Below, in pieces: positions 1-64,000 of a stretch of DNA of 64,000 bases. Numbering within the stretch: the stretch's first letter is position 1; each line of letters starts with the position of its first letter. The position numbers and the translations under genes were made by a program. The notes below the pieces were generated by a model that ran no database searches, was not told the origin of the DNA, and worked only from the letters and a program-made list of their open reading frames with translations. This stretch comes from Ectocarpus siliculosus (taxonomy: Eukaryota; Sar; Phaeophyceae; Ectocarpales; Ectocarpaceae). Location of the stretch: contig FN648528.1 in assembly GCA_000310025.1 (NCBI GenBank), forward strand, positions 69,245 to 133,244, read 5' to 3'.

Positions 1-2313
1 CAACCGACGCTGATGCCTTCCGTGGTCAGTCGCAGGCCAGCTATCCTGCACGGAAACAGACCAAAGTATGTTCTGCACGATGTTGACGCTTGTAGTTTGT
101 GAATGCGGACATTACGGTGTTTGGAAGTCTTGGGTGGTGGAAAATTGAGAGTACTTTGCTTGCGGCAGGGCAGGAGTGAGTTTTGACCGAGGAAGGGAAA
201 ATGTCTGTTTGGGTGTCGAGACGGGTTGGTGTGGGATGGGGGTGATGTTTTTGTCACTCCCGTGCTTCGACGCCGCTCTTGGGGGCAGCAAGTACGGTAA
301 GCACGGCTCTCGAAAGACAGCCAACCGCAACACGCCTCGGCTAGGGCGGAGCACCAGAGATCATAGCGAGTAACGACCTTCGTTTGTCTGTAGTTTTGTT
401 GAGCGTCCTCTTCCAATCAATAATGAGGTGATGTGATCGAACATTAATCAGCATCGACCAACTGCGGTGTCACGTGTCACTGGCCCTCTGCAATACATGG
501 CGGATTTGTACCTTCGTTGATGACATGCTGGTGACATAGCATGCTGTTATCGGAGTTTGGTACTGTGGGGGATCGGAGTTCAACCATGAACTCAGTCGAG
601 ATCAGCTGAAATAGCGACAAGAGAACAATGCCAGCGTCTGGTGTCGTCGTTGTCACACGCCGAGAAAGTAGGCGTCGGCCGACTCTATTCGTCGTGCCGA
701 AATCAGCCCCGCCGCGATTAGTCCCCCGATGATGGCACTCTCGTACACAACGTGCCAAGAGGAAAGCGCAACGAAGCAATCGAAGGGTGCTCGCACAGTA
801 GATCGTCTCGCGGGGGATCGGCTTGTTTGTGGTGGAACCACGGAGCGGAGCGGTTTATTGAGGTGACACAGCAGTAGTAGTCTCCTGCAAGCTTTTCCAG
901 TAGTAAATGATGATGCATGATGTTTTTCTCCGGAGCATGTATATGTGTGGCTACTATAATGTGGCGGAAGATCAGCGCGTCAGGCACGCGCATTTGTACG
1001 CTGTATTTTGCTTGCTATGGGCTCTCTGCTTCGCGTCGGATACACCGTCCACCGTCGGATACATACCCCCAACCCAGAACCGAACCGGAGGCAGCCGTCC
1101 CTGCAGTCAGCGTTCCATTTAAGCCGCAGGCGTAAAGTGCAGCAGTTGGCCGCAACAAGACGCCCCCGGAGGGCCGCCGGAGGCAATTTTTTTGGCGGTA
1201 TTCGACGTAATACTTGCAGAAAATTATTCAAAAACAGATCAAAATTGTTTGTATGTATGTTGGAGAGTATTTAATTTACATCACGATGATTGATAATTCA
1301 AAGCAGTGTTGTTGCAGAAAATCATTCAAAATCAACTCACTCAGTGTCGACTGCTGGGACGAGGGACGAGGAGGAGGATGTTTTATTGTGTTTGTTCTTG
1401 GTGTGTTTGCACTTGAAATCTTAGAATGACATGGGGATATGAGCAGGACAAGACACATTACACACCAACAACACAAACAACAAAATCACACGTGAGGAAA
1501 CACGACGCACCAACAACCAACAAGAAAATATTTCCGTTGCTATACCTACCGCACGCAGTAGAACAAGCCGTCGACAGACTACGGGCTGCAATCTGGCGCG
1601 TCACATCCAAGACATTGTCTGCGCTGGCTGCAGCCATCTTCTAGCACGATAGGACTCTCTTCTGTTCCTTGAGAGGTTGACATGCTGTAGCATGTCCGCG
1701 CGGACCGCTGTATGCTGCGTAGTAGCTAGCTGCGTCCGCAGCTTGCTTGTGTGAACAGCCGGGTTCAATTGCCCATTCAATAAGGGGCACCGTGGGTGTA
1801 ACATGGGCAAGCAAGTACACCCCTCTTGAGTATTTTCTGTTTTTTGTTTTTTTTCTGTTTTCTGTGCTCTCTTGTCTCCTCTCGTGCCAACATTTTTGCC
1901 GTGTTTGAACCCATTTCTGGAAACGTCTCGCTTCTAAAAGTTCCTTCGTATCAAAAACTAAAGGGTCCAAACAATTTTTCTCGCCTCACAGCGAGAAGGC
2001 GAGAAAAAAGGGACCAAAACAATTTTCTCGCCTCACGGCGAGAGACGTCAAGTGCCGCACATTTTTTTTCGCCTACGGCGAAAATATGTGCGCTCTCTAA
2101 CTCTCTTGTTGCGGAAAGCCGTAACAGAGACCCCGTGCCGTGTTGCGGATTTACCATTTCGCGGCGGAAATAGTGCGATTCCGCAACGCCGCAACAGCTA
2201 AATGGAACGCTGCCTGCAGTACAATGAAGATGTCAACCATACTTGCCTCTTGAATACATCTAACAATACCACACCCAAGGACAATTTGAACGACAATGAT
2301 GATAATACTGGTT
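1..2313. other. No gene recognised; left edge of window
   Basis: No open stretch here has a recognisable motif, and I could not connect splice-compatible exons. The segment carries short A/T-rich and G/T-rich stretches and, near its right end, the hairpin cluster listed separately. The next clear feature is the LTR element starting at 2,319. Confidence 0.5.
1975..2085. repeat. Cluster of short inverted repeats (hairpins)
   Basis: Several dyads follow each other within about 110 bases. TTTTTCTCGCC near 1,976 pairs with GGCGAGAAAAA near 2,000. CTCGCC/GGCGAG around a TCAC loop lies near 2,027-2,043. TTTCGCC/GGCGAAA around TAC lies near 2,067-2,083. The core CTCGCCTCAC is repeated directly. This could be a decayed fold-back element or a transcribed hairpin; the sequence alone does not decide. 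Confidence 0.55.
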
Positions 2314-2318
2314 GATGT

Positions 2319-2679
2319 TGATCGATAATTCGGGTGGCTCGGTTCTTTGTGGTTGGAGCTCAAAGCGGGTGGCTCATGGCGGAGCGTGGATGGGTAGGAA
2401 ACGTGTTGAAAACGTAATGCAAAAGTATTGGAAAGTATTGTATTCTTCGGGGGCGTGCTTGCGCTCGTAAATCTGTCACGGCATCAAGCACGCGTCACGC
2501 TCATCACGGTTAAAGTACCAAACAGACCTATCCGAATCTCCATCAAACTCTTCTCACTTCCAAGGAAAATGTCCAGAAAGTTCTGGACCCTTCGTACCCC
2601 ATCACTGCAATTTCCGTAGTTATGTGTACCAAAGATAACCCGTCATACTATGCTACGAGTACCCCCAATATATCTAATA
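2319..2679 (-). repeat. LTR, left copy (3' LTR in element orientation)
   Basis: This 361-base stretch recurs at 3,897-4,257 with no difference noticed. It begins TGATCGATAATT and ends near TCTAATA as written on the plus strand. Confidence 0.8.
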
Positions 2680-2920
2680 GCCCCCCTACTCGTATGCATC
2701 GTCATGCTCCGAGAAAAACCAAAATGACCCGTAGTCGACCGTACCACGAAGGCACGCCTTGTCAGCAGTCCTGCTTACTTCAAAACAAAACAAACCATCA
2801 AACCAAATTCCTCTTTACCATCTCTCCAAAACAATCAAGAAAATTCTCAAAACAAACAAAAACCAATATCTTCGCGCCTGGTGTCCTCCGCTGCTTGGCG
2901 GGCTTCCGCTGCTGGGCGGG

Positions 2921-3472
2921 CAGAAAATTCTCAAAACAAACAAAAACCAATATCCTCCGCTACTTGGCGGGCTTCCGCTGCTTGGCGGGCAGAAAATTCT
3001 CAAAACAAACAAAAACCAATATCCTCCGCTACTTGGCGGGCTTCCGCTGCTTGGCAGGCAGAAAATTCTCAAAACAAACAAAAACCAATATCCTCCGCTA
3101 CTTGGCGGGCTTCCGCTGCTTGGCGGGCAGAAAATTCTCAAAATAAACAAAAACCAATATCCTCCGCTACTTGGCGGGCTTCCGCTGCTTGGCGGGCAGA
3201 AAATTCTCAAAACAAACAAAAACCAATATCCTCCGCTACTTGGCGGGCTTCCGCTGCTTGGCAGGCAGAAAATTCTCAAAACAAACAAAAACCAATATCC
3301 TCCGCTACTTGGCGGGCTTCCGCTGCTTGGCGGGCAGAAAATTCTCAAAACAAACAAAAACCAATATCCTCCGCTACTTGGCGGGCTTCCGCTGCTTGGC
3401 GGGCAGAAAATTCTCAAAGCTCAATTCGTCTACTTTCAGTCATACGGAGAGTTGCAGGGTGAGGCACTGCAC
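2921..3472. repeat. 69-base tandem repeat array inside the LTR element
   Basis: The motif CAGAAAATTCTC recurs at 2,921, 2,990, 3,059, 3,128, 3,197, 3,266, 3,335 and 3,404, an exact period of 69 bases with very few differences. Because 69 is a multiple of three, frames stay open on both strands (23 residues per unit). The segment CTTGGCGGGCTTCCGCTGCT in each unit also occurs once near 3,757-3,780, at the beginning of the gag-like segment, so the array probably grew from that site. It is not a CRISPR array because no unique spacers are present. Confidence 0.85.
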
Positions 3473-3896
3473 CGATATCCCCTGATGAAGTCTGGAGGCG
3501 ACCGGCCATGGCAGTCGCAATCGCGTCGGCCAGATCGTCTGCGGAAGGGTTGGGTGTTGGCCCCCAGGTTCTTGCTGGTGTGGTGCCTCTTGTTCCTCAT
3601 TTCCTCGCCGGAGATCTTCTGATCTCTGCCGCTCGGCTCGATGCCGTGCCTCCATCTCGGCCATCGTCTTGGCCAGTTTCTCCTCCATCAGCTGCTCCAT
3701 CCGAGCTGCTACTCTCTCGTTGATTGACCAGTTCTTCGATCCTGGCGTCCTCCGCTGCTTGGCGGGCTTCCGCTGCTCGGCGGGATTCATCTTCGCGCCT
3801 GGTGGTCATCGTGACCCTGCTCTTGATCGCCGCAAAGCGATGCTCCTAAACCAAGCTCGACCGCGAATCTCGTAGACGACGTGTCATACGCTAGCG

Positions 3897-4257
3897 TGAT
3901 CGATAATTCGGGTGGCTCGGTTCTTTGTGGTTGGAGCTCAAAGCGGGTGGCTCATGGCGGAGCGTGGATGGGTAGGAAACGTGTTGAAAACGTAATGCAA
4001 AAGTATTGGAAAGTATTGTATTCTTCGGGGGCGTGCTTGCGCTCGTAAATCTGTCACGGCATCAAGCACGCGTCACGCTCATCACGGTTAAAGTACCAAA
4101 CAGACCTATCCGAATCTCCATCAAACTCTTCTCACTTCCAAGGAAAATGTCCAGAAAGTTCTGGACCCTTCGTACCCCATCACTGCAATTTCCGTAGTTA
4201 TGTGTACCAAAGATAACCCGTCATACTATGCTACGAGTACCCCCAATATATCTAATA
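3897..4257 (-). repeat. LTR, right copy (5' LTR in element orientation)
   Basis: Direct copy of 2,319-2,679. It is followed directly by GATGT, which also precedes the left LTR. Confidence 0.8.
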
Positions 4258-4272
4258 GATGTCTCTATTCGG

Positions 4273-4273
4273 G

Positions 4274-4310
<37 letters not shown>
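4273..4310. repeat. (GTT)n microsatellite
   Basis: About 12 uninterrupted GTT units lie directly beside the right end of the LTR element. Confidence 0.95.
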
Positions 4311-5062
4311 CGCCTTCACATTATTAATATCTTCTATAATGTCCGTACTGGTCCAACTGACGCGGACGCCTTCCGTGGTCACAACTACTGTACTTATTCC
4401 GGGTAGACAAAAGTAGTATACTTCTACAACATATATGTGAAGACAGCAACAAACGGCAACAACAACGCATGCATACAAGCCATGCACCCATGCCCTCGGC
4501 AGACCGAAAACACCGCCTGCAGGAACAAAAAAAGGGCAACACGTTCCGAGGTGTTCCGAGGCTCGAATGATACCCTGCCTTACAGCAGGCTCATCGTGGT
4601 TGGTTGTATTTTCAACCAGCGACCAGTTGATTTACGAAACCTAAAACGCTAACAACCCTAACCAACCCAAACCTCATCCCCCCCCGATAGAATAATAGGT
4701 GCTAGGTTGTCGCTGGGTAGCTCAGTTCTAGGTTGTGATGTGCCAGGATCGGCGCTAGGTTGGTGTTGACGGGGAAAACTCTACTGCAGGTTGTCTCTGC
4801 TACTTGGATAGGAAATGTTCATCGACCAGATAGATAGCCAGATAGAACTGTTCATCGACCAGATGTTCCGCAAATGGTTGAATGGAAGTACAGGACGTCG
4901 ATTTTTCCGTCATGTCGCAAGATTGTATGTAGTGTCCTTGGTATGCATAGCTATGCATAGTCTTCACGCACCATCACCCTTCCTTTCAGCCTGACCCTGA
5001 GCACGAGGGCCTTTAAAAAACAACAACGAGCCATTCGACCATGTTGCTGTTGTCGCAATGAA

Positions 5063-5063
<1 letters not shown>

Positions 5064-5109
<46 letters not shown>
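5064..5109. repeat. (GTT)n microsatellite
   Basis: About 15 uninterrupted GTT units. Confidence 0.95.
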
Positions 5110-7194
5110 TTTAGTTGATGTTGTTGTCTTCTTCTTTAGAACTTCGACCCAGGCTGGACATGTTTTCTTTCCTGAGACCGACCCTGGATACTTTCGGGAG
5201 TGTTTGCCGTGGACCCTGGAACATTCTGCAGGATGGGTTGCGAGTGATACGAGGGAAAAATAGATTGGACGGAAAGTAGCGCTGGCAAGGGGCGTCACTT
5301 TCCTCGAAAATGAAAATGACGGGGCTCACGAACCCCACGACATAACTATAGTCAGCGCTGACTAGTCTAATGGTTTGATTTTTGGCTTCTATAAACCGTT
5401 CCGTTCTCTCTACCCAGTACCTTCCTCTGTCCGTCTATGACGGGGTCGATTCCCGTGGTCACAGGCCAACTTACCGAGAAAAGGTTACAATGGCTGGAAG
5501 TATTTCCGAGAAGTCACAACAGGCATCTGGCCCCAGGCATCTGCCGAACGTGACGCAGGGGCTTGGTGGCGAGATGCGGCCCCCCATGTCTCCTGCCTTT
5601 TCGTTCGTTCCTTCGCCCCCCCCCCCCCCACAAGACATCCCCTCAACCCGGCTCTTGCTGTAGGTGAGACGAAGACAGAGAGAAGAGTGAATTCGCTGTG
5701 ACCTTGAGCCCCAGGCAACCGACTCGAAGCTTGCGGCTGGACAACCTCGAGCCCGCTCACGTGCACCGCCTCCACAGCGCCAGAAACGCCACTTGCCACT
5801 TGCTTTTGATGATCACCAAAGATATCCAGTGTTGCACCTCTCGCCGCATCGGCGCCTATTGCATGTCGTGATTGGCATTCACACCCAGAAAATGCGTTAG
5901 TACGAGATTACGTATGTGTCGCCAATATATAGAAGCGCCGTCGCCTCACCACGCCTCGCTAGCGTAGTATCACAAGCTGCAAGTACAGACGAACGGGTCC
6001 GCAATAAAAAAAATGTTACTGAACACTCCCACAGGCGGTGTAACCAGTACCCCGGTACAGCAGTCGAACCTCTATTAGGGTAGTAGGTCTTAACGAAGAA
6101 ATCAGATCTCGAAATCATGTTCAGATCTGGTTATAAGACCGGAAGATCCACAGAACTCTGTTGTTGATTGTCTGAAATGATTGGCTGAAATGTTATGGAA
6201 CCCGTCGAATCTTTATTACTTAAAACAGGACGACCCAAAACCAAATCGGGATTATTTGAAAAAAGGTGAAATCATTTAATCGGATCCCGATTTGGGTGAA
6301 CAGCGTCCATAGTTGCGGGACTACGCTCTACTCGCATGCACAGCGCGTGCCCGCCCACCCCCATCCACACGAACTCCATCCACCGCCGAGCACAGAGGAA
6401 AGAGAGAGCACAAAAAGCCAAGCCAAAGGGAGGGTGACTGCGGATCGTTGTTGCACGTGACTGGTGCCGAAAAAAAACATGTGTAGGGTGTGTCGGTCTG
6501 TGGGGTAATCTCCCCTGGGTTGTCGAACTTCAAATGCACAGACGAATTGGCGGCTTTCCGTCGGAAGAGGCTCGATTCAAACTCTCACATGCATATAGAC
6601 ATCGTGGCAGTACCGCACAGAGGCCATGTATGCGTTTGGTGTGTGCGTGTCGGGAGCGATAGCTCCCATGTGGTGTGACCACGTCATAACAGTACGTCAC
6701 ACAACAACAGCAATCTGGCAGTTGGCAAGCGGCGGACCTCTCGGGTTGTTCGCGGTGGACTGCGGAGATTCGTTTCCATTTGGCAGATCTCGGCCATTTC
6801 TGTCCGGATTTGGGTAGAACAACTCCTTTATTCATATTTTATATCGAAATGCGATTTCGAGAGCTCATTTCTTCGTTTAGACCTAACCCTCCCTCCTATG
6901 TGTACATACATACACTTTTTTTCTTTCTTTTTTTTTCTCCCATCATTGGACTTTGTCGACTGCCTCTGGCCCCCTTCCTCCCCTTCTACTACCTAGACAA
7001 CCCAACCGGGGTCACATAGGAGGGGGGGGTTGGACCCCCTCCTGCGGTTCCTGCCTGAGATATTTTTTTCGCGAGAAGGGTACAGCAATCCCTTCCCTCG
7101 CGACGTATGAAGTCGATCTAGTTTACAAACAACGAGCTTTGCAGCGCGTCGCTTCCACCTACTTACTAAGTTAGACCAGGATTTATGTAGTTAG

Positions 7195-7295
7195 TGAGAA
7201 AAATAACTCACGTTCTTTGCCGGGACTCGAACCCATGACCTGGGCCTTTTGTAGGCGGCGAGGGTGCCCACTAGACCACCGGGGCGACCTGGACC
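7195..7295 (-). mobile_element. tRNA-derived SINE-like head (pol III promoter relic)
   Basis: On the minus strand the sequence has an A-box-like TGGTCTAGTGGG and, about 40 bases later, a perfect B-box GGTTCGAGTCC, the spacing of a tRNA-type internal promoter. The bases flanking the T arm do not pair with the 5' acceptor segment (GCCCCGG), so it cannot fold as a working tRNA. The likeliest reading is a tRNA-derived SINE or tRNA pseudogene. The adjoining 7,300-7,470 sequence recurs near 9,120-9,250, as expected for a dispersed element. Confidence 0.55.
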
Positions 7296-7438
7296 GACCG
7301 TGGTATCATGAACACCCCGTCTCTCCGAAAAAAAAGTGCCGAAAAAAAGTTTGTCAGCCATTGGTGGACTGGCTACAGCCCCTCCAAAGAAACTGAGCTC
7401 CTTGCCAGACAAAGGGTGACTTGGCTTCAGTAGCATGC

Positions 7439-7470
7439 AAAGTGTCCCCGAAACACGTGGGGACACTTTT
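7439..7470. repeat. Perfect short hairpin
   Basis: AAAGTGTCCCC and GGGGACACTTT form an 11-base-pair stem around a loop of about 9 bases. It lies inside the left outer arm of the fold-back structure and may be a small insertion there, because the right arm lacks it. It could also serve as a terminator-like structure. Confidence 0.6.
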
Positions 7471-7974
7471 TTTTCAATACTGAGGCCGAGTCTTACGTCG
7501 TGATTATTTCGGGATTTGTTTTGGGGAGGGGTCCTTTTCTCAGCCCAAATAATTGTTTGAGAGTCTTATTTTACGCGGAGGAATTTGGCCAATTCCAAAC
7601 GCCCAAATTCCAAATCGCCGAATTTTCCTAGGATCCCAGCTGCCGCGTTGGAAAATTGGCCCATTTTCCAAACTGGATCGGCTGATAATTTCCAGTTGGG
7701 ATTTGGGGGGGGGTCACCCCCTGGTCACACCCCGATCGTGCCAGAACGAGGAACTACACCGTCTGCTGGCCAAACAGAGGCCACTATCATGAGGTCATGC
7801 ACACCCCTACCGCAGGTATCAAAAATTCAGGGCGTTCTGCGTCGTGTTGGCAGCACACGGGCCGATAACGCCAACCCTGCCACGTTGCTCTGCTGACGAC
7901 GTTCTTCTTGCCTTTGGGCCGAAAAGAGCCGTTTTTGTGCCTGCTGCATGTATAATATGTATGTATGTGTGACC

Positions 7975-8590
7975 AGTCAAAACGCACGCTAGAGAGAGGC
8001 TTTACGCCGTTGACATCCACAAACTGCAGCCAGTGGCGCGTGATCATACCTGCTCGCGTCCCAGAAACAGATCGAATTGTTGTCCAGTTTTGATTGCACA
8101 CGGCCTGTAAACGTGAACCGAGTGTGTTGCGGTGTTGACTTTTGGGACTTTTTTCTTGTCCCGCCGCGTGTTTGCTCCGTGTGTCACCCGCTACCAGTCC
8201 ACAACGCATGCCAGAGGGAGGCTTTCGGCCGATGACACCCACAAACTACTGTCAATCAATGGCGTGTGATCATACACAATCGCTCTGCTCGGGTCCCAGA
8301 AGTAGACAGAGCGTATTGTCCAGTATTGATTGCGGCCTGTAAACGTGAACCGAGTGTGTTGCGATGTTGACTTTTTTGAACGTTGCCTTTTTTTTTCTGG
8401 TTGCTCCGAGCGAGCGTGATCAGTCCCCAATGCATGCCAGAGAGAGGCCTTTGGCCGACGACATCCACAAACTGCAGTCACTGGCGTGCGATTACATACA
8501 TACATACATGCCCTCTGGAGGCGACCCAAAAACAGGGCACTCGGTGTCTTTTGTTGGTCACACGCGAGCCAAAACCGTGAACTGAAGCAT
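7975..8590. repeat. Three diverged tandem units of about 230 bases
   Basis: Each unit carries in order CATGCCAGAG(A/G)GAGGC, a segment resembling GACATCCACAAACTGCAG, GGCGTG(T)GATCATAC or a variant, CCCAGAA(A/G), and ACGTGAACCGAGTGTG or a variant. ACGTGAACCG lies at 8,111 and again at 8,343, a period of about 232. The third unit (8,430-8,590) is shorter and more diverged. No coding potential is apparent. Confidence 0.65.
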
Positions 8591-9344
8591 ATTGTGACCC
8601 ACAAAGACCTGGATCCGCCCTTGTTTTCCCCTGAGAAAAAAATCTGTCTCGAGGAACCGTAAGAAGGTCGTTTGGATCCAGATAATTTTTCCCTTGCAGA
8701 CCACCCGAGATCAAAAACATATCTCCGAAATAATCACGACGTAAGACTCGGCCTGAAGCCAAGTCAGCAAATTTTTCCGGTACAGGCGATCTACGGTTTT
8801 GCGACCTAGGGGGCACGCGGGTTGGGAGATGTACACAGCAAGTCAGCGGCCCAGGAGGAGGGTCATTACACAGCATACATAACACACAGACAGCTCACCA
8901 CCACCACCTGTGAGTCAAGCATGATAGACCGAGGGTTCTCACGTCGTGCGTTGCACACAGCGGAGCCTGGGGTGACTACAGTGCAGTAAATAGGCATTGG
9001 AGTGCTGCGTCCCCAAAGTGTCCCCACTGGGTTCCAGGAACCAGTACTATGTATGCATAGGTGGGTTAAACGCACATTCATTCGTCAACCCTCCTAAAGT
9101 AGTACCCTGCTACCCCCGCGAAAAAAAAAGTCAAAAAAATGTTTGTCAGCCATTCGTCGAGGGGTTGCAGTCCCTCTAAAGCATCTTGAGCTCCTTGCCA
9201 GTCAAAGGGTGACTTGGCTTCAGCATGAAAAGTGTCCCCAAAACACGGTAAATAGGCTTATGAGTGCCGTGCCCCCGAAGTGTCCCCATTTGGGCTTCCA
9301 GTACTGAGCTCCCTCTGTACAGTGTTGCTGTGTTGCTGTAAAGT

Positions 9345-10042
9345 CAAGAGGGCACGTGGATTCAAATACATACGTGATGCCCCCCCCCCCATTTTCCAGG
9401 CGCTTAATCCAGTTTGGTCAAGGCGTTTATTGTATAGGACTTAGAATGGTGAAAATAAAGCCTATATATTCCATAATAATGTATATGCTTTAGTATGACA
9501 TTATAAAACCCATGCAATTGAGAGTTGAATGCATAGTCTACATACATGTAATAGTATGACCACACCAAATCCTAGACCTTATTTCTTTGTAGCCCCTTTT
9601 AGCAGCAGCAATCAATCAATCAATGTGGTCCTCCTGCAACAGCAAGGGAGGGTGACAGCAAGCAAGCACCCTGTGTGCTGTTGTTCCCTATAGAGAAGAC
9701 AGTGTTCACAGCAGCAGCAGCATCATATATATATCTGGTAGGCTTTATACTCTACACGACACAGCACGACACTCAATCTACCTGCAATGTACCCACAACA
9801 CACAGCAGTGGTCTAAACCTACTTCAGAAGAAGTAGGTATAGGTGAGAGAGGTGTAAGGTTTTGAATAGCCACATGCATACTAAATGCTATACAATAGAA
9901 AATATATAGGTTATACTATACCTCACTAAATCCTATACAATAAGGCATATACGGGATATAACAGCCCCCCCCCCCTGATTTGGTGCTTAATCCAGTTTTG
10001 GGGTGTGCATCACGTATGTATTTGAATCCACGTGCCTTCTTG
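9345..10042. mobile_element. MITE-like element with 35-base terminal inverted repeats
   Basis: Bases 9,345-9,379 match the reverse complement of 10,008-10,042 with a single mismatch over 35 positions. The interior is about 0.63 kb, A/T-rich and without coding potential. Just inside the arms lie poly-C runs (9,379-9,390 and 9,964-9,976) and the shared words GCTTAATCCAGTTT. No clear target duplication could be assigned, so the exact outer border is uncertain. Confidence 0.65.
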
Positions 10043-12741
10043 GTGAAGTACGCAGGGTGGCCCGCAGAATGTAAAAAGAGGGCCCGCAGACGTAGACCTT
10101 TGGAGTTCGCGGGTATATCGCATGGCAGACACACCTGCTCCCTGCTGCGGTAGACATACACTCACTCGCGGCAGACAGCGAGATTACGATTTGCTGCGGG
10201 CCCGTGGGCAGAGCAGTATGGATAGGCCCCTACCACACTGGCGGTTCGCCTGCATCGAAGTGCTTGACATTTATGTGGAGAACAGACATGCCATGCCCGA
10301 TTGATGCCCGATGAATCTGTGCCGCCATCACTTGGAGGAGTGCACCGGTGCCATCGTGGGCGGGCGATGCTTGGGTTTTGTGGTCGAGGCATCGGGGAAG
10401 ACTGTTACGGGCAGAAGAGAGGATCGGCGTGGAGGACGACCCGGAGATGTTTGAAGAACGCATAGAACTAGATTTGCAAGCTGTAGAGCAGTGCCTCGCC
10501 GACGTACAAACAATCAACTACGGATCGAGAAGAGGATGACGGCAGGCAGTGCGTGGTAGTGGTAGGCCCGAGTCGTGCATCACATCGTCGCTTACAGCCG
10601 CTCAGGTCCACTCTCGTATAGAGGAACTTCGCTCCTTCTTGTACGCGAACGGAAGCGATGGCGAATACCGGGAAACACAGTACTTGCTGTCGAGAGCGGT
10701 GAATTCGTTCACTCCCATGAAACTCAAGTAGAGCATAGAGCGTCGTAGGGGGGCGAGGGCGAGGTACAGGCAACTCTTACAATAGTGACGTATGGAGGAA
10801 GTAGTGCGGTGAGGCGCTGCCATGGCTTGGTCCTACCATGGCTTGTCGCTGCCGTGGCTTAGCGCAACATTTTGTTTGGACTGCACTGTAGCACTACGGT
10901 ACATAGCTCATTGCCAGCCGGTCGTGTAGGGGGGCAGCAGTTGATAGATTCACACTACGTAGCGGTATGTTTCCCCCCATCAATTGAACCTTGATCATGT
11001 GAGGGTTTTTCTATTAAGCAAACATGTTGGATAACGTTTGAAATCGGGGAAGTTGAGATAATTTGAAGTACAGAGTAGTACTACAACAACAACAACAATG
11101 GGTTTCACGATAACTACGGGTTTAACCTCGCGTGCAAAATGCATATCGTTGACCATTCGACATCTCGGGAGGAGCGTTGCCATGATTACGACTGACTACC
11201 GTGTGCACGTCGATGTAGACCAAAGTATTCGCAGCATGAAGCTTCCGTTGGAAACGCACAGCGGAGATCCGGATGCGGTGGTAGGCTCGTGAGGTTTTCT
11301 TGAGAAGAGCACGACAGAGCAGGTGGATGGGGTCGGAGCTGCAACCACGGTGGACATTAGCAGAGTGGGAAGTCGTGCGTACCCAAGAATTTTGAGAGGT
11401 GCTTCATGGAAGCGTTGCTTTCTTGTACACTACAGAGTGAACATTAGCTGGGGCGCGCTCGACGTTGAAATACGAAGGAAAAATCCGTATTCGGCGACGA
11501 GTGCCTGGTCAAAAGAAGAGTTTGGCCATAAAAGCAGGTGCTCGGATTTAGGCAGTTAACAAGCCTCGAGACTCACGCTAAAAAATAATCTTCCATGTAA
11601 GTGCGGGTGAGACCAACCGACCTTGCCCCATTTCAAACACGACGATCAGGTTTGTCGGGGAACTCCGAACAGATTCAGATTCTCCCATCATCATGCACCG
11701 TTTTGAATCCTGTAGGACCTCGGAGGCCTTCAAGCTCTCGTAGTTTGTGGTGGAGTGAACCCAAGCTTGGACCTCGGCGATTTTCAGTCTTTGACTTTCT
11801 ACGACGTGAAACCAACGGTCACTTTCAACCCTTGCCGCCGCAGCGACAGGGCACTTACAAGCCCGTGGCGCCGGCATGGCCGACGGCCTTGGTCACGTAG
11901 AGCACCACTTCGAAAGAAGCAGGACCTCGGAGGCCTTCAAGCTCTCGCAGTGTGTGATGGCGTGAATATCCGTTTTTTCGGACCGCGTTTGGGGCCGCAA
12001 CTAGCCAACCGCACCCCAAATCAATGTCATGAAGGCAGGTGAAAACCCTGAAGTTGTTTTGCTCGCAGACGTGGCCTTGAGTAAACAATGCGATTCCTCT
12101 CGATTTTGTGCTGCCGCAGTGCTCACATGGCGCGCACATGGGCCGAGTACGACAAATTAATGCGCTAAAATTTATCGGCGAATGAAGCGTTGGAGAAAAC
12201 ATTCCGTCGCTTCGTTTTCAGGGAAGTCCTACACGCCTACACGATATTAGTCTTTTCCGAAAAGCAGGTTCGACTTCGTAGAACTCCAACTGAATAGTTC
12301 GTGAGCCGGGGTTTGAACTGGATTCTCAACGGTCACTTCTGCCAACCCGATTATTGCAAGCTAGACTTTTTGAACTGGCCTGCAATCGCGGAACAAGGAC
12401 GAACATGCCGCCAGTACTGCCGCATTCTACCGCGGTCAAAGCAAGGCCATCCAACTACGGCAGTCGGTCCCGACGCGCACCCTATTTGCGAATTCAGAGA
12501 ACCTGAAGCTCGGTGCCTTCAGACGACACATGTACGTTTTCTTCTTGCGTTGAGGTCGGAGCACGTCCACGATTTTGGTAGTGACGGTACAACAACCGGT
12601 TTTGCAAACGAACGCTCTGGAAAACGACTATTTTCACCGATCGTTTGACCGAACAAATGCTTCGTTGCGCGCCATTTTCCCTCCCATTTCCTCATCAGGT
12701 GTCACAATACTTGAGGCTGGAGTCTTGGAAGTCGCTGAAAG
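10043..12741. other. No confident gene; weak coding-like pieces and a direct repeat
   Basis: A plus-strand stretch at about 10,420-10,540 encodes an acidic, helix-like segment (EDDPEMFEERIELDLQAVEQ), and another follows at about 10,612-10,731. They are in different frames and I found no splice link or family. A 44-base direct repeat beginning AGGACCTCGGAGGCCTTCAA occurs at 11,714 and 11,921. The final 400 bases form the upstream region of the LRR gene; no TATA-like or other promoter motif stood out. Confidence 0.4.
11714..11964. repeat. Direct repeat pair, 207 bases apart
   Basis: 11,714-11,757 and 11,921-11,964 share AGGACCTCGGAGGCCTTCAA and the following CTCTCG(T/C)AGT sequence with few differences. 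Confidence 0.7.
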
Positions 12742-15700
12742 ATGAGGGTTGCCCTGTCCAGGGCACTGTCGGTGCTCGCCCCCCTGGCTGTTGTTCAAGG
12801 TGGGCCAAACGAAACGAGAGCAGTAGGCGGTGAAAAAGGTGCAACCCTTTCGGGGGTTCCTACTCTTCGTCGAGCCACCTATTGAAGGTTGTCGCATAAC
12901 AGGGAAAGTGGTCCAATTGGCAGGTCCCCTATTAAATGTAGGAAAAACAAATTCAAATCCAACTGTCTTGTGATGTATTTGCTGGCTAAAAGTGCCATTG
13001 TGAAGTGCGCACTCGCCTCGTTAAGGTTGTCCTATCAATTTGCTTGAGACACATGAGAAATCATCGAAAGAGGTAACCCCCCCCGAAAGTCTGACTCGAA
13101 GGCTCCGCAACTCGTATCAACACCTCCACACATGTCAGTTCAATTTTTCTACAGTACTCATTCATGTGATGTAGCACCGTAGTTATCGGCAACCCGACCT
13201 TCTATTTCCACATACAGAACAGCATTTGTCACCTGCCCTTCACCCCCTGGCACTGCTCTGAATTTGTTGCAGCCAAAAACTCGTGTCTGGACCCCAACAG
13301 CTCCGACTACCGCTGCGGCGCGGCTATCGTGGCCAAGGAGCAATCGACGCTGTGAGTGCAAATGCCGTTTTGTCCAAGACGGCTGGTCGTTCTTGCACTA
13401 CGGCCTTTTTCGACCCCATACTGCATCGCTCCGCACGCGCCTAATGCAATGCCGTTGAATGGAGGTGCGGGACAGACCATACCGCTCCGGCAGATAGTTA
13501 CACGACCGATCATTGTGCGCCAATATTACGATCTCTCCCCCCGTGTGTGAACTTTGCTCAAATGACCGGCGACCCCTTCCTCTGGTAAAGGAGTCTTGTT
13601 GGCTGTGGTCTTACAGACGATGACTTTGATGATCTGGAAGTCTGCACAACTGTCGGGAGTCAACTCCAGGATCCATCAGTGGAACAACTGTGAGTGAACG
13701 AACTAGCGTACATGTACGATCCATACGATGTGGCAGAAGGAGAGCGTGACGATAGCCTCAGGATCCCGCAAGTAGCTCGGTTGGGATGAAACTCCTGAAG
13801 TTGTGTATAATCTCTTTCGAGTCAAAGCAGGATGCCACTCTGTCGACGGCCCTCTCTACGGGAACTCACGGCGTTTTGACAATCCAATCATCTATCGGCA
13901 TACGTTCGGCGAATGAACTGCGAACTGCAGTGGCTTCGAGCCTTAACCACGCCTGAATCACTTGGTTGGAGGGATATATTGTACGAGTCATGATGTGACG
14001 CGACCGCGAGGCTGGGAGACTCACGACGAATTCGTTCTGTCCGCATGTCCTGGCTCCAAAAAAAAAGGGACCTCTACAACAACACCCTGACCACGCTTCC
14101 GGGGGAGTTTTTTCAATCTTCGACGTCATGGACATCCCTGTGAGTTAAGCTTGATTGTGAGGTGGTGAAGCGAGGTAATCAAATTTGTACTGTTTCCAGC
14201 GCTCCACGGTGAACCGACGAGCTATCGGTCCGTGTCATTGATGACCACATGGGTATGGGTGTCACCATAGCTAACCTTTGTGCTGGTTGTGTGGGTGGGC
14301 GGGAGATGAAACGCTCTTCACGCAGTAGTAGAAATCTCAGCTCCCACTGCTTCCATGTACGTATTGATGAAGGAGATTGTTGGAAACGTGTTGGACGGCA
14401 CACACCTGGACATATCTACGTGCCATTATGCACGATGCGGCTATGGGACTCATCCTGCGTCCGGTGTTTTTGCATCTTCCAAATCCCAGGAACTTCTCCT
14501 ACAACAACCTGACTACACTCCCGGAAGAGGTATTTCAACCATTAACGGCCCTTACAAATCTGTGAGTAGGTCGCAGCCTCACGGAACGTGTTATCGGGGA
14601 CACAACAGAGTGAAAATCTACCTGGTACCAAAGTGTTCCTTTACGTGTCCGTTCGCGATGTCGTCGTTTACCGTGGTACTGTAGGAAGAACATGCTTACT
14701 ACGCAACAACATAGGTGGCGCAGCCAAACTCGTTATTGAGTACCTCCGTGAGCTGGGTTTGACCGTCAACTTGGTACAAAATGGATATCGTGCTCCCCAT
14801 TGTAACCCTACACGGTTGTTTTGCGTTATAGATAGCTCCACTCCGGCTGCTCTCCTGACTGGTAGACAGTCTGAACTGCTGGACTTCGGCCTCAATCATT
14901 CCTCCCGCCGCGTCTCTCGACTGCGTTCGACCTCAGGAACCTCTGGAGCAATCAGCTGACTACGCTTCCGGAAGGGATTTTCCTATCCTTGACGTCCCTG
15001 GAGCGGCTGTGAGTTGGCGGCCTCTCGACATCACCCGCATGCGTGCGTGCGAGGGTGCCATGGGCCATCTCGTGAATAGCGGCTAACGTAGTGATGTGGT
15101 GACCCTCACCTAGTACTCGGTGGCTGGGTGGCACGTCCATGGCTGTTCACGCCATTCAAACAACGCGGGTCCCAGTGAGGCCTGCACGGTGAACAATCCA
15201 GACCTGCTCCCAGTACATTGTGCAACTACGAGGCCGAGACCGCCGTCATTCGCATTCGCTCATTTCGTCCATACCTAGGTACATCTTCGAGAACAAGCTG
15301 ACATCTCTTCCGGAAGGGATTTTTGGATCCTTGGCGTCCCTGACAAATCTGTAAGTCGGTCGCAACTCCACAATTCATGTTTCCTAGAAGGTAAAAAGAT
15401 GTGTCCACACGTGTCGAATGCCGTTGCTAGCACGCTTGTTGAAGGGTCGGTGTGCATCGCGAGCATGTGCATGAAACCCACCTGTGGAGCACGGTGTGTG
15501 GCACATGGAACTGGTGGGTTCACGGACGTCCGTCCAGCCAACGGCATAAAGTCTACGCTAGTGTCAAGCATTGCCATCTCTCCGCCGCTCAGCTCGCCGT
15601 TGATTTCAGTCATATTACTACGTGGCTTGCGCAATCGTTCCCCCTGAATCCTGTCGATTGTTTCGAATTCAGGAGCGTCGGAGCCAACGACCTGGCCACG

Positions 15701-18700
15701 CTTCCGGAAGACATTTTCGAGTCTTTGACGTCCGTGACGCACCTGTGAGTGGTCGGGATGATTCCGTCAAAGCGTGGTTTACAGATGCGCTAGAAATCCA
15801 CGTGGTGACCCGCTGCGTTTTGGTCAAAGCCCAATTTGTTGTCACGTCATACTCGGAGAATGCACGATTAAACGAACAACTGGAACTCCCCCGGCACCAA
15901 AAGGTCAGCCCGAAGCACCTTCAGTAGTAGCACCACGTCACCCTCCCGGTAGAGGAAGCATGGATGTGGATCATTTGCAGGGCAATGTGATTCTTCCCGG
16001 CCCATGATCTACGAGTACTGTGGAAACTTCGCCATACATCCATTCGGGTCATCAGTGTTGACGTGCCGCTTACTCCGCAAACGCCCCCCCCCGCCCAAAT
16101 GAAAAAGGCACATCCAAGACAACCCGCTGCTCACGCTTCCGGAGGGAATATTTCGATCTTTGACGTCCCTGACGACTATGTGAGTAGGTTGCAGCTCCAC
16201 AATAACATGGCCGCGTAAAGCTGCCAGCTAGTGTTTCGCGTAGACACCCTCCGGGGTTGTTAGTGCTCGTTATTGTTGTGTATACCCTCGCCAAACTGTC
16301 GCCGTAGCTGTCCCGGGCGCCGTAGCTATCCCTACATTAGCGGTGGTACACGCCTGGCAGGATTGCACAAGCCACGCTGTTTGCTCACGAGTTCTAACTC
16401 TTGTTACCCGCGTTGGTCGGGTATAAAACGGAATCGCTGGAATCGTAAACCCGACCAATGCAGCTACGGTCTTCCGCTGGAGGAAACCGTCTCGACGACT
16501 GCGGTTACCCAGATTGTGTGATACAACCAATCTGTGACGTCATGGACATCTACCCACGTTGTCAAACATTGCCGCAAGCTGAATATTCTGCCCCTGCCAG
16601 AGTTCACCATCTGAGCACCCTTAAAAAGCTCGCGTGTTCGTTCGCCCGTCGTCCTCTTGATTTCGTGGAAAATGCAGGAGCATCTCGACCACCAGTCTCA
16701 CCACGCTCCCTGAAGGGATTTTCCAATACTTGACGTCCCTTTCAACTCTGTGAGTATGTCATCGCTCAGCACAACGCCCGTTGGTGCCACGCACGGGATG
16801 GGTGTTGCTTTTGAACGCGCTCGACCCCACACGTCAGGAATGCTAGCCAAGTGGCGCTGTTGAGAGCCCCATTGTTGTCACGTCGCATTCGGAGAATTCA
16901 CAGTGGGGCGAAACGTTTCTGCGCCCTAAAACGTAACTGCAGTAATACGCCGCTCACTTCGCACGTTTTCCCATGTCGACTTCCGAGCCAAGCTGGATCC
17001 GAGACAACGACAACCTGAAGACGCTTCCGGAAGGGATTTTTCAATCCTTGACGTCGCTGGCAATTCTGTGAGTGTATCCGTGCTTGGAAGAATACACTTT
17101 GCGGAACCGTCAACATGAGGACACATCGCGAGCTCTTTCCAACATTCAACGTGGCGATTGGTTCGGCTGTCGACATGCCTAGGATTTGCAGATATCTGAC
17201 CAACGACCACAAACCCTTACTGATCATTCAGCCCAACCAAGCTAGCGCCCCCAATATGTCGCTTTTGGCGATTCCTTCCCACCCCCCGGCAAAACACGAA
17301 CAGGAACCTCAGTACCAACAAACTGATGGCGCTTCCGGAAAAGATTTTTCAACATTTGACGTCCCTGGAATATCTGTGAGTACAGGAACGTGTTTCCGGG
17401 ACGATCAAAAGAGTGTCATGATAGATGCACCCTAGGCGGAAAGAGCTGTCGTATCTTGCTGTACTCAGGAGTACTTGACCACGGCTGAACTCGATAGTGG
17501 ATAGCTAAGCGGGTGGCGGTTGGCCCCTCGCGTTGGTCTAACTAGAGGGGGCAGCGCTCGTTGTTACCACGTTGCCAGGGGGAGGCGGCTACATGCGTTC
17601 AAAGCCGCACACCCGAAAAGCCATACAAACTGCGCTGTTTTGAACCACGCACATCTCGCGAGGAACCGGCACACAGTGAGTGGTACAGGTCGTGTTGAAC
17701 GGACAATAGTGGATATCCGTCCGGACTGCGAGCTAATGTCCAAGCTGGTCATATGGGCGAATCATGTGAATAGTCAGCCCTGCCGCTATCTTCCATGTGA
17801 TCCGTAAACTCTCTCCGCAAACGTTTTCCCGGCAAACGTTTTCCGATGTATCCCCTTCCGAGCCAAGCTGGATCCGAAACAACGACCTGACCACGCTTCC
17901 GGAGGGGATTTTTCAATCCTTGACGTCCCTGATAGAAATGTGAGTGCATCCGTGCTTGGAAGAACAAACTTTGTGGAACGTCAACACGAGGCACACCTCG
18001 CGAACTCTTTCCAAGCAGTGACGTTTACGCCGACACGGTAAGTCATCACACGGCATGGTCTATCGTAGAATAGTCTATGAACGGAGAACGTGCAGAACCC
18101 TTTCAATGGCAGATTGGCCGGTGATTGGTTCTCCACGTCCAAGCACACTTGGCCGAACCACATCACTGACAAAATTGATCAAACCATGGGTCCCTCAAAT
18201 CCAGGCTGCATCTGGACGGTTTCGATACTACTCATCGATCTCTGCTCATTCGGCGACTTCGAGCAAAATTCGGCGAAATGTCTGTTAGACTTCTGGCCAA
18301 TATTCTCGCCATCTCACATGTACCTGAAACCTAACGATACCTACCATGATTTTGTTCCCGACGTTGTCTGGTACCGGACCTTCTTCCGAACGCGTTAGTG
18401 ATGGACACTCCTCCATGGCGGTTGTTGTTCTTTGTCATGCTGAAAACACCAAGCCCATTGTTGCTACTCTTGCGTGCGAGCGTGCGATGTAAAGTCCCCA
18501 TCGCCTTTTCCCAACCATGGCCCACGTCGTCGCCCGTGACAGAGACGTCAATGGAAACCCGAATCTGGAGTGCCTGCCTCCAGCACCTGAACCAACGTGA
18601 GGACGGCTGACTGTGAAGACACGTACCTTCCTGTGGATCACTCGCGTATCAAGACCCGAACGTTTTCGCGTATACCAAATCCAACCGAATCTGCATGCAG

Positions 18701-21700
18701 TGTCTGATTAAATTTTCCCCTACGGCCCGCACTCATCGTTTGCCTCCACATAAAGGACTGATGTTATCGGATACACTGGGGCAACAGGCGTGTGCGGTAA
18801 GTGGCGACGGTTGTGGTTCGAAATGGGACATGCGTGTTCTTACAAACGTATTCGTTGCAACGTACATCCCATTGCACAGACGCTCTCACTGTCGATCGAT
18901 CAGTCACCACAAAAGTTTCCTGATTTCCGCGCAATCCTCTCCTCCCTGGAACGCGCTGGAAGGGTCGGGTTCAGAGCGTAGCACTTATTCTTCTTTCACC
19001 CTCGTTTGCATGAGCATCTGGACCAATTGCACACCATCGGGGTAGCGATGAATGATGAATGTGAACGTTCCGATTCGGCAACATGCAACAACGAGCACAC
19101 CTCTCAATGTGGATGGATGAGTTGCCCGCAGGGTGTGAACTCTCGGACGGAACAAGTCCATGTGGCCAAGACCCGGCGTGCTCTCCTGGTCCCGAAGGGT
19201 ACACGTGCGGTGAGAACATCACTGGTGTTGTTCATTGGTCGCACTCTGCCTGTAGGGTCACCGTGAATTAATCGCCCCACTCAAACGTTGAAAACGTTCA
19301 CGCCGTCCATGATTTTCTCTCTGGTACCTGAAGTTTCTGCCTCGCTCTTTATCCGTGGGCAACAGGCAATACATCCCTGGCTTCCCTGGCTCCTACCCCT
19401 TCTCCCGCGCCCGTGCTAGAAGGTGAAGTGCACATGTTGCACACAGTTACGTATCACGTGCGTGAAGTCCCTCTGAAGCCAACCCCCTAACGCCGGCTTT
19501 GTAGGGCTGCGAGGTCAATGGTCTAACGACTACGGCATGCACGACTATAAGTACACCCCAACGCCGCCCTCGAAAGCGTCCTGCCTCGAGCACTGCAACG
19601 ATCCTAGAGAGAAACCGCAAGCCGTTCACCGCCGCAACCCTTGATCAACATTGCCGCGGGTTGGGTGTGTTGCTGGTCATGATACTGTCCTCCGTGCAGC
19701 CCAGACCTTCATGCCACCAGTGTTTAACCGTGCGCGCCTAAACAGCCCAAACGTGCTCCAACGGACTTGCCGGTTACGAGAATTCGGGCGCCTGTTGTTC
19801 AGTTGGCTGCGGCACATGCGGCGGAGAAGGATGTTCGCAGCTCGGCGAAGGTATGGTGTACGTATCCTCGTTCCTCGCAAGGGTTGAGAACTTCTCTTTG
19901 AGTAACATGAAGAACTCTGCGTTGCGCTCTCGATGACGCCATTCGACGCACCACAATCAAGCGATCGCTGTTGTCGTTAAACCTTCTTAGGTGCGGAGTC
20001 GTGCTGCACGTCCAACATCATTGCTGCCCGCGAACCTTGCAGCGAGAAAGGGGCAGCTCCGTGCATCATGGACACCGGTGAGTCATGAGTACCCCTTCCA
20101 CTTTCGGTTGAAACCGCTCCAACACACCGAACTTGCAGGACCCTGTCGCGGAACTGCCAGATGGAAAGCCGTCCCAGGGTAGTGTCCTTTGAACGTAGAA
20201 ACAACCAAGTGCAAGCGGAGACGTCGTAAAATCTCCACTGTTGTCAACGCCACGGTAAGGACCAGTTCCAGAGCCGGAAACTCAACGGGCTTGTTGTTGA
20301 AATAGGTGTCGGTTTTTAGCGCTTTGCTTTCCAGTTCTCCTTGCAAAGTTCTACCGTTTTTGCAGTTCTGTATACGCTGCTTAAGTTTGCAAGAAATCCC
20401 ATGACATGTCATTTCCTGTTTCGACCTTCGTTTCTTTTTTTTGGTTGAACAGATCAAACGTGTTCTAACGGGCTTGCCGGTTTCGAGAATTCGGGCGCCT
20501 GTTGTTCAGTTGGCTGCGGCACATGCGGCGGACAAGGATGTTCGCAGCTCGGCGAAGGTATGGTGTACGTATCGTGTTTTCTCGCGAGCGAGCGGTGACG
20601 ACTTCAAAGTTTTGTCTTCGCCTTGGGTAGCGTGAAGATTCGTGTTCTCGATAACCCCCCGCCGGTGTTTGCCATAGGGGTTGGGTTTCGTCGCTTGGCA
20701 ACGACGTTATCAAACAAGGGGATCTTTTCGTGAGCCCGACAAACAGGTTACCGCTCTTGTTTTCGCCTTCGCTTTTCTTTTGCGGTACAACCATAGTGGT
20801 GGCCGAACAGAAAATGTTGTGCGCGGTCGAGAACCCTCACTACGCGCAAAACGGATGATTGCACCACGTCGTGTCAAGATTGGTCAAGCACCCTCGAGAC
20901 AGTACACTGTGCTTATAACTGTCTCTGAAAGCATGAGCACAATGAAATGTGTTATTATAATAGTCATTCGGAGCTGTCATCCGTATGCGAGGAAGAAAGC
21001 ACAAGATGCCGAACACCATTAGCAGGATGCAGCGCAACCTCCATGCGACGAACACCTCACGGCGCTTCGCGCTTGGGGATGTGAGAGCCGGGTCCTGTGA
21101 GAACCCGGCATGCTCCGTCCCGGCTTCGTAGAGATGAGAAGTCAATGGTGTAACGACTACGGCATGCACGACTATGAGTACGACGAAGGTTCAAACACCG
21201 TCAAGCTACCCTTCCTTGTGTTTGCTAAACTTCTTGCTCAGGTGCGGCATCGTGCTGCACGTCGAACATCATTTCTGCCGGCGAACCTTGCAGCGAGAAA
21301 GGGGCAGCCCCATGCGTCGTGGACCCCGGTGAGTTCATGGGCGTCCCTACATTGCGCTTCAGGTTGAAACGTGAAACTGAACCCTAGCCTGATGGTGAGT
21401 CTCGTAGATCTTCACTTTCCATGCCCCGTCACGCCGGTGGAACTGCCGGCTGAGCAGCCTTGCCAGTGACGTGTAGTTTACCCTCCACCGTTATCAACGC
21501 TAGGGCATGGACCAGTTCCACCCTGGCAGTATCGCCGGCAGTGTTGCCTCCCAGCTGCCCTCGCCAGTCAGAAAATCGACAAGCGGAAGTCACTTATCAT
21601 TCCCTATTTCGCCCGGTTTCCCTGTGTTCCTGTGTTGCTGAACAGCTCAAACGTGCTCCAACGGGCTTGCCGGTTACGAGAGGTCGGGCGCCTGTTGTTC

Positions 21701-21985
21701 AGTTGGCTGTGGTATGTGTGGCGGAGAAGGATGCTCGCAGCTCGCCGAAGGTATGGTGTGCGTGTCGGGGTTTCTCGCGAGCGAGCGTTGACAACTTAAA
21801 AGGTTTTCTTTCTCTTTGGGAAGTTGTGTTGTGTTCTCGATGACGCCACCCGATGAAGGTTTTTAAACACCCTTCTGTTTGCTAAACTTCATACTCAGGT
21901 GCAGAGTCGTGCTGCACGTCCAACATCATAGCTGCCGGCGAACCTTGCAGCGAGAAAGGAGCAGCTCCATGCGTCATGGACCCGG
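12742..21985 (+). CDS. Secreted LRR protein with cysteine-rich repeat modules (multi-exon; last exon unresolved)
   Basis: Twenty-two splice-linked exons were built: 12742-12799, 13273-13351, 13591-13689, 14068-14139, 14490-14561, 14937-15008, 15279-15350, 15673-15744, 16108-16179, 16678-16749, 16993-17067, 17304-17375, 17868-17939, 18543-18596, 18756-18796, 19132-19209, 19746-19850, 19991-20077, 20453-20557, 21242-21328, 21646-21750, 21899-21985. All junctions are AG/GT and in frame (1,708 bases, 569 residues plus one base). The chosen ATG opens a signal peptide (MRVALSRALSVLAPLAVVQ). Then follow a Cys-containing N-cap, ten 24-25-residue LRRs of the type LxxLPEGIFxSLTSLxxL, a C-cap with NPNLECLPP, a short Cys-rich linker, and three A-B pairs of Cys-rich modules. 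The product is probably extracellular or wall-associated and may bind ligands; no membrane segment or kinase is seen. The terminal exon is uncertain: starts near 22,222 or 22,662 would fit the phase but are unsupported. Whether the Cys-rich part belongs to the same transcript rests on phase continuity alone. Confidence 0.75.
14068..17939 (+). repeat. Array of ten phase-2 LRR exons, one repeat per exon
   Basis: Exons at 14068, 14490, 14937, 15279, 15673, 16108, 16678, 16993, 17304 and 17868 are each 72 bases long, except the eighth, which is 75. Each begins with the third base of a codon and ends with the first two bases of the next. Any one can therefore be lost, gained or swapped without changing frame. 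The shared core is ACGCTTCCGGAAGGGATTTT followed by CAATCCTTGACGTCCCTG. Nearly every donor is GTGAGT-like. Exon-level LRR modularity of this kind has been described for Ectocarpus LRR-GTPase (ROCO) genes, but no GTPase domain is visible here. Confidence 0.85.
17060..18015 (+). repeat. Recent exon-plus-intron duplication within the LRR array
   Basis: The LRR exons at 16,993 and 17,868 share not only the exon (CTGGATCCGA..AACGAC) but also upstream intron sequence (CCGAGCCAAG and a preceding TTTTCCCATG/TTTTCCGATG stretch). Downstream intron sequence is shared too: GTGAGTG, ATCCGTGCTTGGAAGAA, then GCGAGCTCTTTCCAA versus GCGAACTCTTTCCAA. Intron similarity shows that a unit of exon and flanking intron was copied. 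Confidence 0.75.
18543..18596 (+). other. LRR C-terminal cap exon
   Basis: The exon encodes DVNGNPNLECLPPAPEP, the typical end of an LRR domain with the NPxLxC motif. It starts in the phase left by the tenth LRR exon and ends in phase 2. This supports 17,868 as the last LRR. Confidence 0.8.
19490..19560 (-). repeat. R1 fragment (5' end only)
   Basis: The sequence GCGAGGTCAATGGTCTAACG and the following ACTACGGCATGCACGACTAT match the start of R1 at 49,690 in reverse orientation. It lies in the intron 19,210-19,745. Confidence 0.7.
19746..21985 (+). repeat. Three alternating pairs of cysteine-rich exons (modules A and B)
   Basis: Module A (105 bases: 19746-19850, 20453-20557, 21646-21750) encodes about 34 residues with the pattern TCSNGLAGYE, then SGACCSVGCGxCGGxGCSQL, eight cysteines in all. 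Module B (87 bases: 19991-20077, 21242-21328, 21899-21985) encodes about 28 residues with ESCCTSNIIAAGEPCSEKGA then APCVMD, four cysteines. Both kinds start with two codon bases and end with one, so they are symmetric and interchangeable. Order is A-B-A-B-A-B. The cysteine spacing suggests disulfide-bonded extracellular domains. I recall similar unnamed repeats in stramenopile predicted proteins but cannot name a family. Confidence 0.8.
20646..21182 (-). repeat. Dispersed repeat R1, near-full copy inside an intron of the LRR gene
   Basis: Read on the minus strand, this block follows the same order as 49,690-50,203. It starts at ATAGTCGTGCATGCCGTAGTCG, continues through GAGAACCCGGC, a CAGTTATAAGCAC region and GAGGGTTCTCGACC, and ends at CGACGAAACCCAACCCC. 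It lies wholly within the intron 20,558-21,241. No ORF or clear terminal inverted repeat is present, so it is likely a non-autonomous element. Confidence 0.7.
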
Positions 21986-22894
21986 GTGAGCTACACACAT
22001 CTACATGTACTCTCGTTCCGTTTGAAATCGAGTCAGGTCAAATATGTTGCTTAAAACTGAAACTATTGTCTTCCACTGTCGCGGTGAATCCATAACCTAG
22101 CGCCGTCTGCTAATGCTTGGTGATGTTGCGACATACTGATAACGACATCAATACGTCTGTCGTTTCCTCTCGTTAAACCCGGATCATGGAAATCAAAGAT
22201 TCGGGCATGTGAGGTCCTGCAGAACAAGGCAGGACGAGAAAGTCAGGGAAGAAACTGCATCAACAAACCCATGCCTCGGTGATCGACGTCTTCAGAATGG
22301 CCTAAGCTGGTTCTTGTTTCTCTGGGGGATAATCCCTCATCTATCAATTTGTCCTACTTTGAATTCTCGAATAAGCACCTGTCAAGCTGTCGGTTTATTA
22401 TTGTGTTGATCATTTGGGCCAACTGCCAATTCTTGCGTAGTGTTGGCGCTTACTGTACGAGAAACTAAACCAGTTTAGTATTGGGGGGAAGAAACGATCA
22501 TCGCAAGTCGTCGTCAAGTACTCAACTCCATGCTGCCGTATTGTTGTGAGAGAGAATCTATTCTGCGAATATGTATGTGAGGTTTTGTGCGTTGCTTCCG
22601 TATTGCCTTGTTTCACGCTATGTCTGGTGAGTTGAACGTGTCGTTGCGAGGGTTTTGCGGCAGTGGTGAGATGCTGTGTACAGCATGTGTGGTTGTCTCT
22701 CTCCACAGTGCTCTCCACGACATTTGTCAATTACAATGCTGTCCGTCGAAGGGGGTATAGACTAAGACACAGCGGCGTGTATTCGTTTTACGGTTGTAGA
22801 AGAAGGAACACACGGTTGTCGTGCAATCATAAGTTCTTGTGCCAATTCTCTCACCGAGACAGACCACGAAGGAGAAACAACGCTGGAAACGGGG

Positions 22895-24350
22895 TGGTTA
22901 CCGGGGATTGATATCGTTAGTCTTGCTGGGGAAGGAGATTGATGTGTTGAGGGCGCACGACATCAACGTAGGGTTCCCTGTTGTTTGCGATTTTCGATCG
23001 TGGCTGGGAAGCGGTGTCTTGCGAGTGGCCTCAGAAGACGCCCGAGCCGACGAGGGGCCAAATGCAGTGGCAGACGAACCTTAAACGTTCCACGACCCGC
23101 GACTCAAAATATTGATACACTGGCCTTCCGTTGTTCAACGCCCTGTGGCGAGGTACGCTTATCTACACATGCACACACGAACGTTTTCGTTTTTCGTGGG
23201 CGGATTGCTTCTTGTAACGATGCGGGCATTCTGTACGCTGGACACCGTACGTGCGATACGTTGTCCAGCGCGAAAGCTCCGCTTGGCCCACCTTGAATGG
23301 GCCAGAGTCGGCATGCTGGTTGGCCGTCCCTGATCCCCACAACGCTCTGATCCCAGATCGTATCGAACGTTTCTTTCTTCGCGCACCCAACGAGGTTCGC
23401 AAACAAGGAGCTAGTATCCTCATTGTCATAATAACGCCGGTCAGCAACGGCACCATACAATATGTTTCCGTTCAATTGCTCCTTAGGCATCATGCACCAA
23501 CCAACGAGCCAACACCTGTCCCCCCAAAGACGAATTTCCGACTCGAACAGAGACACTAACCACGCTTGCCTCCGTTGTCGGTGGAGACTTGACCGTTGTG
23601 AGCCCGATACCCCCCATAGCCGTGTCGTCTAGAGGAAAGGCCGACAAAAACAGCCACGTGTTCTTAGGGTGGAGGTGGACTAGGTCCTCAAGACCTAGCC
23701 AGTGATCTACACCCACCCCTTCGGCAGCTGCCGCTCTCACCAACAGCGCCGCCCCTGTGGCCGCCGTGCTGATGACCCGCCAGGGTACCCACTCTTGTTG
23801 CCATCGCAGCATCTGCCGCCGCCGCTCCTCTCTTTCTGCGGTACCCCCGCGGCCGGGTGCCCAATGTTCCGCTGGTACCACCATCCCCCACGGCGTTGAC
23901 TCCACCACCCCGGATGGGATCGGAATCTTGTTCTACAAACATTTAGCGGCGCATGGTCGTGAGGTGCTTGCCGACGAACTCGACATCATCTCCCACCCCG
24001 ATCATTCTCCTCCGCCTCTCGATGGTCTTGACGCAGGTGCCGCGCCCGCCGCGCCCGCTTGCGCAGGAGGAGGACTGGCGAGTGTCGTTTGCACTGGTGC
24101 TATAGCCGCCTCCGCCTCCGCCGCCAACACGTGCCCGGCCGTCGTTTCCACCGGAGAACAGGTCGGCGTTGTTGTTCCCTCTCTGCCTCTCAGTTACGCC
24201 GCTCCTGATACCACCGCCGCCATCGACGATGAAAAAACGGTCGGGCCCCTCCCTGCTTCTGCTGCTCTTGCGGTGTGTCGAGGGCGCCGGCGTTCGAGCA
24301 GCTATAATAGTGAAGCCAACGACATCTACGTGATCCTGAAGCGGGGTGAA
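22895..24350. repeat. Segmental duplication, copy I (pairs with 28,335-30,300)
   Basis: Shared landmarks in the same order as copy II: TTGATATCGTT then TTGCTGGGGAAGG; CACCCGAGCC or CGCCCGAGCC; AATATTGATACACTGGC; CCGTCCCTG followed by CAACGCTC; CCGACTCGAACAGA; and CACCCACCCCTTC. On the minus strand around 23,480-23,920 a protein-like segment with PIPSGV, VPAEHWAPGRG and ERRRQM is conserved between copies, suggesting descent from a coding gene with a Gly-rich part. No function can be named. Confidence 0.6.
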
Positions 24351-24351
24351 G

Positions 24352-24662
24352 CCTTCACCCCGCTTCATGGATCACCTAGATGCCGTTGTTTTCAGCGTTT
24401 CGCTGCACCTGCACGCCTACGTGCAGGCCCTCAAACTTCACCCCGCCTCAGGATCACCTAGATGTCGTTGTTTTCAGCGCTTTGCTGCACCTGCACGCCT
24501 GCGTGCAGGCCCTCAAACGCGCCTGGAGAGAAACGTCTGTGCTGTCTCCTGCTGCGGCTTCAGCTCCCTCCGTTTCACGATCTTGAGGCCGGCCATGGCG
24601 TCAACCAACGCCACAATCCCTTCCCGGTCCGTGCTGGCCTTGAGTGTGGCGATGTCTTCCAC
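24352..24662 (-). repeat. Inverted-duplicate arm 1 with conserved coding-like C-terminus
   Basis: On the minus strand this arm encodes VEDIATLKASTDREGIVALV and then LKPQQETAQTFLSRRV followed by a stop. Arm 2 at 26,233-26,462 carries the same in plus orientation (LKPQQETAQTFLSRHV, stop). The arm also holds a ~78-base tandem duplication of CACCTAGATG(C/T)CGTTG and the following sequence. The encoded piece is amphipathic and coiled-coil-like; family unknown. Confidence 0.6.
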
Positions 24663-24689
24663 CTGCTGAGTAAGGGTTACTTCATTGTA

Positions 24690-25020
24690 TGCGGATGACA
24701 GGTGCCGATAACTTGATGAATTTTCTGGTGCTTCCTTTCACTTCCAGAGGCAGTCATAAGCGATGTGAAACTATTTAGCGCCTCGAAGGTGTTTGGCCAA
24801 TTGATTACCACGTGGCGCGATCATTACTCTTGCGCGGAGTGAGGGTTCTCGACCCCGTACAACATGCTCTACTCGACCACCATCTTCATGGTACCCGCAA
24901 GAAAACAAAAGGAAAACAACCCGGCAAGCTGGTTCTCGAGCTCACGAAGCGGTCGACTTGTTATTCAATACATCGTCGTTACCAACCGACGAAAACCCTG
25001 GTAGGGGATTTCCGGCGTGA
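24690..25020 (+). repeat. Dispersed repeat R1, partial copy
   Basis: Matches the second half of R1 at 49,860-50,200: GCGGATGACAG, TTTTCTGGTGCTT, CAGTCATAAGC, TTGCGCGGAGTGAGG, CTCTACTCGACCACCA and CGACGAAAACCC occur in the same order. Confidence 0.7.
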
Positions 25021-25977
25021 GGGGGGGGATCATACACAGGTGGTCGCATCTCCCCAACGCCTGTGGAGGACGTCTCCCTCGTTTGGCATCGGTTGGCATT
25101 GACGAAGAGGAGCTATCCGCTGTTACAAACCACGCCACCCACGGTTAGCCTGTGTACACCAGAACCACCAATCAATAGCGGAGAAGAAACAGACTGCTTT
25201 CTTCGAACTACATTACTCGTTGTGCGGAGTTTGTTGTGTGGAATTTTCTCCTTCTGTTGACGTACGAACGCACCCTTAAAAATACGTAGAGAACATTACA
25301 AAGGTGTGGACTGACTCACCAAACGACCAACGACCAGACAGGAATGTTTTTTTACTTCTTCTGGATATTCCATACCTTCTACGTTGCTGATAACGTGGCG
25401 GACAGACTATACAATATTGGCGTTCGTCCTGCACTAGTCAATGTTCATATTGGCGAACTCCTGCACTGTAGTCAATGTTCAGTAGCATTGGTCTCTATCG
25501 TAGATCAGCACGGCGGCCACAAGGGGTGGCGGTGTTGGTGAGAGCGGCCCGGCACAGCGGGAGGCAAGCGGTGGCAGCGACAGTGGCAAGGGCATCGGTC
25601 CTATACATTTCCGCACCCTCGCACCGCCACCAGCAGCTGCATAATACCAGCATCAACTGCCCCCCGCTAGGGTTGTGGCTAGAATTGTGGTTGCATTGGA
25701 TTGAGGTACTGGGCTGGGTCCAACGGAATAGACTTAAGCTTCTGAAACGTTGAAGGGAGCTGCCATACAGCCACACCACCACACATCAAACATATAAACC
25801 AATATGAGGCCGGAACGCGGTACCATACATAATGCGAAGACAACAACAACAACAACAACAGTAGAGAGAGAATCAAACCCACAAGCTGCTCCTACTAGGT
25901 TCGCGAGGTTAACCTACTTGTATGCGGAATATGATATTGCCCACTTCGCGTGAAGCAACCTTCTTTCCCACTTGCAG

Positions 25978-26127
25978 GCCGCAAGGTCATGACGGAACGG
26001 ATATTTTCAACAAAGATGAACGGCCAGCCAACACTTCATGCTCACCCTCGTACGCTCCGGGTCACGGCCCGAAACGTATCCCTCAAACTGGAGCGCGACT
26101 CTGCTCTCCGACACCTTCGGTTTCTTA
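25978..26127 (+). repeat. Coding-like duplicated module, copy 1
   Basis: The segment encodes GRKVMTERIFSTKMNGQPTL and continues LHAHPRTLRVTARNVSLKLE. It matches copy 2 at 28,133-28,297 at both DNA and peptide level, and the ~50 bases upstream also match. A CTTGCAG acceptor precedes the GCCGCAAGG start. Function unknown. Confidence 0.55.
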
Positions 26128-26206
26128 GAAAGTGGCTCCTGAAGCAGCGGCAGGAGGAGATTCCGACGGCCTCACGGTGCTGCTTGACCAGGTAATCATC
26201 TGCGTG

Positions 26207-26462
26207 GTGGGGTACGCCAATGTCCAGGCATTGGTGGAAGACGTCACCACACTCAAGGCCAGCATGGACCGGGAAGGGATGGTGGCGTTGGTTGACACCA
26301 TGGCCGACCTCAAGGTCGTGTCAGGCACCGAACTGAAGCCGCAGCAGGAGACAGCACAGACGTTTCTCTCCAGGCACGTTTGAGGGCCTGCACGTATGCG
26401 TGCAGGTGCAGCGAAACGCTGACAACAACGACATCTAGGTGATCCTGAAGCGGCGTGAACCT
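26207..26462 (+). repeat. Inverted-duplicate arm 2 with conserved coding-like C-terminus
   Basis: This arm encodes VEDVTTLKASMDREGMVALV, then LKPQQETAQTFLSRHV and a stop, matching arm 1 in reverse orientation about 1.6 kb away. Related shorter copies of the same module occur at about 26,530-26,745 (plus) and 26,980-26,760 (minus, with QALVADMAKLKVSTDRE). The locus therefore holds at least four copies in both orientations. Confidence 0.6.
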
Positions 26463-27013
26463 TACTCCCGCCCCTATGAAGGGGACGCCGTGTCCGTTTC
26501 CGCCATAATCTAAACAGTAGGATACTACGGAATTGGCTCCTGAAGCAGCGGCAGGAGCAGGTTCCAACGGCCTCGCGGTGCTGCTTGGCCAGTTTAGCAT
26601 CTCTTTAGTGGAATCCTCGGGTTTACAGGCATTGTTGCCAACATGGTCACACTCAAGGTCAGCCCGGACCGGGAGGGGGTGGTGGCGCTGGTTGAAGCCA
26701 TGGGAAAGTTAAAGGTGGTGGAAAGGGACGAGCAGAGTGCGGAGGGAGGCGAGCCAGGGCCAGCCAGTAGCTCCCGGTCCGTGCTGACCTTGAGTTTGGC
26801 CATGTCGGCCACCAATGCCTGAAAATCCGAGAATCCCTCTATGGAGATTCTTCCCTGGCCAAGCAGCACCGCGAGGCCGTCGTCTCCTCCTGCTGCTGCT
26901 TCAGCAGTGAGAGAACGGGCCCGACAGCTTACAACTACACACGCCCAACAGTGCGTTCCTTCTTTTACAACCACACGCACAAAGCCACATAGTCGCAGAA
27001 TGCATTCCCTCTA

Positions 27014-27400
27014 GCGCCTTGAGCGGGCCTGGCAGAGGCAGGACGGCACCATGCAAAGGGCCAAGCTCGACCAAGCCAACCGGAGGGAGAAGAGGGAGCG
27101 TGCGGGAGCAACGATCTAACGGTAATCGAATATAGGCCTCCCAAAGTGGGCTTTTCCATGACACGGATTAGTCGCGCCTTGAGCGGGCCTGGCAGAGGCA
27201 GGGCGGCGCCATCCAAAGGACCAAGCTCGACAAGGCCAATAGGATATCTTAATCGCGCTTTGAGCGGGCCTGGCAGAGGCAGGACGACACCATGCAAAAG
27301 GCCAAGTTCGACAAAGATTACCGGAGGGAGAAGAGGGAGTGGGAAGGACCAGGGATCAAGCGGTAATCGAACACAGACCTCCCAAATTGGGCTCTTCCGT
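27014..27400. repeat. Three-copy direct repeat (CTTGAGCGGGCCTGGCAGAG)
   Basis: The phrase TTGAGCGGGCCTGGCAGAGG recurs near 27,018, 27,179 and 27,260, followed each time by CAGG(A/G)CG and a CCAAG(C/T)TCGAC segment. The first and third copies continue with GGAGGGAGAAGAGGGAG, a T/C-ACGGTAATCGA-like stretch and CCTCCCAAA; the middle copy is truncated. Confidence 0.75.
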
Positions 27401-28132
27401 GGCGAAATAAAAATATGGCAGTCACCAGCGACAACAGCGAAAACAACGAGGGAAAATGATGAAGTGAGGAAAGTAGAAATGGATATTTTCTTGATCCTCG
27501 GGGGCTTCAACTCGCTCGCTCTCCCATGTGTGTTGGTCGTTTCAAAGCGGGGTACGACGTAGAGCCCGCGTTATGCGACCCCTACGTTCGACTTTGACGT
27601 CCGGAATATCCTGGTGTTCGCAGATTGACCAATCTGATGCATCCATTGATCACTACCCAATCAATATCCAAACACATCTCGAGCTTCCCCCCCTTTCTAC
27701 TGTTGCACCAAGACCGAACATAGGTTTGTGCGTGTTTGACTTGCTTGTTCTGGCGCCAGTCTAGACGCATCAGCCGGGCTCACACTGGAGGACGGTCACA
27801 GAGGAGCTCGTTATAGTTATTGATGTCGTTGCCTCTTCGGTGCTTGCCTTAGCTCGTGCCGTGAGAAGGGTTCCGCCGTCCCTTTCCTTGTCGGCTGTGC
27901 AGTCGAAGTGCGAATACTCACGAAAATCGTGTCCCCTGCAAAGTTGTACGAAATAAAACCCTTCAGAGAGAGAATGAAACCCACAACATTCTACAAATAG
28001 ATTTGCGACGTTAACCACTGGACTACTCGTACGCGGAATATCCAATGCCCCTTTCACGTGAAACAGCACTCTGTCCCCACTTGCATGAGAAAAGTATTGC
28101 TGTGTGCACGACACAAGAATGCAGCGCGAAAG

Positions 28133-28297
28133 GCCGCAAGGTCGTGACGGGACGAACCGTTACGACAAAGACGAACCGCCAGCCAACACTTCATGCTCAC
28201 CCTCGTGTGCTCCGGGTCACAGTCCGAGACGTATCCCTCAAACTGGAGATTGACTCTGCTCTCCGACACCTTCGGTTGTTAAGAAGTAAATGGCTCC
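28133..28297 (+). repeat. Coding-like duplicated module, copy 2
   Basis: Encodes GRKVVTGRTVTTKTNRQPTL and continues LHAHPRVLRVTVRDVSLKLE. It sits in a plus-strand frame that stays open from 28,045 to 28,596. Differences from copy 1 are partly synonymous, which hints at past selection on the peptide. Function unknown. Confidence 0.5.
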
Positions 28298-28334
28298 GGT
28301 CACCAAGGGCAAACATCGTTGAAAAGGCGGGGGT

Positions 28335-30300
28335 TCGGGGGTTACCGGAGGTTGATATCGTTCGTCTTGCTGGGGAAGGGGGATGGATTGATGTGTTGAG
28401 TGCCACCACGCCAACTGGTTCTCTGCTGTTTGTGATATGCGATCTTGCTGGAAAGCTGTGCCTTCTGAGCGGACGGTCAAAACACCCGAGCCGACAAGAG
28501 GCCGATTACAGTGACAGACGCAACGTTCCACGATCCACGACTGTAAATATTGATACACTGGCAGTTGTTGAGCGTTCAGTAGCGAGCTACGTTTAAGTAC
28601 ACGTGCGCACACAGGCGGTGACTTGCTTTCCGTGGGTGGAATGCTTATTTTACTGATGGGGGCTTCTGTGCGAAGCGCTCGATCCCTGTCGTCCAGCGCG
28701 AATAGCTTCGCTTGTCCCACCTTGAGGGGCCTATAGTCTGCTGACTCTGCTGACTGGTTCGCCGTCCCTGCTTAGCACAACGCTCCGATCCGAGATCGTA
28801 ACGAACAGATTTCGTTTCCTGCAAGCCAGCGAGGACAAGTAGGAGCAGAGACAGCCAGGCAGAAGGGGCTGACCGAGAAGAGCCAGAGGGATACACCCAC
28901 CTTGACTTGTGCAAGCGCCGTGAGGACATGATTCGTTGCTTTGTGCTCACGTTCTGACGCTCGGGCCGAGCGCCAACACTGCTTGCTCCGCCAAATGCAA
29001 GGGAAGAGGGGCAAGGGAACCCCAGAACTTTACCGGACGAAGGGTACCACGCGCCTTACCGAATCTCACCCAGCCGGGCATCCACATCATTATTCTACCC
29101 GTCAGCAACGACATCATGCCAATACAACTTGCTCTGTTGAAACGCTTCTCAGGCACCACCCACCACCACCGAGCCATCACTTGCCCCCCCCCCAAATCGA
29201 ACATCCGACTCGAACAGATACATAAACAACCCTTGCCTCTGTCGTCGGTGAAGATTTGGTCAACACGAGCGCAATAGTCTACCCGTGTTGTCTAGAGGAA
29301 GGGCCGTCAAGAACAGACCCTTCTTCTTATGCTGGAGGTGAACAAGACAAGTTAGCGATCTGCACCCACCCCTTCCTCAGCTGCAGCTCTCTCTCCCGCC
29401 CCCGCCCCTGAGACCGTCGTGGTGATCAACCGTCACCGTACCCCCCTTTTCGCGGCGGCATCTGTCGCCTCCGCTCCTTTCTTTCTGCTATTATCCACCC
29501 GCGGCCGGGTGGCCAATGTTCCGCCGGCACCAGGGTCCCCCTCGTCGTTGACTCCGCCACCCCGGACGGGATCGGAACTTTCCCCGACACAGAGGTAGCA
29601 CACGGTCGTGAGGTTGATGAGGACGTACTACAGTAGCATTTCCCACCCCCCTCCTTCTCCTCCGCCTCGCGGCTTCCTCGGCGTAGGTGTTGCGCCCACC
29701 GCACCCGCCGCACCCGCCGCACCCGCTCGCGAAGGAGGAGGATGGACGAGTACCGCCGCTGTTGCCGGCGCCGCCGCCACAACGTGCTCTTCCGTCGTTT
29801 CCACCGGGACCCAGGTAGATTTCACTGTTCCGCATCTATCTCTCCGCGAAGCCGCAGCGTTGGTGAGAGTGAAGCTCCCCAATGCAGAGGTTCTCCTTGT
29901 GCATGGAATGAGGGTGTTCCTTAAGGCACAGGTCCCGTTGCTGCTAAGCCAACGGAGGTTCCGTCGCGCGCCACTTCCCCTTGCACTCTTCGCGTAAATG
30001 GTCCAGTAATTCAGAGGTTTCCTGCTGCATTCCACCCTCCTCTCAACACCGCCGCCGTCAAAAGGATCAGACATCGAACCCGCCGCCGCGGCAGCGGCGC
30101 TTCTGGTGTAAAGACGAGATTTTGCTGGTGGTTGCACGGTCTGCTGGTGCTGGTGGGAGTGCGACGGGTGTTTCCCCTAACAGTTGTCGACGATGATGAA
30201 AATACAGTCGGATTCCGCCCTGCTGCAGCTGTTGTTGTGTTGGGTCGAGGGAACCGGCGGCGCTCGAGCAACTACCTCGGAGCGGGCGGCCACCGAGGGC
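28335..30300. repeat. Segmental duplication, copy II (pairs with 22,895-24,350)
   Basis: Same landmark order as copy I at clearly diverged identity. On the minus strand near 29,430-29,590 the segment PIPSGV, LVPAEHWPPGRG and ERRRQM matches copy I, and the Gly-rich GGNDGRAR piece near 29,800 matches one near 24,200. Conservation of the peptide frame over diverged DNA hints at a formerly or currently coding minus-strand exon. Confidence 0.6.
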
Positions 30301-30823
30301 GTAGTGGGTCCGCTCCAGAACCCACAGCCAGTTGCTGCTGGTATTATGCAACTTTTGGCGACGGTGACGGGTTACAGAAATGTACAGGAAAGGACCGCTG
30401 CCGCCGCTTGCCTCCCACTCCCGGCTCTGCCCACCCCCCTTGGCGGCAATACTCCCGCCATAACCGCCTCGTAGGATAGAAACCCCGTGCTCGTAGGCAG
30501 GTGGCAAAGGTGCACCGCGTCTCCCCGGAGACTAGCGCCCACGTCAACCGAAACGCCGCCGGTGGGGGTGTCGGTGGTTCCACAAAATAGCAATGGCCGC
30601 GTAGGGTGACAGAAGAGTCTGGAGCTGGCCATCCGCCGGAGTGTGGAGGGCAAGGCCGTGGTAACTGCTATTGCGATGGACAGTCTATTGTCAGAGTGGC
30701 GCAAGGGGGGACAGCTGTGATATGGCACAATTCTCAGGAGCGAGTGCCAATGTGAGGAGTGCACGGGGATGTGTGCGTGCACGGGAATGCGTGCGTGCGC
30801 GCGGTGGCGTGCGTTTCATTATA

Positions 30824-31180
30824 TTTAGCATCGACCGCGCTAACCGGCTGACCAACGAAAAGACGTCAGTCTCAGTGCAGCCTAAAACAGAAAAATCATG
30901 TAATGGCCGTGATTTGGGCAACAGAAACGTTAGCAACAGAAGCGAACTGCACGTGTCTACCAAGGCTGGTACTTTGCCCTCGTTTCCGATCGTACCACTT
31001 CGCGTGCCGTTGCTGCTTTCATCGTCCTCTGTAAATTCACCGCTCTCTTTGCTACTACTACTGTACATTCCTCCCGCTTTTGTTACGGGGCTCTCTTCGT
31101 GTGTCTTTATTTTTTAGCATCGACCGCGCTAACCGGCTGACCAATGAAAAGACGTCAGTCTTCGTGCGGTTGAAAACACA
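30824..31180. repeat. Direct repeat pair of about 65 bases
   Basis: TTTAGCATCGACCGCGCTAA and the following CCGGCTGACCAA, then AAAAGACGTCAGTCT, occur at 30,824 and again at 31,113, 289 bases apart, with few differences. Each copy includes a GACGTCA word that resembles a bZIP site, but it could be chance. Confidence 0.7.
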
Positions 31181-32268
31181 AAACACTTCTATCTGCCATG
31201 AACTGGGACCCCGTGAGGGGGCAGCATGGGGGGAGCTAAACTATCCGCCGGATCGAAGACAGAAAAGGTAGCCACAGAAGAAAAATTCGTGTGTGTGTGA
31301 GTGTGTTTTGGGCGCGGTCTGGCAGCACTGTCCAGTCTCCCAAATGGTTAAGAGTAGGCCGCGTGGGGCTGGGCATGGATGATGGTGGAAATGCGCACGG
31401 AATCATGCGTCATCCTTGTATTTTGTTACAAGAAACGTGTATTGATTTTCGCCCCGCGCGCAACAAGGAGCGGAACTATCAAGACTCGAAAATGATATAT
31501 TTTGCGCTTGAATCTACATCATATCGAACACCAGAAATGATGCCAGGACAGCATCAGTACTGTGAAACAACCCGCAGTAGCGAAGGTTGTGGAATGGACA
31601 GGCACCCCCGAACGAATCTTCAGTATCATCCATTGGCGAAATGAATCTTTCATCGGAGAAACTTGCCAAAAAGTTACGTGCTCGCTGCCAGCAGGTAATC
31701 AAATGGGAATACGACGAACAATCGATATCACCCCAAACGCTTGTCCGCCCTCTGTACGCGGCACTACGGTCTCGCTCGAGAGGCGTGCATGTTGAAAGTA
31801 CCTTTCCAATAGCAGCTCTTATTGGCATTCACATGGGAATCGCCGTACCCAAACAACGAATCGACTGTGGGTGGCGCTGTGAAACGCGTTGTTGGCGCAA
31901 GGTTTAGGGAATCGATCTTGCATCTCCCAACCCCCGCATCGCGTGAAACCATACGTACAGTGATAATCGGAATTCGCAGATAAGGTCATGCAACCCCTCC
32001 TGGTGCTACATGAAAACGCGTTCGCAAGCGCGACACGGTCCCACATCTACTATTACAGCGCCGTGCCACACCTACGCCTAATGGGTGCGGGACAAAGCGC
32101 CCACCGCGGATGTTTGATCGATTCACGGAGATTAGTAAGTCGTCGCTTCTTAACTTCTCCTCCCCCCCCCCCTACCGCCACAAACCGACCCCGCGGTGTC
32201 TGACCCGGCGCCCCATCACGACACTTCCACCCCTTTCTGCATGAAACCCGGGTCAAATTCACTCGCGA

Positions 32269-35200
32269 TCAAGCAATGTAGGCCCAGTTCATGATCGTCC
32301 AGCACTGGGAGCGAAGAGTGAGTTCCATACCGGCAAGCTCGACGAGCCAATCCCTCCCGCGCCCGCTGACATCCAAGACGTAGGCCTCGCACACGTCAAC
32401 GATGCGCTCGAACACCTCGTTGTACACTAGCCTATAAAACATTGGATGGAGTTCACAGGGCCAGAGAGAAGGAAGCACGGAGGTGGCGGTCAGTGTTTTT
32501 ATATCGCTGAACGGGATATTGAGATTGGCCGCGAGGGGAGGGGGATGAATGAGGATGAATGAGTGTATCTACAGGTATTGTATTGTTGGCGCAGGACTCC
32601 TTTAGGAGTTTCATTCCTGCAATGTTGTGGATAGAGCTGAGGACCGCAGTGCTTGCTTTCAGCACGAGGCGGGGAATACAGCCTCCTGGACACGGAAGTT
32701 GAACGAATAAATCGGCGTCAACCCAAGTATATCGGCTCAATTCACGACGTGGAGCTCTGGAATTTCCTAACGAACACATCGATCATTGTGCTGATAGACT
32801 GTAGCAGCAATCCCAAGCCACCCACGATAGCACGCACTTCAGAAACGGATCAAGTGAAAATCAATCACCGAGCCCACGAAACGACGAAACTCAAATCAGC
32901 TAATCACCCATTCGAAGGGGCACATTTGTTTGGCCTCTCGCACACTCGAATACGTCCCGTAGGAATACTGCAGAGTGCCAGCACGAGATAAAATACCGAG
33001 GACGCGTCGTCACCGAACAAAAAGCGGATGACGAGAAAAACGCACCACGTGTTCCCGAAGTTGGGGTTGGTCGGGTCGGTGACACCGGTACCGGCGATGA
33101 CGTCGGGAAACGTCATGGCCGCGTTGCCCGCCTCACCACCAGCGACGACGTCGACGAAGAAATCCACCGCTCTCTGGACGTCTGCCTTAGTGCCGAGCCG
33201 AGTGAGGTGGCCACCGACGAGGACGTCGAACTCTTTTCCTGGAAAAACAGAAACACGTAGGGCGCTTGGTCTAACACCCCGGTCCCTTGTTCCACACGGT
33301 TCCGTGTGCCAGTGAGGGCGGGGAGGGTGGGGGGGGGCGATCCACCGATCCAGCGATATTTCTACATACCTCAAACGCCCGAGGTTAGTTTCCCTTACAT
33401 CCTTGCGCTCACCGTTTATTTCGTCGAGAGCTTCCAGAAAGTCGCTGACATCTTGGACGATATTCACCGAGTAAAAGGGAGCCCTGGTTGTCCGTGGATG
33501 TGGGGGAGAAAATGGGAACCGCAACCAAAGAGTGAGCGACGCGTTTCATCGAAATAACGCAAGAGGAAGGGTTGTTTAGGGGGACGCTTGCGATTTTCAG
33601 CAGGATTCCAATACGAGTCGGAATGCGGGCTGATTCAGGAAAGGGAGTCCTGTACTACAGTACTGCAATGAATGGCGAGCTCCAGCGTGCGCCAAATATT
33701 GGTAGGGGCGTCGGAGGCCTATACTCCGATTCTCAACGAGACACACGAAAACAAAACGAGCGAGAGAGGGGGACAAAGTGACAGAGGCAGAGAGAGCGAG
33801 AGAGAGTAGTATACGACACAGGCAAATATTTGAAATCAGCGAACGCCAAACCTCTCTGTTTCTAGATCTCTGGGCGCCAACTGCATGCCGTCTCACCAGC
33901 CTGCGAACACCGTGTCGGTGACCATGAAGATCGTGGAGTCGATTCCTGCGGTGTACGGAAATAGTTTTTCGATGAACAACAAGCGAGCCATCCGAGGCAG
34001 GTGTGGTCAAAGAACGGGGAGCCGAAGTTATTCTCAAGTGTTTATTGCGATTTGACGTAGAAAACATAGCTAACTGTAGCCTCGTTTTCTTGGTCCATGC
34101 GTTTAAAAGAAGTTCAGGATCGATCAGCACCTACCTGCAGTATTGTCGAGAATTGGCAGCACCAGAAATGCTCAAACAACCGTTATTATTTGCGGCCCCT
34201 TCTGTACGGACGCCTGTTGGGTGGGTTTCCGTTTCGTGGTCGTCTGGGGATATATTTTCTTCGGGCAGGCCTGGCACAGGGTTGGTTGTGGTGCGCACCC
34301 AAAGCCAGACGGTTCCGGCACTCCTATAACACAACTCGTCCATGAAAAAGCTGTAGCTAGTCCCCATTCCATTGTTCCTTGAGCGTCTGCTGCATCATTG
34401 TGCGCGTGTGCGGGACCGGGCGGGACCGGTGCATGTATGTCTCGAAGACATCCCCTCTCTTCTGGGGAGCTCATGTAATTAATTGTTGGGTACACGACCA
34501 CCTACAATAGTCTCGAAATACGCTTGCTTACGAACAACGCGGAGTCAATTTTGTTCGCCTCAACTTTACAAGGCCCCGTTCGTTACTCGTTTCTACCCAC
34601 GCGGGAAATTCAAACGATTCCCCCATTCAGTAGCCGCCAGTCACGCTTTGCCGATACGCCTTAGTTACTCTACGACCTCCCCAAGCTCATTCAAGCAGTC
34701 TGCCCCACCCGATGGAATGAGGCTGTTGGTAGTGCAGGGCGGGCCCGCAAAAAACATTATCTCGTTAGGAACCAGACGCTTGAATTTTCGCGAAACCTAC
34801 ACATTACTGTGACGACGAGAACGAAGCTGAGCCTGGGTCAAGTACTTGCGTTGCTGAAGTGCCCGCCTGTATTATCCAACACCCACGAAGAGAGGGCTCA
34901 TCCTGGTACAAGCGCCGCCGACAAATGAATATATTCCAACTGTAGGAGTTCCGCTCCGAAAGTCACATGAACGTTGTTTTTATCAGTTAAAACGGCCGCA
35001 CAAACAATGGTCGATCATGTGCCGCACCTTCTCCAGCATTCTGCGGATCGTGCTTGTCGAGAGTCACCATCAAATCCCCCCCTTGGTGAGCGTTGGCCTT
35101 CTCCAGCGTGAAGCGGAGACCACCCACCTTCGGAATACGAGAAGTAATTAGGACTGGCTGTTCAAGCACAAATGCTCGGCAAAAATACTCCGCGGGCAAA

Positions 35201-37850
35201 CACGTCGAAGGAGGGTCGGGAAAACGTGTGTTTCATTTCGGTTTCATTGGCACAGCTATGTCTGCGGTGCCGTGGTAGTGGGTCGCCGAAATGTCTATTC
35301 TATCGCGATTGATAATAGATTATGCTTGATACAATCCGACGGTGCCTTTGGGTCCTCTCTGTGGTATTTGCGGCAGTAAAGTCCAAATACCACCTTCAGA
35401 TATCTCCATGTGTGTACGTCGACACGTACGTAGAGTTAGCTAGGTCAGAGTGTCGAGGAACTCAAAAGGGGCCCGCGCAAATAGAGGTGGCAGAAGAAGC
35501 AGCAGTAGAAGAAATATGTTAAGGAAAAGCGGCAAAGCGGCGTATCCTATACTAAACTCTATACAACAGCCTGTGCTCGACGGTGGCAATCAAATAAGAA
35601 TTGTGCTTGGAACCCGAAATTGAAGTGCCTTAGTTGAGGTCTGTTCCGTAGTGGAAAGGACCGGATGAGGGTACAACCGCCCCCCTTATACGAAGGTCAC
35701 AACAGTAGACCCCATCCCCAAGAAGAGCATCAACGCCACGAACAAAAACAACAACAACAACGACCATAACAACAAGGACAGTAGTAGCCGCAGAAGCAGG
35801 AACAGCAGCAGGTCGTAAAGCGCCGATTCCAGGCCTTTGTTACCTCAAGCACTTCCTCTTGGTACCACTCGGGGACAGGGACGCCCCGGTTGTTGCCGAA
35901 GACGGTGTTGGGGTCCTTGGTGTCACGCTTTTTGACGGCCAGGCGAGTTCGCCGGCTTGCGATAGCGGTGGGATTGTCCGCGGCGAAGTATTCAACGACA
36001 AGCCCTGCCGCGCCCATGTGGTCCTGCATAAGAATTGTTTGGGGCCGTGACCCAGCAATACGTCAATTTGTCGTTGTTGTTTACGTGGTTGTCGGTGTTG
36101 TTGACTTGCAACGAGTGTTTGAGTCTGTGGAAGCCACACGTACCGGGCCGCGGCCGTGTGCACCCAAGAAGGAAAAGGAGCGTGAGAACATCAAACGAGG
36201 TATTCGGCGCGTGCAACTCACCCAGTGGCGATGCGTGTAGACGATGTACTTGAGCTTGGTACCCTCGGAGAGGAGCGCGTCGATCGATGCCGTAAGCCAA
36301 GTGCCGTTGGGAAACTTCTCCCCGAAACTTGACGTGAAGCTCGCTGAATACACGACCACAAAAAAGAGGGTTACGTAACATGCAGTGAGAGAGACGGTAT
36401 TCATCGGGCAAAACTCTTGTTGTGGTGGGTCGGGTCGTGGGCGAAGTTGGTGATCGGAGTGAGTGAGAGGCGGGAACGGGTGTGCTGCTGTGTCTGTGAC
36501 CTAGAACGACTTCAAACAGCGTGCGGCGTGGGTGGGTGTGGTTCGAGGAGGAAGACGGGGGGAAACCGACAGGGTGGCCATCTTTGCAGCCTTAATATCG
36601 CGATGTCGTTACGCCATCACTTATTGAGGCACTGGCGATTGGGGCACCGGGCGTAGTCTAGGGGTGTTGTTGCCACGGTCTTGGTCATCAAAAACGTTTT
36701 TTGTAGAGGGGGCAAAGGGCTGAGTTCGGTGGAACCCCCCATGACCAACTAACTAACTGCTCGAACACCGCCGCTTGTTCTCCAGAGGTTTTTTGTTGGC
36801 GTCGCGTGTTGTGTAGCGCCATCACAGCACAGGCTAATCCATGCACCCGCCGCTACCGCGCAGTAGATGGGGCCGCCGAGGTGGAACGACAAAGTTGGTG
36901 CACAGATGATGTCCACCCTTTCCCACCCGAAACGCCGTATGAGCCGCCAAATCTCTTGACAATAAACTTTTTTAACTGTAGCGGCATTCCGACACACTCA
37001 CCTTCGGGAGCATCGAAGAGCACTGCCTCGCCGCCGCTTTCCGCCAGCATGCAGAAGTAAGCTCCCTCGGTGAGCGCGTACACGGCGGTGGTGCCCTCGC
37101 TGCTGCCGGTGGCAGTGGCGTTGTTTCCCCCGATTTGCTTGTACATTACCGGGTTCGAGTCGTTACCGCTGCTACCACCTGGTATGGGCAGAAAATCCTC
37201 CCATACGTCTGGATTAATGGGCTGCGGGTGCAGATAGATATAGCGGGAGGAGCAGTTTGTTTGTCGTCAGCATGGTTGAACTACAGTGTGTTTCATTCAC
37301 AGGAAAATGTTGCTGTGGCGTACTGCTGCGTACAAAGCGTGGTGGTGTGGATACTTTCGTGCTACCTGCGCTACCCGAAATTAATTGGCTTGATGCCATC
37401 TATCCTTTGCGACATGTGTCGGCCTTTATCATGTCGGTTGCGCGTGGTGATTGAACGTGGGTGTTTCACTGGAAAAAAATCTAGGGGACTGTAATCTACA
37501 GTACTGAGTTAGAGAGTAGAGGGCAGCAACGACGACCAACCTGTCTGTATTTATAGCCTAACATGATCAGGTTCAGTGAATACCGGCTGATGGTGATGAG
37601 GCAGCAGAGCAATCGTTTCGCATTTTGCACATTTGCCGCGTGGCAGTTATGCTGCTAAGTTAAGGTGACTCCGCTCAGAGCACCGATGGAACATCAACCC
37701 AAAACTTGCCGTCAGGGAGTCGCATATCCAACCCGTTTCGCCGACGTCTCCCTCACAGCGCTTGACAGACTGGCTCTCGCAGAGCTTGGAGGGGAACGAA
37801 ATGAAGAGCACTATCGCCGTCACGGCTGCTGCGAGAGGAGAGAGGTGCAT
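32269..37850 (-). CDS. Secreted metallo-beta-lactamase-fold hydrolase
   Basis: Nine exons on the minus strand: 37850-37757, 37208-37002, 36343-36222, 36023-35844, 35157-35028, 33945-33897, 33483-33413, 33238-33046, 32431-32269. Together they encode 402 residues, in frame throughout. The first exon is the least certain; it gives a signal peptide (MHLSPLAAAVTAIVLFISF). An alternative acceptor at 37,221 would lengthen exon two. All family metal ligands are visible: THRHWDH (the HxHxDH motif, split across the 36,222/36,023 junction), the His of ANAHQGGD, the Asp of MVTDTVFAGW, and the His of VLVGGHLTRLG. VLFDAPE near the N-terminus and FAGWAPF are also typical of the fold. A hydrolytic enzyme acting outside the cell or in the secretory pathway is likely; the substrate cannot be told. 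The stop at 32,269 closes the Trp-rich C-terminus. Confidence 0.85.
37757..37850 (-). other. Candidate signal-peptide exon of the MBL gene
   Basis: The ATG at 37,850 opens a Leu/Ala/Val-rich hydrophobic stretch ending near FPSKLCESQS. A GTGAGG donor follows in phase 1, which fits an acceptor at 37,209 that starts with two codon bases. No other start upstream of the exon ending 37,002 looks as good. Confidence 0.5.
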
Positions 37851-38310
37851 GACCAACGATCGCTGCTGCTGTGGCGCTGTAGAAGAGTGTGTGTCGGCGG
37901 CGGCGGCGCGGCGGGGCGAGGAAGTTGTCCGATGATAGAATCTGCGGTACATTTGAGGAATCTGAATCTGCCGGCGGGACGATCTTTGCGACACAGCTTG
38001 CTGTTACGAACTGTAGAACATGTTCGAAAGAAGGAGAAAACATCAAAAAACAATCTGCGGAACGTTCTTGGTGATGCCCACGATTCTGATGCTGTGCCCA
38101 AATGCTAACAGCACAGCACAGCAGCCGTGTAGCACTATGCGTTGACCTATGCACATAAGCCTTGCCGACATTAGGACAGTGCCCTTGTCGTGCGTGTGTA
38201 TGCTGTTAGTGCCGGTGTGCCCCAGCGTTCCTGTGGGAGAGAGCGAATTCATCATCATCACCTCGAGACGATCCTCTCTCCGCTCCCTCTCCGTTACACA
38301 GCAGCAAGGA

Positions 38311-38375
38311 TACCGTATATGACACAAGATAACACACCCCCTTCGCCGTTTTTTAAAGCTCGATTTCTCAACAGC
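38311..38375. repeat. Single arm of the 51-kb fold-back repeat
   Basis: TACCGTATATGACACAAGAT, then AACACACCCCC and AAAGCTCGATTTCTCAAC, match both arms of the structure at 51,018-51,240. A second arm was not found nearby. Confidence 0.65.
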
Positions 38376-38510
38376 AGCTACCTGTTCACCCGGCAGGTCA
38401 GTCTGCCGACGTTCACCAGGAGAGCCAGAAGCCAAGCATGTTTTTGATCAATATCACGCGTGCCGTAGCCCGCAGCAGACATGCACCTCGAAAAATGTGA
38501 GACCACTCTC

Positions 38511-38513
<3 letters not shown>

Positions 38514-38568
<55 letters not shown>
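38514..38568. repeat. (CT)n microsatellite
   Basis: A 55-base, almost uninterrupted CT run. It lies about 0.7 kb upstream of the MBL signal-peptide exon and reads as (GA)n on the coding strand of that gene. Confidence 0.95.
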
Positions 38569-38572
<4 letters not shown>

Positions 38573-40657
38573 TTGTTGCCGTTTTCTGGTGCGAACGACA
38601 GATAAAACGGTGAAGACCAGGGGGGGTAGGGTGAAAAAAGAGTATGCATACTCGTAGTACGACTACAGATGCACATCATGGGTGTTCACGTACGCAACGG
38701 AATTGACTCCAGAATTGACCGGAAGCCCCGGTCAAGACCACAAGAAACCGTTTTCAGGTGAGTACCGCGACCTGGCATCTTGAGTCGTTTTTCACGGTAT
38801 TCTGCTGTAAAAGAGTTTGTCTGCTGTGAGATTGATTGGGATCCAAGTCCGTGGCTGATTTTCATTCCACACATACATACGCATGATCGGTGAGTTGAAA
38901 GTTAGAGATGCAGTCGCATGGCATGGCCGTTGTTCGGGAAACAGAAAACGGTGAACGAACGCCTGTTCGAGAAGCCCGGTCGCATCGGAGTATGTGCTGT
39001 AGGAACTCTCCTTGCGGGGCCGCGGCAGAAACGACACTACGTGTTGTACTCGATGGTCGTGGCCATCAATCAATGTGGATCCTCGGGGTCAATTTATTGC
39101 TGAGGTCGCATGGAACCGCCGTTTTGAGTCACTCAACAACCCCCCCCCCCGGTAACCGTGTTCTTTCTGTCGCACATACGCCTTCCATACCAATCTCCGT
39201 TCGTCGTGTGGATGTGACCTTTGAAAGCGTACGGATCTCCAATATCTGCTTGTCGAGAAATATCGATTTCCTCGTTTCGCGTTTGGGGTGTCGAATATTT
39301 TCGCTTCTCCTTCATCAAGACCTTCAACAAGTAGACCATATTTCCAGCCCCCCCCCCGCCACCCCATCCACGAAAAAAAACAACCATGAAAACCCGGACA
39401 ACCTCATCAGCACCCGATTCAATCAATAACATCTCTAGACAATGCGGAGAGTACAAAAAAACGCGCCACCACTCGAAAGTCTCCAATTTCGCTCAACCCT
39501 CCCTCCTTCTTTCATCAGTGGGGAACACCAACAGGGAAATCAATCATGGGATTTGTCATATATCTATAGCGGTATCGGAGGTTTCAAGTTCGTCAATTTC
39601 GTGAAAACCAAACCCTCAACTTCTAAACCGGTACCACCGTTGGACGGTCCGGCGTTCTTGCAACACGAACAACCCTCTGCATCTCGTAAATCAAGACATG
39701 TAACGATGCACACAAAAACAATAGGAAGGGTAAAACGAACGAATGAATGGGTGGCGCACACCTACCAACCCGCGTGTATTTAAGTCCTATATTTCCGCAT
39801 CCCCTGCCTAACGGCCCGAGAAGATCAACAATTGCATCCCCACCCCTACAGGCTAAAGGTCATCGACCCCTATCGTCATTTTTCTTTTGCAATCAAACAG
39901 CTCCCGAATCGTAGCCTGCACTCCGACCGATTCCCAACAAATCACCGTGCCTCAAGAAAAAGCGTACATAGTAGTCCGTTCTCCGACAGACTCAGACGCT
40001 TGAGGCAAAAAGAAAAAACACCTCCGCCACGAGCGAAACGGAAAGCGACTGTCGCCACCAAGAACTGAACCTGCTGGGCAAATATCCAGTCCTCGCAACA
40101 CTCGCATCGTCTGAGCTGATCCGCCAAGGAGGCGGGCAGCCGCACACAACCCAGTGTACTGCTGCCTGTCTCCCCTTGACAACAGTACCCACTCGAAAGA
40201 CACTATATAACGTATATATTGGTACACACATTTTTTTGCATGGAAGCAAATTTTCTACTCCATTCCGGGAGCAGCTGCCTGTGTGGACCGGCCGCAACTT
40301 TCAAGCCTCTGAAAACACTGATGCACCTCTCCCCTTCCAGTGCCGTTCGTCAGGTTGGGTCCGCCAAACCTATGACCCGTCCCCTACAAAAATCCCCCTT
40401 CCCCTCCCTCAAGACCGGTAAATTACACACGTGGCGGCAAGATATCGAACCGCCTGTACATTGTAGGTTTGGTGCTCATGCTACTGCCGCAAGCTACATG
40501 TAGTGCACCTTGCCTCGAACATCGCGAAGCACAAGACCCATCGTCGCATGAATATTGCCCCCGAAATTACGAACAACCGCAGCAAACAATCAATCCTCTC
40601 GCATCCGGCCGGCGCGTACCGATCGGAAATTCCGCGCGAGAAAGCACGCTGCTACTA

Positions 40658-42148
40658 CTAAGTGGCCCGAACGGTCCTCCCTGCCTTGCCTCCCTTGGAG
40701 ACAACCATGGGGCTCTTGCTGCTGCCGTTATCGCCACGCGAACCACCCCTTGCAGACTGGGGTCCGCTGCGAGAGAGCATGCCGCCGCCGCCGCCGCCAC
40801 TTCCCCCGCTCGCCGCACCTCGGCTTCCGGCCACCGTCCTTGCCGGCTTTCCTTCGCCGCTGCCGCTCCCGCCACCGCCGAAGAAGAAACCTCGCTCTCG
40901 CCCAACGCCACCGCTCCTGGGAGACTTGGATGTTGACCTGGGAGACTTGGGCGTCGACCTCGGAGACCTGGACGCCGACCTCAGCCCGCCTCCCCCTCTG
41001 GGGGACCTTAGCGGCCCCGGCGACTCAACCGGCACGCGGGACCTACTCCCCGCCCTGGGCAGGCTAGCGGGCGAGAGGGTCGGGATTGTGGCGCCGAGCG
41101 ACCTCGCCGCTTTCGAGGTCTTGAACCGCGCCGACGGGCCGGTAGAGGAAGGCGCCGGCGGGACGACCGCCATTCTTTCGGAGGCCGGCGACAGGGCCAC
41201 GGCGGCCGCCGCGGTAGCGGCCGCCGAAGCGGGGACGGCCCTGACCTTACGCGGCAAGACTCCGGCCCCCGCCGCCGCTGCGACCGCTCCCGCCGCCGCC
41301 GCCTTTACCGCCGCCGTCACTTCCTCCTTATGGGCCGGGGAGAGCCGGGTGGCGAGCGGGGACAGCGAGGGCGACGGAGATGGCGACGAGGAAGACCCCG
41401 CGGTGGCGACCTCCAGCACGCGAGAGCGGGCCCGTCCCCGGTGCGGGTCACTTCCCGCCGCCGACTCCGTCGTTGGTGCCGCGGTTCCCGCCTTCGCAGG
41501 CGCGCCGACACCGCCGGCCTTGCCTGGCGGGGGCGGCGGTGCTGCTGTAGCACTAGATGGAGAGGCACGGCTCCCAGAAGGCGTCCGCTTGTGGGGCTTG
41601 TTCCGACGGATAGCGCCGGCTACCGCTGCCCGAGGCGAGGGCTTCGCTCCCTTCGCCGTTCCAGCAGTCTCGGCCGCGGCGCTGGCCTCCTTCGCCGCGC
41701 GGACGGCATCGCGCTCCGCGGCCCTCCTGGCTTCCACTCGAGCGGCCGCCCTCTCGACCGCGGTGCTCGCGTTGAGGTTCCTCGAGTCACCGTTCCGGTT
41801 GCCAACACCGGCAGTACCCCCACCACCACCAGCGCGAGCGGTGGCGGCAGAGGGACGCCCTCCACCGACAGCAGACGCAGACCGCTTGTCCACGCTCTTG
41901 TCAACCGCACGGGCGCGGTCGCCGCCGCCGCCGCCGCCGCCAACACCACCGCCACCGGGGGTGGCCGCACCCCTCGGTTTCGCCCGCGTGCCGGCACCAC
42001 TCGTCGCTGCGGCAGCGGCGGCAGTGGCGTGCGAGGCATCGCTGGAGTTGTTCTTCCGGCCGCCGTTGCCCGTGAAGCCCCCGTTGATCCACCCCTTGAG
42101 CCGGTTGAACGAGTCCTTCACCTGGTACTTGCCCTTACGCGGGGAAGG

Positions 42149-42185
<37 letters not shown>

Positions 42186-45100
42186 ACCATCGAACGCCGG
42201 TCGAAGGAACCGCCACCCTTACCCCGCTCGCGCGCGGTTCCTCGTGCGACGGCCCCGCGCCGAGCCCTGCCGTCCTCGGCAGCCCCTCCCGACGTCCGAA
42301 CGCCGGACAGGGTCATGGCAGCGTCAGCCAGCTCCACCGCGGGGTCCATGACGCCCTCGTCGATGGAGCGCGGAAGCATACCGGCGGACGTCGAGCGGCG
42401 GTGGTGCCCGCGAGCCGGACGCGGAGTGGTGGAGGAGGAGGAGGAGGCGGGGACCCCCGAGAGGGGCGGAGCGCCTTCGACCTGTTCCTGCGGGAGAGGA
42501 GTCGGTCAGAAGGTGAGGACAACCGGAGGCGGGTCAATTGCCTGGTATGAGGGCCGGCTTTCTCGGCACGGATAAGAGGGTGACGTGCCCGGCTTCGAGG
42601 TTTCACACGTACGGATGGAAAACACAGCCTACTGTGTGTGCAAAGAGTATGAGCCGACTCCTTGCGGAACACTAAATAGAGGACCGTGGGAATCTCAAAT
42701 CATGGTCCGGAGGGCTCAAAATCTCTCAAGTTCAAAACCTCCCTAAATGAACAGCTTTATAGGGATCATTTGAACAGACCATCCAATCAAGTCGTCTGGG
42801 CTAGGCCATTCTTCCAGTGCCGTCTTCAGGGTCAAGGGCACTTTGCCCGATCGGAACGTATCGGAGATTTCAGGGTCCTGGGGAACAACATCTGCACCTA
42901 CGTTTCACAAGCGAGTAGGATGGTCTACAGAGACAAGTGGAAAAATTTCTGTCCGTTCTTTGCCGAAGCAAATGGCTAACCGCTATGAATATGTTGGTGC
43001 TCTGTGGAACCAACCGCCGGCCGGAATCTGAGATGAACTGTTGCCAAGAAAGTGAGGGGTTACATATATGCCGAGCGCCTAGACCAGAATAATCCTTACC
43101 AGCAAGAGCACGGACTGCCGTACACTACCGTGTTGCAGGACCAACCCAAAACCATGCGAAACGACCCTGTACAGTAGCGGCACGAATCGTTACCGTAGGT
43201 AATCCATCCTGTCACCTGTGCCGACGTCAACAGGTCGGAAGGAGTGATTATGTCCGCGCATATGCCCTCGACCCGAGCAGAGCTGAGTCCTCCATCTCGC
43301 AGCTCCGGCGGCGGCGCCGAAGAAGAGAGCCTCCTGCAACCCCTACTAGCGCCGCCGTTCGATTCTTCGGGTCCCCTCACCCGGTCCCGCCCGCGGCGAT
43401 CCTCTGCCTCCTTGCTGCGGGGGGATTGCCTCTCCTTCTGCCTCCTCTGCTGAGACCCTACCCGCCGCAGCTGCTGCGGCTGCTGTGAGGACGGGGACGC
43501 CCTCGAATAACCGGCAGCAGCGGTAGTCGCGCCACCACCGCCGCAGCCAACGTCGTCGCCACCGCCGCCACCGCCGCCACCAACTCTCGCCTTGGACGAT
43601 TTCGTCGGCGCGGAGTAACCGGCTGGGGCCGGCGCCGCTCTTGGGGCCGATGCGAATCCGGGCTTCCCCGCCGACCTGGGGGACCCCGCTCCTTGGGCCG
43701 ATGCGAATCCGGGCTTCCCCGCCGACCTGGGCGACCCCGCTCTTTGGGCCGGTGCGAATCCGGACTTCCCCGCCGACCTGGGCGACCCCGCTCCTTGGGC
43801 CGGTGCGAATCCGGACTTCGCGGCCGTCCTGGGCGACCCCGCTCTTTGGGCCGGTGCGAATCCGGACTTCGCGGCCGTCCTGGGCGACCCCGCTCTTTGG
43901 GCCGATGCGAATCCGGACTTCGCCGCCGTCCTGGGCGACCCCGCTTTAGCGCCCGCCACCGCCATCGCCGCGGTCGCCCTGGGCCTACCGCCGCCGCCTG
44001 ACGCCGAACAAGGCGCGCCGGCGGAGGGCGTCGGACGCGGAGCAGAAGAAGCCTTCACCCTCCGGTCGCCCGCATTTTCCTTCGTCAGGGTCGTGCTCAC
44101 ACCCGCCCATGTCGCCTTTGCCGTCGGCGCGGACCTGGGGCTCACGGGGGCGGTGGCTTCCCTCCCCTGCCTCCACCCTCTCCCGCCGACCCTACCGGCA
44201 GCAGCCCCGTCCGCCCTCGCTTCCACCCTCTCCTTGGGCAGGCCCAGCTGTGCCGTCGTGGAGGAAGACGAGCACGAATCAAACCCCGTAGCTTCCGCCG
44301 CCGCGGCGGCAGAGGCGAGAGTCCGGGCGGAGAGCGACGCTCCCGCGCCGCGGGGAGCGGCAGACGGGGGAAGCATCGTGGTCGATTCCGCAACATCGGC
44401 GGCAGCACCAGCATCAGCACCAGCCGGAGACGGAGGGTTTGTCGGCGGCGACGGCTCCTCCGTCAGCGGCGGGGGCTTATTCTCGTCGCCACCAAAGGAA
44501 GACGAAGGCACCACCGCAGTCTGGAGAACCCCCGGCGCCAGCGAGGCCGCCGCTGGCTCAACGGCCTGGCCGGCCAAGGGCGTAGCTTCGTTCGGCTTGC
44601 GCTCACCGAAGGCGTCTTCGGAAGCAAGGACACGAGCAACCCGCACCGGCTCGTCGTCCACCCTGCCTCTCTCGGCTCCGCTCCCGGCGCTGGCCTGGAG
44701 CGTACCCCTGAGACGACAAGTGCAGGGCAAAACATTAGGATCCAAGCAACGGGCGGGAAAAGGGGCGGTAAACACGAATGAAAATCTCTGTGCACAACGC
44801 CCGCTTGCGAGATATTTTCATCTTACGGGCCCCGCTGTGTCTGGAGGTGACCTGAGCGAGCGCAAAGGGGGCATGGTGCGGGGCATGAAGCCGAACACAG
44901 CCGACTGAACACCCACGAAATTCTACAGGGGCATGAAGCTCCTTTGAAAGGGTGGTCAGTATGGTGAGGTGACTGACCAACTTCTCCGGGATGAGTAGTC
45001 TTCCCACAGCAAGAAGCTGACGACATGTGACTCACTGCCAATTTTCTGTTCGTGTTCTTCGGACACAAACGACGAATCAAAAGTTCCGGGAAAAATCTAC

Positions 45101-48100
45101 ACCCATTTGTTCCCGTAATAAGAAACGAAAATATCACGACATACAGTACTCCAATTGAATGATTCATAGCCCCGTCGAGGGGCTTACACCAAAAAACGAA
45201 TGGGACGTCGTGTTCTCAGAGGAAGACATAAGACGCACCTCGCGGAAAGCCTATGCTCGTCCTCGACCTCTCCCTTTTCCTCCTGCCGGGTCTCTTTCCC
45301 CGCACCCACGTCGCCGCCGCCACCGCTCTCCGTTGCTCTCGCGGGCGACTCGCATGGGTCCGACACCGCCCCCTCTCCATCTTCCCACGCAAGCAGGCTC
45401 TTGCGGCGGTTTAGCTCCTGTGCGTGAAACCAAAAGGAAGGACAACAAACGGAAAAGAGTAATTCCCAAAATATTTCCCCGCAGTGAGGGTACAAGAGAA
45501 CTCGACGAAAACACGTTGGTGAGGGTTTACCGTCTGAACGTGTCGTTCCCGTGCTTCAAAACAAGAATTATTGCGGAGGAGAACAACGCGGAATGCACAG
45601 GGAGCAACAAAGTCTCAACAGTCAGACGACGACGCGACAACGTACAGCGCCCAGCAACGATCGCAAGATAAAACAAACACATGAGACACACCCCAAAACT
45701 CCCGTCCTAACACGCTCAAGGGTCACGAGCGCCTGCGCGTCAGGCGAAAACCCCAAGAGCACGAAACTACCCCATCGACCGCGCCTCTGGTCCCACGTCT
45801 CGTGATCCACAGCCTCATCGAATGCCATCTACACAACTCTTCATTCAACAATGGATAAACGACCAAAAAAAACTCACCGCTATCACGGCTTCCAGGTCGT
45901 TAGCTACGCCGAGGCGCCGCTCCTTGTCGTGCTCGAGCTTCCCATCGCCCACTCTCGGGGGCCGCACCAGCGCGGCCGGGTCAACGGCGTGACCCACGAC
46001 CATGTCCGCGCCGGGCCCCCGCGCCATCCCACCGCCACCGCGACTACGGCCGCCGCCACCGCTCTTCCCCCCCTTCTTGGGTCCTTGCGCTTGTTCTTCT
46101 TCTTTCTCCGCCGCTTTCACGGCGCCTTCTCCCTGCCCTCCTGTCGCAGCAGGCGTTCGCCCAGCCCCGGTATCGCCTCCAGACGCGGAAAGGGGCTCGC
46201 CAGCACCCCCCCAGACAACGCCGCCGCCGTCGCCGCCGCCGCCGCCGCCGCTAGCACTCGGCACGGTGACCGCCACCGAAGCGTTGGATTCGAAGTACGT
46301 GCTCTCCAACGACTTGCGCGGCAACGTGTTGAAAGAAGCCAGCAGCGACCCCCTGTTGATAGCACCGCCAACGGGTAATCGGTCAGTCCCAAGTCAGCAA
46401 GCACGTGGCGTGAACACGTCGGTTTCGAAAGTTCGGGCATACGGGCTTACGAGGTGAGGTATCGTGGCGCCTTGTAGCAAAACGAAGGGGGGTATCACAT
46501 GCAGGGACCCACTTCGTCTACACCGACACTCTCCATTCGCCCTTGAAAGGACCGCGCCAACTCCACGCACAGGAGTCGTCACGACACGCCGCCGTCAATC
46601 AAATCCCCAAAATATATAACCTTTCCCACAGAGCGTGCCGCACAGAGGAACACCCAACGAATAGAAAACCACACACCACCTCTCACCTCGCGTCACCAAC
46701 CCCCGAACAAAACGCGGAAGAAGTGACCGTGCCGTAAGACGCCTCCCTTCCGGGGTTCGCGGTGCTCGCCGCACCCCCGACCTTGTCGTCCTCGCCCGCC
46801 CAACTCTTCTCCTCAGGCTTCGCGGTGGCGGCGACGGATGCGGCGGCTCCGGGGCACACATCGGTTCCGCCGCTGGCGCCAACTTCGGTGACCTCATCAT
46901 CGACCCCTACCCGTGGCTGAACCGGGGACTCCCCCCGCTCCTCGTTCTCCGCCTCGTCTTCCTCCGGCGCGGAAGTCAGCTGCTGCGGCGGTGCGCGGGC
47001 GCACCCTTGCTCCGCCCTCTCGGCGGTCCTACCCCTGCCTTGCTCCGGAGGCCCCGCCGCCGCCGCAGTCGTAGAAACAACAACCTCCTGGTTTTCGCTC
47101 CCGCCGCCGCCGCCGCCGCCGCTGCTAACACGACCGCCGCTCACCTTGCTGCTGGTGCTCGACCTACTGCTACCACCCCCTCTGGTCCAGGACCCAGGGC
47201 CGCGGACGGGACCCGTACCGAGACTGAAGGCCGAGTTGGAAGAGCGACGCCCGGAGGACGACGAGGACGAGCTAATGCTGCGGCGGGGGCCACCGCCGTT
47301 TTTCATCGCTCCGGCGCCGGCGCCGGTGCCGGCGGGGGACTGGCGGGCCTGGCGGAAAAAGAGCGACGGTGATCAATAATGGTGCCGTTCGCCGTTTTCG
47401 ACCGCGGGGAAATGACGAAAATAAAGGGCACTAGAATCGTCGGGAAAAGGCGCCAACGGAAGACAGAATCGAAAAGCCGGGGTTTAAAGTCCCCGCGAAA
47501 CGTTCAACTTCAGTGCCCAGGGAGGAATCGCGGCGGTGAGGCTCAAAACCTGAAGCAGGGGCAACATCGTCAACAGGCCCACAAACTCGGCGCCATACAC
47601 TTTCGCCGATACAAAACTGTCAGCGAAGAAAGTACAATACGCACCAATTCCAAATCGCTGGATGCCCACACGACGTTCCCATAGCTTATCCACTGCGTGC
47701 TGTGCCGTTAGCTATCCTTGCCGATACGTCACGGCCAGCAAAAAAAAAAAACGCACCAGTATCCACAAAATTCCCACTCCGCCACATGCCCACAAGGAAC
47801 GTGTCCGAAACTTACCCACTGCATGTTGTGCCGGTGCAAGGCCGGAGACGGTGACAGCGATCGAGTGCCCCCTCCGCTCACGGGGAACGATTCGTCGCTT
47901 GCGGCCGCTCGCCGCCGCTGCTGCTGTAGTCCCGTGTGCCCATGCCGAGTGGGCGAGTGCTCGAGAAGAACGCCTGGGCCGTGGTTGTCCAAGTCTGGGG
48001 GGAGGCGGCGACAACAAGACGGTTTCACACGAAACGGGCCCGACGTTTACGAGGAAAATAGCAAAGCTTTCGTTCACCATAGAGTAGGTAGGGTGTACGT

Positions 48101-50611
48101 GTATGGTACGCTATTGAAATCACGCCGAGACATGAGGGAAACGTGAAGCGATCACCGCTTCGTGTCGCTCGCTCGCCACCGCCTCAACCGATGGGTCTCC
48201 TCATACCTCGCACAGAACCAGACCAGTCGCGGGGATGTCCGTCTACGTTTCTGTCGCACACCAATCAACTAAACACCCCATCCACCTCAACGTCAACCAC
48301 ACCAGCAGCATCTTACCGCAATCGCAACAACACCACGCAGCAGTAGAAAAACAGCACAACCTCAACAACAGCACAGCCACAGCAGCAGCAGCAGCAAGAC
48401 AGCGCATTCGCAACAATACCACAAGCAAGAGTCAGCCACGCACCCATGGCGAACTGCGGCGCCTTCCATGAGCGGCCGCTGTGGGCTTTGGCCGTCCCGC
48501 CTCCACCGCCGCCCTCGCCGATCGGCGGGGACATGAACCTCGGGGAGGTTGACGACGGCGGCAGCCGAAAGCGGGATGGCGACAGGAAACCGGCGGCGGG
48601 GTCCTGCGAAACAAAGCAACACGCCGCCACACGTGACGACAGCAAACAGTAGTACCGATCGGTTAGCGCAAGCCGGGACAGCGGGTCATGCATTGCAACA
48701 AGAGAAACAGACAATACGGCGGGTATTCAGGGGCTTCCGACAGTTGTACACGTGCCGTAGCAGCGTTCACCGCGAGCAACTTAAGGATGGGTCGCGGGAA
48801 ACCTGACAAAATGTTTCTGTACGAAAACTTATACTGCGAAGAACAGTGAAAACACCCAAGTTGGGGTTAAACGGAAGCACAGGATGTCGAGGTGCGGTCG
48901 GAGTCAACGCACGAAACACTACCCCCCTTCGACCCACTGTCGAACAAAGAATTCCCATTCTCATTCTTTCTCTCTCGCACACACACACACACACCCGCCA
49001 CTAGTTTCAGGCTTCATATCTTTACCGGAGGCACCTGATTGCCTCTGACCTACTGTCTCCCAGCCCAGCTTCGACCCACTAAACAAATCACGGCAACGAT
49101 CAAGAACACCAACACACCTCTCCCCTCGTGGACGTTGACGCGGCGTCATCGTCACAGCCGCCCCCCTTCCCGCTGCCTCGCCCGCCGCCCAAGCTGCTCC
49201 CGCTCGATTCGCCAGAGTCGTGCTGCTGCTGCAGCTGCTGCTGCTGCTGCGCTTGGTTCGACAGCAGCGAGTCGCGGTCATGATCCCGCTCGCCACCCCC
49301 ACTCCCACCCCCGCCGCCCCCGGTCCTCGAAGACCCAACCGATGAGGTCGACATGCGCCGTCCGCCCTTGGGGGACAATCCCTCCGTGAGGTAGTCCAGC
49401 TGCCCGGTTTCTGTTGTTGAGCGTGCCAGGCGCAATGCCAACGGGAAAAAATAAATTACACAGTACAGTAGTGGAAAAGAGAGGGGACAACCCGCCGGTT
49501 CACAAGGCGGTCGGCGGGAGGGGCACGGCAACTAAGGTGGCTGCAAGTGCAATCTAGATCGTGGCGAGCTACGCTTTACGCTCTCATGGACTGAAGGGGG
49601 AGGTTGGGTGCTGTTCGGGTCCTCACTTGAAACATTTATCAGTAAGAGCTTCGGTTCGGTTTGCTCGAGGGGAGGGGGGGGTGTACTGATAGTCGTGCGT
49701 GCCGTAGTCGTTAGACCATTGACCTCGCATCCCTACCAAGCCGGGACGGAGCACGCCGGGTTCTCACCGGACCAGGCTCTCACATCACCAAGCGCGAAGC
49801 ACCGTGAGGTATTCGGCGAGTTGCATGAAGGGTGGTCGGCATCTTGTGCTTACTTCCTTGCGTGCGGATGACAGCTGCGTATGACTTAATTTATTTTCTG
49901 GTGCTTTTACTTCCAGAGCCCAGAGACAGTTATAAGCACTGCTGTGCAACTGCCTCGAGGATGCTTTACCATATTAACACAGCGTGGTGCGCCCATCCCC
50001 CTTGCGCGGAGTGAGGATTATCGACCCCGCACAACATGATCTACTCGACCACCACTATGGTTACCGCCAAAAAAAAAAACAGAGGTAAAAAAAAACAAAA
50101 AACGGTAACCTGGTCGCCGAGTTCACGGCGTGAATTGGCTTGTTTTACAACGTCGTTGCCAAGCGACGAAAACCCAACCCCGATGGCAAACCCCGGCGGC
50201 GGGGCGGGGGGGGGGAGGAAGGGTTTGCTCGAGGGGCGAGGGGTGAAGGGATAATGGCATCGATTCGTCGAAAACGTTGCAGCATAAAATGAAGAGGGCG
50301 GCGTTATCAAACACACAATACAATAAACCAAGCTGAGCAGCCCCGATCGAGGGTGGCAGGAAGCGAGAGGGGGCACAAACTGAACCGGTATGTCTCGGCG
50401 GCAACACCCTCAAGGCTCGATCAAAGCCGTATGTACAAAGGATAAAAGCAGCAGCAGCAGCAGCAGCGTCAAGACAACCACCCAGAAACCGACTCACCCT
50501 CATCCAGGGCGCACCAGCTAAGCTTCTGGCGGTACCTCTCATCCTAAATCGGTGACCATCCGCCGCCCCGTCCAAGTAGCGCATCGAGTACACACGGAGA
50601 GAGAGAGAGAG

Positions 50612-50654
<43 letters not shown>

Positions 50655-52547
50655 GACAGAGACAGAGGGGGAGAGAGGCGAGGCGGGAAAGGAACTCCGA
50701 GTTGGGAATTATGCGGCCGCAAATGCACTGAGTTGTTTCAACATGAGGTGGATTACCTCGCAGCAGCTGGCGCTTGCAACTTCATGGCCAACTACTGCTG
50801 TAGTGCTTCCGTTGCCCAGCAACACAAAAAGGGGAGGCAAGAAATCTGCAACTGACGCCGATGCGGCGTTGTTTGCATACAGTGGGGTTCCCTGTTTAGT
50901 GCCGGTATGTGCCCAGAAAATTCCCTGGCGCTACTTACCGGACCGGCACTACATACCACCAGACAATGTAGTGTGCCCGCCGAAAACGCCGGTGCTATAC
51001 CGGGCATTGGCACTACTACCGTATATGACACAAGATAACACACCCCCTGGACCGATTTTCAAAGCTCGATTACTCCACGACGAAGAGGATGCATAAATGA
51101 AACAATACGTTTTCGAACAGCTCTCGACGAGACGGTTCCAACGCCGCCGTTTTCGGCGCTGTGACTCTTCCTGCTGTTGAGAAATCGAGCTTTGAAAATC
51201 GGCCAAGGGGGTGTGTTATCTTGTGTCATATACGGTATTCAACCGGCACTTCAACAGAGACCCCCTCTGTACTACTTCAATAATAGCCGGGACGGAAAGA
51301 CGAAACGGGAAAAGTACGTATTTCTCCGCCCTGACTTCGACACGATACCGTCACACAAGCACGCTGGAGAGGTAGACATGGCAGCACGGCCACTGCAACG
51401 GCCGATCGGATTACTTGTAGCGGATGTGCGTAGCCAAACACGTGTGCACAGAAAAGATACTGTCATCTGGCCCCAATTGGATAAAAAACGAAAAAACACT
51501 GAATTCTACACTACTGCTGTATGTCGCGAGCCAGGGACGACATGCCTCACAGATGTACACACAGGGAAAGATGTACACACACACCTCTGTCAGATACAAA
51601 CGTGTGCACCAGCACCAGCAGTCCCTGTGAATGTGTGTGCCTACGATGCGTGGTTGTACGTGCGAGCCGTTGTACGCTATACTGCTGTACATGTAGTCAC
51701 ACTACCGTGCTTGCATCTCGCGCTACACAGATACACTTTATATATGTAGATGAAATCAGCGTGATTACCGTTGCAGGTCCCGTTAGGTACATACAGCAGT
51801 ACAGTATATGATGAAATTCATCTCTCGTTTCTTGGGGCAACGAGCCGCTACATGCTGCTTAGCTTTGTTGATCTCCCATCGGTCACCTGCCCGCGGATCG
51901 ACTATTAATAATAGTTATGCATATGAACAACTAAATGCCGCTGGGTAGACGATGGACTACTGCTGTACTTGTTGCACAGAAGCGCGGCATCGCCCAGCAG
52001 CACGAAGAGACTCCGTCCTCGCCCGGGTGCCTCTGGTTCCGTCATCTCTCCGGTCGCAACGCGATGCACCCCAAGTTATGCCAGGTCTATGCACACTTTC
52101 CGAAACACCGAATCGATACTGGGGGCGCGTGTTGAATATGCACACGACCCAGCAGAGTTTGCTTCGCATCAAAATGTACACACATCGAGGTTGCATGTGT
52201 GCTTGTATGGGAGGACAGGCTTGGGGGCAAGCGGCGAATGTATATGTAACGCCAGCGGTGACTGCGCAACACGCAAGGCCGGAGACTGTGGTTATGTCGA
52301 GCGAAGTCACACCTGGTCCCTGCTGCCGCTGGTGCATCAGCCGCAGCAGGACAGCAGCACAGCAGCACAACGATCATACGACAACAGACAGCAGCAGACT
52401 CACAAATTTGCCAGGGCGATCCGTGATGAAGTTCTGGTAGTTCTGGAACCTGAAGGAGGTGTGGCGACGCTTGTCCATGTCGAACATCAGGTCGTCCAAG
52501 GTTCCCGCCGCGCGGCTCTTGCGATAGGGATTCGGTCGCTTCAGCAT
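40658..52547 (-). CDS. Large low-complexity protein, ten exons, function unknown
   Basis: Ten minus-strand exons join in frame: 52547-52404, 50543-50498, 49410-49118, 48603-48444, 47994-47816, 47348-46687, 46352-45878, 45417-45239, 44707-43216, 42487-40658. This gives 5,460 bases, about 1,819 residues, with GT/AG at each junction. The ATG at 52,547 opens an unusual charged, aromatic N-terminus (MLKRPNPYRKSRAAGTLDDL, then RRHTSFRFQNYQNF), about 85 residues that look folded. The remainder is largely disordered: Gly, Ala, Ser and Pro runs, a Gln run near residue 135, dense SPR/SPK motifs that suit proline-directed kinases, and six 17-residue repeats around residues 965-1070. A more ordered patch (KYQVKDSFNRLKGWINGG) lies near residue 1,330. 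There is no signal peptide or membrane segment. It may be a scaffold or cytoskeletal/nuclear protein, but nothing in the sequence proves that. Confidence 0.8.
42488..43215. other. Intron with an unexplained 98-codon plus-strand frame
   Basis: Inside the last intron of the ten-exon gene, 42,686-42,979 is open on the plus strand. Its composition (FKTSLNEQLYRDHLNRPSNQ) is not low-complexity, unlike the surrounding exons. I recognise no family; it may be a transposon scrap or chance. Confidence 0.3.
43633..43950 (-). repeat. 51-base (17-residue) tandem repeats in the ten-exon gene
   Basis: About six units encode AGSPR(T/S)A(A/G)K(S/P)GFA(S/P)AQ(R/G). Each carries one SPR site and one conserved Lys-x-Gly-Phe. 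The units stay in frame and differ mostly at the same few positions, pointing to recent expansion. Confidence 0.9.
49690..50203 (+). repeat. Dispersed repeat R1, near-full copy in an intron of the ten-exon gene
   Basis: Begins near ATAGTCGTGCGTGCCGTAGT and ends near CGATGGCAAACCCCGGCGG. It lies in the intron between 50,498 and 49,410. It aligns end to end with 20,646-21,182 in reverse orientation and partly with 24,690-25,020. It includes a poly-A-rich stretch near 50,070-50,105. Confidence 0.7.
51018..51240. mobile_element. Fold-back MITE-like element (60-base inverted arms)
   Basis: The left arm (51,018-51,078) reads TACCGTATATGACACAAGAT, AACACACCCCCT, then CGATTTTCAAAGCTCGATT. The right arm (51,178-51,240) is its near-perfect reverse complement. 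About 100 unrelated bases lie between. It sits in the first intron of the ten-exon gene, and one arm is repeated at 38,311. No transposase is present. Confidence 0.7.
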
Positions 52548-52775
52548 GGTTAACTAGAGGGTCGATCAGAAGATGAACTTTGGTGCTGGCCCTCCCCTGC
52601 TGCTGCTCCTGCTGGTGCCGCTGTTGTGCTGTCTCTCTTTCTCGCGCTCCCGCCTCCGCCGCGGTCGTGCCAGCAAGTGCAGCCCCACAGATACAATCCC
52701 GGCACCAAGAGGCAAGCAACACCCGCGCTAGGATAACCCCTTCGTTCGCTCTCTGCCGAAGCGAGCCAAGCACCG

Positions 52776-52777
<2 letters not shown>

Positions 52778-52816
<39 letters not shown>
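52778..52816. repeat. (CT)n microsatellite upstream of the ten-exon gene
   Basis: About 39 bases of CT, 230 bases upstream of the predicted start codon. It reads as (GA)n on the gene's strand and could lie in the promoter or 5' leader. Confidence 0.95.
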
Positions 52817-52818
<2 letters not shown>

Positions 52819-54448
52819 TGCTGCGATGTGTACTATATCGATCGCTGCGGTACGCGGAAAATTGCGCGATCCTTGCAACCACCGCGCCGTGCGCGCCAAA
52901 AAGATGGGGTCAACGGCTCTGCGCCGTGTTCATCCCTTGACTCTCTGTAGCACCACCGAGCTCCCCACACGCACCACTGTTAAAGGCGGGTGCTGTGGCT
53001 GCTGTCGATTTCCCTATCTTCCTTGTTATTTCCCGTAGCGACGGCAGTGCAAGCAAGGTGTTCGGTGTATCACCCAATTCCTGTCATCTCACACAAGCGC
53101 AGAAAAAACACCAACGGCCAACGGCCACGGCCACAATTTCGCCGCATTTTTGTAACCGTCAACGGTCAACACCAGTGTTGTTTATATATATTTTTCTTAA
53201 TATGAATCGTCTTCGTGGAAGACCTCAGCGAACGCACCGCGTATGTGTGGTGAACGAGCACGCAGGAGAACCCCAACCTTCGCTCGGCGCTCTTCTTCCA
53301 TCACCCAACGAACCCCGCAACGCTCACTTTTGTTGATCGTCAGCACCATCATCGTGTTCTCTGCGTGTGTGTTGGATCAATACCAGTCGGTGGCGAACAT
53401 CAGAGAAAAAATAATCACTCTGCCGGGTAGCTCCAACCCGTTGTGCGACGAAAGGGTTCCTCTCCCTCAGACCCCTACCCACTCCTCCTGCGGTGCGAGA
53501 AGAGGGCAGCACTCTATTCCCTCAAATACACGAACTACAGTAATGTGAGCGCTTAGACTTGCTACGTAGGAAATACTGTGATCGATGTCCTCCTACACAT
53601 ACATGTACCTCAAAAATGCGTGGTGGAAATGCGTGCTAGGTGGCACCCATCGTTGATTTCGCGCCCATCGGTGTCATGGCACCGGGTGCGCAAAAAAAGC
53701 AAGAACGGCATGATGTATTTGCATGTCCACACCGGTATCGGTGTCAACGCGCCCGATGAGATATGAACGATATAAAAAATCTGCCCAGGACGTACCAAAA
53801 TCCGTGCTTCCGCAAGGTACCGGTACCCTCCGGCCTACGTTTTTTACTGCATGTAACGAACGGCTGTGAGGGTGCTGGCAGGTATCAATCGGGGCGCCAT
53901 TCCTAATGTTTATTGATGGTTCCGTTCACGTGTGCGTGTAGAAAACATTCGAAAATGGCTGCATTGATTTCTTGCGTCCGTACCCATCGGTGTCATCGCA
54001 CCAGGGGTACGTTGGAAATCTACCATAGAACGAATGACATAATTGCATCTCTGGGGTACGATAAAAAGTCAAGATAGGAATGATTTAGAGAACGATCGCA
54101 TCCCCATTACAAGGTACTGAGCGGCGACCGGAACGGTTTTTGATGTGAAGATAACAGCAACAGTAAGAACTCCGGCGCCATAACACGCACTACAATCACG
54201 GTATCTTGAGATAATGCGTTCACAGCGCCGAGACGCGAGCGAGAGAGGTGCTGGAAGGTAACCAACCAAACAGGGAAATGTGTGTTCCACGACCGAAACA
54301 TGGGTGATAGGCTTGCCCGCGGGGCACAGAGACGGAAAGACACACCAAAAACGAGCGTCGGAAGCCCGAACCCACAGGTCGGTACGTTGAATGGATGCAC
54401 AAGTAGCAAGAACAAGCGTCGCCGACGGTCTCGCTTTGCTTTACGCTG

Positions 54449-54449
<1 letters not shown>

Positions 54450-54520
<71 letters not shown>
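54450..54520. repeat. (CT)n microsatellite
   Basis: A 71-base uninterrupted CT run about 0.4 kb beyond the stop codon of the ParA gene. Confidence 0.95.
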
Positions 54521-54522
<2 letters not shown>

Positions 54523-54906
54523 GGTATTGCACGTCACAAAAAGCTTTATCATGAAAGTTGAGAATACGCGTCATGTTAGCACAATCGCGGTTCTTCCGTG
54601 CCCGGACTTCCTTCCACCTCTTTACGAAAAAAGAATATCCAGCTGCACTATGTACTACAGTACTATGTACAGATTACCTATATCTGCCTGATGAAGGCTT
54701 GACAATAAAAACAGTAGCGTGGCGGATTTGCACCTCTTGTCCTCGACAAACCTTGATTATTCAGGCATTCAGGCATTATCTACCTCCAAAGCTGATCCTA
54801 AGCGGCCGAAGCCTGACAACTAGACCAAGATGCCTACGTTCGCCACGTGGTCTTAGCCATGAATATCATTCGCGCGCCAGAGGGTAGATCGCCAGGAAGC
54901 CCGTCA

Positions 54907-57900
54907 TTATTCAGGCCTGCCGGTCCTCCCCCTTCTGTTCCCCGACAGGGGTGTCATGTTCGAGGCAGCAGTTCCCCTGCCCTGATTGGTGCCCCTTTCA
55001 CGATTGGCGCTGCCATCACGGCCGTTCCGCCCCCCACGCGACCCCCCATCGGCGCTGCTTCCTCCTCTCGAGCTCGATCCGCCACCGGCGGCGCTAGCGC
55101 CAGATCCGCTGCCGCCCACGTAGACGACGTCTTGGGAGGCGTTATTGGGGCCTGCTCCTCCGCTGCTGCCATTCTTGCTTTCATCCTGGAGGCGTGTTTA
55201 CGGCCGGGTGAAGACGAGAGACCCGGGAGAATGCCCACCACACGGTCAAAGCTCATACATATCATTAGTAAGTTGATGGGGGTTCATTACTGTTTCTCGG
55301 AAGGGATCCATCCAAACTCAGGTCAGTTCAGTATCCGGCAGGGATCACTCGCCCTTCATCACTACTGCAAAGATTGCAACGAATATGCTCCGGGAAAACC
55401 CTTCGAACCGATAGTCTTTGTGTGATATTCGATGAAGTGTACAACACATTCTAAAGCCGAATACAGCAACAACGTGTTGGAGCGGGAGAACGTGCACAGA
55501 ACGTGATACTACACTTGTATTGCCCGGTTACCTTGCACCAACATGCGTTCGTACAAGAAGTAACCGTGTGGGAAGTGTTCGTGCTACTCACATCGTCAAT
55601 TTCGTCGAGGGCAACCAGGAGGGGGCCGCTCTGAACCTTGCGGCCGATCTCTTCCAGAAATTTCTTGAACACCTCCTGGAAGAAGATAACCTTCTTGTTC
55701 ATGTCTCGCCTCGGATTCCCTGTGAACGTTCGCATCGCCGCATGTTCCTCGTCCCAGACGCTCATAAGGTTTGCACCCAGGGCGATCACGGGAAGGCCAT
55801 AGAAGTGGCTCAACGCGCTGAATTGATTGAACTCAGGCACCTTCGCGAGGATCGAAGGCCAGGTATCGGGTTGGCCGGGCGTGCCGGCCATGCCAGCGAG
55901 GCCCTGGATCTTGTGCATGTCCTGGCTGATTTCACGTAGCTGGCTTTCGATTCGAGTCATCCAGTATCTGAAGTTCTTTGCCGGCTTGCTCCTGATGTGC
56001 GTGTACCTGTTGACCGAAATTCCCAGAATGCGAGGGTTATCCTTTGGAATCTGCACGTCTCGAGCCAGCCCGGCGTGGCTGGCCGTATTGCGGGCGTTGA
56101 ACCGCGTGGTGACCCAGTCTGCCATGATGAAGGGAAGAGCCTTGATGGCGTTGTGGCAGTACGTGTCCGGCGTGCACGGCAGGAAGAGGTAGTCGGACGT
56201 CAGGATGATGTGCATGTTGAGCTTGCCCCTGTGGGGATTGCAGTCGACGAGGACGATGTCTGCCCCGCAACTGCGCGCGGTCAACGCCATGAGCTTATTC
56301 CATGCACCGGGAGCTATTGCCTCGACCAGGAGGTTGGTCCCGTAGGCGACCGTGACTTTTTGCTCGTAGTCAACCAGACCCTCGTGTCCGGGTAGGAGAA
56401 ATAGCCCCCCTTGGCAGCCTTCAGGCAACGGAATCTTGGTGACGTCAGCTGGACCCCACTGCACCATTGGACTATCGCTGCCAGCAGGCTCAAGAACCGG
56501 ACGCAAAGCGTCTTTGATGTTGTTCTTCATGTTTGGGCGGCCCGGCACCTGAAGAACTCGTCCGAACGACGTCGACGGGGTACGTGGGAGGGGCGTCAGT
56601 TTCTGCTCGGTACAAAAACATGCTCCGCTGGCGAAAAGCGGCAGTGTCGGCGGAGAAGGCTTGTTTGCCACGCTTCACGTTGGCATGATGGCAGATGCAT
56701 GTTGGAAATTTAGACCGACGTGGTGTTCAAGCTTTGTTGGCTGCTGGATGGATGTTGCGGGAGTCATCCCAACATGGTCCTCTTTCACTCAAACAGCGTA
56801 AAACGTCGTGGCTTTCCAAGAAATCTAGCTTCCCGCTGCAACTGTTTAACGGGGATACCAATCCACAAAGACAAGCCCAAGAAAAATATCCAGTCTACGA
56901 GACCTGAGAGGGGCATGCGTCATGCATCGTCTCGTACGGGGTTGATCAACGCGGGATACGAAGGAAAGAAGCCCTTGACAGAGTTCTGAGCGTGTTTCGG
57001 TGAAAACCGTGACAAAAACAACACCAACAGCGACAACGATGTCAAAGAAGATACAAACGCATAAACTTCAAGCTCATCACCTCCCCCCTCTGTCGGTTCT
57101 GTTAAATACTGCGAGGAGACGTTCTTTCGCACAAATTGGCATGCTTCCTCCGAGGAGTCACAGTGGCAGGGGAGGAATGGTCACGTTGTTAATTCATGAT
57201 TCTCGCAGCTGACCCACATCATGCCGAAAGCTGCACGGCCGCAACTCTCTGCGATACCGCACACCGCATTCGACGCCACACGCCACACCAAGAGTTATTT
57301 TCGCGGCTGGAGGTGGGTCGCATAGTACGGCCCTGTGGTATTGTAGTGTCATACCAACGCCCTCCACAAGCACCGTACCATACATCAGGCGCTACTGCTG
57401 TAGTGTCCCACCGGGGCACGTTATCAATTCATCCTGTTTGTGGTGTTTTCCGAGATTGTTTGGTATGTACCGCGTACCACAGGCGGCAATCCTGCGGCGC
57501 GCAGTCTCTCTCTCTCTACCCCCATTCACTCGGAGATATGAGTGAAGATTCTCTTCGCCGTTCATTAGACTATTATGGTATGGTCTAAGGACCGTACGCA
57601 CATGCAATCGTGGTCGTGGACGGCGGGGAGCCTCGCGTATAGTTCGCCGCCACCAAAGTTAGCTGCTGTAACCCAACAGCAAGCGCAAGCACGCACCTAC
57701 CTGGTGATTGAAGAAGAGGTCGTAATTTTCCTCGCCGGCCTCTGTTTCCTCGGATGTCTGCTTATTCTTCACCCATTCTTTCAAGAGCAGGTAGGAAAGG
57801 TCGCACTGTGGGTCCGCGTCTACCAGGAGGACACGCTTCCCCTTCAAGGCAAGGGTGAAGCCGAGGGAATGAGTGGTGGTGGTCTTCGCGACGCCTCCCT

Positions 57901-58021
57901 TCCGATTCCATATTGCCATGGTCTTGAAGCTGTGGCTCTCCCCTAGGTGCGGTAGGTCTTCGGAAGGCACGGGGTACACGGCCTTGACTGGTCGCTCGAA
58001 TCGGGGGAATACAGGAGGCAT
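54907..58021 (-). CDS. ParA/Soj-type partition ATPase with Gly/Ser/Arg-rich tail
   Basis: Three minus-strand exons, 58021-57701, 56548-55592 and 55185-54907, all phase 0, encode 518 residues. The deviant Walker A motif KGGVAKTT is at residues 41-48, followed by VLLVDADPQ (about 65-72), a Walker B-like ADIVLVDCNP (about 203-212) and LTSDYLFLPCTPD (about 223-235). This is the standard order of ParA/MinD ATPases, which bind ATP as dimers and move plasmids, chromosomes or protein cargo in bacteria. The ATPase part resembles ParA/Soj more than the cytosolic Mrp/NBP35 or plastid MinD proteins. The last exon adds about 92 residues rich in Gly, Ser, Arg and Asn. No clear targeting peptide precedes residue 36. 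GTAGGT and GTGAGT donors and clean acceptors show a gene resident in a eukaryotic nucleus. No ParB partner is in the window. Confidence 0.85.
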
Positions 58022-58787
58022 GTCGCGCCTTTGTCAATAATACTTGTTGTAAACTGTTTTCGTGGTGGAGACCGCTATTATTAGCTCTGCTCTCGTCTCC
58101 CCTGGGATGAGCAACTCGTTTAGATCCCTTTCGCGCCAGTGGACTGTTCGGGTGTGTCGGCTCTGGGCACCCCCAGAGTGAGTGCAGTGAGGAAGTCACA
58201 ACTGTTCACTCCGAAACGGTACGTCATATTTCGGGCTTGCCAGCTTCAGATGTGTGTGTACTGTAGGAGGTAGGTCCAGATTATGTGTTTGCGATGTAGC
58301 GGTAGCACGTACAGTGAGGTGGAGCACGTGTGTGTGTCGGTTCAGAAAACATGTAGACCAGAAGTACTTGATTGGAAAATGCGAGAACAGCGCAGTATTC
58401 TCGTCGCCCTGTGCACACACGATAAAAAAGGTGTGCTGATTAGACTTTCTAAGCTTGGAGGGGTCTCGACGACGGTTTGAGCCCCACACAAACATAACGC
58501 GACTACGACACAACGGCACCAGCCAAGAGTCGAAAACAAACAAATGGAAGTAGTATAGATTGTAAGTGTTAAATCGTCTGTTTTTCCTCAACGAGAGGAG
58601 CCTACCCGCGGAAAAAATAAGTGAATGATGATTGATTGAACGATTGGTTGTCTGACCACTCAGTCAACCGGAAGCCGCAGTAACAGAGTCACCGATCAAG
58701 TACGGTCTGTGGAATACATAGCCTAGACTGATGCAACAATCGAACGCACGCTATTCTCGACATGAAGGGCAATATGCCTACAGGGTT

Positions 58788-58880
58788 GCTGTAGGTATCT
58801 AGATCATCTCTAGTGTGGCTGTAGGTATCTAGAATCTCTAGTGTAGCTCTGTAGGTATCTAGATTATCTCTAGTGTAGAC
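58788..58880. repeat. Three-unit tandem repeat of about 31-34 bases
   Basis: GCTGTAGGTATCTAGAT or a close variant followed by ATCTCTAGTGT(G/A)G occurs three times in a row. Each unit contains two TCTAGA/CTCTAG-like dyads. Confidence 0.85.
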
Positions 58881-58881
58881 C

Positions 58882-59295
58882 GTGGATGGTGTGCTTGGCC
58901 AAATTTGGGTGTTTCATTTTAGCATGGGTGAAGTCAAACTGACAAGTTTCAGTAATAATGTCCAGTATCCATCCTACAGGTGTCTCTCGATCTTCACCCG
59001 CTCAACAGGGCCGTTTCAAACTAAAGTATTTTCTTCCCAAATTGGAAATTCGGAGTGGTCCGGGCTGCCTGAAGATGGGCAAACTAAAGAAGATATGTCG
59101 GAGGATGCATCTTCGAAGTCGAAAGAATCCGAACTAAAAGTGTCGAAGGATACAGGATTTCGAGCGATCTTTCACAAAATAAATTATGTGCCCACGGGTT
59201 GGAGGTCTCAGCACAAATTAAGGGATAATAAATACACACACAGAAAGACTACCCATTCGAGATATGCTGTGAGCGCTGACTTGAAGTTGAGGTGA
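58882..59295 (+). CDS. Hypothetical open frame, 137 codons
   Basis: The frame encodes a mixed hydrophobic/charged stretch and a Ser/Lys/Glu-rich middle (DMSEDASSKSKESELKVSKD). The composition is less biased than most chance frames here, but no family is recognised and no splice partner was found. It may be a stray exon or non-coding. Confidence 0.2.
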   Translation: MDGVLGQIWVFHFSMGEVKLTSFSNNVQYPSYRCLSIFTRSTGPFQTKVFSSQIGNSEWSGLPEDGQTKEDMSEDASSKSKESELKVSKDTGFRAIFHKINYVPTGWRSQHKLRDNKYTHRKTTHSRYAVSADLKLR

Positions 59296-60511
59296 AGACA
59301 GAAAAAAAAAACTTATTTATGTACACTATGCATTGGTATTGATGTGCAGAGTAATCATCATGAGCATTTTTTCTTCTTCTCAAGAGAGTAGGTTCATTGT
59401 ACCGTTTGTAGTACGCCCATGCATACCGTTCGATGAAACTACTGCGGTAGTTCATGGCAGCTGCCATGCTCCCCCGAGCCATGAAAGAGGGGACAAACGA
59501 GGGATCGAAAAAAGGCCGTAACATCAACAATAGAGGGCCCGACCACTTTAAGGTGATGACGGAAGTTGAGTCGGATCGGACGCGGGTCCGAAGGATAACG
59601 CATCTGCTTCTTCAAGCACCTGCCCTGGCGCCAACTCCGCACGAACAGGGTATCGGCACAGCCCGCTACACTCGACGGGCACACACACCCCTAAAGAGCT
59701 GAGGTGCCGATGGCCAACAGATCGCCCCCCAAAAACGTGGTGTTCGGCGGGAGGGAACACGCACGCGTAGATGGACCCAAGCGTCATTTGTGTCTCCAGC
59801 ACATCACGCCTTCGCGGCTAGACTTGCCACTGCACCGACAATGCAGCATGATGACGTCGATAGCACGTCCCACCACCCTCGGTGCCAAAAGCACGACGGG
59901 TCAACACACTACTCTGAAAACAACACGCTTGCTCTTTGTCATTTCTGTTCCTCCTCTCTGTCATTTATGTTGTGCTCTCCTGCAAGAAGCCTGCGGGGGA
60001 CACAAACGGCCATTAGAGGGAATCCACGTGTTGTTGAAATGACTTAAGGAATAATAAAAATAACAGCACGAACGACAACGGCTGTTGTATGCTGTGGCTC
60101 CGTATGTGACGGAGGCTTGGGGAGAGAAACACAGAGTGATTGTATTATCTTCACACCGACGCCCAAGCTGTCTTCACCTGACGGTTACAGACTTGGCGAC
60201 GCCTTCACAATACCGCATAAACCCATGCAGTAGAATAGAGCCGTTCTTGTACTACAAGCACTTCCAACATGTCCTCTCAAGAACTACGTCATTCTACAGT
60301 TCCGATGCATAAGACCTCTCGAAACGATATGCATCCGTGTCCTCTCGAAACAATGCTGTCTAAAGAACTTCTAACTCATTATCCGTATCTACTTGTTTCA
60401 TTCAGCTGCTATCGTAACAGCGATGTGTTTCCTTCCTACAACACAAAGTCCCGAATTTATTTCAACACATATACACACACATACACCGTCCGATTTGAAG
60501 AGGGGAGGTGT

Positions 60512-62182
60512 TTACACTCCTAGGAGCAAGAGGCGGTTCCTTAGAAACTTCACCGCACCCAAACTCTTTGTAAGAATGTCAGCTTTCTGCGCGTCAGACT
60601 CAAGGTACTCCACTGCGACTACCTTGTCTTCGATAAGCGACCTTACTTGATGATACTTGATGTCAACGTGCTTCGTACGCGGCGTGATCTTGTTGTTTAC
60701 ACTAGTCGAGATCGCGCCAGTGTTGTCCTCGAACATCCTCGTCGCCTCCTCTTGCATCTGGTTGATGGTGCTCAGAAGGTGACGGTAGTGGATGATCATC
60801 GTACATGCCTTGGACATCGCGACATATTCTGCTTCCACCGAGGAGAAGGCCACCACCGTTTCCTTAACTGACCTCCAGTCCACCGGTCCACCTGCCAGAA
60901 ACAAAACAACGCCTGTAGTCGAGCGACGGTCATCTCCATCGCCTGCAAAGTCGGAATCAACATATGCTGTCAGTAGGTTTCCTTGTTCAGCGTCTTCCCT
61001 GTACATTATCCCAATGGAGCTCGTTCCTTTCAGGTACCGGAGCGGTCGCTTCAGTTTGGCCATCGCCTTCGGGCCTGGTTTGGCCATGCTCCTGGTAAGC
61101 ACCAACACCGTGTGGGCGATCTCCGGCCTCGATCCCCTGCATAGGTAAAGAACCGAACCCGTGGCTGATCTGAACATCGTGGTGTCCTCTGGCGACAGTG
61201 CTTCTTCCTCCACGACACTTATCGTGCCAACCTCAGCCGGAGTCTTCGTCGGATGCGAGTCGGCCATTCCAAACTTAGCTAGCACCGCCTTGGTGTACAC
61301 TTCCTGCGTCAAGCGAATCGTTCCTGCTTGAACGTTGCGATCAACGGCCATTCCTAGGATAAACCTCGCATCCCCGAGGTCCACCGTATCAAAGCGTTCC
61401 TTCAGCTGTTCGATGATCGTCGACACTTGATTCTTTTCGGTTCCAGTGAACAGGATGTTATCCACGTAAACTAGGAGAATTACTTCGCCCGCGTTCAAGA
61501 TGTACAGACACGGATCCGCCGTGCTTTGCACGAATCCGATCTCCAGCAAATACAACACGTGAAATGTCCCGTTCCATCCCTTCGGAGATAGACGTAAACC
61601 GTACAGCCATGCCTTGAGTTTCCAGACCTGTTTAGCTTGTTGCGACGAGCACTCGAACCCCTTTGGAGGTATGACGTAGATGGGTTCCGCATCTTCGGGA
61701 ATTCTGGCATGCAGGAAAGCCGTCTTGATGTCAGCTTGCTTGAGAACTAGACCGTGGTGAGCAGCAACAGCAATCAACAGATGCACAGATTCCATAGACG
61801 CCACTGGCGCTGCCTTGTCCTTTCCCGTATCGGCTTCATGAAATCCTTGTACCACTACACGACTCTTCGGGCGAACCGGCACACCATCTTGGTTGTATTT
61901 CCATTTATAGATGAACTTAGACGGAATCAGTTGAACACCCTGGGGCGGGTCAACCCAGTCAAACACGTCATGCTCGTACAGCGACTGTCCTTCGTCGCTC
62001 ATGCTTGCTTGCCAACGTTTTGAGTCTAGTCCGCTTATCGCTTCGTTATAGTTGGTGTTAGGATGATCCGAACTGGGGGTAGCTTGTCGCAAGACGTGTG
62101 TTGAATAGGGTGTCGGCAACTCGGCGAACTCGCGCCAAGGAGGAAAGATGTGCTGGGCTTGTTGTATAGACTTCTTCTTCAC
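60512..62182 (-). mobile_element. Ty1/copia retrotransposon remnant (pol 3' part)
   Basis: A minus-strand frame of about 556 codons carries the reverse transcriptase and RNase H regions of a copia-type polyprotein. Signs include WKYNQDGVPVRPKSRVVVQG, QADIKTAFLHA and TKHVDIKYH. The segment covers only the 3' part of pol; I saw neither gag/integrase nor LTRs in the window. The coding stretch is well preserved, suggesting a fairly recent insertion, but the element as present is incomplete and should be treated as a fossil. Confidence 0.9.
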
Positions 62183-62666
62183 ATGAAAAACATGGACTCA
62201 CATGAACACATGAACACATGAACACATGGACACATGGACAGACATGAACTGCACGCACGCGTGCACGCACCACCATGAGGGGGCGACGCAGTATACAACA
62301 GGGGTACCTTGCACACCCTGGAAATACATTCCACGTACCACACAATCCTACAACCACTTGGCATTGCTACAAGTATATCTATCAGCCCCCCTGCTTGTGA
62401 CCATGCCATGTCTTTTTCGATCCTCAAGAACTCCAAAACACAAGAAAATAAACTCAGAAACTCAACTCAACTCCAGAACAATAGCCTCACTGGCTAGACA
62501 TCAATACCCATCCCCGGTCAAATCAGATATAATTTTTCGATCTTCAGTGAACTAATTGCCCCCCAGCCTAGAACACCATCCATTGAGAAAAACCATAGGC
62601 AAAAATGCAAAATATTGCCACCCTAGTTGTTTGATCGCACACAAAATAAACCCAAACATAAAAATA
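62183..62666. other. Spacer between two copia remnants
   Basis: Starts with a short tandem run of ACATGAACAC-type units near 62,190-62,245. Nothing else was identified. Confidence 0.5.
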
Positions 62667-63551
62667 TTAATCCATACTCATTACGAAGTTACGATGAAAC
62701 TCGAAATTTCCCACGTTAAGTGCCTTCGTGAGGAAGTCAGCATGTTGATACGCCGATTCCACGTGAAAAATCGAAATCTCCTTCCTGCGTACCAAATCCC
62801 TGATAAAGTGGTGCCTTACGTCGATATGCTTCGAGTTACTGTTGCTAATTGGGTTCTGTGCCAACTGAATAGCCCCCTGGTTATCCTCGAATACCGGAAT
62901 ACACGGCATACCGGCTTCTGGCAACATGAAACGCCATACTTGCCTCAGAAACAACACTTCCTTCATCACATCCGCAAGGGAGACATAATCCGCCTCTGTC
63001 GTGCTTAACGTAACGCACTTCTGCGTCCTTGAAAACCAAGAAATACATCCCCCCCCACACATCACCAACCCTCCTGACACAGACCTCCTATCGGCAGCCT
63101 TACTTGCATAGTCTGCGTCTGCGAACACCTCCATGCTCAACCCTGCTACACTACCCCTCCTGAATGTAATACCCAAGTCACTAGTCCTTACCACATACCC
63201 CAAAATACCAAGACCTGCTCTCCAATGAATTTCTTTGGAAGAAGCACACTACCGTGCTACCGCTCTCACTGCGTTCGCGATATCTGGCCTCGTTTGCGTT
63301 GCCAGCCACATCAATGATCCTATCAGCTCACGAAAAGGCCTTGATACCACTTCTTCATCTTGGTCAAACTCTGAAAGCTTCAACCCTACAGGAAGAGGAA
63401 TTTCCTTCCCGCACTCTACCCCAAACTCCATCCCCAACTCTTCAGCGTACGTCTGCTTCGAGGTCTTCAAAGTCCCTGCATCCCAATTTTCCAAGAATAA
63501 AATCTCCTCTACCACCTGCTCCCTCAGGTTGTGATCGCTGTTCACAACCAA
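62667..63551 (-). mobile_element. Second Ty1/copia remnant of a different lineage
   Basis: Minus-strand pieces carry late reverse transcriptase and RNase H signatures (LIGSLMWLATQTRPDIANAV, FADADYASKAADRRSVSG, KHIDVRHHFIRD). The sequence differs clearly from the 60.5-62.2 kb remnant, so the two derive from separate elements of the same superfamily inserted in the same orientation. This one is broken and more decayed, hence probably older. Confidence 0.85.
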
Positions 63552-64000
63552 ACATCCTGTGAAAACCCCGAAAATAAAATCCTACTCGTTCAGGCTCGAC
63601 CTCTTACTCAAAAAGTCCAAACACAAAGCCGAAGCACCACAAACCAAAGCCAAAACAATGAGAACACGAAATAAGAAAAGTCACACCATTGGTCACACGA
63701 AGTATTTTTGCCGGCCCATCAACCCCAGCGCTTTCATCCATCCCTCCTGCCACTGCTTCTTCCCCGCGGTAGCCACCCTCGCCTCTGCCGCGGCCACCCT
63801 TTTCTGCTGGCATCGCCGCGGCTCGGGCTTCATCAGGTGCCACGTATCCGCCTGGTTGGGGTGTGTGCAGCTGTCTCTCCGGAGGGATTGACTCGGCAGT
63901 GCAGGGGAGATGGCGCATCCGAAAGGGAAAGGTAAAGGCAAAATCAGTCACCCCAAGCGTCAATTCAGCACGTGGCACTGCTGGGGAGAATAGCTTGCAA
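63552..64000. other. Right edge; no gene recognised
   Basis: A minus-strand frame near 63,604-63,978 includes a Gly/Arg-rich piece (EKGGRGRGEGGYRGEEAVAG). It could belong to a gag-like region or be chance; the window ends before this can be judged. Confidence 0.4.

Follow-up and report, generated by a model that had tools for sequence, protein, structure and literature searches.

A probable relative of the Ectocarpus LRR receptor kinases, without the kinase and with a cassette of cysteine-rich exons

Exon structure of the gene

To which family does a gene belong in which exons encoding single leucine-rich repeats (LRRs) are followed by cysteine-rich exons? Such a gene, with a link to the ROCO genes of Ectocarpus, was proposed in the original prediction for the stretch of 64,000 nucleotides analysed here (the window, located on contig C99), and its presence in the sequence was confirmed. 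A model of 22 exons on the forward strand, at 12,742-21,985, gave an open joined frame of 569 codons (1,708 nt). A GT donor was found at all 22 exons and an AG acceptor at 21 of the 22, exon 1 being the start exon. In Pfam the joined protein matched LRR_8 (E 1.9e-42); the best sequence match of the gene was SHOC-2, and lamprey VLR entries were among the matches.

The order of the exons is signal peptide, N-cap, 11 LRR-type exons, C-cap, linkers and three A+B pairs of cysteine-rich exons. Exon 1 (12,742-12,799, phase 0-1) contains the start codon and the signal-peptide-like sequence MRVALSRALSVLAPLAVVQ, and its hydrophobic core score of 2.52 agrees with the predicted secreted start. The N-cap exon (13,273-13,351; NSCLDP..DYRC) converts phase 1 to phase 2. 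It is followed by a divergent first LRR-type exon, L0 (13,591-13,689; 99 nt, 2-2), to which a similar block was seen by eye on contigs C475 and C14. Ten regular LRR exons come next, all of phase 2-2 as predicted. Eight of them were placed by the gene model and the LRR profile: L1 (14,068-14,139), L2 (14,490-14,561), L3 (14,937-15,008), L4 (15,279-15,350), L5 (15,673-15,744), L6 (16,108-16,179), L7 (16,678-16,749) and L9 (17,304-17,375). The other two, L8 (16,993-17,067) and L10 (17,868-17,939), are recent duplicates with a common intron flank. L8 has 75 nt and the remaining nine exons 72 nt. Against a profile built from themselves, L1-L10 scored 43-55 bits; the best match elsewhere in the window (both strands, outside 12,700-22,100) scored 8.3 bits.

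The C-cap exon (18,543-18,596; NGNPNLECLPP) is again 2-2. Both linker exons had been described as phase converters, which was true of linker exon 1 (18,756-18,796, phase 2 to 1) but not of linker exon 2 (19,132-19,209; CELSDGTSPCGQDPACSPGPEGYTC), which is 1-1; the other converter is the N-cap exon. The six cysteine-rich exons are all 1-1, namely A1 (19,746-19,850), A2 (20,453-20,557) and A3 (21,646-21,750), of 105 nt each, and B1 (19,991-20,077), B2 (21,242-21,328) and B3 (21,899-21,985), of 87 nt each. The gene does consist of two exon blocks with a phase class each; since one phase throughout a block is expected from tandem exon duplication, this is not surprising in itself.

The certain model stops at B3. 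Reading through to a stop codon (21,986-22,095; 36 residues including the split codon) would give an unspliced end, which was not favoured over a further spliced exon; the candidates for the latter were weak, such as the one at 22,296, and were selected by likeness to the tails on C14, C12 and C21 and by hydrophobic or Pro/Thr/Ser-rich ends. Most of the 684-nt intron between A2 and B2 is occupied by an interspersed repeat (20,781-21,190). The end of this element occurs 2,749 times genome-wide within 3 mismatches, and copies were found in introns adjoining cysteine-rich modules in the window and on C475 and C21. Shuffling driven by this repeat was considered, but at about 1 copy per 69 kb some 3 copies are expected in the 230 kb read; the 7 matches obtained, which include the query and fragments, were not counted as evidence.

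Ectodomain exons at receptor kinase loci

The ROCO link was examined through the GTPase and through the LRR exons. The ROC domain had 54 matches in the genome and the COR domain one; neither had a match on C99, in agreement with the predicted lack of a GTPase. The single-LRR exons of 72 nt and phase 2 are common to the published ROCO genes (PMC11378527). However, the same format was found at LRR receptor kinase loci elsewhere in the 189-Mb genome and is hence not diagnostic. Fifty-nine LRR matches above 15 bits were obtained in the stretches read, of which three on C14, including a multi-LRR exon, were set aside; 53 of the remaining 56 had the AG/72 nt/GT, 2-2 format. At one ROC locus the LRR profile had no match in the 4.8 kb upstream. 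ROCO LRR exons were compared by their published description, and descent of the gene from a ROCO gene or a ROCO-derived LRR array was rejected as very improbable, given contig C99 without ROC or COR and a signal peptide, caps and linker that resemble those of receptor kinases.

The evidence for the latter resemblance came from the linker. The linker exon of the kinase type had 15 matches in the genome. At 10 of them a match to a conserved receptor tail block followed on the same strand, at a distance of about 1-7 kb to the 3' side, so that an exon like that at 19,132 is followed by the receptor tail, and at nine of these 10 loci LRR exons were present on the 5' side. At the C15 locus, the only one at which kinase exons were read through, a stalk, a transmembrane-like stretch and the tail lie in one frame, and the kinase exons matched PF07714 (E 7.8e-23 and 2.9e-14). 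By eye, an N exon of phase 1-2 was seen on C16 and C475 and a cap exon of phase 2-2 on C16, and linker exon 2 was 1-1 in all seven copies inspected. The N exon at C16:6727k was seen by reading, and the N-exon search did not return it. Among the 15 LRR clusters outside the window (the grouping is ours), six had no tail-block match.

Linker exon 2 of the window matches exons adjoining other LRR arrays, but it is short and the likeness is weak by score. Its best matches elsewhere, on C21 and C475 (E 5.0e-4 to 1.0e-3), are at loci without a tail-block match, the kinase-type loci reached E 0.007-0.04 only, and the reverse search with the kinase-type linker exon (E up to 10) returned neither the window's linker exon nor that on C14.

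At LRR receptor kinase loci elsewhere in the genome, the N-cap, LRR, cap and linker exons share type and phase with those of the window gene, so that a relative of receptor kinases is a better classification for it than a ROCO gene. Its signal peptide, N-cap, LRRs and C-cap correspond to the ectodomain of such a kinase, the N-cap, the cap and the phases being judged by eye. A transmembrane helix with a kinase was not found: C99 had no tail-block match up to E 0.001, the 64-kb window had no HRD-type kinase loop, its only two DFG-type strings being those at 12,565 and 14,876, and a kinase domain was absent from the eight open reading frames run through Pfam. A complete receptor kinase with its membrane and kinase exons further downstream would account for the final exon having only weak candidates. 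These searches, together with a best tblastn match of the receptor tail to the window of E 3.2, make it a distant prospect.

From the sequence, the gene is probably (about two chances in three) related to the LRR receptor kinases of this brown alga but without a kinase, a cysteine-rich cassette taking the place of the kinase half. The best reading is that exon shuffling across a phase-1 seam gave rise to it and that the product is secreted or wall-bound. The outer half, from the signal peptide through the single-LRR exons and the C-cap to linker exon 2, is of the receptor kinase type, with the seam at the phase-1 border on the 3' side of that linker. Beyond this border the kinase read on C15 has a Ser/Thr/Pro stalk, a transmembrane stretch, the tail block and the kinase domain. 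In the window gene a cysteine-rich domain is found there in three copies of two exons each, and it comes from a large family of its own with 1-1 exons.

Cysteine-rich modules and codon variability

The cysteine-rich domain had 150 matches in the genome, six of them in the window. Among 34 A-type exons examined elsewhere, the acceptor phase could be called in 29 and was 1 in 27 of these; the donor phase could be called in 26 and was 1 in all of them. The modules of the window, with a cysteine-rich A+B block and phase-1 borders, belong to this large family, the exons of which are mostly 1-1. In most of the copies read, A and B share one exon; the window copies are split, and two A-only exons were seen on C21. 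The cysteine-rich part had no Pfam match (E up to 1) and no PDB match (E up to 10).

A second gene with the LRR, linker and cysteine-rich order was found on C14, comprising a signal peptide, L0, LRRs, a 1-1 linker exon and a cysteine-rich exon. This order, and the phases, which fit, argue against two adjoining genes in the window, that is, an LRR gene that stops with linker exon 2 or beyond it and, next to it, a cysteine-rich gene of its own. The 536-nt intron between the two parts does contain a repeat fragment, a marginal hydrophobic start and a possible phase-1 donor at 19,309. However, the score of this start is 1.46, well short of the 2.52 of the true start exon and of the 2.28 obtained with the start on C14, and the corresponding gap on C14 scores at best 1.5. 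Two genes are accordingly improbable.

Variability was concentrated on the ligand face of the LRRs, as the proposed diversification would have it. No other part of the window's LRR exons varied as much as these codons, and they were likewise the most variable in the kinase arrays of C15 and C33 (0.42 vs 0.17 in introns). For the concave codons of the window gene, pN/pS was 1.30 (bootstrap 0.99-1.82), which is not clearly above 1; over 53 exons it was 1.0, because pS was raised there too, and it exceeded 1 in five of eight arrays. In view of this raised pS, positive selection on the concave codons was not retained, and the ligand-face codons are described as hypervariable.

The cysteine-rich exons look conserved, with pN/pS of 0.27 and 0.23. 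The introns around the A and B exons have largely diverged, while the exons keep a low pN/pS. This, and 22 open exons of 22 with consensus-type sites, make it doubtful that the locus is a pseudogene or a silent reservoir of unexpressed exons feeding other LRR genes, a role suggested for LRR-only loci in PMC11378527.

By eye, WSC-like sequence accompanies the cysteine-rich domain in genes on C21, C5 and C15, and for this reason attachment to the wall is considered. The same observation would suit a structural protein of the wall or matrix, with LRR and cysteine-rich modules serving adhesion or wall assembly and not the recognition of strangers. The C14 relative may also end in a stalk and a hydrophobic GPI-like tail, if these are part of the same gene. 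The variable ligand face, in the window and in the C15 and C33 kinase arrays, speaks against a structural role, which is unlikely, although it is the most serious of the alternatives. If the gene is a kinase-less receptor relative, its protein would be secreted, the LRR arc would bind a ligand through the variable concave face, and the cysteine-rich tail may anchor the protein in the cell wall or matrix. Alternatively, the tail may allow the protein to act in soluble form, as a co-receptor of the receptor kinases or as a decoy. An immune role is proposed.

Comparison with known systems

A ROCO-like exon format is now seen in receptor kinase loci and in kinase-less relatives of the secreted type, and the seam where one half could be exchanged for the other can be named. 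Tentatively, surface recognition in brown algae may rest on one diversifying LRR ectodomain of swappable 72-nt exons that is joined, always at the same phase-1 seam, to one of several halves. These would be the kinase (10 linker-plus-tail loci, with the kinase read at one), cysteine-rich wall modules in a C-terminal (window, C14) or perhaps an N-terminal position (C475), and another cysteine-rich tail (C21). Ligands would then be shared by the soluble and the kinase versions, and exon content would vary between individuals.

The gene varies a known theme, one repeat per exon. Among candidate immune receptors of brown algae, exon shuffling has been published for ROCO and NB-ARC-TPR proteins. 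The brown algal ROCO genes in which LRR exons are shuffled (Teng et al. 2024, PMC11378527) share with the window gene one LRR per 72-nt phase-2 exon and variable concave positions; their proteins carry a ROC-COR GTPase, whereas none was found in the window gene. The combination was thought possibly undescribed in the original prediction. This holds only as far as the open-licence literature searched. The main text of PMC11378527 never uses the terms "receptor kinase", "signal peptide" or "cysteine"; genes other than ROCO in which LRR exons have 72 nt are already published there.

Lamprey VLRs resemble the window gene in a secreted or anchored LRR arc with a variable concave face, a likeness of LRRs in general. 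VLRs are somatically assembled, and in the one assembly used the window gene gave no sign of this.

The LRR receptor kinases of Ectocarpus, of which two were counted by Dievart et al. 2011 (PMC3268121, the main text of which never mentions exon, intron or cysteine), have a similar LRR ectodomain of the secreted type. The window gene differs from them in its cysteine-rich cassette and in that a stalk, transmembrane stretch, tail block and kinase were not found. Plant LRR receptor-like proteins likewise have an LRR ectodomain of the receptor kinase type without the kinase. A transmembrane helix is usually kept in those proteins, whereas the window gene has the cysteine-rich cassette and no clear transmembrane segment. 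With the seam named, it becomes testable whether brown algae evolved a parallel to the land plant system of receptor kinases and receptor-like proteins.

Exon structure of the window gene

The gene model was derived from splice borders after direct reading of the window sequence. It spanned positions 12,742-21,985 of the forward strand and comprised 22 exons and 21 introns (140-684 nt); the joined exons stayed open over 1,708 nt. Exon 1 encoded a signal-peptide-like stretch, and exon 2 (13,273) was entered in phase 1 and left in phase 2. Next came eleven LRR-type exons, each of phase 2-2, namely a divergent one of 99 nt (13,591-13,689) and ten regular exons of 72 nt, or in one case 75 nt, and then a cap exon, also of phase 2-2. 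Behind the cap lay two linker exons (18,756 and 19,132), and the model closed with three pairs of Cys-rich exons (A, 105 nt; B, 87 nt), all six of phase 1-1. In this model, the anatomy of two exon phase classes described in the original prediction was right in substance. Both linker exons had been regarded as phase converters; this held for 18,756-18,796 (phase 2-1) but not for 19,132-19,209, which was of phase 1-1.

The ten regular LRR exons scored 43-55 bits against a profile built from themselves, and no score above 8.3 bits was obtained in the window outside 12,700-22,100. The eighth and tenth of them have an intron flank in common and stem from a recent duplication. When the joined protein was searched against Pfam (E up to 1), LRR families were found (LRR_8, E 1.9e-42), and a Sec20 match within the LRR part (E 0.15) was at chance level. 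The Cys-rich part had no match in Pfam (E up to 1) or in PDB (E up to 10).

The best hydrophobic start between the second linker exon and the first Cys-rich exon (19,746-19,850) scored 1.46; the true start exon scored 2.52, and its counterpart in a related gene on contig C14 scored 2.28. A single gene for the LRR and Cys-rich parts is favoured without being proven. In the C14 relative (750-758 kb), a signal-peptide exon with a phase-1 end came first; a block like the divergent LRR exon followed, then LRRs (several in a single exon), then a linker of phase 1-1, and lastly a Cys exon bordered in phase 1 on both sides, the last donor being read by eye. Farther along C14, a frame of APTPAPTT type was found, and another that contains Cys and has a hydrophobic GPI-like end; we infer both to be part of the same gene. 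On contig C475, a Cys exon lay ahead of the N exon (the N-cap exon) with matching phases, possibly representing the same modules in changed order. This Cys exon possibly forms a separate gene; however, a hydrophobic start was located just before it, and none equally strong was present between it and the N exon.

Other features of the window were an interspersed repeat, present whole or in part at four places (20781-21190, 19493-19554, 24782-24882 and 49683-50067), the end of which had 2,749 genome copies within 3 mismatches, and a tandem repeat whose unit measured some 23 codons, recognised by eye (2815-3420; several open frames on both strands). On the reverse strand were a Copia-type reverse transcriptase (60512-62197; RVT_2, E 4.6e-50), a frame that was retroelement-like by eye and had no Pfam match (62667-63248), and a 407-residue frame (55451-56674) with a weak AAA_31 match below the cut-off (E 1.4e-4), ParA-like by eye and unexpected for an algal contig.

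Variability of LRR exons and conservation of Cys-rich exons

The genome searched (189 Mb, 492 contigs) carried many LRR exons of this kind. A single 24-residue LRR query gave 48 matches, 4 of them inside the window, and so missed 6 of the 10 regular LRR exons of the window gene. In the genome stretches read, 59 LRR matches exceeded 15 bits. After the 3 on C14 were set aside, 53 of 56 had the form AG|72 nt|GT in phase 2-2, and the remaining 3 had another acceptor or another length; since the profile was built from window exons, LRR exons of other types escape this count.

For the ten regular window exons, pN/pS was 1.30 at the ligand-face codons (2, 4, 5 and 7; bootstrap 0.99-1.82) and 0.46 at the other codons (0.31-0.71). 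In nine units of recently duplicated arrays on C15 and C33, positions 1+2 of ligand-face codons differed by 0.42 per pair, compared with 0.17 in the flanking introns (5' side 0.08, 3' side 0.26; Mann-Whitney p 0.0016, with non-independent sites and units). For the 53 exons pooled, pN and pS were both about 0.61-0.62 at ligand-face codons, and 5 of 8 arrays had pN above pS there. It can safely be stated that these codons are hypervariable, whether through selection, through conversion of the rest of the sequence, or through both.

The Cys exons of the window gene had pN/pS of 0.27 (A) and 0.23 (B), and their introns were largely diverged; thus, they behave as conserved coding sequence. A 65-residue Cys query had at least 150 genome matches (150 of 197 candidates were scored), 6 inside the window. 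These were often tandem, as in the arrays at C4:5,401-5,437k, C207:19-36k and C229:40-47k, and the large family has no Pfam name. Outside the window, 34 A-type exons were examined, among them exons of the C4 and C207 arrays; phase-1 acceptors were found in 27 of 29 callable cases and phase-1 donors in 26 of 26, with tandem copies not independent and acceptors picked by a simple rule. A and B formed one exon in most copies read and were split in the window gene; two exons on C21 consisted of A alone, with a phase-1 end. WSC-like sequence, recognised by eye, adjoined the Cys domain in genes on C21, C5 and C15.

Linker exon at loci of receptor-kinase type

At C15:5,222-5,233k, an LRR array was followed by a linker exon resembling 19,132 and then, in a single open frame, by a Ser/Thr/Pro-rich stalk, a stretch resembling a transmembrane segment and a conserved tail block. 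Kinase exons (PF07714, E 7.8e-23 and 2.9e-14) lay beyond; these were read at this locus only. The tail block had 17 genome matches, 15 of them strong and none of the 17 on the window's contig. The 15 strong matches outnumber the LRR receptor kinases of a 2011 count in Ectocarpus, which gave 2 (PMC3268121).

The kinase-type linker exon had 15 genome matches (E up to 10), of which 10 had a same-strand tail block about 1-7 kb further 3'; at 9 of these 10 loci, LRR exons lay on the side opposite the tail block. At the same threshold, 5 of the 15 strong tail blocks had no linker match. By our grouping, 6 of 15 LRR clusters outside the window lacked a match to the tail block (C15:1.59M, two on C21, and those on C14, C475 and C3). 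On C21 (2,343-2,347.5k), LRR exons and a linker exon preceded a different Cys-rich block, with no tail-block match. An N exon like that of the window gene (NSCLDP..DYRC) could be read at C16, as could the cap exon, and a looser version at C475; both N exons changed phase from 1 to 2. The linker exon was of phase 1-1 in all 7 copies examined, including that of the window.

With the window linker as the query, the best matches elsewhere were on C21 and C475 (E 5.0e-4 to 1.0e-3), neither of which matched the tail block. With this short exon, the kinase-type loci (C33, C15 and C16) reached only E 0.007-0.04. In the reverse search with the kinase-type linker (E up to 10), neither the window nor C14 was among the matches. 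By these sequence comparisons, the nearest kin of the window gene may therefore be other kinase-less LRR genes.

Proposed role and relation to published LRR genes

Most likely, the LRR arc would be secreted with a variable binding face, the conserved Cys-rich tail would hold it in or near the wall, and the protein would act beside receptor kinases resembling its outer half. The phase-1 intron 3' of the second linker exon would be the exchange point between the alternative halves; the exons are too short for kinase loss here to be distinguished from kinase gain there.

For ROCO (ROC-COR GTPase) genes, one study describes 72-nt phase-2 exons with one LRR each, their shuffling and selection at concave sites; from Saccharina it adds 15 sequences with LRR exons outside the ROCO genes, most with LRRs only (PMC11378527). 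Two Ectocarpus LRR receptor kinases have been published in an article whose main text does not contain the word exon (PMC3268121). No description of the combination of LRRs, linker and Cys modules was found in searches of open-licence literature, subscription papers being largely outside their scope.
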